From Prorocentrum cordatum (Eukaryota > Sar > Dinophyceae > Prorocentrales > Prorocentraceae), in contig CAUYUJ010014604.1 of assembly GCA_963575745.1 (NCBI GenBank), positions 1,062,284 to 1,126,283 of the forward strand: a stretch of 64,000 nt of DNA. The letters are read 5' to 3'. Positions 1 to 64,000 of the stretch are shown in pieces. The notes below the pieces were generated by a model. The model had not been told where the DNA came from. It saw nothing but the letters and a program-made list of their open reading frames with translations, and did no database searches. Both the position numbers and the translations under genes were made by a program. The first letter of the stretch is position 1; the number at the start of each line of letters is the position of its first letter.

Positions 1-438
1 CCCGGCCTCGCCTCCTCGGGGGCAGGGCGAGGAGGCCGGATGTGCTTCGAGCAATCCTGTGCCAGCCGTCGCCTTTGTGCTTGCCAGCCCGGTGAGTCGG
101 GGGAAAGGAGAGGCCCCGGCCGCGCCCTGAGGGGCCCTGCAGCGCGCGCGCGCGGCAATGCTCTGTGCAAGCGTTGCGACGTGTTTGCCCGCGCGCAGCA
201 GGGCGGCGCGAGGTGGCTCGCCGAGCGCCGTCGCGTCGACCGGGGGGGCGGCCTAGGGGTCGTCTCTTGCGTGGCGCCGTGCGCCGCGCTCTGCCGTGCG
301 TGCCATTGGCTCGCGGTCTCTGCGATGCGCTGCGCGCGCCCGCTGCGGCGCCGCGCGCTGGGTAGCTGTCTTGGAGGCCGCCCCGGCGGAACATGTAAAA
401 ACGCGCGGGCGTGCGCGCGTGCAAACGCGCGCGCGCGC
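1..438. other. GC-rich left flank, no gene seen
   Basis: Very GC-rich sequence with CG-alternating tracts. The first 39 bases contain a short inverted repeat (CCGGCCTC at 2-9 against GAGGCCGG at 32-39). Several overlapping frames are open here only because stop codons are rare at this base composition. I recognise no protein or RNA gene. Confidence 0.5.
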
Positions 439-725
439 ATTTTCTGCAGACGTAAACTCGTTTAGTGTCTCGGAAAATTCGTTGGGAAGGGCCGCTGTTC
501 ATGTTGATGCAATTGTGGCCTTACTTGATGTTGTCCCCTCGGGCTGATAAGGAGGTCGGGTTTGCTGGTTTTCGAAACTCGATTCATTTGGAAGGGATCT
601 GGTTGGGGCCCCGGGCCCGGGACTTCCGATCCTGCGGCTGCCACGCGCGCGCGTTCGCTTGCAGCTGTTGGGCCCGAAGGGCCCCTGCAGCCCAGCAGGG
701 AGTCGGGGTTTCATCCCTCGATTTC
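439..725 (+). repeat. DIRS split direct repeat A1 (left end)
   Basis: A 287-bp segment beginning ATTTTCTGCAGACG that recurs at 3925-4211 with no indels and only about seven substitutions by eye. It marks the left end of the element. The constant offset of 3486 bp over the whole length fixes both boundaries. Confidence 0.9.
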
Positions 726-1548
726 GTTGCGCCCCCCCTCAGCGCCCGGCGCGCGATGCCGCCCCCGGGCGACGCTGGCCGGGAGCCGGCTGGGAGCCCC
801 TCCGCCCGGCGCCCCCGCTCGCGGCGCCGCCGCCCCTTCCGCAGCCCCGCAGCCGCTGCCCCCGCCGCCCCCGCGAGGGGGCGTTCTGGCTCACTCAGTC
901 CGGAGGGCTTCGAGCCTCCAGAAGAGCCCCGCCGTGCGGCGTCGGGAAGGAACTCAGAGGACCTGCTCCGTGCGCGCCTTTAGCCCGCAGGGCGTCTCGG
1001 AGCAGGAGCTTCTCAGGGTCGCTGGTCTTCTTGAAGATGCCGGCCTCCACGAGGCGTGGCAGTTCAAGTTTGCGACCCGCCCGATCCTCGAGACGGCGTG
1101 CCGTGACCCGCTCGCTCTTGAGTTGGATTACCGGGCCTTCCTGCTGGCTTCGGCCGTGGCAGAGAAGGTGCAGCAGGCCGCGGCCAGCGGCGGCAATGGC
1201 TCGAGCGCTGCCGCGGCAGGCGCCGACTTCCAGGCGGAGTCCGTCGCCGCGCTCCGGGCCATCGCCCGTAGGGCGCGGGCCGGCGCGGCCAGGCAGCGCG
1301 GGGGCCGCTCGGTGTCCTCCGACTCAGACGACAAGGCCTCCACTTCGGTGAACGTGTGCAAGGGGCCGAAGCGCCACGGGCTCAACGGCTTGCCGGTGGA
1401 GCACCTGCCGCGCGCAGTCCGCTCTCCCACGGCCGCGCGGCAGACTTGGGACTTGGGGGCCCGAGCTTCGTTCGGCGCGTGTATTATTCTTCGTCGACAA
1501 CACCGCTGCGCTGGATATCCTCATTTCTGGGTGGTCGAAGAGACCTGA
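562..1548 (+). pseudogene. Possible gag-like fragment of the DIRS element
   Basis: An open frame that starts inside repeat A1. The first 130 or so residues are Pro/Ala/Arg-rich and probably not meaningful. From about nucleotide 965 the sequence becomes more protein-like, with a helical stretch (SPQGVSEQELLRVAGL, then EAWQFKFATRP) and an Ala/Gly-rich linker, ending in a Ser/Asp cluster. It lies where the first ORF of DIRS-like elements is found, upstream of the RNase H remnant, so a gag-like role is inferred from position only. After about nucleotide 1430 the reading continues in a different frame into RNase H, so an internal deletion or frameshift separates the two. I recognise no conserved domain. 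Confidence 0.35.
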
Positions 1549-1710
1549 CCTGAATTGTATTGCGGGCGCGTGCTGGCACGCCGTGGGCCGCTCCCGAGCG
1601 GCGGTGGAATTTCGTTGCGCGCCGTCCGAGAGTAATCCTGTAGATTGCCTCAGCCGGCAAACTTTGGGCCCGCGGGCGTCGTGGAGCCGCAGGGCGCTAA
1701 AGTGGCCCCG
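1481..1710 (+). pseudogene. RNase H C-terminal remnant of DIRS polyprotein
   Basis: In plus frame 2 the sequence reads FFVDNTAALDIL, then about 30 residues later VEFRCAPSESNPVDCLSR. This is the pattern of the RNase H end of DIRS and related reverse transcriptase polyproteins: an Asp in FVDN (codon 1496-1498) and a terminal P-S-x-x-N-x-x-D-x-L-S-R motif. The upstream reverse transcriptase (YxDD and flanking blocks) is absent between the gag-like fragment and this point, so the polymerase was removed by an internal deletion ending near nucleotide 1475. The frame stays open downstream to 2566 but becomes low complexity, including a pyrimidine tract near 1800-1870. Confidence 0.7.
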
Positions 1711-2636
1711 CCCCGGCTCCGTGCAGTTGCCAGGCAGGGGGCGGCGCGTCCGGGAGTCGCCCGGTGTGGAAGAAAGAGCGTCGTCGATTCTTTCGCTCTC
1801 GTTTGTCCATGTCTTTCCCTTTCTCGCTTCTCTCCTTCCCTCCCTCTCTCCCTCCCTCTCCCCTTCCGCCCCTTTTGCTCCGGCCCTTCCCCCTGGCCCT
1901 CGCCTCCGCCGCCGCCGCCGCCCGCCGCCCTCCCTCCCCCGCCGCCGTCGCACCTCTCCGGCCGAGGTGGCGGGCCGGCGCTGCTGGCCGGTTCGGAGGT
2001 TGGGGGGCGTTTTTGTCGGCTTGGACTCGAAATTCGATTTTCCTTGGCGCGTGCGGTGGGGGTTGTGGTTCACATTGCCCGTAAGTGGCGCCAGGGTCGG
2101 AGTGTGTGTGTGTGTGTGTGTGTTCAGGCAGGATGCATCCACTTGTTCTCGCCCCATGCGCCTCGCGATGTCCCCGCACGCGCGCGCGCGCGTCCTCGCG
2201 CCTACCACGTGCTGCCCGCCAGTGTCGCCGCAGGCCCGAGGGTGCGCCCGGCGGGGTAGCCGTGCTTCGGGGGAGCCCAGCCGGGCCCATGCGGCCCGTG
2301 CAGCCAGTTGGCCTCCGCCCCCCGGCTGCTGCCCCGGCGGCGGCGGCGGCGCCCCCGCGCCGCGCTTCCACCTTCAGGGGGCCAGTCCTGCGTACCAGGA
2401 GTCCCAGGCGCCCTCGCGAGCCAGCTTGGCTCTCTCACGCAGCCAGCGGGCCGCGCGGCCTTGGTTCTGTTTCCACGCACGTGGCGCCTGGCGTTCCCGG
2501 CAGTGGGCCGGCCGCACCGTTCGAGGGTCCACAACCGAGTGCGTTGTTGAACCCGCTCCGCCCTAGGCCCGGAGTTGGCCAAACCTGGTTGCAGGTCCTT
2601 TCGCACCAATCCACTGCTTTCGACGTTGCGTGCGCA

Positions 2637-3716
2637 ATGGGCGAATATTTTGAGCAGGTGATTTGTGCAGCCTTAAACCGGAGACCATTTACAGTGCGCT
2701 TTGCGGAGCATTTCCCGTCCGAGGGCGGCCCGAGGAAACGCCTCGGGGCATTGCTTTCGGCGCAGCAGGGGCGCCCTGCGAGCGAGCTGCAGGCCGGCTT
2801 GTTGCTTGAAGGGTCTCGGAGGGCAGCTCTGGAGACCATCGGGGGCTCGTGGAAGTCTACGCGGAGCGCTCTGTACGCGCGGGCAGAATTTTGTGAATGC
2901 TTCCACCTGCCTCACTTCCCGGCCACCATCACACGCGCTAGGCAGTTTGCGTTTTTTGTCCCGCACGGGCCAACTCTAGCAAAATATTTACAACATCTTC
3001 GATGGGCCCACAAGTTCTTAGATGCGTCGCTCGGCTGGTGGAGCGGCGGTGTTCAGCAACTGGTGAAGGGCGCCTCCCAAAGGGACGCGCCCGTCGTGCA
3101 ATCTAGGCGCCCCGTGCTCCGCGGGGGCGCGGTGCGAAAGATGGTCGCTGCTGCAGAGGCGCAGGGCCAACAGGAATTGGCCGACGCATTTGTGATCGCG
3201 CGCGGATTTCTCTTCCGCGCCCAGTCAGAAATGTTGCGCTTGGAAGTCGGGCAGTTTAGGCCCGGTAAGGCTTCAGGTATCATATTTGGCGCCCGGCACG
3301 TCGACGTCGCGTTGGCTCGCCGGAAAAACTATGCGTTTCCAGTCACCCTCCGCAGGGGGTGTGCCTGCGCGAACCAGGGGCGTCGCATGTGCGCCTTTCA
3401 TCGTTTGCGGTGCGCCGTAGAGCGCGCGAGACTCAGCAGACGCTCGCGTGTGTTTTCGTTCAGCTACCGTTTCTTCCTAGAGCGTACGCGCTCTTTTGGC
3501 GAAGGTGTCGGCGCCCCCGGCGTGGGGGCGCACGCGTTCCGCAGGGGCGCCGCCCAGGACGCGGCCGCCCAGGGCTGCCAACTTTGGGAAATCCTCCGGG
3601 CCGGAGGATGGAAGTCGGCCGCGTTCATGGCGTACATGACAGAACGCGAATTAGAAACAGGCGCGCGTGCGCAATTGGTGGCCGGCCACAGCGATGGCGG
3701 TTCCGAGGGCCGGTAG
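2637..3716 (+). CDS. Tyrosine recombinase of DIRS-like element
   Basis: This enzyme would integrate the circular DNA form of the element by site-specific strand exchange. The frame is open from 2085, but sequence before the ATG at 2637 (MGEYFEQVICAALNR) is low complexity, so that ATG is preferred; it gives about 359 residues, normal for the family. The catalytic set R..H-x-x-R..W..Y is visible: Arg in FRAQSE (3216-3218), His and Arg in HAFRRGAAQ (3531-3533, 3540-3542), Trp in GGWKSA (3609-3611) and the nucleophile Tyr in MAYM (3633-3635). A cysteine cluster (CACANQGRRMCAFHRLRC) lies between the two boxes. It sits just before repeat B1, its expected position. The catalytic motifs are intact and I see no internal stop, so the protein could still be functional. 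Confidence 0.82.
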   Translation: MGEYFEQVICAALNRRPFTVRFAEHFPSEGGPRKRLGALLSAQQGRPASELQAGLLLEGSRRAALETIGGSWKSTRSALYARAEFCECFHLPHFPATITRARQFAFFVPHGPTLAKYLQHLRWAHKFLDASLGWWSGGVQQLVKGASQRDAPVVQSRRPVLRGGAVRKMVAAAEAQGQQELADAFVIARGFLFRAQSEMLRLEVGQFRPGKASGIIFGARHVDVALARRKNYAFPVTLRRGCACANQGRRMCAFHRLRCAVERARLSRRSRVFSFSYRFFLERTRSFGEGVGAPGVGAHAFRRGAAQDAAAQGCQLWEILRAGGWKSAAFMAYMTERELETGARAQLVAGHSDGGSEGR

Positions 3717-3757
3717 CGGCGCATGCGTTGGGCCAGAAGGCGCGCCCAGCCCTCACG

Positions 3758-3932
3758 TTGGGCGCATGCCAGGGGCTGGGCTTCTGAGCCCGAGGCACTC
3801 ACATAGCGATGCCACAGGTCGGTGCGGGCTCTTGTGGCCCGCAGGGCTGTCCCTCCCCGCTGCTGCTGGCGCGGCCCTGCCGCCGCTGCCTGAGCCGCAG
3901 GCGCCGCGGCCGCTTCGCAGCGCAATTTTCTG
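3758..3932 (+). repeat. DIRS split direct repeat B1
   Basis: A 175-bp segment (TTGGGCGCATGCC to ATTTTCTG) repeated at 4231-4405 with a constant offset of 473 bp. Its last eight bases overlap the start of A2, so B1 and A2 are fused as in the internal circular-junction copy of PAT/Ngaro elements. Confidence 0.88.
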
Positions 3933-4211
3933 CAGACGTAAACTCGTTTAGTGTCTCGGAAAATTCGTTGGGAAGGGCCGCTGTTCATATTGATTCAATT
4001 GTGGCCTTACTTGATGTTGTCCCCTCGGGCTGATAAGGAGGTCGGGTTTGCTGGTTTTCGAAACTCGATTCATTTGGAATGGATCTGGTTGGGGTCCCGT
4101 GCCCGGGACTTCCGATCCTGCGGCTGCCACGTGCGCGCGTTCGCTTGCAGCTGTTGGGCCCGAAGGGCCCCTACAGCCCAGCAGGGAGTCGGGGTTTCAT
4201 CCCTCGATTTC
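3925..4211 (+). repeat. DIRS split direct repeat A2
   Basis: Second copy of the 287-bp A repeat, collinear with 439-725. Substitutions are mostly G/A, G/T and C/T differences. Confidence 0.9.
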
Positions 4212-4230
4212 CCCACCCGCCCACCCCCCT

Positions 4231-4405
4231 TTGGGCGCGTGCCAGGGGCTGGGCTTCTGAGCCCGAGGCACTCACATAGCGATGCCACAGGTCGGTGCGG
4301 GCTCTTGTGGCCCGCAGGGCTGTCCCTCCCCGCTGCTGCCGGCGCGGCCCTGCCGCCGCTGCCTGAGCCGCAGGCGCCGCGGCCGCTTCGCAGCGCAATT
4401 TTCTG
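4231..4405 (+). repeat. DIRS split direct repeat B2 (right end)
   Basis: Second copy of the B repeat. It ends at ATTTTCTG (4398-4405), the same octamer that begins A1, and similarity stops there, which defines the right end of the element. Confidence 0.88.
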
Positions 4406-4479
4406 GTTGATTTTTGTTTGGCAAGCGCGGCCCCTCTCGCAGCGACGGGGCGCCCGCGCGCCAGCGCGCGCGCGCAAAC

Positions 4480-5815
4480 AGACGCGCGCCCGCGCGCACT
4501 CACACGCACACGCGCGCACTCGCACGCGCGCGTGCACATGCGCATGCGCATGCACATGCACATGCGCATGCAGGCGCGCGTTCGCATGCGAATGCGCATG
4601 CGCATGCAGATGCACGTGCATATGCACATGCACATGTGCACGCACATGCACATTCGCAGTCACGTGCGTGTACGCGCACATCTGCACGTGCACATTCACA
4701 TGCGCGTGCGCATGCACGTGCGCGTGCGCATGCACGTGCGCATGCACGTGCGCATGCACATGCGCATGCGCACGCGCGCGCGCAACGCGCGCGCGCGACC
4801 CGTCGCGGGCGCGCACTCGTGCGCGCAAACGCACAGATGCACAGACGCACGAACAGACGCGCATACACAAGCGCGCAAACACACGCGCAACACTCGCAAT
4901 CACGAACACATGCAAACACACAAACGCATGAACGCACAAACGCGCAAGCACACCAACGCGCAAACACATGGGCACGCAAGCATGCAGACGCAAGCACGCG
5001 GAGACATGCGCAAACAGACAAACGCGCACATAACCACGCAACCCACACAGCCACGCACATGCGCAGTCACATGCGCACGAAGGTGCGCGCGCGCAAAGGC
5101 GCGCGCGCAATCCCACGCAATCGCACAAGCATTGAACCGCACAAGCACTTGAAGACACAACCGCAAAAAGTCACGAGAACGCAACGACACGCACGACACA
5201 AACTCACAAGTACATGCACACATCAATGCACATGCGCAACGCCACACAAAGTGCACAAATACACATCGACACAGAGACACAACGCACGCAACCGCGCAGA
5301 CGCACGAAACACGCGCACAAACTCACAAATACAAGTGCGCTCAAACACACAAGCACGCACAAACACACACACACACACACACACACATAAACAACACCAT
5401 GCGCCCACAAATCCAGAATCCCACAACCCCCCGCGCACCCGCAAACCCACAAACCCACAACCACACAATCACATAACCACGCAGCCACGCAACCCCACAG
5501 ACACGCAACCGCGCAACCGCAAACCACAGAACCACGAAGCCACACAACCGCACAAACACACAAACACACACATACGCAAACATACAAAGGTCAAGCACAC
5601 AGGCACACAGACACACATACACACAAAGACGCAGTTACACAAGCACAAGCACACCACGCACATAAACACACACGCGCACAATCACACAATCACGCAACAC
5701 ACATAAACACACAAACGCACAAACACACAAACGCACAAACACACATCCGCGGGACACACACAATACACACAGCACGCGCAAAACACGCGCGAACGCACGA
5801 GCACACGCGCATACA
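4480..5815. repeat. Degenerate CA/CG-rich simple repeat (about 1.3 kb)
   Basis: Alternating purine-pyrimidine sequence. The left part (4490-4800) is built of CACG, GCATGC and CACATG blocks; the right part (4800-5815) of CACAAACGCA-like units, including a pure (CA)n run near 5363-5387. Long frames on both strands here translate to His/Thr/Ala/Arg or Cys/Val/Ala low-complexity strings and are not genes. The left part has high potential to form left-handed DNA. Confidence 0.85.
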
Positions 5816-5819
5816 TCAA

Positions 5820-6980
5820 CGTCCTGCGGGATTTCGGCAGATTCAATTCTGTGGTGCCGCCTTCTCTGGCCTCCTGCAACGCGCAGCCCAAGACGGCCCC
5901 ACAGGCCTCCAATATGGCCCCTAAGGAGCTCCCCCAGAGGACCCCAACACGACCCAACAATGCCCCGCGATGGTGAAAACAAAAGCCCCAATGCTGGCCA
6001 CAAGAGGGCCAGACGGCGCAGCGGACGGTCCAAGTCTGTCCAATGTCGATTCAGCACGCATGGAGAGCACGGGCAGACACTAACTAGTCTTTTACCTACA
6101 GCGCAGGGATCAGCGCGTGCGAAAAGGGGCAGCAGTGGCAGCGCTCTCTGGCGCTGCTGAGCGAGATGCTGGAGGCGAAACTTGAGCCTGACGTTGTCGG
6201 TGCTATTGTACTGCTGCCTGGCAGACTGGCCTGTAATCGATGCAGGTGCGGGGGTGGGGGGTGGGGGGTGCATCCCTTCTGCATGCCATCTAACGGGAGA
6301 TAAGTTCAGAGATCGCGCAAGCATGGAATGATACGCGTGGATGATTAGCGACGGGTCCCGTCTTTCAGTCCCTGGAAAGCCGAGGGCGGGTTTTTCAAAA
6401 CTGCTCAAGAGAGCCCCAGAGCGGCCTCGAGCAAGCCCCTCGCTTCTCCCTCTTGGCTACTGGCTTCTGTCTCCCCCTCCTCTTCGACTCTCCCTCATTC
6501 CTTCTCTCCGTTCTCTTCCTCTTTCTCTCTCTCCTTGGCCGTCGCTCCTCCTTTCTCGTTCCTTATTCCTCTCTGATCGCTCCTCGCTTCCCCCACTTCC
6601 CTCGACCCTGACTCCTCGTTCCTTGCTCCTCGTTCCTTGGTCCACTCACGAGCTGCAGGTTGCGTCAGCTAGCAAGGGTACCAAGAAGCAGCACCCTGCA
6701 GCCTCACGCAGCAACAGCTAACAGCAGCAGTCCACAGCAAGCAGTGGCAGCACAAAACAACATTTAGCAGCAGCAGCAGCACGCCGCAGGCAGCAGCACC
6801 CTGCAGCTGAAGCTGGCAACAGCACAGGCGATGTTCGGGCCCAACGTTATCACGAACAGCTTTCGGCAACCTCTCTGCCGTGGCCCAACGTGCCATCTCG
6901 GACAGATTTCATAGCCAGTAGGCCACTGGTCAGCACTATTCTATGCTACAGTGCCGGAATCAGCGCGTGCAAAAAGAGAT
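5820..6980. repeat. Composite dispersed repeat: pyrimidine tract plus CAG tract
   Basis: Apart from the PPR fragment this stretch holds a C+T-rich tract (about 6440-6650, built of TCCTTCTCT-like units), a conserved linker containing GAGCTGCAGGTTGCGTCAGC (6650-6669), and a CAG/AGC-rich tract (6700-6830). The same order is found at 29460-29970 and 34010-34540, each time followed by PPR-like or microsatellite sequence. I see no gene in it. Confidence 0.7.
6088..6195 (+). pseudogene. PPR repeat fragment
   Basis: After an in-frame TAG at 6085-6087 the frame reads YSAGISACEKGQQWQRSLAL followed by LSEMLEAKLEP. This is one pentatricopeptide repeat unit of the consensus that recurs through the window. 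PPR proteins bind organellar RNA, but a single unit cannot do so alone. The sequence downstream loses similarity, so this is either an exon or a decayed copy. Confidence 0.65.
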
Positions 6981-6985
6981 CCCGG
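6935..6985 (+). pseudogene. Truncated PPR unit
   Basis: The plus strand reads CYSAGISACKK, the first dozen residues of the local PPR consensus, and then diverges into GGCCC-rich repeat. It is too short to function and marks the edge of a PPR-bearing repeat copy. Confidence 0.5.
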
Positions 6986-6989
6986 TGCC

Positions 6990-7790
6990 ATCGGCCCGCC
7001 TCGGCCCGGCTCGGCCCGGCTCGGCCCGCTGCGGGCAGGCGCTCGGAGCCCCCAGAGGCCCCAAGAGGGCCGGAAGACGGCCGAAGACCGTCCAAGACGG
7101 CCTCCGAGACGGGCCCCGAACGGTCGAAGACGCCCAAGATAGCCGCCCGACGGCCCAGGAGGTCACCAAAATGCTCCAAGTGGGCTCCAGAGAGATCCCC
7201 AGGAGAGCCCGAACAAGGAGAAATCGTCCCAATCCCTTGGGAAAACGTGCATTTCAAGAGTTCCCGTGCTTTTCGTTTTCGAAGCGTCCATGACGGCTAG
7301 ACAGGCCTCAAGATCGTCTCAAGACGCTTCAGGAGGTTGCCAGGTTGGCCCCAAGACGGCTCAAGACTGCGCCAGGACGGCTCCTCAGGCGCCCATGGCG
7401 GCCCCAAGAGGGGGCCAGGACAGGGTGGGAGCGCTCCCGAGGGGCCCCAAGAGGGGGCCAGGATGGTCCCAAGAGGCCCCCGACAAGGCCCCATGACGCA
7501 TGTACTTGGGTGCCCCTCTCGCAAGCCCAAGAAGCATATCAAGTACATGCGGTTTGGGGCCCTTTTGGGGCCCCCTGGGGGCGCTCTTGCGGCCCTCTTG
7601 GGGCCTTCGGGCCCCTCCAAGGCAAGGCCAGGTGCATTCTGCCACAGAAAGGCCTCTCGTGGCAGAATGGTGGGCCCGCGCCCGGCGGCGTCCTGGGGCC
7701 CTCTTGGAGCCCTTTTGGGACTCTTGGGGCCCCCTGGGGGCCCTCTTCGTGCCCTCTGGCACGACGGCCCCAAGACGGTCCTGACACTGC
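6990..7790. repeat. Degenerate CCCAAGACGGCC-type array with orientation switch
   Basis: An imperfect array of short units such as CCCAAGACGG and CCCAAGAGGG. From 7020 to about 7490 the units read CCCAAGA on the plus strand; from about 7550 to 7760 they mostly appear as the reverse complement (TCTTGGGGCC), so the array changes polarity. The same unit occupies many other intervals of the window. It is open in several frames but encodes only low-complexity Pro/Arg/Gly strings. Confidence 0.75.
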
Positions 7791-7828
7791 CCCAGGGACG
7801 CCCGAGCTGTTCAACTTCGATGAGCTGT

Positions 7829-7879
7829 TCACCCACGGTGTGCGAGTCCCAGGTTCAGCACACCGTGGGTTTACTCCAC
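7829..7879. other. Palindromic hairpin upstream of PPR module
   Basis: Arms ACCCACGGTGTG (7829-7840) and CACACCGTGGGT (7857-7868) form a perfect 12-bp inverted repeat with a 16-nt loop. The CCGTGG in the right arm (7861-7866) can also pair with CCACGG at 7874-7879, giving a second, mutually exclusive hairpin. A related copy lies at 42112-42163. Confidence 0.75.
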
Positions 7880-8155
7880 GGGTTCGCACTAGTCAGCTAC
7901 AACGCTGGAATCAGCGCATGCGGAAAAGGCGATCAGTGGCAATGGGCTTTGGCGCTGCTCAGCGAGATGTGGGAGGCAGAGCTGGAGCCCAACGTGATCA
8001 GCTACAACGCTGGGATCAGCGCGTGCGAGAAGGGTCAGCAGTGGCAGCGCTCTCTGGCGCTGCTGAGCGAGATGTGGGAGGCGAGCCTGCAGCCCGACGT
8101 CATCGACTCTATGTTGCTGGGAGTCACGCGCGCGAGAGCTGTTGCTGTTGCCTAG
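7872..8155 (+). CDS. PPR module (two repeats), possible exon
   Basis: Two consecutive pentatricopeptide repeats are visible: SYNAGISACGKGDQWQWALA LLSEMWEAELEPNV and then SYNAGISACEKGQQWQRSLA LLSEMWEASLQPDV. PPR arrays bind single-stranded RNA in plastids and mitochondria, one base per repeat. The frame remains open upstream to 7337, but that part is GGCCC-type repeat and unlikely to be coding. The frame ends at a TAG at 8153-8155 soon after the second repeat. No start codon is tied to the module, so it may be an exon of a large gene, or a non-functional copy. Two repeats alone are fewer than usual for a functional PPR protein. Confidence 0.55.
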
Positions 8156-8159
8156 GGAT

Positions 8160-9020
8160 CCGCTTAGGATCCGATTCTGTGCGATCCGATTCGCCAGCTA
8201 TGACCGCGAGTCCGATTCGATTCGATTCGGTTCGGGGCACCGGCGTCGGCAGGGGCCAGCCGGAGCCAGGCGCAGCGATTTGGGAGCCAGGGCTCCCAGA
8301 GGACCCCAACATAGCTGCAGTACGTCCCAATACGCCGCAAGGCCCCAAGATTGTCCGAAAGTGTAGTGGTACCTTCAACACAAGTGTGGTCAGCAGCAGC
8401 AGCAGCAGAGAGGCAGCAACCACAGCAGCAGTGGCAGTTGCGAGCAGCCAGCGGTAGCAATCAGAACCTGCAGGTGGCAGGCGCAGGCAGCAGCAAACAG
8501 GAACAGCAGCACGCCGCATGCAGCAGTAGGACGCAGCAACAACAAGCATACACAACATGCAGCATGCAAACTGCAGCAGCAAGCTGCAACAGCAGGCATC
8601 AGACAGCAACAGTAAGCAGCAGTACTAAATAGCAGTACCAAGCAACAGCGGCAAACATTGGCAGCCGCATGCAGCAAAATCAAACAGACGATCGCAGTAT
8701 CAGGCACGTACAGTATCGAGCTTCGAATCAGCAGCACGCTCCAGCACAAAGTCGTGGCAAGCAGCTGCACGCACCACGAAGCAGCAGTACGTCCGCCAGC
8801 AGCGGCAGGAAGCAGCACACATCGGCAAATATCAGGAAGCTGCACTTAACAGTGCAGCGGGAAGTGTCAGCGAGAGGACGAGCAAGCAGTGAAGCAAGCA
8901 AACAAGAAATCAGGCGAGTAGGCCATATGCCATAAGGTGTCAGGCCACCAGGCCAGCAATCATGCAACCAGGACAGCGGGCAAGCAGTCAAGCAGGCAAG
9001 CGATTTCCGCCTTCCGCCTT
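8160..9020. repeat. Non-genic stretch: GATTCGATTC repeat, then CAG- and CAAG-rich tract
   Basis: 8160-8240 contains clustered GATCCGATTC/GATTCGATTC units. 8390-8850 is rich in CAGCAG and AGCAGC trinucleotides with interruptions, and 8870-9015 in GCAAGCAAG/CAGGCAAGC units that recur near 26880-27015 and 28090-28250. I see no gene; the frames translate to poly-Ser/Ala/Gln-like or Cys/Leu-rich low complexity. Confidence 0.65.
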
Positions 9021-9115
9021 CGTTTGGATTGTCCTCGTGTTCAACTTGGTCCTGATCTTCTGCACCAGCACCGGGCCCCGCCGGCTGGTTACAGCGTCAA
9101 CCGTTTGATTTTTCG

Positions 9116-10078
9116 TTGCTACCCGAAGTGCCCGAGTTCGGCCCTCTGTGCTCTTGGAGTGCTGCACATGTTCTCGAGTTCTTGCCTGACGGGGCCAGTG
9201 GGCTCGAAGGCCAATCCGCGGATTGGATCGACCACCTGCACCAGGACTCGCTGGACAGGCTCGCCATGCTTCTGACCGAGGCGGACAAGGGGCGCGTTGT
9301 TCCTGAAACAGTGCATTACTCTTATCTGGATGATAGGTTCATCATGGCCAGGTCCTGGAACGACCTCTCTGCCGCCCTGGAGGCCACGCAGATGATCGAC
9401 CTCTCGATTGGGCCGGATCTGAAACTATCGAAGTGCGCCCGTGGTGCTGTGGTGGCCATCGGCTCCAAAGTGCCCGCGTGCTCCGACGACGCACTGGGCC
9501 GGATTGCCTTTCGCAAAACGTTCTGCTACCTCGGGATCGACCTCGTGATGGGCCAGGCCGTGGCCGCACCGGTCGCTGAACGACGGCTTCATGTTTATCG
9601 GGATCGCCTTCAGGTGGTCAAACTGCTGCCCTACACCCAGCGCGGTGCCGGCGTCGCAGACGCCACGGCCGCACTCTGGTTCGATGGGGGCTATGCATAT
9701 ACGCGGTCACAGATGATTTCGGCATCCTCTTGGGCCGGTTCTGCTATCATGGGCAAGGCGAAGGCTGGAACCACTCTGCGGCGCTCGCGGCCGCTGACTC
9801 ACATTCTGGGGCCCGGCATGCGCCGCACTCATCTTGCTTGCGCGGCCATATTCATTACGATACGCATGTATTACCACGTTGTGTTGGCCAACATCGTGCC
9901 GGCGGACGTCTGGACAGCTCTGTGGCACCAGCGTGAACGCCTTCAGTTTGGACCTTTTGCTCTTCTCCATCGTGCTTTGTGCGACGCTGGATATAGATTG
10001 GCCTTCGGCAGCCACGCTTACTTGTGGCACTCTCACTTTCGATTTATCTATCCGCGCTCAGCTTCTTCATCGGGCTGA
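9116..10078 (+). pseudogene. LINE reverse transcriptase fragment (copy 1)
   Basis: This is the C-terminal half of a LINE reverse transcriptase. The catalytic YLDD is present in SYLDDRFIMARSW (Asp codons 9329-9334), followed by thumb sequence (KTFCYLGIDLVMGQAVAAPV). The first catalytic block, which in copy 2 reads FVLSLDLEQCFDRLD, lies in the 531 bp deleted here, so the domain cannot be active. The deletion length is a multiple of three and leaves the frame open across the junction. The frame ends near 10078, and the downstream RNase H lies in another frame; copy 2 has a similar change near 18410. Confidence 0.75.
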
Positions 10079-11315
10079 TCGAAGTGCTGCACGCAGTCTC
10101 TGCAAGGCGGCCAAAGTTGACGCTCGTCTTCACGCTCTCCGTACATTCTTGCGCAGGTGCGTCGCTGCCCAGGAGGCGGCCCGCCGCCCGAAGGATTTTG
10201 GAGGTCTGGAGCTTGGGCTCTCGGAGGACCGGGAGGCCCGAAAACACATGTACGGAATGCAACTTCACTACGGCGGCCCGGCCTTGACGACGGGCGGCTT
10301 GTGGACGTCGCTCAAAATCTCTTACATATCACTCCAAGGGTGTGATGATTCATGTGTTCGTTGTGGCGCCGCTGTCGAGACAGTGACACATCGTTTGTGG
10401 GAGTGTCCTTGCAACTCTGCTGAGCGAGGTCTCCTTGATCACCAGGTACCAGGCAACGACTTTCCTCGTGGTCTTCCACCTTGTCTTGCCCGATGCGGTC
10501 TTCTGCCAGCCCGTCTTGGAATCGATCCAGCCCCTGGCCTGGGGGAGGCGAAGGCAATTTCTGATTATCTTTTACGTGTGAATGCTATTGCAACTCTGGC
10601 CGTGGTGGCCCGACGCGAGGGCAAGCCGGCCCCCCTGGCCTTGGATCGACCACGGGCGCTTCCAACAGATGACATATACCGTGTCGCTCTTCCTCCTCTT
10701 TGTCGTATCAAACGGCATGCAGGAGCGCAGGGCCCGGGAGCAGGAGGAGCACGTAGAGGACTTCATCTTCCGTATCAACCTACTCCTGGTTCTTTCCAGG
10801 CGCCGGAGGCCATCACGATCTCCTGCGACGGCTCCGCGCAGCAGTCCTCCGACGTGGCGACTTCTGGCTGGGGCTTCACCGTGGCCGTGCCGGCTTCGAA
10901 CGGGCTCTTGGACTTCTGCGGCCTCACAATATTGGATCCCGCACGGCAGGGATATATCGGTGCCCAACATCACACGAATAACGTGAGTGAATTATCTGCG
11001 TTATACTTTTCATTATGTTGGATTCATGAGTTTATTACTTCATCATTTTTTTCATCATCGTTTGTGGTCGAGTACGACTCGGCGTGCGCCGCCGGCGTGG
11101 CGCAGCGGCACATCCGAGCACGGGCGAACCTTCAACTTGTTTTGCGGCTTCGCCACATCTATGATCAGGTCGCTTGTCGTATTGTCTTCAGAAAGGTCGA
11201 AAGCCATACTGGGCAATATTTGAACGAGCGTGCTGATCACCTGGCCGACTGCGGTGCCAGTGGAATCATGCGTGACCCGGTTGATGTACATCGCTGGGCG
11301 AGCTCTTCGAGTTAA
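9834..11315 (+). pseudogene. LINE zinc-binding and RNase H domains (copy 1)
   Basis: From about 9975 this frame is protein-like. It contains a zinc-binding motif of the type following LINE reverse transcriptases, CVRCGAAVETVTHRLWEC (C-x2-C..H-x4-C), near 10350-10405. It then has an RNase H domain: Asp in SCDGSAQQ (10827-10829), Glu in NNVSELSALYFSL, Asp in VVEYDSACAAG, and the last Asp in LNERADHLADCG. All four acidic residues are visible. The frame ends with a TAA at 11313-11315, 36 bp before the end of the element. The part before about 9975 in this frame is a shadow of the reverse transcriptase frame. Confidence 0.78.
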
Positions 11316-11360
11316 TCTGTGGCTTTACGCGGTCAGGCAGCCCCTGATCATATTGGCTCG

Positions 11361-11377
11361 AGCCATTTTGGCTCAAG
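11361..11377 (+). other. Relict dinoflagellate spliced leader
   Basis: AGCCATTTTGGCTCAAG equals the last 17 bases of the 22-nt dinoflagellate spliced leader that is trans-spliced onto nuclear mRNAs. It is preceded by CATATTGGCTCGAG (11349-11362), which resembles a second, more diverged leader, as expected when an already retroposed leader is trans-spliced again. It lies between the 3' end of LINE copy 1 and the 5' target duplication of copy 2. It therefore marks the 5' end of a retroposed mRNA, or chance resemblance, which is unlikely over 17 bases. Confidence 0.75.
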
Positions 11378-11385
11378 TCGTGGAC

Positions 11386-11398
11386 CAAGCTGTCGTGG
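11386..11398 (+). repeat. 5' target-site duplication of LINE copy 2
   Basis: CAAGCTGTCGTGG here is repeated exactly at 19840-19852 just beyond the 3' end of copy 2, and the flanking bases differ on both sides. A 13-bp duplication is a normal length for target-primed reverse transcription. Confidence 0.72.
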
Positions 11399-11534
11399 GT
11401 TCATCCCCCTGTGCGGGCGCCCGGGGTTCATTCCCTGGACGCCCTCGCCGCGCTCGCGCTTGATGGTCGCAGTGTGGATGCCGCGTGGACTTACCCTTTC
11501 GGCGTCGAGAAATTTGGTGGCAAAGTAACTCTGG

Positions 11535-12690
11535 GTGTTAGTGCTGCTGCCTCCATCGTGCGCGTTTGTTTCACCGATCTCCTGGTTCATGTGGGGATGG
11601 ATTCCGGAGTTATGCTTCCTATATTTCATGTTCTTTGTCATCACCGGCCTGGGGCTTACGCGCTTGTGGTGGCTGCGTCGTCGTAGACTTTTCAGGGCGA
11701 CTCGAATTCGTGTCAACCGGGACACTAGTTATTACAGGATCCAGCTGGTCCTCGGCGTAGGGAAGGCAGTGTCGGCTCGGCGCTGCGGATCCGCCCGTCG
11801 CTGCGACCCTCGAGGAGGAGTGCGTCGCAGGCATCGCCATCGACGTTATCGGCGAGTTGGTCTCCTTCGTAGGTTCGTTGGTTTTCTTCAGACTCTGCTA
11901 CGTTTTTGCCATCGTGAGCTACTTCGCCCTCTACGGCTTTGTGGTCCTCGGCGTCTTCATCACGGGCCTTCCCCGGCTGCTGACGAGCGCGCGGGAGGCG
12001 TGGGATTTGCCCTTCGCGGCGGAGGCGGTCCCGACTCTCGGGCAAGTAAGGATCAGGAGCGGGCCCTGCTTCAAGGCCTTCAGGCACTTCTTTCGCAGTT
12101 TACTTCTTCGTCTACTCCTGGAAAGTCGACTGCGCGTCCAAGCGGAGCCCAACGTCCTCCAGGTGCCCCCAGCTCCAAGTCGAAGCGCAGGCGGGCCAAG
12201 CGTCAGGCTCAGGCTTGCGAAGGCCTACTCGGTGCTCTTCGTCGCATAGTGGAACGAGCTGACAAGTCTGGCGACGCCAAGCCCGTCCTCGACAGGCTGC
12301 GGCGCGTCGTTTCTGCTGCGGTAGATGGGACACTCGACCCGCCCCGTCCATCTTCAACGGATCGGCCGAAAACTGCCGCCGCGCCTCAGCCGAAGGCGAA
12401 AGCGGCGCCCAAGCCCCAGGCGGCACCTGCCCACCGGGCTGCCGAGAACCTCCTTGGTTCGGCGCCATCCCGTTCGACGGCTCCGACTTGTGCCCCTACT
12501 GACCTTCGGCCAGAGCACTGGGCGGGCACCCTCGTCACCTCTGGCACCGACCAGCTCTTCCAGATCAAGGCTCGGGAGCACCTGGTGCACGGCGTCGCGC
12601 GCCGCCTCCCCGATGGTCTCGCAGAGCATGCTTTGCCGCAGGGTGCCGCCATCACCATCCTGCTGGATCGACCTATACGCCTGGTGCGGT
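11535..12690 (+). pseudogene. LINE ORF1 N-terminal region with hydrophobic segments
   Basis: Coding potential moves between frames. In plus frame 3 a hydrophobic stretch (FLYFMFFVITGLGL) is followed by basic residues near 11600-11700. In plus frame 1, 11830-11990 reads a second hydrophobic segment (VIGELVSFVGSLVFF and VSYFALYGFVVLGVFITGLP). From about 12035 frame 3 resumes with a basic, Ala/Pro-rich region (KSKRRRAKRQAQ, then PKAKAAPKPQAAPAHR). Near 12690 the reading passes to frame 2 and ORF1 proper. If both hydrophobic segments are real, ORF1 begins with a membrane-anchored domain, which would be unusual for a LINE. The frame changes may be mutations of this copy. Confidence 0.45.
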
Positions 12691-15600
12691 GGCGATCCGC
12701 GCGCCGGCCCCTGACGCCAAAGGCACGCCGAAGGTCGTCAACCTTTGGCTCTACCAACTGGGCGCGTCCGTCGCTGCCCTCCGGTGGACCGCCCAGGCTG
12801 GCAAGCCGTTGCCATCGGCTGCGAAAACCAGAGTCGTCCGCGTGGCATGCTTCAAGACGCTGCTCTCCGAGAAGGACCGGCAGGGACGTGCCCGGAATAT
12901 CAAGCAGGCCACGAAGACCTGGCTCGCCCAGCTCCGCGTGCCAGCGGGTGAGATCGTCGACATCTTCGGCCCCAGGAAATCCGAAGACGGCGCCATCCTG
13001 AGCGCGAACGTCCGGGTCACCGAGCCGCGCGGCGAGCTGATTGACAAGGCCAGTGGCGTCGGCGGCTTCTTAGCCCGCCTTCTACCAGAGGACCCGAAGG
13101 CGATTCCAACCTTCGGCAATGTCAATTGGGTGAAGCGCTTCGACGACGAGTCTGGCGCTGCCCTCCTCAAGCGGGCGCGTGCAGAAGCTGAGGAGGCTAC
13201 GCCCTGCCTTGGGTTGGCATTTTCCAACGCAGGATCTGCGGGCATTCGTCGCCCCGGCGGGCAGCACTGGAAGGTCACCGGGCTGCCCGAGACAGTGACC
13301 ACCCCGAACTTCGCCGCGCGGCTCAAAGAGAACGGGTGGCCGGACATCGAGCTCTCCTCTGTGCGCCGTCGCGTCGCGAACGGTGGCGCCACTTTCATTT
13401 GCCGGGGGGCCAATCCGGGCGGCGCGAACATGGCCACTACCATCGAGACCTCCGCAGACGGCAACAGCTTCTTCGTGGACTTTGAGCCGTGCAGGCCCCA
13501 GACGAAGCAGATGGCATTTCGAAACCTGCGGGATTCCGACATTCGCTGGGACGTTCCCAAACCTCCCGCTGATCCCACTAAGACTGCACAGGTCAGCGCC
13601 TCCGAGATCACCACCAAGGAGGTGCCGGAAGCCAAGCGACCTCGCCTTGCACCTGGTGCTGCGTCCATGGAGGAGCCGCCGAAAGAGGAAGTCCTCGATT
13701 CGCTCGGCCTCACGGTGCAGAGAGTGCCGACGGAGGGGGCGTGCGCATTCCACAGTCTTGGGTATTGGTTTAAACGTGTTAATAAAGCTACGCATTCGGC
13801 CGTGGCATTGCGTGCCCAAACCATTGACCACCTCCAGAAGAAGGCTCAGCTTTTCGAGCCTCTTTGGGATCGCCAGGATTCCCGTGGACACGCCTGCTCT
13901 TCGTGGAGGGCGTACATCGACCACGTGCGCGGCGACGACACGTGGGCCGGCGAGCTCGAGCTTCTGGCGGCGGCCGACAAATGGTCGCTCAAGATCGTCG
14001 TCGTGCGCCCCGGCCATTCCACAGTCATTGTCGGCACTGGTAGGTCAAACATTTGGCTGTTGCACCGCAGCCAGCATTACGAGCCTTTGGAGCCCAGCGC
14101 CGACCCAGCAAAATCTACCGCTAGACGATCACACTTGGGTGATGTTGCTGATCATTACCGATTGACTCTCCAGCCAGCCTGCGCCTCCCGCGACTGGAAG
14201 CTCAAGGGTGGTGGTGGTTCTACTGCGTCTGCCGCCTCAGGTACTTTGGATTGTATGAGTATGTCGTCTGCGACTTTGCCGGCGCGGTCGGCGTCTGGGA
14301 GGGCGTCGGAGGGATTGCCATATTCTTCGCATTTTGCTGGGGGCCGTGGACGGGGGGGGCGGGGAGGAAGAGGCTTATCGAGGTCAAACTTTCCTACCTT
14401 GCCCACGGGATCTTCTTCGCCACATTCTGCCGGGGGCCGTGGACGAGCAGGAGGAGGAGGAGGAGGAGGAGGAGGAGGAGGAGGAGGAGGAGTCGTTCAT
14501 CTTTCTCTGCCTGGTTCTGCGCAGTCTGCCGGACCGCGAAGCTGTGCTCTGGCGCCGTCGTGTACGTTGGCTCCGTCGGTGGTCTCGCGCGACCAGGCCC
14601 CCGACTACGCCAAGCAGTGCATCGCGCTGAACGCGCCCGCCGCCCCGCCCACGCGGAGGCGGCCTGCTGCAGTCAGCGCGGCCTCCGCCCAGGCAGCCGC
14701 CATCCCGCCCACGCGGAAGCGCCCGGCTTCCGCCCTTGCTGCATCGGCCCCCGCCCGGGCAGCCTCCACCCCAACGAGGCCTGCCGTGGCCAGGGTGCGT
14801 TCTGCCCCAGCCCGCGCCGCCCCGCCCCCGCGGAAGCGGCCCGCTGCGGCCGTCGAGCCTTCCGCCCCGGCTACCCCCGCGCGTCGGCCTGGCATGGCCC
14901 GGGCGGCTGCCGCCCACCAATGGGCTCCGGCTGTGGTCGAAAGAGCGTCGCGGCTCCGGGCTGCAGCCCAAGCCCTGCCCTGGCTGTGCTCCCCAGAGCT
15001 CCTGCCCAGTGGAGTTCGATGCACCAAATGCTCGAGAGCCGCCTGGGGCTCTTCTTCGATTGCCCAGCCGCGCAGGTTCTGCATCAGTGCACCGTGTCAG
15101 AGCTGCCCGTCGCCGCCCACGGCTGCGGAGCGCCGGGCAGAGCTTGCCAACCTCCACCTGTATCAACCTCGTGCTCGATCGCGTGCTGTAACCCAGGCGC
15201 GTATCCAGGACCTGCGGATCACCGTCTTGCCGAACAAGTGGGCCGGCTGGCAGTGTTCATTGTGTCCGTTTCGCTTACCTGCTGATGTTGACGATGGGGA
15301 ATACCATCGACGTGCTCATCTCGAGGCCCACGGGCAGCCTGGCCGCGAGCTCCTGGCAGCCGGGCGCACCTCTTTGACGAAAACCTTCGCTGGCGGTCGG
15401 CTGGACACGGCCGTCTTCATCCGCAAGCGAGCCAACACTCGCCGACAGGATTACATTGAACGAGTTCGACTTACTCTTGCCGTTCTACCTCGCTGGACGT
15501 GCCGCCCTGTCATCGACGAGCCGGTCCCTGAGGCCAGCCCTGGTTCGAAGGTAATGTTGCGGTGCTCTGAGTGTGGGTACTTCAGCGGGGACTTGCAGCG

Positions 15601-15811
15601 CATCCTGGCTCTGGAGACCGGGAGGCCGTGCACCGCAGCGCCCGCCGAAGCATTGGCTGAGGCGGCGACCCTTTCGGCAGCCGAGCGGCGCGCTGCTCTC
15701 CAGAGTGCCGTCGACGACATCAAAGCCCAGTTTGCCGAGCATCGAGGACAGCGCAGGCGCGAAAAGCGCAAGCTGTATGCAGCTGCGCGCCGGCGCCGCG
15801 ACCTCTGCTGA
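12689..15811 (+). CDS. LINE ORF1 protein with OTU cysteine protease domain
   Basis: About 1040 codons, open from a GTG at 12689, but continuous with upstream frame 3 through a frameshift, so this is not the true start. Residues 1-330 are unassigned. Residues about 337-467 are an OTU-type cysteine protease: the nucleophile lies in EGACAFHSLGYWF (Cys codon 13742-13744) and the catalytic His in SQHYEPLE (14075-14077), with the internal strand LKIVVVRPGHSTVIV. OTU enzymes cleave ubiquitin or process polyproteins; self-processing is possible here. A poly-Gly tract from GGA repeats (14449-14492) and an Ala/Pro/Arg-rich linker follow. The C-terminus holds zinc-binding sequences (CSLCPFRL..HRRAHLEAH; CSECGYF). 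The stop TGA at 15809-15811 overlaps the endonuclease frame by 35 bp. Confidence 0.7.
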   Translation: MAIRAPAPDAKGTPKVVNLWLYQLGASVAALRWTAQAGKPLPSAAKTRVVRVACFKTLLSEKDRQGRARNIKQATKTWLAQLRVPAGEIVDIFGPRKSEDGAILSANVRVTEPRGELIDKASGVGGFLARLLPEDPKAIPTFGNVNWVKRFDDESGAALLKRARAEAEEATPCLGLAFSNAGSAGIRRPGGQHWKVTGLPETVTTPNFAARLKENGWPDIELSSVRRRVANGGATFICRGANPGGANMATTIETSADGNSFFVDFEPCRPQTKQMAFRNLRDSDIRWDVPKPPADPTKTAQVSASEITTKEVPEAKRPRLAPGAASMEEPPKEEVLDSLGLTVQRVPTEGACAFHSLGYWFKRVNKATHSAVALRAQTIDHLQKKAQLFEPLWDRQDSRGHACSSWRAYIDHVRGDDTWAGELELLAAADKWSLKIVVVRPGHSTVIVGTGRSNIWLLHRSQHYEPLEPSADPAKSTARRSHLGDVADHYRLTLQPACASRDWKLKGGGGSTASAASGTLDCMSMSSATLPARSASGRASEGLPYSSHFAGGRGRGGRGGRGLSRSNFPTLPTGSSSPHSAGGRGRAGGGGGGGGGGGGGGVVHLSLPGSAQSAGPRSCALAPSCTLAPSVVSRDQAPDYAKQCIALNAPAAPPTRRRPAAVSAASAQAAAIPPTRKRPASALAASAPARAASTPTRPAVARVRSAPARAAPPPRKRPAAAVEPSAPATPARRPGMARAAAAHQWAPAVVERASRLRAAAQALPWLCSPELLPSGVRCTKCSRAAWGSSSIAQPRRFCISAPCQSCPSPPTAAERRAELANLHLYQPRARSRAVTQARIQDLRITVLPNKWAGWQCSLCPFRLPADVDDGEYHRRAHLEAHGQPGRELLAAGRTSLTKTFAGGRLDTAVFIRKRANTRRQDYIERVRLTLAVLPRWTCRPVIDEPVPEASPGSKVMLRCSECGYFSGDLQRILALETGRPCTAAPAEALAEAATLSAAERRAALQSAVDDIKAQFAEHRGQRRREKRKLYAAARRRRDLC
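14330..14495 (+). repeat. G-rich tract and (GGA)n microsatellite inside ORF1
   Basis: A G-run near 14353-14370 and about fourteen GGA triplets at 14449-14492 encode poly-Gly in the ORF1 frame. The G runs could form quadruplex structure in DNA or RNA. The triplet length keeps the frame. Confidence 0.8.
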
Positions 15812-16748
15812 GGTCAAGTCGTGGATCAAGCTCCTGACGTTCAACGTCGGGGGCTACACCTCACGGCGAGCTGGCCTTCTCAGGCTGCTCGCGGCGCACT
15901 TGCCGCATCCGCGCTTTCTACAAGAGTGTGCCTTGCCGAACGGCCAAGCACACATTCTTCGAGCTGATCTTCAGACGCTGGGATACTACACCGTCGTCGG
16001 CAAGAACGGCTTGTGCACGATCATCCGAACGGGCCTCAACGTGGCTCCCATCGCCGCGCAGGCTAGCGACGAAGGCTTCCGCGTACAGCGCCTCGCCCTA
16101 CAACTCGGGGAACACCGGGTTCTTGTCCGGCACCGGCGCGCGCGCTCCGGGTCCGCCCAGGAGCGCCAGAGGCACGACGCCGATCTTCGAGCAGAGGCCG
16201 CGGACACCCTCACCATCGACGTGGGGGACTTCAACGAGCACCCCGCCTGCTACGAGGGCGAATCGCGCGCCACGATCTTCCCAGCAGAGCCCACCTACCG
16301 GCTGAATCCGGAGCAGGAGAACTGGGTCACCACCATCGACGGAGCGGTTGTCTCCACACGCCTTGCGGCTGCTGCCTCTGCCGAGGCCCTCGCGCCAGTG
16401 GGCCGTTCGCAGCATCGGCCGGTGCTTGTGGAGTTGGCTCTCGCCCCAGCTTTTCATGAAGGGCTGCGCTGGTCGGTGCCCCAGCCTGTCCGGACGGGAG
16501 CGTGGCCTGCCAGCGTCCAGGCCGACTTCTCCGCGGCCCTCGACACGGACATTGACCTTGCTTGGCAGATCTGGGCCGACGCCTCCGGGGCCCCGGAGTC
16601 CCAGGTCCTTCGACGACCTACGAGCGGCGGCTGGTGTGCAGGCGAGCGCGGCCGGGAGCTCACTGGTCTGTGGAAGACGTTCCGCCGGCAGCTTTTCGAC
16701 GGCCGGTCCGACGCCGCCGACGCCACTTCGGGGCCATCACGTCTTTGA
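15777..16748 (+). pseudogene. LINE APE-like endonuclease
   Basis: Begins at an ATG (MQLRAGAATSAEVKSW) inside the end of ORF1. It encodes the endonuclease/exonuclease/phosphatase fold that nicks target DNA for target-primed reverse transcription. Visible motifs are LLTFNVGG (first strand), FLQEC with catalytic Glu (15924-15926), VGDFNEHP with Asp and Asn (16227-16235), IDGAVVS and finally SQHRPVLVEL, where the usual S-D-H has Gln in place of Asp (16410-16412). That substitution might impair catalysis. The frame ends at 16748; the continuation into the reverse transcriptase is in frame 2 with a shift near 16735. The 35-bp overlap with ORF1 suggests re-initiation or frameshifting in the parental element. 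Confidence 0.78.
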
Positions 16749-18106
16749 TCGATGATGCCACCTCTGTTGTCCTGAAGAAGTGGCGGGAAACCGTTGCTAC
16801 GCACGGAGGCGCTGCCCGCTGGGTCAAGCAGCGGCTCGCTTCCCTGCACGAGACAACCCTTCCGCCGTTTGGCTCCGAGGTCCTCTCTCCGCGCGAACTG
16901 GCACGCAAGCTAGGCTGGAGCCTCGCTGCGCGGTGGAATGCGGGCGTTTACCAAATCAAGCATCTTCCTGGACTACGTTTGGATTGTCCTCGTGTTCAAC
17001 TTGGCCCTGATCTTCTGCGCCAGCACCGGGCGCCGCCGGCCCGGCTACAGCGTCAACCGTTTGATTTTTCGTTGCTGCCCGAAGTGCCGGAGTTCGGCCC
17101 TCTGTGCCCTTGGAGCGCTGCACATGTTCTCGAATTCTTGCCTGGCGGGGCCAGTGGGCTCGAAGGCCAATCCGCGGATTGGATCGAACACCTGCACCAG
17201 GACTCGCTGGACAGGCTCGCCATGCTTCTGACCGAGGCGGACAAGGGGCGCATGCCGCGTTTCTGGAGCCACGCCCGGGCCACGCTGATCCCGAAGGGGC
17301 CCGACAGCCCGCCTGGGGAAAGGCGACCTTTGACCGTCCTGCCAGTTACATGCCGGCTGTGGGCGAAGCGGCACGCGGCTGCTCTGACCCAGCGGTTGGT
17401 GACCTGGAAGCTTTCAGGGCTCGCGGGGGCCGTCCCCGGCCACAGCTGCCCGGATGTACTCCGGGAACTTCAATCAAAGTTGGCCCTGGCGAGTCTTGGG
17501 CACACCGACCCGCATTTCGTCCTGTCGCTCGACCTCGAGCAGTGTTTCGACCGGCTTGACTTGCACAATAATATACATGCCATTGCTTCGCATTTGGGAT
17601 TGGCGGCTTGCACCCACGCGATCAGCAATTATTGAAGACTTACAAGGATACTGTTCGTTGACAATCAACCGTCTGACGTTTGGCTGCAAGGCGATAGTCT
17701 TGTCGGGGTGCCGCAGGGATGCCCTCTCGCATGTTTTCTGTGCAACGTTACATCTGTTATGTGGCATTTGGCTGTGGCCCGCGCTGTTCCTGAAGCAGTG
17801 CATTACTCTTATCTGGATGATAGGTTCATCATGGCCAGGTCCTGGAAGGACCTCTCTGCCGCCCTGGAGGCCGCGCAGATGATCGACCTCTCGATTGGGC
17901 CGGATCTGAAACTATCGAAGTGCGCCCGTGGTGCTGTGGTGGCCATCGGCTCCAAAGTGCCCGCGTGCTCCGACGACGCACTGGGCCGGATTGCCTTTCG
18001 CAAGACGTTCCGCTACCTCGGGATCGACCTCGTGATGGGCCAGGCCGTGGCCGCACCGGTCGCTGAACGACGGCTTCATGTTTATCGGGATCGCCTCCAG
18101 GTGGTC
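16562..18106 (+). pseudogene. LINE reverse transcriptase (copy 2)
   Basis: Real coding in this frame starts near 16735 (SLIDDATSVVLKKWRET). The polymerase blocks are visible in order: LTVLPVTCRLWAKR, the first catalytic Asp in FVLSLDLEQCFDRLD, then GVPQGCPLACFLCN, and YLDD (Asp codons 17816-17821) in SYLDDRFIMARSW. An in-frame TGA at 17633-17635 interrupts the palm, but the same frame continues directly (RLTRILFVDNQPS..). Near 18105 this copy lacks five bases relative to copy 1 and the frame shifts to frame 3 (18078-18557). It therefore cannot yield a full enzyme without recoding. Confidence 0.8.
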
Positions 18107-18557
18107 ACTGCCCTACACCCAGCGCGGTGCCGGCGTCGCAGACGCCGCGGCCGCACTCTGGTTCGATGGGGGCTATGCATATACGCGGTCACAGATGATT
18201 TCGGCATCTTCGTGGGCCGCTTCTGCTATCATGGGCAAGGCGAAGGCTGGGGCCACTCTGCGGCGCTCGCGGCCTCTGACTCACATTCTGGGACCTGGCA
18301 TGCACCGCGCTCATCTTGCTTGCGCGGCCATATTCACCACGATACGCATGTATTACCACGTGGTGTTGGCCAACATCGTGCCGGCGGACGTCTGGGCAGC
18401 TCTGTGGCACCAGCGTAAACGCCTCCAGTTTGGACCTTGCTCTTCTCCATCGTGCTTGTGCGACGCTGGATATAGATTGGTCTTCGGCAGCCACGTTTAC
18501 TTGTGGCACTTTCACTTTCGATTTCTCGATCCGCGCTCAGCTTCTTCATCGGGCTGA
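18078..18557 (+). pseudogene. LINE reverse transcriptase thumb region (copy 2, shifted frame)
   Basis: This continues the reverse transcriptase after the 5-base deletion near 18105: YTQRGAGVADAAAALWFDGG and IRMYYHVVLANIVPADVWAA match copy 1 closely. Beyond about 18410 the meaningful frame changes again to that of the RNase H block. Confidence 0.7.
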
Positions 18558-19794
18558 TCGAAGTGCTGCGCGCAGTCTCTGCAAGGCGGCCAAAGTTGAC
18601 GCTCGTCTTCGCGCTCTCCGTACATTCTTGCGCAGGTGCGTCGCTGCCCAGGAGGCGGCCCGCCGCCCGAAGGATTTTGGAGGTCTGGAGCTCGGGCTCT
18701 CGGAGGACCGGGAGGCCCGAGAACACATGTGCGGAATGCAACTTCACTACGGCGGCCCGGCCTTGACGACGGGCGGCTTGTGGACGTCGCTCAAAATCTC
18801 TTACATACCATTCCGAGGGTGTGATGGTTCATGCGCTCGTTGTGGCGCCGCTGTCGAGACAGTGGCGCATCGTTTGTGGGAGTGTCCTTGCAACTCTGCT
18901 GAGCGACGTCTCCTTGATCATCAGGTACCAGGCAACGACTTTCCTCGTGGTCTTCCACCTTGTCTTGCCCGATGCGGTCTCCTGCCGGCCCGTCTTGGAA
19001 TCGATCCGGTCCCTGGCCTGGGGGAGGCGAAGGCAATTTCTGATTATCTTTTACGTGTGCACGCTATTGCAACTCTGGCCGTGGTGGCCCGACGCGAGGG
19101 CAAGCCGGTCCACTTGGCCTTGGATCGACCACGGGCGCTTCCAGTAGATGACATATACCGTGTCGCTCTTCCTCCTCTTCGTCGCATCAAACGGCATGCA
19201 GGAGTGCAGGGCCCGGGGGCAGGAGGAGCACCTAGAGGACTTCATCTTCCGCCTCAACCTACTCCTGGTTCTTTCCAGGCGCCGGAGGTCATCGCGATCT
19301 CCTGCGACGGCTCCGCGCAGCAGTCCTCCGACGAGGCGACCTCTGGCTGGGGCTTCACCGTGGCCGTGCCGGCTTCGGACGGGCTCTTGGACTTCTGCGG
19401 CCCCACAATATTGGATCCCGTACAGCAGGGATATATCGGTGCCCAACATCACACGAATAACGTTGGTGAATTATCTGCGTTATACTTTTCATTATGTTGG
19501 ACTCATGAGTTTATTACTTCATCATCTTTTTCACCATCGTTTGTGGTCGAGTACGACTCGGCGTGCGCCGCCGGCGTGGCGCAGCGGCTCGCCCGAGCAC
19601 GGGCGAACCTTCAGCTTGTTCTGCGGCTTCGCCACATCTATGATCAGGTCGCTTGTCGTACTGTCTTCAGGAAGGTCGAAAGCCATGCTGGGCAATATTT
19701 GAACGAGCGTGCTGATCACCTGGCCGACTGCGGCGCCAGTGGAATCATGCGTGACCCGGTTGATGTACATCGTTGGGCGAGCTTTTCGAGTTAA
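18316..19794 (+). pseudogene. LINE zinc-binding and RNase H domains (copy 2)
   Basis: Coding from about 18425 (LDLALLHRACATLDIDW). It contains the zinc-binding motif CARCGAAVETVAHRLWEC near 18830 and an RNase H domain with Asp in SCDGSAQQ, Glu in NNVGELSALYFSL, Asp in VVEYDSACAAG and Asp in LNERADHLADCG. RNase H would remove the RNA template during cDNA synthesis. The frame ends at TAA 19792-19794, and the 3' UTR is only about 36-45 bp. Identity to copy 1 is high throughout, including most third positions, so the copies diverged recently. Confidence 0.8.
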
Positions 19795-19839
19795 TCTGTA
19801 GCTTTACGAGGTCAGGCAGCCCCTGATCATTTCAGCTAC

Positions 19840-19852
19840 AAGCTGTCGTGGA
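19840..19852 (+). repeat. 3' target-site duplication of LINE copy 2
   Basis: CAAGCTGTCGTGG, identical to 11386-11398. It is followed by the palindromic hairpin and PPR-like sequence, so the LINE inserted just upstream of a PPR-module repeat. Confidence 0.72.
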
Positions 19853-19905
19853 CGGTAGTCCACGAGTCAACCCCAGTCTCCTCTATGGCAGACGGAAGCG
19901 CGTGC
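19847..19905 (+). pseudogene. Hairpin and decayed PPR leader sequence
   Basis: CGTGGAC (19847-19853) and GTCCACG (19858-19864) form a 7-bp stem with a 4-nt loop. The following bases encode a degenerate form of the PPR lead-in (VHESTPVSS..), then ATGGCAGACGG and SACEE. The PPR unit itself is lost. Confidence 0.45.
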
Positions 19906-20575
19906 GAAGAGGTCGTGCACTTTGCCCTCCCTGGAGGGCCATTTTTCGACACCCCTCACGCAGATCCTGGCCCCCGAGCGTCACAAATCGAGCCCTCCCC
20001 CCAGGGACGCGCCGAAGGTGCCATCAGAGGCTCCACGGAGCGTCCAAGAGGCTCCCTAGAGGCCCCCAACAAGGCCCACGAGGCCTCCAAGAGCCTCCAA
20101 CAGTCCTCCGAAGCATGCCCCCGGAGGCCAACATCCTTTACTTTTCCATGGTTTTTGAAAGAGTTTCGCCTTCTCGCCTTCTCGGCTAGCCGACGCGCCA
20201 AGACGGCCGAAGAGACCCACAAGACCGCCCCAGTACGGCCCAACAGGCCTCCAAGCGCGTCCCCAGACGGCCCAGGGAGGCCCAAGATGGCCCAAGGGGC
20301 GCCCAAAACGGCCCCAGAGGACCCCAAGCCAGGCCCAAGAGGGGGGCAAAAAACGAGGAAAAACCATAACATCCCGAGCCCTGGGCCCCCATACGCCTAC
20401 ACAAGGCCCCAAGACCCCCCCAAGGGAACGCCAAGAGGTCCCCAGAGGCCCCCAAGAAACCCACAGGAAACCCCAAGACAGCCCCCAAAAAGGCCCCAAA
20501 GCTGCCTCCAAGATGGACCCCAGACGCCTCTGAGCCATTACCCAGGCACAGGCACGGTGGCGGATTTCGCCGAAG
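19890..20575. repeat. Dispersed repeat, copy at 42200-42875
   Basis: About 680 bp with clear similarity to 42200-42875, sharing CCTGGAGGGC, CGAGCGTCACAAATCGAG, the stretch around TTCTCGGCTAGCCGACGC and a common end at CAGGCACAGGCACGGTGGCGGA. It consists largely of CCCAAGACGGCC-type units. No gene is seen. The copies flank different neighbours, so the block has dispersed as a unit. Confidence 0.7.
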
Positions 20576-20990
20576 GCCATGATGCGTGCCAGAAGGTCCT
20601 CTGTTTTGAAGTGTCCGGCAGGCTCTCCAGGCCGCCCTGCGAGCCCCCAGGCCGCTCCGAGACGGCTCAGAGACGCCCACGAGGGCGCCCGGAAAAAACA
20701 AAAGAGGGACCCAACCGAGCCTCAGGTCGGCCCCAGAGGCCCCCTAAGACAGGCCAGGAGGCTCCAAGGCGGCCCAGGAGGACCCCCAGGAGGGACCCAA
20801 GAGGCACAAGTTGTCCCCTTCCATTCGGAAAACGCTTAGTTGTGTTCCCCACATGCTTCGTGGGGTTCTGGTTTTCTTCCCTGCCGCGCCGCACCCGCGT
20901 CTCCTCACACCTCCCCTCCTCTCTGTTTCTTCCTCCCCTCACACACACACACACTTCACGATTCCCCCCCTCGTCACAGCACTGCTCGGC
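20576..20990. repeat. GGCCC-type repeat and pyrimidine-rich spacer
   Basis: 20600-20810 continues the CCCAAGAGG-type array. 20820-20970 is unique-looking C+T-rich sequence ending in an (AC)n run (20941-20954). No gene recognised. Confidence 0.55.
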
Positions 20991-21112
20991 TCAGCTCAAC
21001 TCACCTCAGCACAGCACAGCTCAGCTCAGCTCAGCACAGCACAGCTCGGCTCAGCTCAGCACAGCTCAGCACAGCCCAGCACGGCTCAATCAGCACAGCA
21101 CAGCACAGCTCG
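20991..21112. repeat. Pentanucleotide CAGCT/CAGCA microsatellite
   Basis: An uninterrupted series of CAGCT, CAGCA and CGGCT pentamers immediately left of the 90-bp satellite. Confidence 0.85.
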
Positions 21113-22330
21113 TGGCACTTTCTCGACACCACAGGGGGTGCGCAGGGGTTGGTCTCTCAGCTCTGCCGCTATCCACGACACTGGCGCAAAGCCTAGCAGG
21201 CGTGGCACTCTCTCGACACCAAAGGGGGTGGGCAGGGGGTGGTCTCTCAGCTCGGTCGCTATCCACGACACTGGCGCAAAGCCTAGCAGGCGTGGCACTT
21301 TCTCGACACCACAGGGGGTGCGCAGGGGGTGGTCTCTCACCGCGGTCCCTATCCACGACACTGGCGCAAAGCCTAGCAGGCGTGGCACTTCTCGACACCA
21401 AAGGGGGTGGGCAGGGGGTGGTCTCTCAGCTCGGCCGCTATCCACGACACTGGCGCAAAGCCTAGCAGGCGTGGCACTTTCTCGACACCACAGGGGGTGC
21501 GCAGGGGGTGGTCTCTCAGCTCGGCCGCTATCCACGACACTGGCGCAAAGGCTAGCAGGCGTGGCACTTTCTCGACACCACAGGGGGTGCGCAGGGGGTG
21601 GTCTCTCAGCTCGGCCGCTATCCACGACACTGGCGCAAAGCCTAGCAGGCGTGGCACTTTCTCGACACCACAGGGGGTGCGCAGGGGGTGGTCTCTCAGC
21701 TCGGTCGCTATCCACGACACTGGCGCAAAGCCTAGCAGGCGTGGCACTTTCTCGACACCACAGGGGGTGCGCAGGGGGTGGTCTCTCAGCTCGGCCGCTA
21801 TCCACGACACTGGCGCGAGCACGTGGCACTTTCTCGACACCACAGGGGGTGCGCAGGGGGTGGTCTCTCAGCTCGGGACACTGGCGCAAAGCCTAGCAGG
21901 CGTGGCACTTTCTCGACACCACAGGGGGTGCGCAGGGGGTGGTCTCTCAGTTCGGCCGCTATCCACGACACTGGCGCAAAGCCTAGCAGGCGTGGCACTT
22001 TCTCGACACCACAGGGGGTGGCAGGGGGTGGTCTCTCAGCTCGGCCGCTATCCACGACACTGGCGCAAAGCTAGCAGGCGTGGCACTTTCTCGACACCAC
22101 AGGGGGTGCGCAGGGGGTGGTCTCTCAGCTCGGCCGCTATCCACGACACTGGCGCAAAGCCTAGCAGGCGTGGCACTTTCTCGACACCACACGGGGTGCG
22201 CAGGGGGTGGTCTCTCAGCTCGGCCGCTATCCACGACACTGGCGCAAACCTAGCAAGCGTGGCACTTTCTCGACACCACAGGGCCACAGGGGGTGCGCAG
22301 GGGGTGGTCTCTCAGCTCGGTCGCTCAGAG
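21113..22330. repeat. 90-bp tandem satellite, about 14 units
   Basis: Units of 90 bp (TTTCTCGACACCACAGGGGG through GCCTAGCAGGCG) start near 21121, 21211, 21301, 21390, 21480 and so on to 22269. Most are nearly identical; a few are shortened (one near 21833-21911 lacks about 12 bp, another carries a 10-bp duplication near 22280). Because 90 is a multiple of three and the unit lacks stops in several frames, long open frames appear on both strands (for example 20811-21896 plus and 21086-21889 minus). These are by-products, not evidence of a protein. Confidence 0.92.
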
Positions 22331-22347
22331 GGCTCAGAACGCAGGAT

Positions 22348-22394
<47 letters not shown>

Positions 22395-22395
22395 C
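22348..22395. repeat. (TA)n microsatellite
   Basis: About 20 TA dinucleotides ending the satellite block. Confidence 0.95.
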
Positions 22396-22469
22396 ATAAG
22401 CAAACACATAAGATTTAAATTAAGTACGTGGGGTTCCTCGGTAGCGTAATTATGCTCGCTCTTTTCGTC

Positions 22470-23515
22470 TTCACCGCGTCCAAGACGGCTATACAGGCCT
22501 TCCCGATCGCCCCAAGACGCCCCCAGAGCGCCCCAGGAGGGCCCCCAAACGGCCCAAGGCGGGCCCGCGACGGCTCCAGAGACGCCCTAGACGGCCCAAG
22601 AGGCAACCAAGACAGCACAAAGAGCGGTCAAAAACGGCCCAAGGCGGCCTTAAGACGGTCCGAGCTGCGCCCAAGACGGCCCCACACGGCCCCAAGACGG
22701 CCCAAGAGGCACTTAAGACGGCCCAAGAGGGACCCAAGGGATTCCCGGGGGGCTGGAAATAGGCCCCCAAACAGCCCCCAAGAGGCCCTAAGTGGCTTCC
22801 ACCTTGCCTCTAACAGAGGGGGGTCGGACGAGAGGCGAGGGCCGGACCGCATGCCCACAAGAGCTGTTTTCAACGCTCTGGGGCCCTTCCATGCTTGTCT
22901 TTTGGGGAGCGGTCCAGGGCGCCCCAGAGGGCTCCGGGAGCCCTTCGGGTGCTCCAGGACCCTTGGAGGCTCCCCATATGGCGCCATGAGGGCCCCACAC
23001 GGCGCCATGAGGGCCCCAGACGGTCCTTGCACGCTGTGGGAAGCCCCACAGAGCGTCCAGGAGGCCCCTCAAATGGGCACGACACGACCCAAGCGAGCGA
23101 CAAGGCGCTCCGAGAGGCCTCCAAAAGGCTTCATAAGAGGGTCCCGAGAGGTCAGAATCGTTTTTTGTCTTAGGCTTTTCCCAAGATTTTCCGCTTGCCG
23201 CCAATTCAGCTTTCGGACACTCGAAGCAGCCCTGGAAGACTTCAAGGACACCCCAAAAGGACCCAAAACGCCCCCAGGAGGCTCCCAGGAGGGCCCCAAG
23301 ACGGGCCAAGACCGCCCCAGCACGGCCCAATGCGCGCTGAAGACGGCCCAAGACGGCTCCAAGACGGCTCCACGAGGGTGCCAACACGGCCCCAGACGGG
23401 CCCAGCACGGCCCAAGGCGCGCTCAAGACGGCCCAAGACGACTCCAAGACGGTCCCAGGAGGGTGCCAACAGGCCACAGATAGGCCCAGGACGGCCCAAG
23501 GAGGCGCCCAGTCGG
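22470..23515. repeat. CCCAAGACGGCC-type degenerate array
   Basis: Just over 1 kb of short units (CCCAAGACGG, CCCAGACGGGCC, CCAAGAGGC), polarity CCCAAGA on the plus strand throughout, interrupted by less repetitive patches at 22790-22960 and 23150-23230. Long frames on both strands are low complexity. No gene seen. Confidence 0.75.
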
Positions 23516-24905
23516 GGCCTCAAGACGGGCCAAGATGGCAGGAGAGCCCCAGCTGGCAAAAATCGTTAATTGTCCATTGTTGATTGTTACATCCTTTGCG
23601 TTTCCCGCCATTTCGGCGGTCGGATGCCCTAAGAGGCCCCAGAAAGTCCCAGGAGGGTCCGAGGAAACGCCCAGGAAGGCCCCAGGACGGGCCAAGACGG
23701 CCCCAGCACAACCCAAGGCGCGCTGCGACGGCTCAAGACGGCTCCAAGACAGCCCCAAGAGGGTGCCAACGCGGCCCCTGCTGGGCCCAGGACGGCCCAA
23801 GGAGGCACACAGGAGGGGCCCACGACGACTCGAAGGCGGCCCCCTCACGGCCCCAAACGGCTCCAAGACAGCCCCAAGATAGTGCCAACAAGGACCCCGA
23901 TGGGCCTAGAACGGCCTACGGACGCGCCCACGAGGGGCCCACGACGAACCAAGACGGCCCCATCACGGCAAAAGGCGCCCTCAAGACGGGCCTAGACGAC
24001 TCCAAGACAGCCCTTCGAGGGAGCCAACACGGCCAAACACCCTTCGGGCGAACATTTGGGGGGGCTGGGAGCTTGCGACAAGTCTCCCACATTCATTGTC
24101 CTGCCCCATTCTGTTCGCCTGGAGGCCTCCTTCAACCCTGTGGACGAACAAGAGGAAACCTAGCGGGCCGCCAACCCTGGGGCCCGAGGGCCCCGCGCCG
24201 CTTGGGCTGAAGACGAACGCCGGGTCTGACAGGCCAGCTACCGCCCCCCTTTGCCCGATATGCTGTGCCATTCTGTCTCCCCAGGGGCCTTGGCAAACTC
24301 TTCGGGCCAATCAGACGGGACCCCTGGGACAGCAGCCAGTTGATATGACCCAGGCACCTCTCCGCACTCTTCGGACCACAGACCCTCTGGGCGACCAGAA
24401 TGGGACTTGGCGAACAAACCCTCCCGTTGGCGGCGATGCGACTGGATCGTACCATCAAGGCGTGCCCGGAGGTGATGGCCGACCCAACAGCGGTTTTTGT
24501 TAAGATTTTGAAGAATTTCAAATTTTCTTTAAACTCTCTTGGGCCCTCCCCTCCCTGTAGATCCTTGCGCTCCCCGGCGCTTTCGGTGGTTTTCCCCGAT
24601 GGCCTCCCGAGCTCTTCCCCAGGCGCTCCTGAGACGCCTCAGATGGTCTCGACTTCGACGTACTTGCCCGAGAGACTTCGAAACTGCCTTCAATAGGAGG
24701 GGAGTGAACGAGCAGTGCGCCGGGGCCAAGCTGCTGGAGCGCTGCAAGAGCTCGGACACGAAGGCGCGGTCTCGCTGCCGCGGCCCGAGCCGCCGCCGCG
24801 TTTGTAGATTTTCGGTGCAATCTGCGCCGTTCCTCCGAGAACCATTCCAGAAAGATGTCGTGGACGGAGTCCACGGGTCAGCCCTAGTCAGCTACAACGC
24901 TGGGA
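23515..24905 (+). repeat. Segmental duplication, left copy
   Basis: Collinear with 31797-33245: same spacer around CATTTCGGCGGTC (CCGTTTCGGCGGTC in the right copy), same CTGCCCCATTCTGTTCGCC segment, same exon-like stretch ending at the hairpin GTGGACGGAGTCCAC and a PPR unit. The right copy has roughly 75-80 extra bases near 32645-32720. Identity by eye is about 90 percent or higher. Confidence 0.8.
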
Positions 24906-25237
24906 TCAGCGCGTGCGAAAAGGGCGAGCAGTGGCAGCGGGCTTTGGCGCTGCTGAGCGAGATGTGGGAGGCTAGGTTGGAGCCAGACGTCATCAGCTTC
25001 AACGCGGGGATCAGCGCGTGCGGTAAAGGCGATCAGTGGCAGCGGGCTTTGGCGCTGCTGAGCGAGATGTGGGGGGTGACGCTGGCGCTGGACGAAATCT
25101 ACCCTTCAACGTCAGGGGGGGGGAGTCGCGCGCCAGACGGAACATGTTTCAAAGGGTTTAAAACCGGCCCCGGGCGGGCCCGGCGCGCTCCAGGCTCCCC
25201 CCAGCCAGCTCCGAGACAGCCCACTAGGGCCCCATGA
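24539..25237 (+). CDS. PPR module (two repeats) in segmental duplication
   Basis: The open frame contains an N-terminal Arg/Ser-rich part (LRRLRWSRLRRTCPRDF) followed from about 24858 by SALVSYNAGISACEKGEQWQ RALALLSEMWEARLEPDV and a second unit NAGISACGKGDQWQRALALL SEMW. The PPR part runs to about 25095, after which the frame enters GGCCC-type repeat. The N-terminal part is conserved in the duplicate at 33064, which argues weakly for real coding sequence. The hairpin GTGGAC-GGA-GTCCAC lies directly before the first repeat. It could be an exon of a large PPR gene; no splice sites can be assigned with confidence. Confidence 0.5.
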   Translation: MGPPLPVDPCAPRRFRWFSPMASRALPQALLRRLRWSRLRRTCPRDFETAFNRRGVNEQCAGAKLLERCKSSDTKARSRCRGPSRRRVCRFSVQSAPFLREPFQKDVVDGVHGSALVSYNAGISACEKGEQWQRALALLSEMWEARLEPDVISFNAGISACGKGDQWQRALALLSEMWGVTLALDEIYPSTSGGGSRAPDGTCFKGFKTGPGRARRAPGSPQPAPRQPTRAP

Positions 25238-25770
25238 TGGTCCAAGAAGGCCCGAGACGCTTCCAGACGGTCCCAGAGGTCGCCAATGTGGCTTTCAGAC
25301 GGCCCCACAGGGCCGCAAGACGGCCCAATAGGGCTCCAAGAGCCCCCCCAAGAAGGGGTCCGAGAGGCCAGCATCATTGATTTCCCGTGGTTTTTGACGG
25401 GTTTCAGCGTTCTCGCTTTTTCGGGCTCTCGACGCTACAAGACGGCCCCAGAGGCCCCCCAGATAGCCCCAAGACGGTCCAAGAGGCCCACAATAGGGCC
25501 ACCAAACGGCCCAATTGGGCTCCAAGACGGCTGAAGTGGCTCCCAAGACGGCCCAAGACGGCCCTGAGAGGGCCAAACAGGGGGAACTCGAACTCACACT
25601 TCGGCCCTCAGCTCCAGGATGAATCCCAGAAACCGCTGGCAGGCCCCCAAGAGGCCACCGAGAAGCCCCAGGAGACCCCCAAGAAGCCAAAGTCAAGTCC
25701 CACGAGGCCCCTGAGAGGCCCCAAGACAGCCCCCAAACTGCCTCCAAGAAGCTTCGAGGCACGATTCCTT
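25100..25770. repeat. GGCCC-type degenerate array
   Basis: Short units with plus-strand CCCAAGA polarity from 25160 to 25760, with one less repetitive patch (25375-25430). No gene recognised. Confidence 0.7.
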
Positions 25771-25774
25771 TAAG

Positions 25775-26035
25775 ACTCCATGCGCCTCTTATTTGCTCCC
25801 CTTCTTTGGATAGGCTCCGGTCTAAATTGGCCTATCGTCGGGGAGTTCTCTTTGAGAGTGCTCCAGACAGGCTGGCCTTCGAGGGCATGCTCCGCAGTGC
25901 TTTCAAACTTCACCCGTGCCAACGAAGCCCGCGCGCATCCTCCGACCTCCTCGGGCGGCCACAGCCACCATGTAATTAACATCGTGGGAAAAGAAGGCGC
26001 ACTGTTGCTTCTGAATTTCCAGCCTTGGCTCTAGT
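25775..26035. repeat. Dispersed repeat, relative at 27790-27975
   Basis: Shares with 27790-27975 the segment around GTCGGGGAG..CTCTTTG and CCTCCTCGG..GGCCACAGCCA. It precedes a CAG-rich tract and a PPR unit in the first copy, and a CAAGC-rich tract and a PPR lead-in in the second, so it belongs to the composite PPR-carrying repeat. Confidence 0.55.
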
Positions 26036-26039
26036 ACAG

Positions 26040-26330
26040 CCCCAAGGTGGCTCCAGATCATCCTGGGGCGGCCCGAAACGCCACCAGTACCCGAACGGCA
26101 CCAGCACGAAACACGAAGCCGGACGCAGCAGCAGCGGCAGCACACGGCAAGAACAAACAGCAGCATTATCAGGTCAGCAGCACGCCCCAAGCAGACGTGG
26201 CCATCAGCAGCACCCTGCAGCCACAAGCAACAACTACACGCAGCAGTGACAGCACCAGGCGACAGCGGCAGCAAGCAGCAGCACGCAGTAGCATGTGCCA
26301 AATGCGAGGGTCGAGCCCCATGTTGTACTT
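26040..26330. repeat. CAG/AGC-rich tract
   Basis: Interrupted CAGCAG and CACGAAGC units; the frames encode low-complexity Ser/Gln/Ala strings. No gene. Confidence 0.65.
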
Positions 26331-26534
26331 TTAGCCTTTCGGCAGCATGTCCACAATCACGTGCCAGTTCGTACAGATTTCGCGGACGGAGTCTACGGGT
26401 CAGCCCTTGTTAGCTACAGCGCCGGGATCAGCGCATGCGAGAAGGGCGAGCAGTGGCAGCGGGCTCTAGCGCTGTTGAACGAGATGTGGGAGGCAGAGCT
26501 GGAGCCCAGCGGTATCGTATCTACATTTCTCTGA
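26295..26534 (+). pseudogene. PPR module (one repeat)
   Basis: Reads DGVYGSALVSYSAGISACEK GEQWQRALALLNEMWEAELEP and stops at a TGA at 26532-26534 soon after. One repeat only. The hairpin before it is partly eroded (GCGGACGGAGTCTACGG). Confidence 0.55.
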
Positions 26535-26589
26535 GTCGTGCGTGCGAGCGGGATACTATCGCTCTTGATTTGCTGGGCTCTAAGACGGC

Positions 26590-27018
26590 CAATCAGAGAG
26601 CACCGCGACGGCCCAAGGCCCAAGACGGCCTCAAGAGGGCCCCGATATTTCATAACACAGCCTCATCAGCCCGTAGGTCCAGCAGCATTCAAGCCAACAG
26701 TAGCCAGCACCAGCTGGCAGCAGCCGTTAGCAGCAAACATCAGCAGCAGCAGACAGCATCAGCAATCAGCAACAGCAGGCAGCGACAAGTACAAGCAATA
26801 GCAAGCCGCCGCAGCAAGCCATACAAGTGAGCATCACGTACCAATTCCAGTAGAACCGCCAATCATCAGCACGCAGCAGGACGCGGCAGCGAGTTGACGG
26901 GCAGACAACGAAGCAAGCAAAGCAGAATGCAGGCGTTTCGACTACAAACTTTCAGTCCGCTAGGATAACAACCATGCAAGCACGACAACAGTCGAGCCAA
27001 GCAGGCAAGCGATCCTAA
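26590..27018. repeat. GGCCC-type remnant, CAG tract and CAAGC tract
   Basis: 26600-26650 is a short CCAAGACGGCC stretch; 26690-26830 is CAG-rich; 26880-27015 is rich in GCAAGCAAG units with similarity to 8880-9010. No gene. Confidence 0.6.
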
Positions 27019-27285
27019 CATTCGCATGCGGCTAAGTTTTCCTGGACGGAAGTCCATGGGTCAACCCTTGTCTCCTACAACGCTGGAATCAGCGCGTGCG
27101 CAAAGGGCGAGCAGTGGCAGCGGGCTTTGGCGCTGCTGAGCGACATGTGGAAGACTGAGCTGGAACTCGACGTTCTAAGCTTCAATGCGGGGATCAGCGC
27201 GTGCGAGAGAGGCGATCAGTGGCAGCGGGCTTTGGCGCTGCTGAGCGAGATGTCGGAGGCAAAACTTGAGCCCAACTTCATCTAA
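27019..27285 (+). pseudogene. PPR module (two repeats)
   Basis: Open from just after a TAA at 27016-27018 to a TAA at 27283-27285. It encodes TEVHGSTLVSYNAGISACAK GEQWQRALALLSDMWKTELEL, then FNAGISACERGDQWQRALAL LSEMSEAKLEP. There is no upstream ATG, so it is easily overlooked. A weaker hairpin (TGGAC-GGAA-GTCCA) precedes it. As elsewhere, exon or dead copy cannot be told apart. Confidence 0.6.
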
Positions 27286-27359
27286 ACATTCTGACGCCAG
27301 TGGCACCGAGAGCGGGAAGGTAGGGCGCCCAAGTTGGTGCGAATCAGCCCCGCCAGCCC

Positions 27360-27790
27360 CGGCGTGCTGCCGCGCGCTCCCGGGCCGCTCCAAGACGGCC
27401 CCACAGGGTCCCAAAACGGTCCAAGATGGTCCGAGACACGTCCAGACGGTGCAAGATGTCGCCAATATGGCTTATCGACAGCCCGACAGGGCCGCAAGAC
27501 GGCCCAAGCGAGCTCCAAGAGACCCCCCAAGAGGGCCCCGAGATGCCCAAATCATTAAATTCCTTTAGTTGGCCCCAAGACGGCCAAGAGGGGGAACTCG
27601 AACTGACATTTTGTGTCCTTCGCCCCAAGATAGTCCCGAGACTGCCAGCAGGCCCCCAAGCGGCCCCCCAACATGCCCCGAGATGCCACAAGACACCAAC
27701 AACATCGCCCCCGAGAGGCTTCCGCGGTAAGATCCCCTAGAGAGCTCTGGGACCGCGCCGGCCAATCAGGAATGTAAGGTACCCCACTCG
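27360..27790. repeat. GGCCC-type degenerate array
   Basis: Plus-polarity CCCAAGACGG units from 27390 to 27720, with a spacer around 27600 (GAACTCGAACTGACATTTTG) that recurs at 29166-29185. No gene. Confidence 0.7.
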
Positions 27791-28079
27791 CTTTGCATTT
27801 TCCTCCGTTCTATGCAGCGGCTCCCGTCTGAATGGGCGTCCCGTCGGGGAGCCCTCTTTGCAGTGCCTTCTGCCTTCTTCTGAGTTTATGCAGCCCGCGC
27901 GCCTTCTTACACCTCCTCGGACGGCCACAGCCATTGGAAAATAAGGCGCGCATGCGCTTCTTTATTTCCAGCCAAGACGCCTTGTCCGACAGCCCATTAC
28001 CTCCCGAAGGCCCAGCCGGGCTCCACGGTAGCCCAAGACATACCAAGGCATGAGAAGGCCTACATTCAACTCAGAAGAC

Positions 28080-28350
28080 CCCATCACAGTTTTCGGCAGC
28101 ATGCCGCAAGCAGCAAGCGGCAGCAGCAAGCAGCAAGCAAGCACGCCAGCCAGCAAGTAGGAAGCAATCAAGCGAGCAAGCAAGCACGTCAGCAATAAAG
28201 AAAGCAAGCAGCACGCAAGCACCAACCAATGCAAGCAGGCTAGCTGCTCGCAAGCAGCACCAGCAGCAACCAGTTTGAATAAGTAATCAGCACCAAGCAC
28301 ACTCTAGACAGGCTGGTTGACGTGAGCGGAGTCCGTGGGTCAGCACTTGT
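28080..28350 (+). repeat. CAAGC-rich tract ending in a PPR lead-in
   Basis: 28085-28250 is built of GCAAGCAAG/GCAGCAAGC units. At 28318-28350 the PPR lead-in survives (SGVRGSALVIS), but the repeat itself is missing. Confidence 0.55.
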
Positions 28351-28990
28351 CATCTCTTCTACTAAGCAGCGCCTCCTGCGTGCCAGAAGAGCATGTGTCT
28401 TAATCGTCCCTGGTCGTGGTTCCTGGGGAGGAAGATTCCAGGCAGGCTATATCCCTTGTCGCCATGGCTGGATTCCCAGACTCGTCGCTCCAGGTCGGTC
28501 CTCCTTCCGCCCGTGTCCGAGGCGGGGTAGCAATTGTCGGCATTCGCTGCCGAGGCAGTCTCGCTTGCTCCCGCGGGGGCTCGCAGGGGCCCTCTGAGGT
28601 TCCCCTCTCCTGTTGCTCGCAGGCGGCGTCTCTGTGGCGCCAGGGGTCCCGCGGCTCCCATGGTGGTTCGCATGGGTTCTCTGAGGACCCCGTCGGAGGT
28701 GGCGCCTCGGTGCCGCCCGTGGTGCCCCAGGAGGGTGCTTGGCAGGACATTGCATCGTCTGCAGGCCGTGGGCTTGTTGCTGGCGTCGCCAGCGTCCCCG
28801 CCCTCCCTCCCCGGTGGGTCTGGTGCGTCGGCCAGCGGGGTCTCGAGTTTTCTGTGAGGGTCTCTCGAGCGCCCCAGGCTGGCCGCACCGAGTGTGTTGC
28901 CCAAAGGTCTGTGCGGGCGCACTGGACCACCCAGGGGGGAGGCAGCCCACTGGAATCTTCATGCAAGTTTTCTCGGCTTCTGCAGGCCCC
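28350..28990. other. Unassigned GC-rich stretch, open on both strands
   Basis: This 640-bp stretch is not made of the local repeat units and is open on the plus strand (28416-29177) and minus strand (28400-29452). The plus reading contains QEGAWQDIASSAGRGLVAGV and a few Cys and Trp residues. I recognise no domain in either frame. It could be part of a gene or of an unidentified element. Confidence 0.3.
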
Positions 28991-29019
28991 CAGTGCCCAG
29001 AAAACAGCGGGCGCTCTGG

Positions 29020-29350
29020 GACGGGGACCCAACACGATCCAAGATGTTCCGAGACGCTTCCAGGCGGTCCAAGAGGTCGCCAACATGGCCCTCAGACGGC
29101 CCAACAGGGTCCCAAGACGGCCCAAGAGGGCCCCATTTGGCTGCCCAAGAGGGCCCGAGAGGGGGAACTCGAACTGACATTTTGCGCCCTCCGCCCCAAG
29201 ATGATCTCCGAGATCGTCAGCATGCACCCAAGAGGCCCCTCGGAAGCTCCAGGAGGCTTCCACGATGCCAGAATCAGGGCCCCAGAGGCCCCCGAGAGGC
29301 CTCCAGACTTCACACCACCGCCTCCGAAAGGCTTCCAACGGAAGATCCCG
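29020..29350. repeat. GGCCC-type degenerate array
   Basis: Plus-polarity CCCAAGAGGGCC units with the GAACTCGAACTGACATTTTG spacer at 29166-29185. No gene. Confidence 0.7.
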
Positions 29351-29389
29351 TAGGGAGCTCCGGGACCGCGCCGGCCACCCAATGGAGCC

Positions 29390-29970
29390 GTATGAGCGAC
29401 CCAAGAGGAGATCAGATGTTCGGCCACACGCGCGCTGAGGCCATTGAGACATTCGTATGCTGGCCTCTTCTCATGCCTCCTTTCTCGCTCCTTGCTCCAC
29501 GCTCCACGCTCCTCGCCTCTCTCTCCTCGCCACTAGCTCCTCTCCTCTCACTCCTCCTCGGTCCTCCCGCCTCTCCCCTGACCCCTCGCTTCTCCCTCCT
29601 TGCTACTGGCGTCTGCCTCATCCCTCCTCTTTGGCTGTCTCTCATCCCCCCTCGTCTCTCTCTCTCTCTTTCTCTCTCCCTCCTCGGCCGTCGCTACTCC
29701 CTTCTCGCTCCTTGCTCCTCGCTGATCGCTCCTCGCTTTCCCCACCTCCCCCTCGACGTCTCGCACCTTGCTCCTCGCTCCTCGGTCCAGCCACGAGCTG
29801 CAGGTTGCGTCAGCTAGCAAGGGTACCAAGAAGCAGCACTCTGCAGCCTCAAGCAGCAACAACAGCGAACAGCAGCTGTCCGCAGAAAGCAGCGACACAC
29901 GCAGCAAAAGTAAGCAGCAGCATCATGCCGCAGGCAGCAGCACCCTGCAGCTGCAAGTAACAAACGCAGA
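29390..29970. repeat. Composite repeat: pyrimidine tract plus CAG tract
   Basis: Starts with GATCAGATGTTCGGCCACAC (29410-29429), followed by a C+T-rich tract to 29790, the linker GAGCTGCAGGTTGCGTCAGC (29796-29815) and a CAG tract. The same order is seen at 6330-6860 and 33955-34540. No gene. Confidence 0.75.
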
Positions 29971-30032
29971 GGCGATGTTCGAGCCCAACGCCATCACGAA
30001 AGCCTTTCTGGCAACATCTCAGTATTAGTCAG

Positions 30033-30323
30033 GTGTCAGTACTAGTTAGCTACAGCGCTGCGATCAGCGCGTGCGGAAAGGGCGAGCAGTGGGAGCGGGC
30101 TTTGACGATGCTAAGCGAGATGTGGGGGGCGAAGCTGGCGCCCACCGTCTTCTCTACTACATTGCAGGGCCCAGTGCGTGCCAGAAGGGCGCAGGCTCCA
30201 ATGTCTCAAAACCGCCCCGGGCTGGCCCCGGGCCGCCCCGGGCCGCCCAGGCAGGCTCCAGGACATGTCGGGAGGGCCCCCAGAAGCCCCCAAGACGGCC
30301 CCGGAGAGCCCCGGCACGCTTAA
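30033..30323 (+). pseudogene. PPR module (one repeat)
   Basis: Reads VLVSYSAAISACGKGEQWER ALTMLSEMWGAKLAP and then runs into GGCCC-type repeat (30200 on). The palindromic hairpin found before other modules is absent here; the CAG tract ends directly upstream. Confidence 0.55.
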
Positions 30324-31797
30324 AGATGGGCCCAGGACGCCCGAGATTCGCCCCAGGCGGCCCAAGAGGCGTCCAAGACGCCCGAAGAGGCCTCCCAAGA
30401 GGCCTCCCAAGAGGGCCCCGAGCGACAGAAATCGTCGATTTCTAATGTGTTTTTCTATGTTTTCGGCCTCCTCGCCTCTTCGGCTTTCCGACGCTCTAAG
30501 ACGGCCCAAGAATTCCCCCCGACCGCTCCAAGACGGCCGAAGAGGACCCCAAGAGAACCCCAAGACGGGCCAGGAGGGCCCCCAGACCGTCCCAAGACGC
30601 CCCAGGACGGCCCCAGGACGGCCCAGGAGGCGCCCAAGACTGCCCAAGAGGCACCCAAGACGGCCTCAGGAGCGGCCCAAGACGGCCCAAGACAGCCCAA
30701 GAGGCGCCGAGGCGGGTCTCAGACGGCGGCCCAAGAGGCACCCAAGACGGCCCGAGAGGGCCCTAAGAGCCCCCCCGGGAGGCCCAAAATAAGGCCGAAG
30801 AGGCTCCGAAACGGCCCCCACGAAGCCTTCAGTGCCTTCAGAATTCCCTCCAGGAGCGGGGGAGCGGACGAGAGGCGACAGGCATATCGCAGGCAAAAAC
30901 GCCCCAAGAGATCCCCAAACGGCCCCCACGAAGCCCTAAGTGGCCTCAGAATTGCTTCCAGGAGGGGGGGAGCGGACGAGAGGCGACCGGCATATCGAAG
31001 GCACAAAAGAACAATGTTGGACGCTCCGAGGGCCTTCGATGTTTCTCCGTTGGGGAGAGTCGTCGTAGGATCGACGATTGCCGACCGAGGGCAGCGAATC
31101 CAGTGGAGGCCCAAGAGGCCCCCAGGAGCCCAAAAGAGATCCCCAAGAGGTGCCACGGGGCTTAAAAACTGCTTCGAAGCGAGGGGGGCGGACGAGGGGA
31201 CCGCCTCAGGAGGTTTTGGACGGTTTTGGGCCTCAAAATCGTCCGCTTTACGACGGTTTTGGAAGGATTTTGGCCTTCTCGCCTTTTCCGCTTTCCGACG
31301 CTCGAAGACGGCCCAAGAGGCCTCCAAGAGCGCCCCAGAACGGCCCAAGAGGTTTCCAAGAGCGCCCCAAGACAGCCCAAGAGGGCCCCAAGACGACCCA
31401 AGAGACGCTCAAGACGGCCCACGAGGGCCCGAAGACAGGCCCAAGAGGGGGCCAAGAGGGGGACCACGGACCGAAAATCCGAGCCTTCCGCCCCAAGAGG
31501 GCGCCAGGAGGCCCAAACAGGCCCCCAAGAGGCCCCAAGGGGCCGCCAAGAATCCCCCGAAGAGGCCCCAGGAGGCTCCCAAGGAGCCCAAACGAGGCCC
31601 CTACAGAGGCCCCAACAGCTTCCAAAATGGCCCCGAAGAGGCCTCGAGCCCGCCTCCGAGCTTCCTCGCCGCGAGGGTGCCAACACGGCCCCAGACCGGC
31701 CCAGGACGGCCCAAGGCGCGCTCAAGACGGCCCAAGACGATTCCAAGACGGTCCCAGGAGGGTGCGCCCAGGACGGCCCAAGGACGCGCCCGTTCGG
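30210..31797. repeat. GGCCC-type degenerate array, 1.6 kb
   Basis: Plus-polarity short units with spacers near 30430-30490 and 31220-31300 that share CTTTCCGACGCTC. A local duplication of about 120 bp is visible (30810-30900 against 30925-31010, both containing GCGGACGAGAGGCGAC). No gene; frames over 600 codons long here are low complexity. Confidence 0.75.
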
Positions 31798-33245
31798 GGC
31801 CTCAAGACGGGCCAAGATGGCAAGAGAGTCCCAGCTGGCAAAAATCGTTAATTTTCCATTGTTTACTGTTACACCCTTTGCGTTTCCCGCCGTTTCGGCG
31901 GTCCGATGCACCAAGAGGCCCCAGAAAGTCCCAGGAGGGTCCGAGGAACCGCCCAGGAAGGCCCCAAGACGGGCCAAGACGGACCCAGCACAACCCAAGG
32001 CGCGCTGCGACGGCTCAAGACGGCTCCAAGACAGCCCCAAGAGGGTGCCAACACGGCCCCTGCTGGGCCCAGGACGGCCCAAGGAGGCGCACAGGAGGGG
32101 CCCAAGACGACTCCAAGGCGGCCTCCTCACGGTCCCAGACGGCTCCAAGACAGCCCCACGAGGACCCCGATGGGCCCAGGACGGCCTACGGACGCGCCCA
32201 TGAGGGGCCCACGACGAACCAAGACGGCCCCATCAGGGCAAACGGCGCCCTCAAGACGGGCCTAGACGGCTCCAAGACGGCCCTTTGAGGGAGCCAACGC
32301 GGCCCCACACCCTTCGGGCGCACACTTGGGGGGGCTGGGAGCTTGCGACAAGTCTCCCACATTCATTGTCCTGCCCCATTCTGTTCGCCTGGAGGCCTCC
32401 TCCAACCCTGTGGGCGAACAAGAGGAATCCCAGCGGGACGCCAACCCTGGGGCCCGTGGGCCCCGCGCCGCTTGGGCAGAAGACGAACGCCGGGTCTGAC
32501 AGGCCAGCTACCGCCCCCCTTTGCCCGATATGCTGTGCCATTCTGTTCCCCCAGGGGCCTTGGCAAACTCTTCGGGCCAAGCAGACCGGACCCCTGGGAC
32601 AGCAGCCAATTGATATGACCCTGGGACCTCTCCGCATTCTTCGGACGAGCATCTGGGGGGCCCAGGAGATTCGGACATGTCTTCCCCATTCCTTGCCCTG
32701 TCCCGTTCTGTTCGCCCGAAGGCCTCCACAGACCCTCTGGGCGAACAGAATGGGACATGGCGAACAAACCCTCCCGTTGGCGGTGATGCGACTGGATCGC
32801 ACCATCAAGGCGCGCCCGGAGGTGATGGCCGACCCAACAGCGGTTTCTCTTAAGAGTTCACTGGATTTCAAATTTTCTTGAAGCTCTCTTGGGCCCTCCC
32901 TGTAGATCCTTGCGAGCCTCCCCGGCGCTTTCGGTGGCTTTCCCCGATGGCCTCCCGAGCCCTTCCCCGAGCGCTCCTGAGACGCCTCAGATGGGCTTCG
33001 ACTTCGACGCACATCCCCGAGAGACTTCGAAACTGTCCTCAATAGGAGGGGGGTGAACGAGCAGTGCGCTGGGCCAAGCTGCTGCAGCGCTGCAAGAGCT
33101 CGGACACGAAGGCGCGGTCTCGCTGCCGCCGCCCGAGCCGCCGCCGTGTTTGTAGATCTTCGGTACAATCTGCGCCGTTCCTCCGAGAACCATTCCAGAA
33201 AGATGTCGTGGACGGAGTCCACGGGTCAGCCCTAGTCAGCTACAG
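31797..33245 (+). repeat. Segmental duplication, right copy
   Basis: Collinear with 23515-24905 (described there). It includes roughly 75-80 extra bases (near 32645-32720) whose ends resemble neighbouring sequence, so either a local duplication here or a deletion in the left copy explains the difference. Confidence 0.8.
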
Positions 33246-33609
33246 CGCCGGGATCAGCGCGTGCGAGAAAGGCGGGCAGTGGCAGCGGGCCTTGGGGATG
33301 CTGGGCGAGATGCGGGAGGCGAAGCTGGATCCTGGCGTATTTTTTTCTACTGCATTGCAGTGGCCTCTGTGTGCGAGAGGGGCCTGGGACTCGACTCAGT
33401 CCTCGCGTCCCCCAGCGGCCCCTGGGAGCTTCCACTGGGCTTCTGCGGAGGCCCTGGAAACTTTCAGTGACTGGCCTCGGAGCGCCTCCGAGACAGCCTC
33501 GGACGGCCCCGCGGAGCCCTCGGGAGCTTCAGGCGGTCCGACAGAGCCCCCAAGACCCCCAAGACGGCGGCCCCAGAGAGCCTACGATGCCCATGCCGAG
33601 TGCCTCTAG
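33064..33609 (+). CDS. PPR module (one repeat) in segmental duplication
   Basis: Same N-terminal Arg/Ser-rich sequence as the left copy (CKSSDTKARSRC), then hairpin GTGGAC-GGA-GTCCAC at 33208-33222, then SALVSYSAGISACEKGGQWQ RALGMLGEMREAKLDP. Only one repeat follows, whereas the left copy has two. The remaining frame to 33609 is Pro/Ser/Ala-rich repeat-derived sequence. Confidence 0.45.
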   Translation: MRWAKLLQRCKSSDTKARSRCRRPSRRRVCRSSVQSAPFLREPFQKDVVDGVHGSALVSYSAGISACEKGGQWQRALGMLGEMREAKLDPGVFFSTALQWPLCARGAWDSTQSSRPPAAPGSFHWASAEALETFSDWPRSASETASDGPAEPSGASGGPTEPPRPPRRRPQRAYDAHAECL

Positions 33610-34555
33610 CGGGTGAACATGGTGCAATGCCTTGGGTTTCGTGCGTTTTCACAGCTTCCCGTTCTCGGCTCTGGATTGCTCCGCAAAGGGCCCCAGGCAC
33701 CTCTTAGAGGGCCCCTGCAGTTCCCAAAGGCCCCCAGGAGGGCCCAAGATGCTCTCAAGATGGGGCCTGCTGGCCTCAAAGATGGCCTGAAGATGGCCCG
33801 ATGGCGCCACGCCAGCGCCCCTGGAGCCCCCCACAACCGCAGCCGGAGGCCTCAAGGGAGGCCCAGATGACCCCAAGCGGCGCGGGAGGGACCCCAAGGG
33901 AGCTCAAGGAGCCCCAAAGAAGGCCCCAAGAGGGCCCCGTGAGCGACCTAAGAGGAGACCAGGTGTTCGGCCACACGTGTGCGGAGGCCATTTGGAGATT
34001 CGTATGCTGGCCTCTTCTCAGGCCTCCTTCCTCGCTTCTTGCTCCTCACTCTACGCTCTTCGCTCCTCACTCGTTACTTCTCGCCCCTTTCTCCTTGCCC
34101 TTCTCAATTCGCTACTCCTCACCAATCGAAGCTCTCTCCACGTCCCTCGCTCCTCACTCTTGTCTACTTGCATCTCCCTCCTCCCTGTCCAGCTCTCTCC
34201 CTCATTCCTCCTCGATCCTGACTCCTCGCTCCGCGCTCCTCGCTCCTCGATCCTCTCACGAGCAGCAGGTTACGCCAGCTAGCAGTAGTAGTGAGAAGCA
34301 GCACCTTTCAGCATCAAGTAGCAAGAGCGAGCAACAGCACGCACGCAGCACGAAGCCAGCACCCTGCAGCCACAAGCAACAACAGCAAGCAGCAGCGGCA
34401 ACCATTTCCAGCAGCACGTAACAGCGACAGCAACCATCATCACACAGGAAGAGCTGGCACGCAGCATCAACAAGCACCAGGCTGCAGCAAGCAGCAGCTC
34501 CAAGCCGCACCAAGCAGCAGCATGCAACGGTCAACACTAGCCCGGACCGGCCAGA
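33400..34555. repeat. GGCCC-type remnant and composite pyrimidine/CAG repeat
   Basis: 33400-33590 and 33700-33945 contain scattered GGCCC units; 33955-33975 repeats the GACCAGGTGTTCGGCCACAC lead; 34015-34260 is a C+T tract; 34270-34530 a CAG/AGCAAC tract. No gene recognised. Confidence 0.65.
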
Positions 34556-34564
34556 CGTACCAGC

Positions 34565-34690
34565 ATATATGTATGTATGTATGTATGTATGTGTTTATGC
34601 ATGCATGCATGTATGTATGTATGTATGTATGTACGTATGTATGTATGCATGTATGCATGCATGCATGTATGTATGTATGTATATATGAAA
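34565..34690. repeat. (ATGT)n tetranucleotide microsatellite
   Basis: TATG/GCATG tetranucleotides over about 125 bp, encoding Met/Tyr/Cys/Val low complexity in several frames. Confidence 0.95.
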
Positions 34691-34699
34691 AGGCGTAAC

Positions 34700-34930
34700 G
34701 TCACATATTCTTGGCACACGCATACACGTATACATATACATACATGTATATGCAGGCACACATACACATCGATATGGTAGTTTGGTTTGTTCTCTCTCTC
34801 TCTCTCTCTATTTACATACATATATATATACACAACCGTAAGGGCTTCGCTCTCTGCCGCTGGCCCCCTCTCTCGGAAAATGGGGTATGCAAGAGCTATG
34901 TTGTGAGGCCTGGGCGCCGTCGTGAAGCAG
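34700..34930. other. AT-richer spacer with simple repeats
   Basis: Contains CATATACATA runs, a (TC)n run at 34791-34809 and (TA)n near 34821-34830. No gene seen. Confidence 0.6.
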
Positions 34931-35065
34931 CGTCGGCTCTTGGAGCGCTCTTGGAGGCCCCGTGGGAGCCTCTTGGGCAGTCTTGGGACCATCTTGGGCG
35001 CCTTGGAGCACTCTTGGGCCATATCGGAGGCCTCTTGTACCGTCTTGGGGGCCTTGTATGAAGGA
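34930..35065. repeat. GGCCC-type array in reverse polarity
   Basis: Units read TCTTGGGC/TCTTGGAGG on the plus strand, the opposite polarity to nearly all other arrays in the window. Confidence 0.7.
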
Positions 35066-35425
35066 TTGTGGCTTCGAGAGCGCGAGTACTGGAGACTTTA
35101 CGAGGGTTTATGATTTCGGGGACACGAGGAACACGTACTTTACAAGGGATCGTGGCTTCGGGGACGCAGAATTGCATAGTACATTACGAGCGAGTGTTGC
35201 TGTGGAGACGCGACCATGATAGCATTTATCAGGAAGTAAGGTCTCGGGAGCGCGAACGCAGCATTATTTGCTAGGTTTTACGGCCTCGGGGGCGCGAACC
35301 TCATGTAAGTTACGAGCGTCGATGGCCTCGGGGCGCGACAATGGTATACTTTACTCAGGATTATGGTTTCGGAGCCACGAATCTCGCGTGTTGTTACGTG
35401 TTCCAGGACCCCCCAGAAATTTTAC
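35066..35425. repeat. Degenerate tandem repeat of about 40-45 bp
   Basis: Repeated phrases TTATGATTTCGGGGACACGA, GATCGTGGCTTCGGGGACGC, CTCGGGGGCGCGAA and TTACGAG recur every 40-45 bp. No gene. Confidence 0.65.
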
Positions 35426-35685
35426 GAACCGCTGTAGGCGAAGGTCACCAAAACGGTGTTCGGCCCCCCCCTTCGCGCAGACTTCAAACATTCACAGTAG
35501 GAAGCAGAACACAGAATTGTAACACCCGAGACTGGAAGCTGGAACTGGAGCAGGGAGCAGCAAGCCTAAGCCGCGGAGCCTGATTGCACCGCAAGGGTGC
35601 CAGTGTATATATGCATAGACATATGTCTGTCTATTCCGCAAGTAGTGCCTGCACATACGGGTTCCATGTCCTCGAATGTGGGTCT
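35426..35685. other. Spacer, nothing recognised
   Basis: No repeat unit, open frame of note or RNA structure recognised. Confidence 0.4.
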
Positions 35686-35975
35686 GGGGGTCGGTCTGGC
35701 GGCTCCGTGGTCGCCGTCGCCGCCTCGTCGCCGCCCGTCGTCTGGGCCTGGGGCTCGGACTGGTGGTTCCATGGTTGCCGTGTCCGCTCCGCCGCCGCTT
35801 GGTCGCCGCCCGTCGTTTTTATCTGGGGTCGGTCTGGCGGCTCAGTGGTCGCCGTCGCCGCCCCGTCGCCTCTTTGTCACCGCCCGTCGTTGTTGCCTGG
35901 GGGTCGGTCTGGCGGCTCCGTGGTCGCCGTCGCCGCCTCGTTGCCGCCCCGTCGCCGCCCGTCCCCACATAGATT
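35686..35975. repeat. GC-rich minisatellite, unit about 70-80 bp
   Basis: The phrase GGTCGGTCTGGCGGCTC followed by GTGGTCGCCGTCGCCGCC occurs three times with a diverged fourth unit. It is open in several frames without recognisable protein. Confidence 0.8.
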
Positions 35976-35999
35976 GCACAACATGTATCCTCAGTTCTA

Positions 36000-38900
36000 A
36001 AAAGAGTTCGGATCTCCCCCCCCCCGGAACTGTCGGTACCCAGTGGGCTAGTACAATGTATGTCTGGTTCTGTTTCGTCAGTCATTTTGCATACGAATTC
36101 GCAGCGTTCCGCCAGACCCCCTGCATCGCCCCCTCATCCCTGCCAAACAGTACTATGCCCGCACACTCGTTTATGAACAATCATGTTCACCCATCCCTTG
36201 CAGCAGATGGCACGAAGTCCACGCGCGAGTCGTCGCGCGCGTATGTCCCAATTTGTTTTAAACATTCGGTTCCGTAAGGACTTCAAGATCCAGGTTCCCG
36301 ATCACACATTCATCATAGCACCAATTGTGTCGCAACGTGCGACTTGCGAATTCTTGCGAAACCATCGGTGTTTCTTCAACTTCACCCAGTGCGACCAAGC
36401 GGGCCTCTCGCGCACGCGTGTTGAAATCATTCGGGCGCCCTTGCGCGCTTGCTGGGGGTGGGGTGGTGGAGGGGGGACACGATCCCTGTCAAGTAACACC
36501 TCTCGGGCCACTCGCGCCCGTCGGCCGCGATCGCATGCAATTTTTTCAAAACCTCATCACCGATACGTGGACACCAGCATCCTCACCAGCGTCATCAACA
36601 TCGGCGCCGTCGTCGGCCTCGCCGTCGTCATCGTCATCACCGTCACCAGCATCGCTACTATCATGGTCGTGTGCCTCTGTCGACGTTGTCATGATACCGC
36701 GCCCGCCCGAGCCACCGACCCGCAGTGAAGTCCCCGCGCGCCAACGCGGCTTGCGAGTCGCGTTGGGAAGTGCCCAGCGGACAGCGCCACCGCGGCCGCA
36801 TCGGTCGCGCCGAACTTCCTGGTCTCTATGCGCGCGAGCATGCGCGCGTTTGCGCGGCCGCAGAGATGCATCAGTCAGCGCCGAGCAGTCATCGCAATCG
36901 CCGCAGAGTGGGTTTTGCAAACCAAGTTGCGGGCGGGTGGATGGGATGATTGCGCGAGCAGCGGAGTTGACAACTTCAACGGTTACAAGAATAATCGCGC
37001 TACATCTACTGCACCACGTATATCTTCTACGCTGAGAAGGAATTCGGATCTTCCCCCCAGGCCAGCATTATCGATCCCCTCTGGGGATGCGCAATTCACA
37101 TTTGATTCTGCCCCACTGTGCGCGCACATGTGTTTATCACAAAAAACCATTTGGAATAGCCACTGGGAAGATGTAGCAAAGTGCTCCAAAACATTAGGTT
37201 CCGCTCTGTTCGCGAACCTGCGCGCGTTTGCGCGGCCGCAGCGATGCGCCCGCCAGCGCCAAGCAGTCATCGCAATCGACGCCGCATGGGTTTTGCAAAC
37301 CAAGTTGCGGTCGGGTAGGAAGGAGGATTGCGTGAGCAGTGGATTTGACAATGCAGTAGCGAGCGTCAGTAACAAGTCTTTTCTAGGAGAGAGCAATTTC
37401 CACCACCAAGGCTGGGTTTATCCGCTCACCCTCGCGTGATGCAATTTGCCATGATGCTGTCTCCCCGTTTATTTTCCATGTGAACTCAGACCATCCTAAT
37501 TCGCCCAGTTGGTATCGACCCTCCCTCCCCAATTTTTGTCGAATCAGTTCATGCGCGCGCGTTCGTTGATCAAAACCCGGAAGTTTCCATGAACCTTTTT
37601 GCAACATGTAGGGCTAAGTGCGCATGCGCTTGTCGCGCGCGCATGCCGGAATTTTTTGACAACGTTGGGTTTCGCGCGGTTACCAAAATCGGGCGTCCCG
37701 AACCCACACGAAACAAAACATAGTTCCGCAAGTTGTGATTGAATAAAGGTCTGCGCGCGCGCTCCTGCGAGTTCTGAAGGTAGCCGTGGACAAATACAGA
37801 GTACAACGCCGTTTTCATCAAATGCGACCACATGGGCCTCGCGCGCGCGCGTGTCGGAATCATTCGGTCGCCCTTACGCTTGTGCTCGGGGGACACGATC
37901 CATGTCGAGTCATACCATGCGGGCCACTCGCGCGCGTCGGCCGCGCGAGCGCATGCCGAAACCCCTCAAAAAATTGAATCGCCGACGCGTCCGCACCATC
38001 GTCGTCGTCGGCGTGATCAGCATCGGTGCAGTTTTCGGCCATGCCACAAGTGTCTACAAGTGTCGACGTCGCCATGGTACCGCGCCCGCCCAAGGCACCG
38101 ACTCGCACCCGCGCGCCCGAGTGTCAGCGCGGCGTCGGCGTGCAAGACGCGCTGGGAAGTGCCCGGTGGTCAGCGCCACCGCGGCCGCGTCGGTCGCACC
38201 AGACTTGCTGGTCGCTGTGCGCGCGAGCCTGCGCGCGTAAACGCGGCTGCGGCGACGCGCCAGCAGTGATTTTGCAACCAAATTTCGGGTGGGTGGGTGT
38301 GATGTTTGCACGGGCGTAGGGGGTGGTCACGCGGAGCAGGCAATTCCTCTTGCGAAAGGGAACTGGATTCTGGAGGAGTTCTACCACCCCCCAGGCCGAG
38401 ATCATCCGCCCGCTTTGTTTTGTATGCCAACAGTCGTAGGATTTTGCCCCATCCCCACATCATGCCAACCCAGTCGTTATCGACCCCCTTCGCCATGCTT
38501 TTCAACAGAAAAATATGCGCGCGCACTCGTTGTTCAAAAACTAACAATTTCCAATAATCCTTTTACGCGACAGGGGACGAAGTGCACGCGCACGCGTCGT
38601 CGCGCGCGCATGCCAGATTCGATCAAGCACCTTCGGTTTCGCACGGGTGTCGAAATCGAGCTTCCCGATCACATATAAACACAAATAATTCGCACCACCA
38701 TTTTCCGAGAAAGGGTTTGCGCGCGCGTCTTTGTATTGACACAACGAAATTCTGAGTTTTGACCAAACGGGCTTTTCGCACGTGCGTGTCGACAACGTTT
38801 GAACGCTCTTGCCCGGATGCTGGGGGGGGGGCGGTGCATGATTCCTGTCAAATCATACCATGCGGACAACTCGCGCGCGTCGGCAGCGCGCGGGTGTCGA

Positions 38901-39620
38901 AATCCTTCCACAACTTTCCGCACGGATGCGAAGACACCATTATCTCTATCGGCGTGATCAACATCGGTGCCGTCATCGGCTTTGCCGCCGTCATCGCCAT
39001 CATCGTCACCAGCATCGCTACTATCATGACCTTGTCTGCCGTTATCGGCGTCGCCATGATACCGCGCCCGCTCAACTCACCTACTCGCGCTGGACTGCAC
39101 GCGCGTCAGCGCGGCCTGCGAGACGCGCTGGGGAGTACCCAGCGGTCAGCGCCACCACGGTCGCGTCGTTCGCTCCAAATTAGTTGGCCGCTGCGCGCGC
39201 GAGCGTACGCGGGTTAGCGCGGCCGCAGAGATGCATCAGACAACGCCAAGCAATCATCGCAATCGCCGCCCCATGGGTTCTGCAAGCCAAATTGCAGATG
39301 GGTGGGTGGGATGATTGCGCGAGCAGGGGGGGTGACAACTCCAAGAATTTCCAAATCAATCGCGCCACATCTATTCTACCAGTATATATATATATATATT
39401 CTTCTTTGAAAAAATCAGATCTTCCCTCCACATCGGGATTGTCGGCCCCCCTGGGGTGTGCAATTTAGATTTGACTCTGCCCCACTGTGCGCGCACACTC
39501 GTTTATCACAAACACTCAATTTGCAATATTATATTCGGAAAAAATCTATGAAGTACTGAAAAACGTTAGGTTCCGCACCCACTTCAAAAACGAATGTCCC
39601 GGAAGCATATAAAGCACATG
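36000..39620. repeat. Tandem block of diverged 1.1-1.3 kb units
   Basis: Three to four units share, in order: a block with GTCGCGCGCGCATGCC, a block with GAAATCATTCGG..CGCCCTT, a C-rich GGGGACACGATCC segment, an ATC/GTC trinucleotide-rich segment, a block GATACCGCGCCCGCC, a block with CAACGCGGC..CGCTGGGAAGT, and a block ending GGTGGGATGATTGCGCGAGC. Landmarks lie at about 36414, 37847 and 38777; 37050-37440 is a partial unit. The plus-strand reading of the trinucleotide segment is hydrophobic (SVINIGAVVGLAVVIVITVT at 36590-36660, a similar stretch at 38955-39060); the minus-strand reading is Asp-rich. Local GC content is lower than elsewhere. I cannot assign a gene. Confidence 0.65.
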
Positions 39621-39699
39621 TTTTGCAACGTGGTTATTCAAACAGCTAGCATGGGGCCCAACTTTGTCGAGTGCGCCTTGCGGCACCACCTATCACCCC

Positions 39700-39735
39700 C
39701 GCAAGTGGATGCAGTCCACGGGTCAGCCCGAGTCC
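39700..39735 (+). pseudogene. PPR lead-in relict
   Basis: AGTGGATGCAGTCCACGGGTC preserves the hairpin (GTGGA/TCCAC) and the coding lead-in DAVHGSARVHPT, but the repeat body is missing and GGCCC-type sequence follows. Confidence 0.45.
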
Positions 39736-39769
39736 ATCCTACAATACCCGCCGGTGGGTCCCGCGGGAA

Positions 39770-40230
39770 GGGCCTGCGCTTCCCAGACGGCCCAAGCAAG
39801 TCCAAGAGGCCTCCAAATTCGCTGAAGATGCTTCCATATGGCCGAGGATGACCTCAAGACAACATGGCCCAAGATGGCGTCCAGACGGCCTCAGAGGGTC
39901 CCAAGATAGCCCAAGACGGCCTCCAGACGGCTGAAAAAGCGTGCCCAAAAGGTGTCCAGAGCGGTCCAAGAGCACTCTCAGCAGAGCCTCCTGGTGCAAC
40001 ACTCGCAGGTTTCCCGTAGGATTTTTTGAAACATGTTTAGCATACGCGTTTTGGGGGCTTTTTCAGCGCGTCCACGACGGCCCACCAGCCGCCAAGATCG
40101 CTTCAAGCCAGCTCAAGAGGCTGCCCGAGAGAATCCCAAGGCGGCTCGAGAGGGCCTAAAGACTGCCCAAGAAAGCCCCAAGGAGGCCCAAGATGCGCTC
40201 AAGACGGCCCTAGATGGCCCAGAGATGACC
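39770..40230. repeat. GGCCC-type degenerate array
   Basis: Plus-polarity short units with a spacer near 40005-40060. No gene. Confidence 0.7.
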
Positions 40231-41030
40231 CACTAGAGCCCCATGTGCATCCCAAGACGGCACCACGAGCGCTCCCAGAGAGCCCGAAGAGGCCCCCCAA
40301 CGCATGCTACAACGCACCCCCCTGTTGTAGCACCCGTCGAGTGTTTTCTGGGGGCCCTTCTGGGGCCGTCTTCGGGCCCTCCCGAGCCGCTCTTGGACAA
40401 TTTTCCGAGGTCCTCCGGGTGCTCCTAGAACCTCCTGCATTGCAAGACTGCCCAGGAGAGCTTCAAGACAGCTCAGGGACATTCCCAAGACGGCCCAAGA
40501 GGCGCCCAAGACTGTCCAAGAGAGCCCCAAGACGGCCCAAGATGCGCCCCAGACGGCCCAAGATGGTCCAGAGATGGCCCACTAGAGCGACAGGTGCATC
40601 GTCAGACGGCCCCAAGAGCGCTCCCAGAGAGCCCGAAGAGGGTCCCCTCAAACGGATGCTACAACGCACCCCCCTATTGTAGCACCCGTCGGGTGTTTTC
40701 TGGCTTTTGGGAAAATGTTCGAGGTCCTCTGGGTGCTCCCAGAACCTACAAGGCTGCAAGACTGCCCAAGAGAGCTTCAAGACAGCTCAGGGAAATCCCC
40801 AAGACAGCCCAAGAGGCGCCCAAGACTGTCCAAGAGAGCCCCAAGACGGCCCAAGATGCGCCCAAGACGGCCCAAGGTGGCCCAGAGATGGCCCACTAGA
40901 GCCCCAGGTGCATCGTCAGACGGCCCCAAGAGCGCTCCCAGAGAGCCCGAAGAGGGCCCCCCAACGGATACTATAACGCGTAGCATCCGTCGGGTGTTTT
41001 CTGAGGGACGCCTTGGGGCAGTTTTCGGGC
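40228..41030. repeat. Tandem repeat of about 330-350 bp, two and a half units
   Basis: Units begin near 40228, 40584 and 40900 (CCCACTAGAGC..GGTGCATC) and contain GAGCGCTCCCAGAGAGCCCG, a short hairpin (TGCTACAA and TTGTAGCA flanking a C-run, e.g. 40300-40327) and GGGTGTTTTCTG. The rest of each unit is CCCAAGACGG-type sequence. The third unit is truncated and lacks the right hairpin arm. Confidence 0.8.
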
Positions 41031-41034
41031 CGCC

Positions 41035-42070
41035 AGGCTCTTCGGCTACATCATCTACGACATCTGTCAGCCAATAGGCTGTCACCGCCTGTTGGCCCCG
41101 CCGCGTTCCCCTGCCAGGGCACCTGCGGATTTGCTCCATGGACACACACACAAGTCCCTACTAGAACACCGGGGTCAGCGCGTGCGAGTTCAGACGGCGT
41201 GGCTCGGGGCGGCTCCCCCCGCCTGGGGGGCGGGCCTCGACGGTCGCGGGTGCTCCCAGGACGGCCCTCGACCGCCCAAGACGGCCCTTGGACGCTCAAG
41301 CGAGCGCCAGAAAATCTTACGACGAGCCCCGCCAAGGCCCAAGCTGCCCTCGAGACTTCCTGGAGGGCTTCATGACCAGAAAGAGACATCCAAGACGGCC
41401 GCAGAGCATCCCCATGACGGCCGGATGGGTCAAAGGTCATGTATTTTCGTAGTTTCTGAAAGGTTTTCTGGGTTCTCTCCATTTCGGGCCCGGAGACGCT
41501 CCAGACCTCCAGAGGGCTCCTGGGAGCTCCGAAATGATTTCAGTCTCGCCGCAGACGCCTCTACCATAGCTTCTTGGACGGCTCAAACGGCCCACAGACG
41601 CCCCAAGAGAGCCCGAAGACGGGCCTTTAGAGCCCCACGGGCACCCCGAGACAGCCCCAGTACGGTCCCAAGCGGGCTCCCGCACGGCCTCGGCTCCCCA
41701 GAGACCCATTAGGGCCCCAGACCGAGGCAGGCGGCCCCAGGAGAGCCCCAAGACAGGCCCATAGAGCCTTACGGGCCTCCCGAGCCAGCCCCTGGACGGT
41801 CCCAAGCGGGCTCCCGCACGGCTTCGGCCCCCATGCAGCCGACCGCAGGAGCCCCATAGCAGTCCCCCAGGGCCCAGAACGAGGCCCAGCGGAGACTCCA
41901 CGAGCGTTCCAGGGCAGCCCCGCAGAGCCCCATACAAAGCCAACACGGATGTTATATGTGCCTCGCCGCGCCCGCGGCCCCCGATGGGGCCTTGGCGCCC
42001 AAACGCCGCAAGAGGCTTTCAAGACGCTCCATACAGCCTCGTGGGAGGGCCCAACATGCCTCCGACACGG
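41035..42070. repeat. Mixed repeat stretch with PPR relict and 130-bp duplication
   Basis: 41145-41190 retains a broken PPR lead-in (CCTACTAGAACACCGGGGTC AGCGCGTGCGAG). 41250-42070 is GGCCC-type sequence including a tandem duplication of about 130 bp (41630-41700 against 41760-41835, both with GGTCCCAAGCGGGCTCCCGC). No gene. Confidence 0.55.
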
Positions 42071-42111
42071 CCCCAGGGACGCCCGAGCTGTTCAACTTCG
42101 ACGAGCTGTTC

Positions 42112-42210
42112 ACCCACGGTGTGCGAACCCCAGGCTCAGCACACCGTGGATGTAATCCACGGGTTCACGTTAGTCTCTTGTCTATGGCGGACATCAGCGC
42201 GTGCCAGAGG
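42112..42210. other. Palindromic hairpin and PPR relict
   Basis: CACGGTGTG.. pairs with CACACCGTGG as at 7829-7868, and CCGTGGAT (42144-42151) with ATCCACGG (42155-42162) makes an 8-bp stem with a 3-nt loop. It is followed by a degenerate PPR lead-in (VIHGFTLVS) and ISACQRG. Confidence 0.6.
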
Positions 42211-42875
42211 GGCAAAACAGCGCATGTGGATCAATGCGCCCCCTGGAGGGCAATTTTTCGACACCTCTCACGAAGATCCTGGCTCCCGAGCGTCACAAAT
42301 CGAGTCCTCCGCCGAAAGACGCGCCGAAGCGACCATAAGAGGTTCCAAGGAGCGCCCAAGAGGCCCCCTAGAGGCCCCCAACAAGGCCCAAGATGCCTCC
42401 AACAGTCCGCCAGCATGCCCCCAGAGGCCAAACTCCTTTATGTTTCAATGGTTTTTGAAGCAGTTTGCCTTCTCGCATTCTCGGCTAGCCGACGCTCCAA
42501 GACTGCCGAAGAGACCCACAAGACCGCCCCAGGACGGCCCAGCAGGCCTCCAAGCGCGTCTCCAGACGGCCCAGGGAGCCCCGAGATGGCCCAAGAGGCG
42601 CCCAAGACGGCCCCAGTGGACCCAAAACCAGGCCCAAGAGGGGGCCAAGACAAGGGGAACAACCTTGACATTCCGTGCCCTGGGCCCCCATACGCCCACA
42701 CAAGGCCCCAAGACCCCCCCAAGGGAACGCCAAGAGGTCCCCAGAGGCCCCCAAGAAGCCCAAAGCAAACCCCACGAGGCCCCAAGACGGCCCCCAAGAG
42801 GCCCCAAAGCTGCCTCCAAGAGGGACCCCAGAGGCCTCTCAGCCATTACCCAGGCACAGGCACGGTGGCGGATGA
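42200..42875. repeat. Dispersed repeat, copy of 19890-20575
   Basis: See the first copy. It ends at the 88-bp satellite unit that begins GATGACGGGAAGCGCC. Confidence 0.7.
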
Positions 42876-43060
42876 CGGGAAGCGCCTCCGGCGTGCACCG
42901 TTGGTTCAGGGGCTTAATTTTCTCTAACTAAGGGGCACCTCGCTGGCGGATTCCGGAAAATTGCGGAAAAATGGCCGTTTCGCTCGAGACATCCTCGAAA
43001 AATCGGCTCCGGAGGGGACTCCGAACCGGCATTATCTTCGAGTCGTTCCTGGAGGGCTTC
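42868..43060. repeat. Single copy of the 60-kb satellite unit and adjoining dispersed repeat
   Basis: GATGACGGGAAGCGCCTCCG through TTTTCTCTAACTAAGGGG (42870-42935) matches the tandem units at 60180-60440. The following segment (42950-43050), with GTTTCGCTCGAGACATCCTC and CGGCTCCGGAGGGGACTCCG, matches 62318-62400. Confidence 0.75.
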
Positions 43061-43631
43061 AAAACGGCCCCAAAGAGCCCTCAAAGGCCCCGACACGACC
43101 CAAAAGGGCCCCGAAACGGCCCGAGAGGACCTTAAGACAGCCCCAAGAGAGCCCCAGGACAGCCCCAAGAGCCACCCAAGAGGGCCCCAAGAGGCCGCCA
43201 AGAGAGCCCCAAGACGGCCAAAGGCGTCCAAGAGTCTCCAACACGGCCCAACAGGGCCCCAAGACGGCCCAAGAGGGCCCCAAGACAGTCCAAGAGGGCC
43301 CCCAAAGAGCCCCAAAAGGACCACCAAGAAGGCCCATAGACGCCACATGATAGAGCGATCGGTAACGCAAAAAGCTCTCCACACCAAGGCTCACAAGAGC
43401 GACCGGTGACGTGACAAGCTCGTGACATCAAGGCTCCGACGAGCGAACGGTGACGTGAACAATTCTCGACACCAGGGCTCCCAGAGCGAGCGGCAACGTA
43501 AAAAGCGCTTCGCACCAAGGCTCCGAGGACACACCCTCCAGGGACCAAGTTGGCGGCTTTTTCGGCCCAGGACGGCTCCAGAGACCTCCACGACGGCCCC
43601 GGAGCGCTCCAAGAGGTTTCCAAGACGGCCC
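43060..43631. repeat. GGCCC-type array and 45-bp tandem repeat
   Basis: 43070-43340 is a GGCCC-type array. 43349-43532 holds four diverged units of about 45 bp (AGAGCGACCGGTGACGTG..CACCAAGGCTC). The LTR retrotransposon is inserted at 43631/43632 into AAGACGGCCC sequence. Confidence 0.7.
43627..43631 (+). repeat. 5' target-site duplication (GGCCC)
   Basis: GGCCC directly precedes the 5' LTR and directly follows the 3' LTR (60053-60057). The host sequence is rich in GGCCC, so chance agreement is possible, but the reconstructed empty site (AAGACGGCCCCAGAGG) is typical of the host array. Confidence 0.7.
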
Positions 43632-43916
43632 ACTTTAAACGGAGAAGGTTAAAGGCGAGGTATAAATCGAGCATGTACCGCTGCCGTGCCTGGCTCAAGC
43701 CGGGCCCGGCCTAATATGTGACTGTGCCTCACCGAGGCGCACTACTTGCATCAGAGATCGGAAAATCCCTTTTCCATTGACGATGCCCATCCTACTCTTT
43801 ACTCCAGATCCCATGCTTCGTCTCGCTCTCTTGCTCATGCGATATGAGCCAAAGCCTGGGATATGGGAGCGCCTAAGGCGGACTACATACCTAAGCTTAC
43901 CAGCTTGTTTTCGACT
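43632..43916 (+). repeat. 5' LTR
   Basis: 285 bp, ACTTTAAACGG to TTGTTTTCGACT, identical by eye to 59768-60052. It contains TATAAATC at 43661-43668, a possible core promoter. It lacks the usual TG..CA ends. The first plausible ATG of the gag-like ORF (43783) lies inside it, so the LTR contributes the first 45 codons. Confidence 0.92.
43661..43668 (+). promoter_or_regulatory. Possible TATA-like element in LTR
   Basis: TATAAATC lies 29 bp into the LTR. Dinoflagellate promoters are reported to use a TTTT motif rather than TATA, so this is only a candidate. Confidence 0.3.
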
Positions 43917-46900
43917 TGGTAGCGGAGCTGGCTACACTCTCGTGTGGCTGGCTCTCGCTCTGATTCCTGTAATCCACGGCACAACTTGGTGGACTACTAC
44001 TACGGTGGAATACCATGTTGCGCCGGCTCTGCGAGGAGCGGAGCCAGTCCGCGATCGAGCTAGCGGGGTAACCCGCGAACTCGAGACGCTTTCTCCTACT
44101 TCACTGCGCTACTTCACTCCCGACTTCCACCAGATGCCAATCGGCAACTCGATCGAGAACGTGGTCACCCTGCGGGGCTACCCGCAGCGGGGCCACCTGC
44201 ATCCCGTGCCGGTCAGGCGCCTCACGGCTACCACGCCAGAGCCTGACAAACCACAGCCTAAACCAATCACCGAAGCCGAAATGCATATGCATTGGATCAA
44301 GATAACTATCTTCGGCATTCTATGGGTGATAATGGGATGTGCTGTGGGATACATGCGGCAGGGGATGGACGACACGCGTACTACTGGCCCTTCATGGGAC
44401 CCTGCCGGTACTACGCCTTTCCGCGAATACGTTCGCGAAGTACATGCATGGTTAAACGTAACGAGCGGCAATATGACACCACCACAACAAGCTGCAGCAC
44501 TACAACGAGGCCTTCAAGGTCTGGCTCGTCGTATCGCCATGCAGGTCCCCTCCCAGATCATCAATTATGGTGTAACTGTCAATGGACAGCCAACGGATGC
44601 AGTAACCTACATACTGTACTTACTGAGCACCAAATTTGAAAATCTGGAAGATGAGCGCCAGCTCAACTCTGGCACGGCCCTTATCGACTTCCGCGTCGAA
44701 AGGGGCGAGCGAATCGACTCAGTATTAGCTCGATTCGAGATGGCCCGTGACGAGGCTAACTCTGTTGGCTTTGTCATCCCCAACTTTCAGATCCTAACGC
44801 TGATTCTCTTCAGAGCGTTAGGCGTTGGCGCGTCACGAGCCCAACACCTGCTTGAGCCCTTCAATCATCAGATGCCCCGAACACAAGCAGACTATGACAG
44901 GCTGTTGACCAGGATGAGGAACTACGGACATGTTGCCGAGCGCTCTCCTGGTAACATAGCGGGTATCTTCACAGGGCACCACTCACATGCAGGTGTCTAC
45001 GCCACGACTGCGGGGTCACCCGCTGGTCCTGGCGAGCCAAATCCCTGGGCTGACCCAGCCGATATGCCCAACGAGGCCACTGCCCTTCTAGGGCAGACCG
45101 GCCAGGCATCGGCAGAGGCAGCTGAGGCGAACGCCTGGTCGAACTACTCGCCAGGCGCCGCCTACACTGCAAGCCCGCCCTCGGGCACAACCCTCTGGGG
45201 CCAAGCGGAGTCATCCGCTCAATGGTCTCAGCCACCCTCACCGTTTGAATCTGGCACTGACACAGATACCTCATCTGACGATGAGCACAATGGAATAGTC
45301 TCTGCTGGTAATGACTATCCAGCGGATGACACTCACCTTTCTGAACAGCAAAGGGCGGAAGCCGCCTTTATGGCTTATCGCAAATCAAAACGCCGTTGGA
45401 GGCGCTTTATGAAGAAACCAGTCAGAAAGGTGAGACGTGCAGTACGCCGACATTTCAAACAATTTGGAAAGGGTCGTGGTAAAGGGGGTCGCAGACGCCG
45501 TATGCATGGTAGGGGTATTACTGCTTTCCTCACGTCCTTAACTGATATGGCTTTTGAAGAAGTTCTTATCGGAGGCAAAGGTCGGGGTCACAGGCGGACC
45601 TCCGGTAAGGGAAAGGGGCGGAGGGGCAACCCTAGGGACGCTTCTGGTAATACTATGAAGTGTCATACATGCGGTAGCACAGAGCATTTGCGCGATCAAT
45701 GCCCGAAGGGGAAAGGAAAGGGATCCGTACACTTGGCTCAAAATTCTTTTATGGATGACATAGATTACATTGACTACGAGTTTTACGTCAATCCAGAAGC
45801 GGCTCCCGCTGCGGGCTCCTCCACGTATTACGTGATGGCCCGCTATGCTGAAGCAACTGTGGCCCTGGAAGACTACGCAGTGACCCTCTTCGACGAGTTC
45901 CACGGCTGGGACGAGGTCGATGAGATTGCGTACAATGCTTGGTTCGGTCTTCCAGCGGGGCCACCCGCCGGTGACGAGGTCTCCGAAGCCGAGACCGTCC
46001 CGGCAACAGAGGAAGAACTCACCGCCGTGCTGGCCCCACAAGTGATTGGCATGCCGTTGCTGCCAAATCCGTCGTGGGCTGGTTCGGAGATGGGAGACGC
46101 CGATGACGAAATGCGGGGCCATCCCGCGTATTCCGATTCCGAAGAATCCGAAGAAGATTATAACGACATGCTCCAAGGACAGGTTTCAGAAGCAATTCGA
46201 CTCTTGAGTGCGCCAGCACAGCAGCAGATGACGATGAACGAACTGCTGTCACACCCAGGAGTTGCCCGTCTACGTCCATACTTGGATTCGAACATGTCAG
46301 CATCACAGATGCTTACAGCACTCCAAGCTCTAGCGGGGTCACCCGCTGAAGAGATGCCAGACACAACAGCGGGGCCACCCGCTTGGTCTATGGACGTATT
46401 CATGCAAGGTTGTGATCAAATGAACATTAACGACCTCTCGATGGAGCAGTTAAATGACATCGGATACTTCAGAAGCCCTCATCAAAACGTGTTCATGGTC
46501 CAGGACAGCTCAGAGGACTCGGAGGACATGCGTTACGCCAAGAGGGACAGGCGACCGTCGCCTCCCCGAGACTCAGAGCATGACGATCAAAGGCCAATGA
46601 CACGTGGTAGTGCGTCAGCGGGGCCAGCCCGCGGAAGGAGCCGCTCAGCTCCTAGACGCCCTACGCATGATGAAGCGGGCTATCCATACAGTGCTGAGCA
46701 CTCCGTTGGAGTATCTGCTCAGCAGGTGCCGGATTGGTACGTCAGATGGTACCCCGATTACTCTATGGATACTCTTCGGCATTGGTATTCTAAGGAATAC
46801 TGCACCAAAAGGGACGAAACTGGCGCGATAATCCGTACCAAGGGTGGCAAGACCAAGACGCCAGAGGCCTGGGACAAAAGGGCGAAGAAGCAGGAGAGAT

Positions 46901-47121
46901 CATCACTGACCGCAAAACATACAGAAAACAAGTATGTCAGTGTGAGCCCTTCAAAGGCCACATGCGCAGGTGTCCGATGGACCGCCCCTCCAGGAGCCCT
47001 CACCATGGAGAGACCCCGTGGAATTGGTCTCATGGAGACGACGCGGGTAACGTCCATGATCCGAACAAAGAGGTTCCTGGAGGAGGAAAGCGCATCACAG
47101 AGGCCGATCGCGTCCCTATGA
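43783..47121 (+). CDS. Gag-like protein with membrane segments and zinc knuckle
   Basis: About 1112 residues from the ATG at 43783 (MPILLFTPDPMLRLALLL); the frame is open from a TTG at 43777. Residues about 46-71 (YTLVWLALALIPVIHG) and 172-191 (ITIFGILWVIMGCAVGYM) are hydrophobic and could span a membrane, unusual for gag. Residues about 215-390 form a helical capsid-like domain (EYVREVHAWLNV; QLNSGTALIDFRVERGERID; RTQADYDRLLTRMRNYGHV). A basic stretch near residues 530-575 (KSKRRWRRFMKKPVRKVRRA) is followed by a CCHC knuckle, CHTCGSTEHLRDQC (45661-45702). The C-terminus is acidic. Near 46880 the meaningful reading appears to pass to the -1 frame (next ORF). The protein would package the element RNA. 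Confidence 0.8.
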   Translation: MPILLFTPDPMLRLALLLMRYEPKPGIWERLRRTTYLSLPACFRLGSGAGYTLVWLALALIPVIHGTTWWTTTTVEYHVAPALRGAEPVRDRASGVTRELETLSPTSLRYFTPDFHQMPIGNSIENVVTLRGYPQRGHLHPVPVRRLTATTPEPDKPQPKPITEAEMHMHWIKITIFGILWVIMGCAVGYMRQGMDDTRTTGPSWDPAGTTPFREYVREVHAWLNVTSGNMTPPQQAAALQRGLQGLARRIAMQVPSQIINYGVTVNGQPTDAVTYILYLLSTKFENLEDERQLNSGTALIDFRVERGERIDSVLARFEMARDEANSVGFVIPNFQILTLILFRALGVGASRAQHLLEPFNHQMPRTQADYDRLLTRMRNYGHVAERSPGNIAGIFTGHHSHAGVYATTAGSPAGPGEPNPWADPADMPNEATALLGQTGQASAEAAEANAWSNYSPGAAYTASPPSGTTLWGQAESSAQWSQPPSPFESGTDTDTSSDDEHNGIVSAGNDYPADDTHLSEQQRAEAAFMAYRKSKRRWRRFMKKPVRKVRRAVRRHFKQFGKGRGKGGRRRRMHGRGITAFLTSLTDMAFEEVLIGGKGRGHRRTSGKGKGRRGNPRDASGNTMKCHTCGSTEHLRDQCPKGKGKGSVHLAQNSFMDDIDYIDYEFYVNPEAAPAAGSSTYYVMARYAEATVALEDYAVTLFDEFHGWDEVDEIAYNAWFGLPAGPPAGDEVSEAETVPATEEELTAVLAPQVIGMPLLPNPSWAGSEMGDADDEMRGHPAYSDSEESEEDYNDMLQGQVSEAIRLLSAPAQQQMTMNELLSHPGVARLRPYLDSNMSASQMLTALQALAGSPAEEMPDTTAGPPAWSMDVFMQGCDQMNINDLSMEQLNDIGYFRSPHQNVFMVQDSSEDSEDMRYAKRDRRPSPPRDSEHDDQRPMTRGSASAGPARGRSRSAPRRPTHDEAGYPYSAEHSVGVSAQQVPDWYVRWYPDYSMDTLRHWYSKEYCTKRDETGAIIRTKGGKTKTPEAWDKRAKKQERSSLTAKHTENKYVSVSPSKATCAGVRWTAPPGALTMERPRGIGLMETTRVTSMIRTKRFLEEESASQRPIASL
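43917..43931 (+). promoter_or_regulatory. Primer binding site (initiator-tRNA-like)
   Basis: TGGTAGCGGAGCTGG begins at the first base after the LTR. TGGTA followed by the complement of an acceptor stem is the pattern of sites that pair with the 3' end (..UACCA) of initiator Met-tRNA in copia/Ty1 elements. Which tRNA this species uses cannot be checked here. Confidence 0.7.
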
Positions 47122-50100
47122 CCGAAGAGGTGGCCAACACCGCCAGGGAAAATTGGGCAAAGCTTCCCAATGACCACCGCCTCAAGGAATGGAACCGCCG
47201 ATTCCATAAGGAAGCGGGGTCACCCGCAGAATCCAGTAAGGAAGCGGGGTCACCCGCAGAATCCAGTAAGGAAGCGGGGTCACCCGCAGAATCCAGTAAG
47301 GAAGCGGGGTCACCCGCAGAATCCAGCAAGGAAGCGGGGTCACCCGCAGAAGCAGCACCAGCCGCTGGATCTGCGGACGAGTGGATAGACGTTGCCTCTG
47401 CTGCCGGGTCCGCCGCCGGCACTGACCGCACCGAGCTAAATGAAGAGTGGGCGGCGGAAGACGGTTCAGAGAATCCATTCCCTGACGGAAGCGCCTGCTG
47501 GTACTACAGCTCTTCGGCGCAGAAGTGGTTCTGCACGAGGGTACTCTACCGCCATGAGAATGGCAAGTACAAGCTGGCCATAAAGGGTACTGCCGACATC
47601 GACCAGATGAGGCAGGTCATCCATGATCATGGCCAGCCAGAAGGCCCTCCTAGAGACCCTCCTGGTCCACGACCAGGCAAGAGCAGCAGACCACCGCCAA
47701 GACCTAAAGCCGACTCCTCGTCTTCACCGACTCCTGCGAAAAGGCAACCGTCCAAGAGCCCCGAAGGCACACGTGAGCGGGCGAAGGCCAGAGGGATTGC
47801 CAAGACGGACGATCTTGAGCCGGCAGGTCCTCCCGGTCCGTCCGTGACAGAGAGGAAGAAGGCTTTTGCTGGACCATCGACCCCGATGCCGCCGGTGACC
47901 CAAGGCGATGTCAAGGACGAAGCTCGCGACAAGCCTAAGGCAGCTTTCCGAGGTGACTGGACTCCAACTCTGCATCAGCCGCGCCTTGCACCACGACCAG
48001 GTTCGGCACGAATGAAAGCGCAACCAAAGCCCGAAGCTGGGATGAGGTCGGTGCGGGCAGAAGCGGCCGCCAAGGCTAAGGAGGACAAGGGCTCTGCGGG
48101 GCCACCCGCTAAAGCGGCGCCAGCCGTAGCAGCGGGGACACCCGCAGAAGGCACTCTCTCAAGAGAAGAACGCTTCAGAGTCCTCAAAGAGTTTGGCGAC
48201 CAACAGAAACTAACCGATGATGCAGCTGCTGACAAAGGTCACCCTAACCCTGGCGCGGAGTCATCCGCAGGAGCTGCCTCGTCAGCCGCAGGTTCTGGAG
48301 GGCCACCCGTTAAAGCGGCGCCAGCTGCATTAGCGGGGCCACCCGCTAAAGCGCCGCCGGCTGCACTAGCGGGGCCACCCGCACAAGGGCAGCCAATAAT
48401 GTCTGTTCTCAGGAACATCCCTTTGGGAGCCATCGAATACTGGCAAGGCATTGTCGGCAAGGGCCCGAAGCGCACCATAAACCCACGAGTCACTCCAGAC
48501 GATACGGACCGATACGAGGTCATTAATTGTCCGGTTCGTCGTAATTTCAAGTGCCACAACGACTGGGAACGTGAACAACTCACCGTGGGAAACATGCTGC
48601 GAGACAGGCCGCCACTACGCGCTGCGCAGCATAAAGAAGCACTCCTGAAGGTCATGACACAGAACGGCATGGATCCAACCTTGCCGAGTAAAGAGCAGAT
48701 GACCAAGGTGTCGATGTGGTTTTCAACGGCTCTACGCCACAGTCCATATTATAAGGACAAACATAACCGATACTTCGAAAAGGTCAGCACTTTTGATCCA
48801 TACGATGGCTGGGTTGTCGTTGACGATCTGCTGACAAACTGGACTGAAAATGATCAGTATAAGTACTATCGTGAAATGCACGAGGTGCTGATCAAAGGCA
48901 GGCCCCACGCGTCATTCGTGTATTGGGTGCTGCTAAACTGCTGTGAGATGATTGACCATCACGGCATGCAGAAGGGCAGGCTCCAGATGAAGTGCGTTGA
49001 TGACAGCATGCTGCTGCCTCCCAGGTTTCGACCAACGGCACGCAGGCCACAGTACTTCATCAGAGCCACGAACGGCCACAGCAGTCCAGGCATCCACTGT
49101 CCCGAGTCGCTGTACAAGCCGATCACAACATGGATGAAAGAACCAGACGACCCAGTATATTTCATCCACGGGACACAGTGGGAGTATGTCAAGGACATTC
49201 TTGCTAATGGCCTTTCATGCCTCGCACAGGACAACCCGAAGAGGAAGGGGGGGCGCCAATTTGTGCATGGATGCCCCTACCTCCCGGGCGACCCGAGGAT
49301 ACAATCGGGCATCCGTCCTGACTCGGAGGTGCTCATATTCTGCAGCATCAACAAGATGCTGTCCAGTGGCTTCTCTCTATGGAGATCAGCAAATGACATA
49401 GTCATGACACGGGGCCACGACGGACGTATACCGCCCGATCATATCCTCCAGATAGTGAGCATTGCGAAATATCGGGTCGGCGAAGCCTGGAGCAATCCGC
49501 TGTTCTATGACAAGTCGCGGAGGCGGGGCCAACCCGCGGACAGGATTCGCACTGATGACTATCTGCCACTTAAAATGTGTGACAGAACTGTGGCGGTAAT
49601 GGAAGACCACGCCATGTACCTCAAGGGCTGGGCTAAGACGGACGGTCGTCCATTCAATTTGGTCATGACCGAGCAAGATGTTGCTCCACGACCGTACGAC
49701 ACACAGACAGTCCTCATGATGAATGCCCAGGAGGACGAGGTCATGCCTGAGGCGGGGCCACCCGCAGGAGCGGGGACACCCGCGGTAGGCACCTCGGACG
49801 GTTCATGGCAGCAAGTAGTCACACCGGTGGCGACGGTAGCATCTCCTTGGAGGCCGGACCAGCAGTCCTGGGTCCACGCTCTCAACAGCCATTTGACATC
49901 AGCCGACGTTTCTGGACTGACCGATCAGCTATACCGTGCTGACCCGTGGGCGGTGCATGCAGGTATCCAAGACGCACAGCAGAGGAACCTGCGCCCTCCT
50001 GCGGGGCCACCAGGCGTCCTAGGACCACAACCACAACGCCCTCCACAGCAAGCTGGAGTTGCGAGGTTTGCTCCTATGGGCGGCTCAGATGGTGGCTCGC

Positions 50101-53063
50101 CGTTTCGGACTCCGCCGTCTGAAACGAGCGAGAACAGCCTGTGGCAACGACTCCAGGCGATTCGCGGAAATCCGGCGCTCGCAGCAGCACTCCAGGCGAC
50201 CACTCCCTTTGGCACTCCGAGGGGTAGTGAAGGAGGAGTGGCTGCGGGGACACCCGCCGAGCGAACGCCTGCGGAGTCATCCGCACACGCGGGGCCACCC
50301 GCTGACGGACAGCAAGGTTCAGACTACGAACGTCGGGCAGCCAACTTGAGAGCACAGGCTACCTTTTTGCAGCAACAAGCTGATAGAGTGCCCAGCCTGT
50401 TGCGGAACCGCAACATAGATGTTACGAACCATGGCGACTTTCGGCCTCTCTGGAGCTGGACTTCTGATGACGCTCCAAATGCTGATCCCACGAATCCATA
50501 TCGACAGGTGTTTATTCCAGGAATAGCATCACACCCAATATATGGATGGGATAATCATGGACCAGCAGAGGCACAGGCCATGGATGCGCCGATGTACCCG
50601 GAGTACTACGCGCAGGTGAATAACACTCCTATGATTGCGGGGCCACCTGCGAACGAATACACTCGGAATCTGGCCAATGAGATGTTTCGTTTGCAGTATA
50701 CACGAGCAGTCGATGCGCAGTCTATGCCGCACTACGCCTACATGCCCACGCCGACGGACCCCGAGACCGTAGTTCAGCCAGCTGGTCTCGCGGTGCCAGC
50801 CGCTCTGGGCAGCATGCCAGACTACATTCGCGACGTGCACAACACGCAGCAAGCGATACTGGCATCTAGGCAGCAGGCTCGGGACAACGCTAGGCTGCGC
50901 CAACAGCGCGCGATCCAGAGAAGGATCGAGCGTGACAACCAAGCGGGGACACCCGCAGGCGCGGGGCCACCCGCTGAACAGACAGATAGACTGCCACCAC
51001 CGACGCCATATCGGGAGGGCGAAACTACCTTCGAGCGTCAGGCTCGGACTCGCCCCGACGTGCCTACTCCAGTCATTTCAGATTACAATTTCACACAGTG
51101 CCCAATCTGTATGGACCCCTACGAGATGGGCACCACGGTGTGGAGACTGGCGTGCGGGCACTTCTTCCACGATATATGCTGGGATCGTGTTGCACAGCAG
51201 CACGTCCGCAATCAGCGGCCAGGTGCGCCAAACGAGGCACCCTGCGCTGTATGTCGTGGGCCGGGCATAATCACAGCACATTTTCCGTATGCTGGACAGC
51301 GCGACGCTGAGTCGGAACAGGCGCGCCAGCAGGAAAGATACGTGGTGGATGCTCGGGAACTGCGTCGGCTGCGGGAAGCAGTGGAGGCACTAGAGGCTCG
51401 AGCCGCCTCGGCGGAGCCATCCGCACGTGCCCCAGCTGCACAGACACACCCCTGGCCAGCGCCAGAGCAAGGCATCCAGATGCCGATCCTGCCTACGCTT
51501 CAAGCACAGGGGCCCCCAGCAGCGGGGCCACCCGCCGAAGCGACTCCCGCCGCCAAAGCGGGGCCGCCCGCCGAAGCGGCTCCTGCCGCCAAAGCGGGGT
51601 CACCCGCAAATGGACCTCCGAATCCGGGATTCCTGAGGGCAATGGAGGCCAATATTAGGCGGAGTGGCAGGAGCGGAGGCGGATCCAGAACCTCACGTGT
51701 AGAGAGCCCGGTAAGCGCTAGAAGCCGGGCCAGTGCTGAAAGCGCGGAGGCAGCCCAATTCCACAATACCTTCATGATCAACACGGAAGGGCTGACCTAC
51801 ACACGTGACGTCACGGATACGCTTCCGCCAGGAGGTGAGTGGACCTCCACACTCTCTGCGAATTATTGGGTTCTTGAACAGGAACCAATTACCGTGGAGG
51901 AGCGCCGCCAATATGAGCAAATATGGTGCACCGAGCTAACAATGAGCCAGTGGGTGCTGGAACAACGCCTACTGAAAGGCACGCTCGGTTCACAGATTAC
52001 GTACCATACTGATGACCATGGTACGATGGCTCTGGCGGCGCGGACAGGGACATTCTTCCCCGACGAAGACGGAATGCCCTGCATATCGTTCATGCTAGAC
52101 ATTGGCTCCAACGTGAACATCATCGGAGCTAATACAGCACGAACCTTCCAGGAGGTTATGGCCAGGTACAATCACAGACCGGCCATATGCACACTGAGCA
52201 AAACCCTCTACATCAACGGTGTCGGTGAGGGTGCTGCGATCTGTCGGAAAATGGGCAACTTCAAGATCGGGGTGCAATACGCCAATGAGGCAAGCCCCCG
52301 CATCGAGGAGTATGCTTCCAACATCGCAGAGGGCTCAGGTGCAAACCTCCCAGCCATCTGGGGCCTGGGCGCCATGGAAGCACGTGACACAATCATCGTG
52401 CTGAAGCCAGGCTTCCAGAAGGTTATCTTCCCCAGCGGAGATTATACTCTTAAGCTGGGGAAGGGCGCCAAGGTCCTGAGGGCGAAGAAAACCCCCTCAG
52501 GACATCTAGCCATTCCATGCGGGTTGTATGACGGGGCTAAAAGCCAGACGGTCACGAACACCTTTACAATCCGCAGTAGTCGCGATGGCTACACCGAGAC
52601 GGAGAACGACGAGGACTCCGTCAATGCGGGGTCACCCGCCGGGGTTAGTGCGGGGCCACCCGCCGAGACCACAGCGGGGCAACCCGCAATGGGACAGTCC
52701 CTGACCGTTACGACTGATGCGTACATTGTCGAGCCGTATCTCGACAAGCAGCTCCTGGAAGACACGACCCGTGCGATCGTGGACAGGACGCTGAACAGCT
52801 GGTGGGAAGGCCAACAGTGTCCTGAAGGGACCTGGCCACACATGAAGGATGCCCTGAAGTCTAAGATATTCTGGGCAGTCCAGGAGGCGGTGAATAAGTG
52901 GACGCCTGAGAACCAAGCGGGGTCACCCGCGACACCGCCACCACCACCAAGCTGCACGGGCGGAGGTTCGTCGGACTCTGCGGGGCCAACCCGCGTGGAG
53001 ACTGTGAGCGTAGCCGCACCAGTGACTCCTGCGGAGCCATCCGCTAACAGCATGCCCCTCTGA
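46794..53063 (+). CDS. Polyprotein block: Tpt1-like, RING-H2 and aspartic protease domains
   Basis: The first ATG is at 46962, but the frame is open from 46794 and reads a Cys/His cluster (VCQCEPFKGHMRRCP) before that ATG, suggesting entry by -1 frameshift from the gag-like ORF. About 2033 residues follow the ATG. Residues 84-130 carry AGSPAESSKE repeats. Residues about 580-846 resemble RNA 2'-phosphotransferase Tpt1/KptA: LRH (48732-48740), DGWVVVDDLL, FIRATNGHS (Arg 49062-49064), FIHGTQWEYVKDILANGLSC and SGIRPDSEVLIFCSINKML (Arg 49314-49316), so the Arg-His-Arg-Arg catalytic set is present. Residues about 1378-1434 are a C3H2C3 RING (CPICMDPYEMG..CGHFFHDIC..CAVC). Residues about 1700-1830 contain the aspartic protease motif FMLDIGSNVNIIGA (Asp 52098-52100). 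It ends at UGA 53061-53063. Confidence 0.82.
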   Translation, partial: GILHQKGRNWRDNPYQGWQDQDARGLGQKGEEAGEIITDRKTYRKQVCQCEPFKGHMRRCPMDRPSRSPHHGETPWNWSHGDDAGNVHDPNKEVPGGGKRITEADRVPMTEEVANTARENWAKLPNDHRLKEWNRRFHKEAGSPAESSKEAGSPAESSKEAGSPAESSKEAGSPAESSKEAGSPAEAAPAAGSADEWIDVASAAGSAAGTDRTELNEEWAAEDGSENPFPDGSACWYYSSSAQKWFCTRVLYRHENGKYKLAIKGTADIDQMRQVIHDHGQPEGPPRDPPGPRPGKSSRPPPRPKADSSSSPTPAKRQPSKSPEGTRERAKARGIAKTDDLEPAGPPGPSVTERKKAFAGPSTPMPPVTQGDVKDEARDKPKAAFRGDWTPTLHQPRLAPRPGSARMKAQPKPEAGMRSVRAEAAAKAKEDKGSAGPPAKAAPAVAAGTPAEGTLSREERFRVLKEFGDQQKLTDDAAADKGHPNPGAESSAGAASSAAGSGGPPVKAAPAALAGPPAKAPPAALAGPPAQGQPIMSVLRNIPLGAIEYWQGIVGKGPKRTINPRVTPDDTDRYEVINCPVRRNFKCHNDWEREQLTVGNMLRDRPPLRAAQHKEALLKVMTQNGMDPTLPSKEQMTKVSMWFSTALRHSPYYKDKHNRYFEKVSTFDPYDGWVVVDDLLTNWTENDQYKYYREMHEVLIKGRPHASFVYWVLLNCCEMIDHHGMQKGRLQMKCVDDSMLLPPRFRPTARRPQYFIRATNGHSSPGIHCPESLYKPITTWMKEPDDPVYFIHGTQWEYVKDILANGLSCLAQDNPKRKGGRQFVHGCPYLPGDPRIQSGIRPDSEVLIFCSINKMLSSGFSLWRSANDIVMTRGHDGRIPPDHILQIVSIAKYRVGEAWSNPLFYDKSRRRGQPADRIRTDDYLPLKMCDRTVAVMEDHAMYLKGWAKTDGRPFNLVMTEQDVAPRPYDTQTVLMMNAQEDEVMPEAGPPAGAGTPAVGTSDGSWQQVVTPVATVASPWRPDQQSWVHALNSHLTSADVSGLTDQLYRADPWAVHAGIQDAQQRNLRPPAGPPGVLGPQPQRPPQQAGVARFAPMGGSDGGSPFRTPPSETSENSLWQRLQAIRGNPALAAALQATTPFGTPRGSEGGVAAGTPAERTPAESSAHAGPPADGQQGSDYERRAANLRAQATFLQQQADRVPSLLRNRNIDVTNHGDFRPLWSWTSDDAPNADPTNPYRQVFIPGIASHPIYGWDNHGPAEAQAMDAPMYPEYYAQVNNTPMIAGPPANEYTRNLANEMFRLQYTRAVDAQSMPHYAYMPTPTDPETVVQPAGLAVPAALGSMPDYIRDVHNTQQAILASRQQARDNARLRQQRAIQRRIERDNQAGTPAGAGPPAEQTDRLPPPTPYREGETTFERQARTRPDVPTPVISDYNFTQCPICMDPYEMGTTVWRLACGHFFHDICWDRVAQQHVRNQRPGAPNEAPCAVCRGPGIITAHFPYAGQRDAESEQARQQERYVVDARELRRLREAVEALEARAASAEPSARAPAAQTHPWPAPEQGIQMPILPTLQAQGPPAAGPPAEATPAAKAGPPAEAAPAAKAGSPANGPPNPGFLRAMEANIRRSGRSGGGSRTSRVESPVSARSRASAESAEAAQFHNTFMINTEGLTYTRDVTDTLPPGGEWTSTLSANYWVLEQEPITVEERRQYEQIWCTELTMSQWVLEQRLLKGTLGSQITYHTDDHGTMALAARTGTFFPDEDGMPCISFMLDIGSNVNIIGANTARTFQEVMARYNHRPAICTLSKTLYINGVGEGAAICRKMGNFKIGVQYANEASPRIEEYASNIAEGSGANLPAIWGLGAMEARDTIIVLKPGFQKVIFPSGDYTLKLGKGAKVLRAKKTPSGHLAIPCGLYDGAKSQTVTNTFTIRSSRDGYTETENDEDSVNAGSPAGVSAGPPAETTAGQPAMGQSLTVTTDAYIVEPYLDKQLLEDTTRAIVDRTLNSWWEGQQCPEGTWPHMKDALKSKIFWAVQEAVNKWTPENQAGSPATPPPPPSCTGGGSSDSAGPTRVETVSVAAPVTPAEPSANSMPL
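47211..47350 (+). repeat. 30-bp in-frame tandem repeat, four and a half units
   Basis: Units at 47211, 47241, 47271, 47301 and partial 47331 encode AGSPAESSKE. Each contains one GCGGGGTCACCCGC mini-hairpin. Only one base differs among units (47327, C for T), so the expansion is recent. Confidence 0.95.
51097..51262 (+). other. RING-H2 finger region of ORF B
   Basis: Cys pair CPIC, Cys and His in ACGH, His in FFH, Cys in DIC, then CAVC after 26 residues: the C3H2C3 order of RING-H2 ubiquitin ligases. It sits between the Tpt1-like domain and the protease. Confidence 0.85.
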
Positions 53064-53099
53064 CGGGGGCAGGCGGGCGCGCCGGCGGCGCTCGCTTGC
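53061..53099 (+). promoter_or_regulatory. Probable UGA readthrough signal
   Basis: The two ORFs on either side are in the same frame and separated only by UGA at 53061-53063. The next codon is CGG, and bases 53069-53080 pair with 53088-53099 in a 12-bp stem (two G-U pairs, ten Watson-Crick) with a 7-nt loop, starting 5 nt after CGG begins. UGA-CGG followed closely by a stem-loop is the known type II readthrough context. Readthrough would add the integrase/reverse transcriptase block to a fraction of products. Confidence 0.75.
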
Positions 53100-56000
53100 G
53101 AAGAGAAGCCGAATACCGGCCTCCTCGCGACATACGTTGGCCGCGCTGAGGCCCGAGAAGAAAAATATCATTCAAAATGCCTCGTCATCGAAGATATTCG
53201 CACAGCTTGCGCTGAACTCCGAACCCGTGGATATATATGCGACCGGATTACCCATAATGAGGTAATGACTTCAACTGGAACACAGTATTTGGGAAATTTG
53301 TTGGCAGGAGACTACAATATGTTGTGGGTGGCCACACCCTCTGATTGGTACGTGCGTACTCCAGGAAAGAGGGCGGGACCACATTATCAACGTATACAAA
53401 ATCTCCTGATCAAAGCGCGTGCTCTGAGAATGCAGATAGTTATCCTGGGGCCACCCGGGTATTTCTGGAAACAGGGTCCGATCAAAGATGTTATCGAAGA
53501 TTTGAAGCTAAGCGTTATACGAATCAGACTCTGTCATTTCGGTATTAAGTTTGACCGATCCAGTAAATATCCCAGTGGTTCTTATATACAAGTTGCTACA
53601 TCTTGTCCTCATATACCGATAAACTTATGGAAATGTACTTGTGGATCACACAAGGAGCATGATTTGGATTGGTATGGCCAAGATCAGCAACGTGCCGAGT
53701 TTCGGTATAAAACTTTGGCTATTATTATTGCACGCTTCCTTGATCAACTCGATAAAGCCAACATGATCAGGAATGAGCGGAGTGCGGTACACCTCAGTGT
53801 GTGTACACGCGTTGACAAAAAGGTCAGACACTACGTTCAATGTCCACAAAAGGGCCCTCAATGGGACCATGTGGTTCGTAGGGTCACGACCGACCTGGAC
53901 ACGAACAAGATCGTTCAAGACATTAGAATCCAGGATCAGCCAACTGGGTACAATTATGTAGCTCCATTACCTGATGGGGTTACAAACATCAGTACTCGGC
54001 TATACTGGGAGCCTCCGGCTCCAGTTCTTCATGGCAATGGTGAGTCGCGAAGGCCACGCCCAAAGCGTGTGACGATCGTCGACGACGATCGATCTCCTCC
54101 CCCTTCGATTGAGCGTTGCCAAACGCGACCCACCAACAACCTTCCTGAAATTCCGCCATTTCCTGATTTTACAGCGGATTCCTCCGCAGCGGATCTCTCC
54201 GCGGAAACTGCGTTGCCCACTGATGCCAGGATAAAACAGAAAGAAAAGCAGAAAGCTGACAAAGAAGCCGGCATCAAACCGAAGAAAGTCCCGAAGAAAG
54301 TGGAAGACGGTAACGACGACTGTGGAGAGGACCTCAAAGGGCTTGACTGCTCCACATATTTCAACGACGTTCCTCTTGACGACTCGGACTCGGACAGCGA
54401 ATCAGAGGACATCTTCATGATGTTACCGGCGGGGCAACCCGCTGACTCACATGCTGATGTCTTCTCGATAGTCCAGTCGTTATGCTACGGCAGAAACAAT
54501 CAAGTGGACATGCTTGAATTATGTGGGGGCAAGGGTGGTATATCCATATTAGCCTTCAAGAGGGGACTCTCGTCAGGCGGGAACCTTGACAAGATATCTA
54601 TGGTTGACCTTGGAAACTCGGAAGTACAAAGAGCAGTCCTCCACTACCTCAAGACTTGCTTTGTCAAGATCACGATTCTGCAGCCAAGTTGCAGAACTAC
54701 TGGACTCCCTTCCTACTTCAACGCACAGGTCAATCATGATACGTGGCTTAAACACCACAAAGAGGACCTGCCTCACATCACGTTCTGTGGAACAGTTGCT
54801 CTATTGCAAGACGACCTAAGACGTTTCTTTCTCAGGGAACAACCAATGGGCACGTGGGTGGATGAGATCCAGCCATGGAAAGAACTGGCACAACGCAAGG
54901 TCACTTGCCAAACAATCATTGATCAGTGCACGACTGGTCTCAAAGATTCATTTGGACAATACATCCGCAAGCCAACACAGATAATGGCAAATAAAGAAGA
55001 GTTGTTGGCACCTTTCAGAGGCAAGCGTTGTCCAGGAAATCATGTGCACGCCAATGCTTGTAACAAAGAGCTAGCAAGGGCGGCACAGTATACCTACAGA
55101 ATGCAGTCACTGATCGTTGATGCGGTGCAAATCGCCAAAGACCTGTTTGCTTACGGTCGCGATCCATTCGCGAATCGTGAACGCAGCTATGCGTTCGTAA
55201 CAAACAGTGCTGGCTACGACTTGGACGACCCAACAATCCGGAGACACCCAAACGGAGAAATCTGTCGACCACCACCTGGCGGTCTTGGGTGCCCTGGCTG
55301 TGTGGACAACAACTACAAGCAATCACCAAAGCACAGTAGGGATCCGAAGATGTGTCGGTGGTATGATGTTGAACCGTATTACTGGGACTGTCCAAGCTGT
55401 AAGAAGGAATATCAGAAGAGCAATCCTCACCACACCAAGATATCTGGCCAATGCAGATTCGCCGAAAAATGGAAACTGCCAGATAACTTTGGCCAGCCGC
55501 GTCCGGCGGGGCAAGCCGCTCCTGCGGCGCCAGCCGCGGAAGCGGCTCCAGCCGCAGAAGCGGCGCCAGCCGCAAAAGCGGCGCCGGCCGCAAGAGCGCG
55601 CATACGCGCGCCTCGGCCGCCACGGCCTGGTGAGGGCGATCCAACCGCAGGCGCCAGCAGCCATGACATCACCAGAGCTGACGGGGCTAATGGTGGCAAC
55701 AGTGGCGCTGGCAGCTCTGACGATCACCGTAGACTGCCACAAGTTGCAGCAAGGCGCGGACGCATGGAGGGAGGAGATCCTCCACCACCGCCGCAGCCTC
55801 AAGCAGAGCCGAGGCCAAGGCCAAGGCTCCCTGATTGGACTCGCTTCGACGTTCAGCTCAGCCTCCAAAACCTGCGCAGCTTCGACCCAGCTGTAGTGCA
55901 GCGAGAACTCCGCAAACTCCACCTGAGATGGTTTCATGCCAAGGAGCCAAAAATGCGGATGATTCTAACCAAGGTTGGTCTGGGTGAAACCCGTTTGAGT

Positions 56001-59000
56001 CTGATCAAAGGCATTTGTGACTCGTGTAGAGAATGTCGAGCCTGGGACAAACCAGGCAACACGGTGATGCCTTCTGTGTCACTGCCAGGACGTTTCAACG
56101 AGGAAGTCGAATGTGATCTTTTCTTTTACAAACAGGAACATATTGTTTTTCACATCATCGACCGTTGTATTCGCTGGGCAGCTGGCACAGAGATTCCTGA
56201 TAAAGCCATGCATACTGTTCTCGATGCCTATCATACGACTTGGATGCAACATGGCCCTGCTAAAATCTTATACTCCGATGGGGAAGGAGCACTGAATAAT
56301 GATACAGCAAAGGCCATCCTTAAGGCTAAGGGAACAGAGCTTCGTATTCGAGCGCGTGGCCAACACGCTACAACTATCGAAGCTAGGAACGGCATCCTGC
56401 GACACCTCCTACACGTGATGGGAGAAGAATTGAATAGATTAAATATCCCTCTCAATTTCACTCGTCTCTTACATGAAGCCTTGTTTGCCAGCAACGCATT
56501 TACCTTCTACAATGAAGTGTCTCCGTACAATGCGCTGTATGGCAGACAACCAGCTATGCTTCCTGATTTCCCTGTCTTGGATCATGATCAGCCCACTGAA
56601 TCATCAGATCACTCAAGGGAGGAAACAATCAGGAGGGTTAGTCTGGAGGCAATCACGCAGGCCACTGCGGTTGCCAAGACGAACAGGGCTCTCCGTACAA
56701 AGACTACTGCTACGGGTGAATTTCACTATAAAGAGGGAGATCTCGTGGACTATCATCGCCCGACCACCACGAAAGACGACTGGGGTGGATGGAGTGGTCC
56801 ATACCCGGTCATCCGCAACGAACCTGACCGAGGCCAGGTCATCGTGAAGGTCGGCAATCGCGAAGTACGAGTACAGTATCCTGACACACGACACACACTG
56901 TACATCGAAGCACTTATGGTCCGCGAGATAGGATCGGACAATACGGCCCTTCGAACAGTATTGGCCTTTATTGCCGGTCTGCCAGCGGGGAAACCCGCCA
57001 TGACTTTCGGATATCTACCAACGAAACAGGGTCGGCTGCAGATGACTGCTGCGAGCCGACTTTCACCTAAGGTGCACTTGGCTCTTCAGTACCTCATACG
57101 CAACTACTTTCGTATTGAAAACGTTGTTGCTGTACGACTCGCCAAGAGCCTGACGAAGTTGCCTGCTGCACCCTATGCAGACAGCTGTACACTAGTGCAC
57201 TATGATAACGATGTGACCCCTGGGTTTCATTACTACGAAGCTGATGGCACTGCCTTGAACATCTATGACATCACAGGATCCACACACTCACGCATCATCC
57301 AGTGTCTTAAATCCAGGAAGCCGTCTGCTGGGTTTGACCAAGACCTCACTAAGTTTGAGGAACTCGCTGATGGTCCACCACCAAGCGAATCACCTCCAGC
57401 AGCTGCTCCTGAGGAGCCTCCTACGGACAACGATGGTCGGCTCCCGACCATCATAGAGGAGACAGAAGAAGATCTGGATGCTTTTGTCTTGAAGTCGTGG
57501 TATGCTGAACTGATGGATGACAGAACACTCCTTGAAGCTGACACAGAGGAAGTCATGCATACAGTTCCTACATACATGACAGACACACAGTGTGTGTTAG
57601 TCTCTACGACCTGTGAAGATGTGCAAGGCCACTTGCCGGAGCGGGGTCACCCGCCAGGATACGACATGGACACTTCTTACTACGTTCCTTTATGCTCCAC
57701 GGAACCGGATAGCAAATATGATCTGGACTCCGATGAGCACGGGAAGTATATCGAGCTCTGCTTCACTGCAGACATGTCCAAAGTCGTCCTGTCCGAGCAG
57801 CAACACCGACTGTTGGATGACAGCAGCGTCACAACTATGCGAGTATACGTTAGCGCTGCCTCCAAACGTGCCGTGGTCGTCAAGGAAGACGATCTACTCA
57901 CGAAGGCCGACATCCAAGCAAATCCGGTCAAAGTTTCCAAAGCCCTCTACACAGAACTGAAGACTTGGCTTGACAACAAATGCTTCCAGATGACTGACTT
58001 AAGCAAGGCGTCTAACATCATGACGTCACGCTACGTATACAAATGGAAGTTTGTCAAGAACGAAAAGGGCGAAATGGAAAGGACGATCCGGTTACGCTTG
58101 GTACTCCGTGGCTTCATGGACCTCGAAGCCTTTGATGTCGAAACCTTCTCTGGCACGGCAAGGAGGTCAAGCCAGAGACTGCTCGCAAGTTCTGCTGCAT
58201 GCAACAAAGCTTGGATCATCGCTTCCCTGGACATCAACATGGCTTTCTTGAAGGGACTGACCTATGGCGAGCTCGCCGCGGCAACGGGCGAGAAAGAGCG
58301 TGTGGTGTGCTTCACACTACCACCTGGGTCAGCAGCTGTCCTTCGCACACTGCCAGGCTTTGAGTCATATGACGAATCAAAGCATTGTCTCCGGTGTCTG
58401 AAACCGGGGACGGGCACGAAGGATGCTCCCAGGGCATTCTCGCTGAAGCTCAGGTCCATCACTAGGAGCTTTGGGCTACAGCCTACTTCATACGACGAAG
58501 AATTCGAGATGAGCCCAAACCTCTTGACAGCCAAGCACGTTGATGACATCAATATGACTGGGAAGGAAGAGGCTATTGACAAGTATGTCAAGTGTGTTGA
58601 AGATACGTTTGGGAAGTGCAAACTGAACAAGCACACATACACGAACTGTGCTGTTCGGTACAACAAGACCGATGATGGGAGCGTCACTCTCGATCAGGAC
58701 GAATACATCAAACAGCTTCGTCCTATCACACATCCAGAACTCACAGGAGCTGATCCTGAAAGCAAGGCGACGAAGACAATTTCTGATATGTTCGTCAGTC
58801 TTCGTGGCGCTCTAGCCTATGCGCTGATTACGCAGGTATGGCTAATGGTCTATGTTGTCTCACTACAACGTATCCAAGAACCGACAAACATCCAGGTACG
58901 ACGACTAAACGCGGTTACCAGAAAGCTACAGGCAGGTCCGAAGAAGATCGTGTATCAAGCTATGACCCCAACAGGAGAAGTCGACCTGCATAGCGATTCT

Positions 59001-59663
59001 GGCTATCGTCGTCTCAACGGAGATGAAGACGACGAAGTCAAAGGCTATGGTATCCGCGGGGCTAACCTGCTGAGGCGTGGCCACACGCAAGCGGGGAAAC
59101 CCGTCGTGCACCTGGTGGACGCATACTGCAAGTCTCATCGACTGCAGGTGCGTTCGAGCTACTCTGCGGAAACACTGGCAGCAGCCCACAACTTGGAAGA
59201 CTGCTACCCGACCATTGTAACGCTCCACGAGCTACACTCGGGACCATTGACCCCCACACAGTTAAAGAACATATTGGAAATGGGTGGTCTATGTATCAAA
59301 GTCACTCTGACTATTGATGCCGAGTCTGTCTTCAAGTCTTTGTCTAGCAAAGATCTGAAGAAGCCCACAGAATGTACTCTGCTTGGGCACATCAGCTGGA
59401 TCCGCCAGATGATGGAACGCGGAATCGTGGAAAGCGTCCAATGGTGTGACACGCGGGATATGACTGCCGATGGTCATACCAAAGGTAGCATTGACCGCGC
59501 GTTGCTCCTACAAGTAATGGCCGGCCAGCAATCCTTCAAGCACGAGCTGAAGAAACATACGCCGTATAGGGCGGGCAGGTCGTCTCAGGACGGCCCTGCC
59601 TCCCGAGCCAGCGGGGAAACCCGCGGGCAGGTGCGCTTTAGTAGCGAGGAAACTCGCCGGTAG
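53064..59663 (+). CDS. Copia-type pol: methyltransferase-like fold, integrase, reverse transcriptase, RNase H
   Basis: Open from the base after the UGA; the first ATG is at 53265, but protein-like sequence (CLVIEDIRTACAELRTRGYI) precedes it, favouring readthrough. Counting from 53265 (2132 residues): residues about 414-560 look like a Rossmann methyltransferase fold (DMLELCGGKGGISILAFKRG; ILQPSCRTTG); residues 675-740 contain CxxC zinc pairs (CPGC, CPSC). The integrase has a His/Cys zinc region (LHLRWFHA..CDSCREC) and D-D-E residues at 56115, 56277 and 56379, spaced 54 and 34 codons. The reverse transcriptase shows SLDINMAFLKG (Asp 58230) and HVDDINM (58542-58547). RNase H acidic residues are at 58995, 59169 and 59316, plus DMTADGHTKG. 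It ends at TAG 59661-59663. Confidence 0.9.
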   Translation, partial: RGQAGAPAALACEEKPNTGLLATYVGRAEAREEKYHSKCLVIEDIRTACAELRTRGYICDRITHNEVMTSTGTQYLGNLLAGDYNMLWVATPSDWYVRTPGKRAGPHYQRIQNLLIKARALRMQIVILGPPGYFWKQGPIKDVIEDLKLSVIRIRLCHFGIKFDRSSKYPSGSYIQVATSCPHIPINLWKCTCGSHKEHDLDWYGQDQQRAEFRYKTLAIIIARFLDQLDKANMIRNERSAVHLSVCTRVDKKVRHYVQCPQKGPQWDHVVRRVTTDLDTNKIVQDIRIQDQPTGYNYVAPLPDGVTNISTRLYWEPPAPVLHGNGESRRPRPKRVTIVDDDRSPPPSIERCQTRPTNNLPEIPPFPDFTADSSAADLSAETALPTDARIKQKEKQKADKEAGIKPKKVPKKVEDGNDDCGEDLKGLDCSTYFNDVPLDDSDSDSESEDIFMMLPAGQPADSHADVFSIVQSLCYGRNNQVDMLELCGGKGGISILAFKRGLSSGGNLDKISMVDLGNSEVQRAVLHYLKTCFVKITILQPSCRTTGLPSYFNAQVNHDTWLKHHKEDLPHITFCGTVALLQDDLRRFFLREQPMGTWVDEIQPWKELAQRKVTCQTIIDQCTTGLKDSFGQYIRKPTQIMANKEELLAPFRGKRCPGNHVHANACNKELARAAQYTYRMQSLIVDAVQIAKDLFAYGRDPFANRERSYAFVTNSAGYDLDDPTIRRHPNGEICRPPPGGLGCPGCVDNNYKQSPKHSRDPKMCRWYDVEPYYWDCPSCKKEYQKSNPHHTKISGQCRFAEKWKLPDNFGQPRPAGQAAPAAPAAEAAPAAEAAPAAKAAPAARARIRAPRPPRPGEGDPTAGASSHDITRADGANGGNSGAGSSDDHRRLPQVAARRGRMEGGDPPPPPQPQAEPRPRPRLPDWTRFDVQLSLQNLRSFDPAVVQRELRKLHLRWFHAKEPKMRMILTKVGLGETRLSLIKGICDSCRECRAWDKPGNTVMPSVSLPGRFNEEVECDLFFYKQEHIVFHIIDRCIRWAAGTEIPDKAMHTVLDAYHTTWMQHGPAKILYSDGEGALNNDTAKAILKAKGTELRIRARGQHATTIEARNGILRHLLHVMGEELNRLNIPLNFTRLLHEALFASNAFTFYNEVSPYNALYGRQPAMLPDFPVLDHDQPTESSDHSREETIRRVSLEAITQATAVAKTNRALRTKTTATGEFHYKEGDLVDYHRPTTTKDDWGGWSGPYPVIRNEPDRGQVIVKVGNREVRVQYPDTRHTLYIEALMVREIGSDNTALRTVLAFIAGLPAGKPAMTFGYLPTKQGRLQMTAASRLSPKVHLALQYLIRNYFRIENVVAVRLAKSLTKLPAAPYADSCTLVHYDNDVTPGFHYYEADGTALNIYDITGSTHSRIIQCLKSRKPSAGFDQDLTKFEELADGPPPSESPPAAAPEEPPTDNDGRLPTIIEETEEDLDAFVLKSWYAELMDDRTLLEADTEEVMHTVPTYMTDTQCVLVSTTCEDVQGHLPERGHPPGYDMDTSYYVPLCSTEPDSKYDLDSDEHGKYIELCFTADMSKVVLSEQQHRLLDDSSVTTMRVYVSAASKRAVVVKEDDLLTKADIQANPVKVSKALYTELKTWLDNKCFQMTDLSKASNIMTSRYVYKWKFVKNEKGEMERTIRLRLVLRGFMDLEAFDVETFSGTARRSSQRLLASSAACNKAWIIASLDINMAFLKGLTYGELAAATGEKERVVCFTLPPGSAAVLRTLPGFESYDESKHCLRCLKPGTGTKDAPRAFSLKLRSITRSFGLQPTSYDEEFEMSPNLLTAKHVDDINMTGKEEAIDKYVKCVEDTFGKCKLNKHTYTNCAVRYNKTDDGSVTLDQDEYIKQLRPITHPELTGADPESKATKTISDMFVSLRGALAYALITQVWLMVYVVSLQRIQEPTNIQVRRLNAVTRKLQAGPKKIVYQAMTPTGEVDLHSDSGYRRLNGDEDDEVKGYGIRGANLLRRGHTQAGKPVVHLVDAYCKSHRLQVRSSYSAETLAAAHNLEDCYPTIVTLHELHSGPLTPTQLKNILEMGGLCIKVTLTIDAESVFKSLSSKDLKKPTECTLLGHISWIRQMMERGIVESVQWCDTRDMTADGHTKGSIDRALLLQVMAGQQSFKHELKKHTPYRAGRSSQDGPASRASGETRGQVRFSSEETRR

Positions 59664-59767
59664 CGAGGCTACTCGCGCGCCCTTTCCTTGTAGGCAGCCG
59701 CTGCTGCTTAGCACTGTTTTTTCCGCATAATACAAAGTGCGGTACCTGCTCGTCTCCTCCCCCTCCG
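59664..59767. other. 3' untranslated part of the LTR element
   Basis: About 100 bp containing another mini-hairpin (59663-59676). Just before the 3' LTR lies a pyrimidine tract (TCTCCTCCCCCTCC) instead of the purine tract expected for plus-strand priming, so the priming site is not evident. Confidence 0.6.
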
Positions 59768-60052
59768 ACTTTAAACGGAGAAGGTTAAAGGCGAGGTATA
59801 AATCGAGCATGTACCGCTGCCGTGCCTGGCTCAAGCCGGGCCCGGCCTAATATGTGACTGTGCCTCACCGAGGCGCACTACTTGCATCAGAGATCGGAAA
59901 ATCCCTTTTCCATTGACGATGCCCATCCTACTCTTTACTCCAGATCCCATGCTTCGTCTCGCTCTCTTGCTCATGCGATATGAGCCAAAGCCTGGGATAT
60001 GGGAGCGCCTAAGGCGGACTACATACCTAAGCTTACCAGCTTGTTTTCGACT
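59768..60052 (+). repeat. 3' LTR
   Basis: Identical by eye to the 5' LTR with a constant offset of 16136 bp. It repeats the first 45 codons of the gag-like ORF, which here run into host repeat sequence. Confidence 0.92.
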
Positions 60053-60450
60053 GGCCCCAGAGGCGCCCAAGAGGCCCCAAGACAGCCCAAGAGCGCTCCA
60101 AGAGAAGCGAAGATGGCCCCAAGTCGAAGCGCCTCCGGCGTGCACCGTTGGTTCAGGGGCTTAATTTTCTCTAACTAAGGGGTATGACGGGAAGCGCCTC
60201 CGGCGTGCACCGTTGGTTCAGGGGCTTCATTTTCTCTAACTACAGGGTACCGATCGCATCCCGCACCTCGCTGGCGGATGACGGGAAGCGCCTCCGGCGT
60301 GCACCGTTGGTTCAGGGGCTTAATTTTCTCTAACTAAGGGGTACCGATTCCATCCCGCACCTCGCTGGCGGATGACGGGAAGCGCCTCCGGCGTGCACCG
60401 TTGGTTCTGGGGCTCAATTTTCTCTAACTAAGGGGTGCGCGCCGCACCGG
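60053..60450. repeat. Host GGCCC array, then satellite of about 90-95 bp
   Basis: 60053-60115 continues the interrupted host array. 60120-60450 holds about four units of GATGACGGGAAGCGCCTCCG..GGTTCAGGGGCTTAATTTTC TCTAACTAAGGGG with a CGCC-TCC-GGCG mini-hairpin in each. Units differ in the linker (ACCGATCGCATCCCGCACC). Confidence 0.85.
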
Positions 60451-60454
60451 GAAA

Positions 60455-60722
60455 CTCGCTGGCGGATGACGGGAAGCGTCTTCGAGGTACGAGAAGCAAG
60501 CGGGACGTTCTGGCTGAATCCTTGAGTAAATATATATATATATCTTTATATCTATGGGTTGCCGCGCTGCACGGGATTTTTCGTTGGCGGATGACGGGAA
60601 GCGTCTTCGAGGTACGAGAAGCAAGCGGGACGTTCTGGCTGAATCCTTGAGTAAATATATATATATATATATATCTTTATATCTATGGGTTGCCGCGCTG
60701 CACGGGGATTTTTCGTTGGCGG
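60455..60722. repeat. Tandem 125-130 bp unit with (TA)n, two copies
   Basis: GGCGGATGACGGGAAGCGTC TTCGAGGTACGAGAAGCAAG..GTAAATATATATA..GGGTTGCCGCGCTGCACGGG is repeated at 60460 and 60588 with different (TA)n lengths. A third copy lies at 62038-62160. Confidence 0.88.
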
Positions 60723-60769
60723 ATTCCCCAAAATGGCCATTTCGCTCGAGACATCCTCAAAAAATCGAG

Positions 60770-61045
60770 GTGTGGTCTGCCGTGCTCCTGTGTGGTCTGC
60801 CGTGCTCCTGTGGTCTGCCGTGCTCCCCACAGGAGCACGGCAGACCGCGCGCAGGAACCGAGAGGAGCACGGCAGACCAAGACGAGGAGCACGGCAGACC
60901 AGGCACTGAAACCGAGAGGAGCACGGCAGACCAAGACGAGGAGCACGGCAGACCAGGCACCAAGAGCGCCCTCAAGACGACGGAAAGGATGACCAAGACG
61001 AGGAGCACGGCAGACCAAGACGAGGAGCACGGCAGACTATGCCCT
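60770..61045. repeat. GGTCTGCCGTGCTCC repeats with inverted centre
   Basis: Three direct copies on the left, then the reverse complement GGAGCACGGCAGACC seven times on the right. The switch is a perfect 15-bp inverted repeat (60812-60826 and 60832-60846) with a 5-nt loop. The motif recurs at 61255-61390, 61745-61885 and 62170-62310. Confidence 0.88.
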
Positions 61046-61547
61046 AAGAGTGCCCTCAAGACGGCCGAACAATCATCAAACAAACAATGAGTCTAACGTC
61101 GTCTTGGAATCGTTTTTGAGGGCATCAGTACGGCCCCCCAAAAACAAAATCGGCCCAAAGATGACCCGCAGAGTGCCCTCAATACGGCCGACCATGACGA
61201 TTTCGCTGGGGACGTGTTCAATAAATTAAGAGTGTATCAGCACCGTCTGCTGCAACAACGCTGTGCTGGTCTGCCGTTCTCCTGTGGTCAGCTGTGCTGC
61301 TCTGCCGTGCTCCTGCGGTCTGCCGTTCTGGTCTGCCGTTCTGGTCTGCCGTGCTCCTGTGGTCTGCCTTCCTGGTCTGCCGTGCTGCTGCCGTCTGTCG
61401 TGTTGCTGCGCTGTGCCGTGTAAGCTGATAAACCGGTCAGACCGATGAAGAAAACGAGAGTCGGGTTACAACGGCTACGCAGATTTAAACTGCTAGTCCA
61501 AAGGCTCTCCAGAGGACCCCAACATCTCCCAAGCACACCCCGAGAAG

Positions 61548-61550
<3 letters not shown>
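61046..61550. repeat. Spacer and CTGCCGT-type repeats
   Basis: 61046-61250 shows no recognisable gene. 61255-61400 is built of TCTGCCGTTCTGG/TCTGCCGTGCTCC units. 61440-61545 is unassigned. Confidence 0.6.
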
Positions 61551-61599
<49 letters not shown>

Positions 61600-61735
61600 C
61601 CATCATCATCACCATACTCATACTCATACTCATCATCATCATCCTCCTCCTCCTCATCATCATCATTATCATCATCGTACGCATCACCATCACCATCAGC
61701 AGCAACATGATCATCACCAACAACAGCAGCGTCAA
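61551..61735. repeat. (CAT)n-type trinucleotide microsatellite
   Basis: ATC triplets, some interrupted by ACC, ACT or CTC. Reads poly-His on the plus strand and poly-Met/Asp on the minus strand. Confidence 0.95.
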
Positions 61736-61739
61736 TGAC

Positions 61740-62320
61740 ATGATCTGGTCTGCTATGTTCCTATGGGCTGCCGTGCTGGTCTGCCGTGCTGGTCTGCCGT
61801 GCCGGACTGCCGTGCTCGTCTGCCGTGTCGGTGTGTTGTGCTGGTCTGCCGTGCGGGTCTGCTGTTCTGGTCTGCCGTGCTGAAGCTGAAGCTTTGGGGG
61901 CTTAAAGCCAGAGAAAGAGAGAGACATAGAGAGATAGAGAGGGAGAGAGATTCTCTAACTAAGGGGTACGGGCTCCATCCCGAAACTCGTTGGCGGTTCT
62001 CTAACTAAGGGGTACGGGCTCCATCCCGAAACTCGTTGGCGGATGACGGGAAGCGTCTTCGAGGTACGACAAGCAAGCGGGACGTTCTGGCTGAATCCTT
62101 GAGTAAATATATCTTTTCTTTAACTATATGGGTTGCCGCGCTGCACGGGATTTTTCGTTAACGGATTCCCCAAAATGGTCTGGCGTGCTCCTGTATGGTC
62201 TGCCGTGCTCTTGTGTGGTTTGCCGTGCTCCTGTGTGGTCTGCCGTGCTCCCGTGGGGTCTGCCGTGTCCTGTGTGGTCTGCCGTGCTCCTGTGTGGTCT
62301 GCCGTGTTCCGGAAAATTGG
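61740..62320. repeat. CTGCCGTGCTGG repeats and satellite fragments
   Basis: 61745-61885 and 62170-62310 are CTGCCGT-type arrays. 61905-61945 is a GAGA-rich run. 61948-62040 contains two copies of TTCTCTAACTAAGGGGTACG..ACTCGTTGGCGG. 62038-62160 is the third copy of the 125-bp unit, here without the long (TA)n. No gene. Confidence 0.8.
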
Positions 62321-62890
62321 CCGTTTCGCTCGGGACGTCCTCAAAAAATCGGCTCCGGAGGGGACTCCGAAGCAGCATTATCTTGGAATCGCTCCCGGAG
62401 GGCCTCCAAACGGCCCAAGAAAGCCCCCGAAGGCCCCCCAGAGGACCCCCAGAGCGCCCCAAGAGACCCCCAAGAGGCCCCCAAGGGGCGGCCAGAGGCC
62501 CGCCAGAGCGCCCAAAACGCCCCAAGAGACCCCCAAGAAGCCCCCCAGGGGCTCCAAAGAGGCGGCCAGAAGTCCCCCAGAACGCGCGAAAAGGCTCCAG
62601 GAGTTCCCTGAGAGCTTCATATCGCCCCATAGAGCCCCCGAAGGCCCCCCCCGGGACTCCCCCAAGAGGCCCCCGAGAGGCCAGAGGCTACGACAGCCCC
62701 AAGAGCGTCCAAGATACCTCCAAGACGGCGCCGAAGCCAGGAAACGCAACAGGGATGTTCTCTGACGTTCTCGCCAATACGGTCTCTGACGCACGTGGTG
62801 GATAAAAAACTGCGCTTCCCGTTCTTGTCCGGTCAGGTTCCCCAAAATGGCCATTTCGCTCGAGACATCCTCAAAAAATCGAGGTGTGAG
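62318..62890. repeat. Dispersed repeat and GGCCC-type array
   Basis: 62318-62400 matches 42950-43060. 62400-62720 is a CCCCAAGAGACCC-type array. 62838-62886 (CCCCAAAATGGCCATTTCGC..AAAAAATCGAGGTGTG) is an almost exact copy of 60726-60776. No gene. Confidence 0.7.
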
Positions 62891-63190
62891 CTGTGAGCTG
62901 CGGGGCCAGTGAAGGCTGGAAGAAGCCCGAGGCCCACAGAGCCCGTTGGCCCCAGGGCCTCAAGGGCCAACCCTAGGGGCCCCAAGGGAGCCGCCAGGGG
63001 AAAGGGCGCGAAGCGCCAAAAGCGCGAAGCGCACGATTTCAAAGAAATCAGAAGGCAGCGGGGCGGAGGCGCACATCACGCCTGACAGCCCCCTCGCTGC
63101 ATCAACAATGCGGGGCAGAAGACGCTGCCACACGCGCACGCCAAAGGAGGTGACGAGGGGCAGATACAACAAAAAGAGGAAAGTGATGCT
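62890..63190. other. Spacer downstream of the minus-strand frame
   Basis: Unique-looking GC-rich sequence; AAGCGC is repeated at 63006-63035. If the minus-strand frame is a gene, this would be its 3' untranslated region. Confidence 0.4.
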
Positions 63191-63193
63191 GCA

Positions 63194-63997
63194 TCACTCC
63201 CCTTCGTCACCTTCAGCGCGACGGCGTCTCTTGCGCCTGTCTTCGCGCGCCGTCTCTGCTGCGGCTGACCACTCAAGGAGGCTCGCTTCGTCGAGCCCGT
63301 AGGCGCTCAGCCAAGCCTCCCTCGAGGCCCCCGAGGAGTCAGGCGCCAGGGGCTCAGCCTCCGCCTCACCTGCTGCCGCCGCGCCGCTGGGGGGCCTTCG
63401 GCCGGCGTCGGCGGCCACGCCGCCAGGTGCATCATCGGGGCGGACGCCCAGCCACTCCAGGAAGCGCACCCTGGCGGCCATCGGCACCACGTCCTCCTTG
63501 CGCAAGCTGGGCACAGACGCTCCGACCCTCTTGCTGCCGCTGTGGGGCGTGCCAGCAGGGTGCCGCCCCTGCAACCAGCGCGCCTTCTGGTCTCTCCTGC
63601 CCTTGGGAAGCCCAGCCGACCCTGGGCACTGCTCCTTGAGCTTGGGCGCCGCACCTGAGCGCCCGCCCAGCCGCGCGTACGCCCCGCAGTGGGTGCACGC
63701 CATCAGCTCCTGCTCGGCGGCTCCCTCCCCGCACTTGGCGTAGGCCAGGACGTGGCCGACGACGACGAAGGCCGTCGCCCCGAGGGAGACGCCACCAGCG
63801 CGCGCCGCCGAAGCCCACCCGTCGCTCGAACATGGGTCGGGAGGGCGGCAGCTGGCGGCCTCCACCACTGGCACTGCGAAGGAGACGGCCGCCCGCTCGC
63901 TGCCCTCGGGGAGGCCCTCGCAGTCCTTGACCTCGATCCCCTGCCAGATGAGGGAGGCTTGCGCCACCCAGCACGAGAGCTCCCTCACCACCTCCAT
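63194..63997 (-). CDS. Unassigned protein with Cys-pair motif (5' end at window edge)
   Basis: 267 codons from an ATG at 63997-63995 (MEVVRELSCWVAQASLIWQG) to TGA at 63196-63194; the frame may extend beyond the window. The sequence is not built from the local repeats. It contains a hydrophobic stretch (ATAFVVVGHVLAYA), then a possible zinc-binding sequence CTHCGAYARLGGRSG..LKEQC, a basic region (KGRRDQKARWLQGRHP) and a charged, Arg/Lys-rich C-terminus (RRKRRRRAEGDEGE). A Cys-x2-Cys-Gly-Ala-Tyr motif followed by a downstream Cys and G-R/L-H-P occurs, as I recall, in dinoflagellate element-associated proteins, but I cannot name a family. The overlapping plus and minus alternatives look less protein-like. 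Confidence 0.45.
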   Translation of the reverse strand: MEVVRELSCWVAQASLIWQGIEVKDCEGLPEGSERAAVSFAVPVVEAASCRPPDPCSSDGWASAARAGGVSLGATAFVVVGHVLAYAKCGEGAAEQELMACTHCGAYARLGGRSGAAPKLKEQCPGSAGLPKGRRDQKARWLQGRHPAGTPHSGSKRVGASVPSLRKEDVVPMAARVRFLEWLGVRPDDAPGGVAADAGRRPPSGAAAAGEAEAEPLAPDSSGASREAWLSAYGLDEASLLEWSAAAETAREDRRKRRRRAEGDEGE

Positions 63998-64000
63998 CGT

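Follow-up and report, generated by a model that had tools for sequence, protein, structure and literature searches.

What does an RNA 2'-phosphotransferase do inside the polyprotein of a retrotransposon? The question is raised by a locus of Prorocentrum cordatum, lying in a 64,000-nucleotide stretch of contig CAUYUJ010014604.1 (the window), where a first-pass annotation had recognized motifs of Tpt1/KptA within an LTR element. The answer favoured here is that a copia-type LTR family incorporated a eukaryotic-type Tpt1 permanently into its polyprotein, and that the enzyme removes 2'-phosphates from the RNA or primer of the element. Taken as a whole this statement is tentative: it is quite possible, while falling somewhat short of probable.

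Organization of the element

The host of the Tpt1 domain is a copia-type LTR retrotransposon with a total length of 16.4 kb (Table 1), called copia-type here rather than assigned formally to the Pseudoviridae. The retrotransposon context first proposed from the motifs is borne out by the identical LTRs and their GGCCC duplication, by the CCHC motif upstream of the domain and by the reverse transcriptase downstream, which matches RVT_2, the mark of the copia type. Since the two LTRs are identical over 285 bp and GGCCC is found on both flanks, the insertion of this copy is recent. The putative primer binding site, TGGTAGCGGAGC, appears to resemble the complement of the 3' end of initiator tRNA-Met. 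No polypurine tract directly precedes the 3' LTR; the stretch in front of it (59708-59767) ends in 20 bases of which 17 are pyrimidines. The LTR termini read ACT...ACT as against TG...CA.

Table 1. Features of the element, in window coordinates (P0002, P0004 and P0007 are relatives of the domain).
Feature	Position	Strand	Basis or remark
Target site duplication GGCCC, 5 bp, left copy	43627..43631	.	right copy at 60053-60057
5' LTR, 285 bp, same sequence as 3' LTR	43632..43916	+	0 differences
ORF1, gag-like; first ATG within LTR	43783..47121	+	ORF reading
Putative primer binding site	43917..43928	+	immediately 3' of 5' LTR
CCHC motif of ORF1	45661-45702	+	motif; Pfam zf-CCHC E 0.003, under its cut-off
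ORF2, 2033 aa: Tpt1, RING finger, protease-like region in that order	46962..53063	+	ATG at 46962; frame open from 46794
N-terminal extension before Tpt1	48411..48704	+	similarity in P0002, P0007, P0004
Tpt1/KptA RNA 2'-phosphotransferase domain (PF01885), ORF2 aa 582-818	48705..49415	+	Pfam, predicted fold
Catalytic Arg (48735) and His (48738), ALRH	48735..48740	+	motif reading
Tetrad residue 3, Arg of FIRATNGHS	49062..49064	+	motif reading
HGT motif, NAD lobe	49167..49175	+	motif reading
Tetrad residue 4, Arg of SGIRPD	49314..49316	+	motif reading
RING finger, C3-H2-C3 pattern	51099..51254	+	Pfam and motif pattern
Retropepsin-like protease region, DIGSN motif at 52098	52029..52565	+	putative: motif and place only; 37% identity in P0002
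UGA separating ORF2 and ORF3 (one common frame)	53061..53063	+	then CGG and GC-rich 12-bp stem
ORF3, 2132 aa	53265..59663	+	ORF reading
Putative integrase motifs (HHCC; D, D, E), ORF3	55920-56390	+	motif only
RVT_2 reverse transcriptase, ORF3	57975-58754	+	Pfam E 2.3e-10, 41 bits, cut-off 31.6
RNase H-like motifs, ORF3	58980-59327	+	motif only
3' LTR	59768..60052	+	LTR pair comparison
Target site duplication GGCCC, right copy	60053..60057	.	LTR flank comparison

Searches of the rest of the window by tblastn and blastn (E 1e-3, default filters) found no further copies of the element, and Rfam gave no match at gathering scores over 43000-61000. The surroundings (40040-43333 and 60056-62502) are GC-rich imperfect repeats, many of them at 21-nt spacing and CCAAGACGGCC-like, and GGCCC, the sequence of the target site, is frequent in them. 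On the + strand, a gene for tRNA-Pro (TGG) is predicted at 4037-4114.

All three ORFs are free of internal stops. The earlier placement of the domain between gag and protease stands as to location, with two refinements: Tpt1 belongs to ORF2, whose reading frame differs from that of the gag ORF1 that it overlaps, and a RING finger is found between Tpt1 and the protease-like region. The ORF1/ORF2 overlap has two heptamers, neither of which is perfect for -1 slippage in the correct phase. The UGA after ORF2, together with the CGG and the stem that follow it (53061-53150), resembles a stop-codon read-through site and is a possible candidate for joining ORF2 to ORF3; the folding energy of the stem is no better than that of shuffles (z -0.32).

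The RING finger matches zf-C3HC4_2 (E 5e-7), zf-RING_2 (E 7e-7) and zf-RING_11 (E 1e-6), exceeding the Pfam cut-off in each case, and shares 52% identity with its counterpart in P0002. The protease-like region has no Pfam protease match. In ORF3 the integrase motifs, identified at the motif level, precede the reverse transcriptase; for the stretch that carries them no Pfam match and no solved relative was found. Further upstream in the same ORF, LELCGGKGG (54513-54539) looks by eye like the SAM-binding loop of a methyltransferase, with no Pfam match.

Scattered through the element is a 14-nt hairpin with a perfect 5-bp stem starting with GCG and a 4-nt loop, of which 50 examples lie between 44063 and 59676, as compared with 7 in the other 47.6 kb of the window. 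In codon-shuffled ORFs the mean is 0.36 and the maximum 3 (200 shuffles). The GCGGG-4nt-CCCGC form occurs 32 times, always within the element; the remaining stems comprise 7 GCGGA, 5 GCGGC, 2 GCGAG and 4 others, a variety that is no independent proof of covariation since the scan required perfect stems. The start is in codon phase 0 in 41 of the 50, mainly in linkers of the AGxPA type, and AGxPA peptides also occur in the relatives P0002 (8), P0010, P0014, P0020, P0039, P0050 and P0052. This looks like a small hairpin spreading through the linkers of the element.

Identity of the Tpt1 domain

The Tpt1/KptA motifs and the four catalytic codons (48735, 48738, 49062 and 49314) lie where the first-pass annotation had placed them, and both the profile and the predicted fold agree with its reading. 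PF01885, with a curated cut-off of 26 bits, matches the whole of ORF2 with E 6.1e-16 and 59.4 bits over profile positions 5-177 of 177, and an excised stretch of 300 residues with E 5.3e-18 and 66.1 bits. The domain aligns 237 residues to 173 profile positions and therefore carries about 60 extra residues. By phmmer the human tRNA 2'-phosphotransferase 1 is matched at E 2.8e-13 and the mouse protein at E 4.2e-12, and at E <= 1 no solved chains match by sequence other than Tpt1 of human, of mouse and, at lower significance, of yeast.

The structure model predicts a winged-helix RNA lobe followed by an ADP-ribosyltransferase NAD lobe. All 21 Foldseek matches in the PDB with E <= 0.001 are Tpt1/KptA chains, the nearest being mouse and human TRPT1 (7yw2, 7yw3), with 28% identity to mouse over the aligned structure. 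It must be noted that these matches come from a second model (48 sequences, pLDDT 76); the first (9 sequences, pLDDT 53.7) was poor, and Tpt1 also led its matches. In a viral fold search the highest ranks went to giant-virus, nidovirus and baculovirus proteins. Taken together, it is nearly certain that the domain is a Tpt1/KptA.

The Arg-His-Arg-Arg tetrad is essential in Tpt1 and engages the 3'- and 2'-phosphates of the junction, whereas the HGT motif binds NAD+ (PMC6333775, in the portion available). In the present domain the correspondence of the tetrad was assigned from motifs, without superposition of structures.

That the domain came from bacteria or archaea was considered and is disfavoured, as the bacterial RNA 2'-phosphotransferase equivalog NF002014 scores 24 bits against a cut-off of 239 and the nearest solved chains are mammalian.

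Relatives and conservation of the catalytic residues

Three protein searches, whose reach is that of relatives sharing short words and of similar length, yielded 56 related proteins. Forty are labelled Pyramimonas (EukProt; the label may reflect contamination), six are from P. cordatum and ten come from contigs (9 ena, 1 jgi) that are presumably environmental. Of the two named genera, Pyramimonas belongs to the green algae, Prorocentrum to the dinoflagellates. The closest annotated proteins are P. cordatum gene models, with up to 99% identity over the common part, which makes a dinoflagellate source of the window likely. Within the same reach, none of the proteins bore the name of a eukaryotic cellular Tpt1. 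Pattern matches to the domain numbered 27 in viral contigs and 27 in bacterial or archaeal contigs, and none was confirmed in either; the single pattern match to the reverse transcriptase in viral contigs was likewise not confirmed.

The 1627-aa ORF of P0002, from a 5678-base contig, encodes Tpt1 (E 5.3e-17), RING finger (E 1.4e-8) and protease-like region in the same order as the window. The complete order was observed in these two alone, a point against the main reading; most other relatives are fragments. Similarity to the stretch of P0002 downstream of Tpt1 extends to P0007, P0010, P0014, P0030, P0039, P0050, P0052 and P0056, half of them Pyramimonas. The same neighbours in P0002 and the downstream similarity in eight further proteins indicate that the domain is part of a family polyprotein and not of a single copy. 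The domain is thus present in other copies and sources, where its absence would have told against the original proposal. Nothing beyond the general possibility speaks for the alternative that one copy received a cellular Tpt1 gene or pseudogene, by insertion or in the assembly; with an unbroken 2033-aa ORF between identical LTRs, and with these neighbours recurring on another contig, it is extremely improbable and was rejected.

The tetrad is retained in nearly all rows that cover it: Arg46 in 10/10, His47 in 10/10, Arg155 in 25/26 and Arg239 in 36/41 (P0001 numbering), the ten rows of the N-lobe including six from P. cordatum. Three relatives span all four positions; P0002 and P0007 keep every residue, and P0008 has Cys in place of Arg239. 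A ranking of 289 positions over the 50 rows outside P. cordatum, whose identity to the window residue averages 0.44, places R46 and H47 in the top 20 (4 rows each), R155 in the top 24 and R239 in the top 61. The His of the HGT motif ranks 116th; 32 relatives have a residue at this site, and in 11 of them it is not His (8 Arg, 2 Tyr, 1 Leu), which counts against function. Many rows, several Pyramimonas among them, look like decayed copies. On balance the domain is probably under selection and functional.

Gene models of P. cordatum

The six annotated P. cordatum proteins (P0003-P0006, P0012 and P0057) share the N-lobe. None of them has a match to the NAD lobe at E <= 1, which counts against the main reading; they consequently also lack tetrad residues 3 and 4, and a complete Tpt1 protein of P. 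cordatum has so far been seen in the window only. P0003 and P0006 exit at a common donor within Tpt1 (window CCCAG/GTTTCG, 49024/49025); they resume in the protease-like region, where two AG sites, 52165 and 52177, can be read in the window (acceptor stretch 52165-52178). These junctions may reflect true introns, copies with deletions or errors of gene prediction. If splicing there is real, it gives a product without NAD lobe and RING. P0003 also fuses a stretch from the end of gag (HWYSK, window 46780) straight to the Tpt1 N-lobe.

The missing NAD lobe in six of six annotated proteins, like the altered HGT His, is what one would expect of a captured domain whose fold is kept, for example for RNA binding, while its catalysis is dispensable. 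The good conservation of the tetrad positions is at odds with this idea, although that of the HGT His is not, and a dispensable catalysis is on the whole unlikely.

Possible functions

Reverse-transcribing elements depend on an undamaged template and tRNA primer, and a 2'-phosphate hinders reverse transcriptases. In the mechanism proposed here, the Tpt1-bearing protein would be produced, released by cleavage and taken along in the particle. It would then remove, with NAD+, 2'-phosphates from the RNA template or tRNA primer of the element; such phosphates would have arisen through cleavage and ligation, or through modification, and would otherwise impede reverse transcription. Since the RNA lobe and the phosphate-gripping tetrad are kept, a phosphate on RNA fits as the substrate; that it is a 2'-phosphate on the element's own template or primer is plausible but is put forward with reserve. 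A 2'-phosphate left by cleavage and ligation is described as stopping Xrn1 in the available part of PMC6456296. With Tpt1 kept across diverged copies, the substrate should be something met by a reverse-transcribing element, whether template, tRNA primer or nucleic-acid ends, and the question of substrate thereby becomes testable in a retroelement family.

Instead of removing a phosphate, the domain could add an ADP-ribose cap to the element's own decapped RNA or DNA 5' ends. By blocking translation and Xrn1 decay, a 5'-ADP-ribose cap would divert genomic RNA to packaging and reverse transcription. Human TRPT1 does ADP-ribosylate 5'-monophosphate RNA, and RNA so capped is protected from XRN1 and kept from being translated (PMC9458441, as far as available); an archaeal KptA mutant has been solved with 5'-p-ADPR-DNA (9lda, according to its title), and it is mammalian Tpt1 that comes closest to the domain among solved chains. 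Yet the residues gripping the 2'-phosphate are retained, and the classical reaction fits at least equally well. Moreover, Pfam scans of the three ORFs and six stretches detected no ADP-ribose reader or eraser domain. Capping is accordingly regarded as doubtful, albeit a possibility of some weight. A more elaborate version assumes an NAD-based marking of RNA run by the element, in which Tpt1 would cap decapped genomic RNA (or cDNA or primer ends) with ADP-ribose, keep it away from translation and 5' exonucleases and commit it to packaging, while the RING finger would ubiquitinate ADP-ribosylated targets. This is decidedly unlikely; were it true, the element would be, to our knowledge, the first retroelement whose life cycle includes ADP-ribosylation of nucleic acids.

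The RING finger, found in the same ORF as Tpt1 in both sequences of full architecture, also invites the notion of a module for conflict with the host. Tpt1 would repair RNA that defence nucleases of the host have cleaved, or would join the RING finger in marking host or element targets for ubiquitin. RING fingers are, however, common protein-binding modules, the same Pfam scans revealed neither a ligase nor a cyclic-phosphate enzyme in the element, and PADLOC gave no hit for the domain or ORF2. Roles in RNA repair have been proposed for KptA in phages and RNA-virus polyproteins (PMC9503650, in part), but for the present element such a module seems quite unlikely. Removal of 2'-phosphates is the preferred reading.

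Comparison with known systems

Cellular Tpt1/KptA/TRPT1 (PF01885; 7yw2, 7yw3) has the same profile, tetrad, HGT motif and combination of RNA lobe and NAD lobe. The present domain differs in lying within a retrotransposon polyprotein and in having some 60 extra residues and a conserved N-terminal extension.

The RNA viruses that carry KptA, a nidovirus and a picorna-like virus, replicate without reverse transcription. In the available portion of PMC9503650, viral KptA is described from Botrylloides leachii nidovirus, Beihai picorna-like virus, Bodo saltans virus and sawfly baculoviruses, in the first two within a polyprotein, as here. KptA is reported there from phages as well. The viral carriers given in that portion are RNA or DNA viruses; LTR elements are not among them, and a RING partner is not mentioned for any.

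Ty1/copia elements (Pseudoviridae; PMC8515867) are alike in their identical LTRs and in RVT_2, and putatively also in an iMet-like primer site and in integrase motifs upstream of the reverse transcriptase. They measure 4 to over 9 kb, against 16.4 kb here, and the present element is set apart by having Tpt1 and a RING finger placed between gag and protease, and by lacking a polypurine run before the 3' LTR. A captured enzyme in dinoflagellate retroelements has a parallel in the DNMT-bearing retrotransposons of dinoflagellates and charophytes (PMC5890265, in the part available). Those, however, are LINEs and DIRS-like repeats with Gypsy-like domains, and their enzyme, unlike the one here, acts on DNA cytosine.

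Among the matches listed in the open-access literature (subscription journals and preprints lying outside this scope), there was no description of Tpt1 in a retrotransposon. Nor does a Tpt1-bearing retrotransposon appear in the available portions of PMC9503650, where the word 'retrotransposon' is absent, PMC5890265 and PMC11453091. Enzyme and type of element are each familiar; it is their combination for which no description was found. It extends the capture of Tpt1, for which the earlier descriptions found concern DNA viruses and RNA viruses only, to reverse-transcribing elements.
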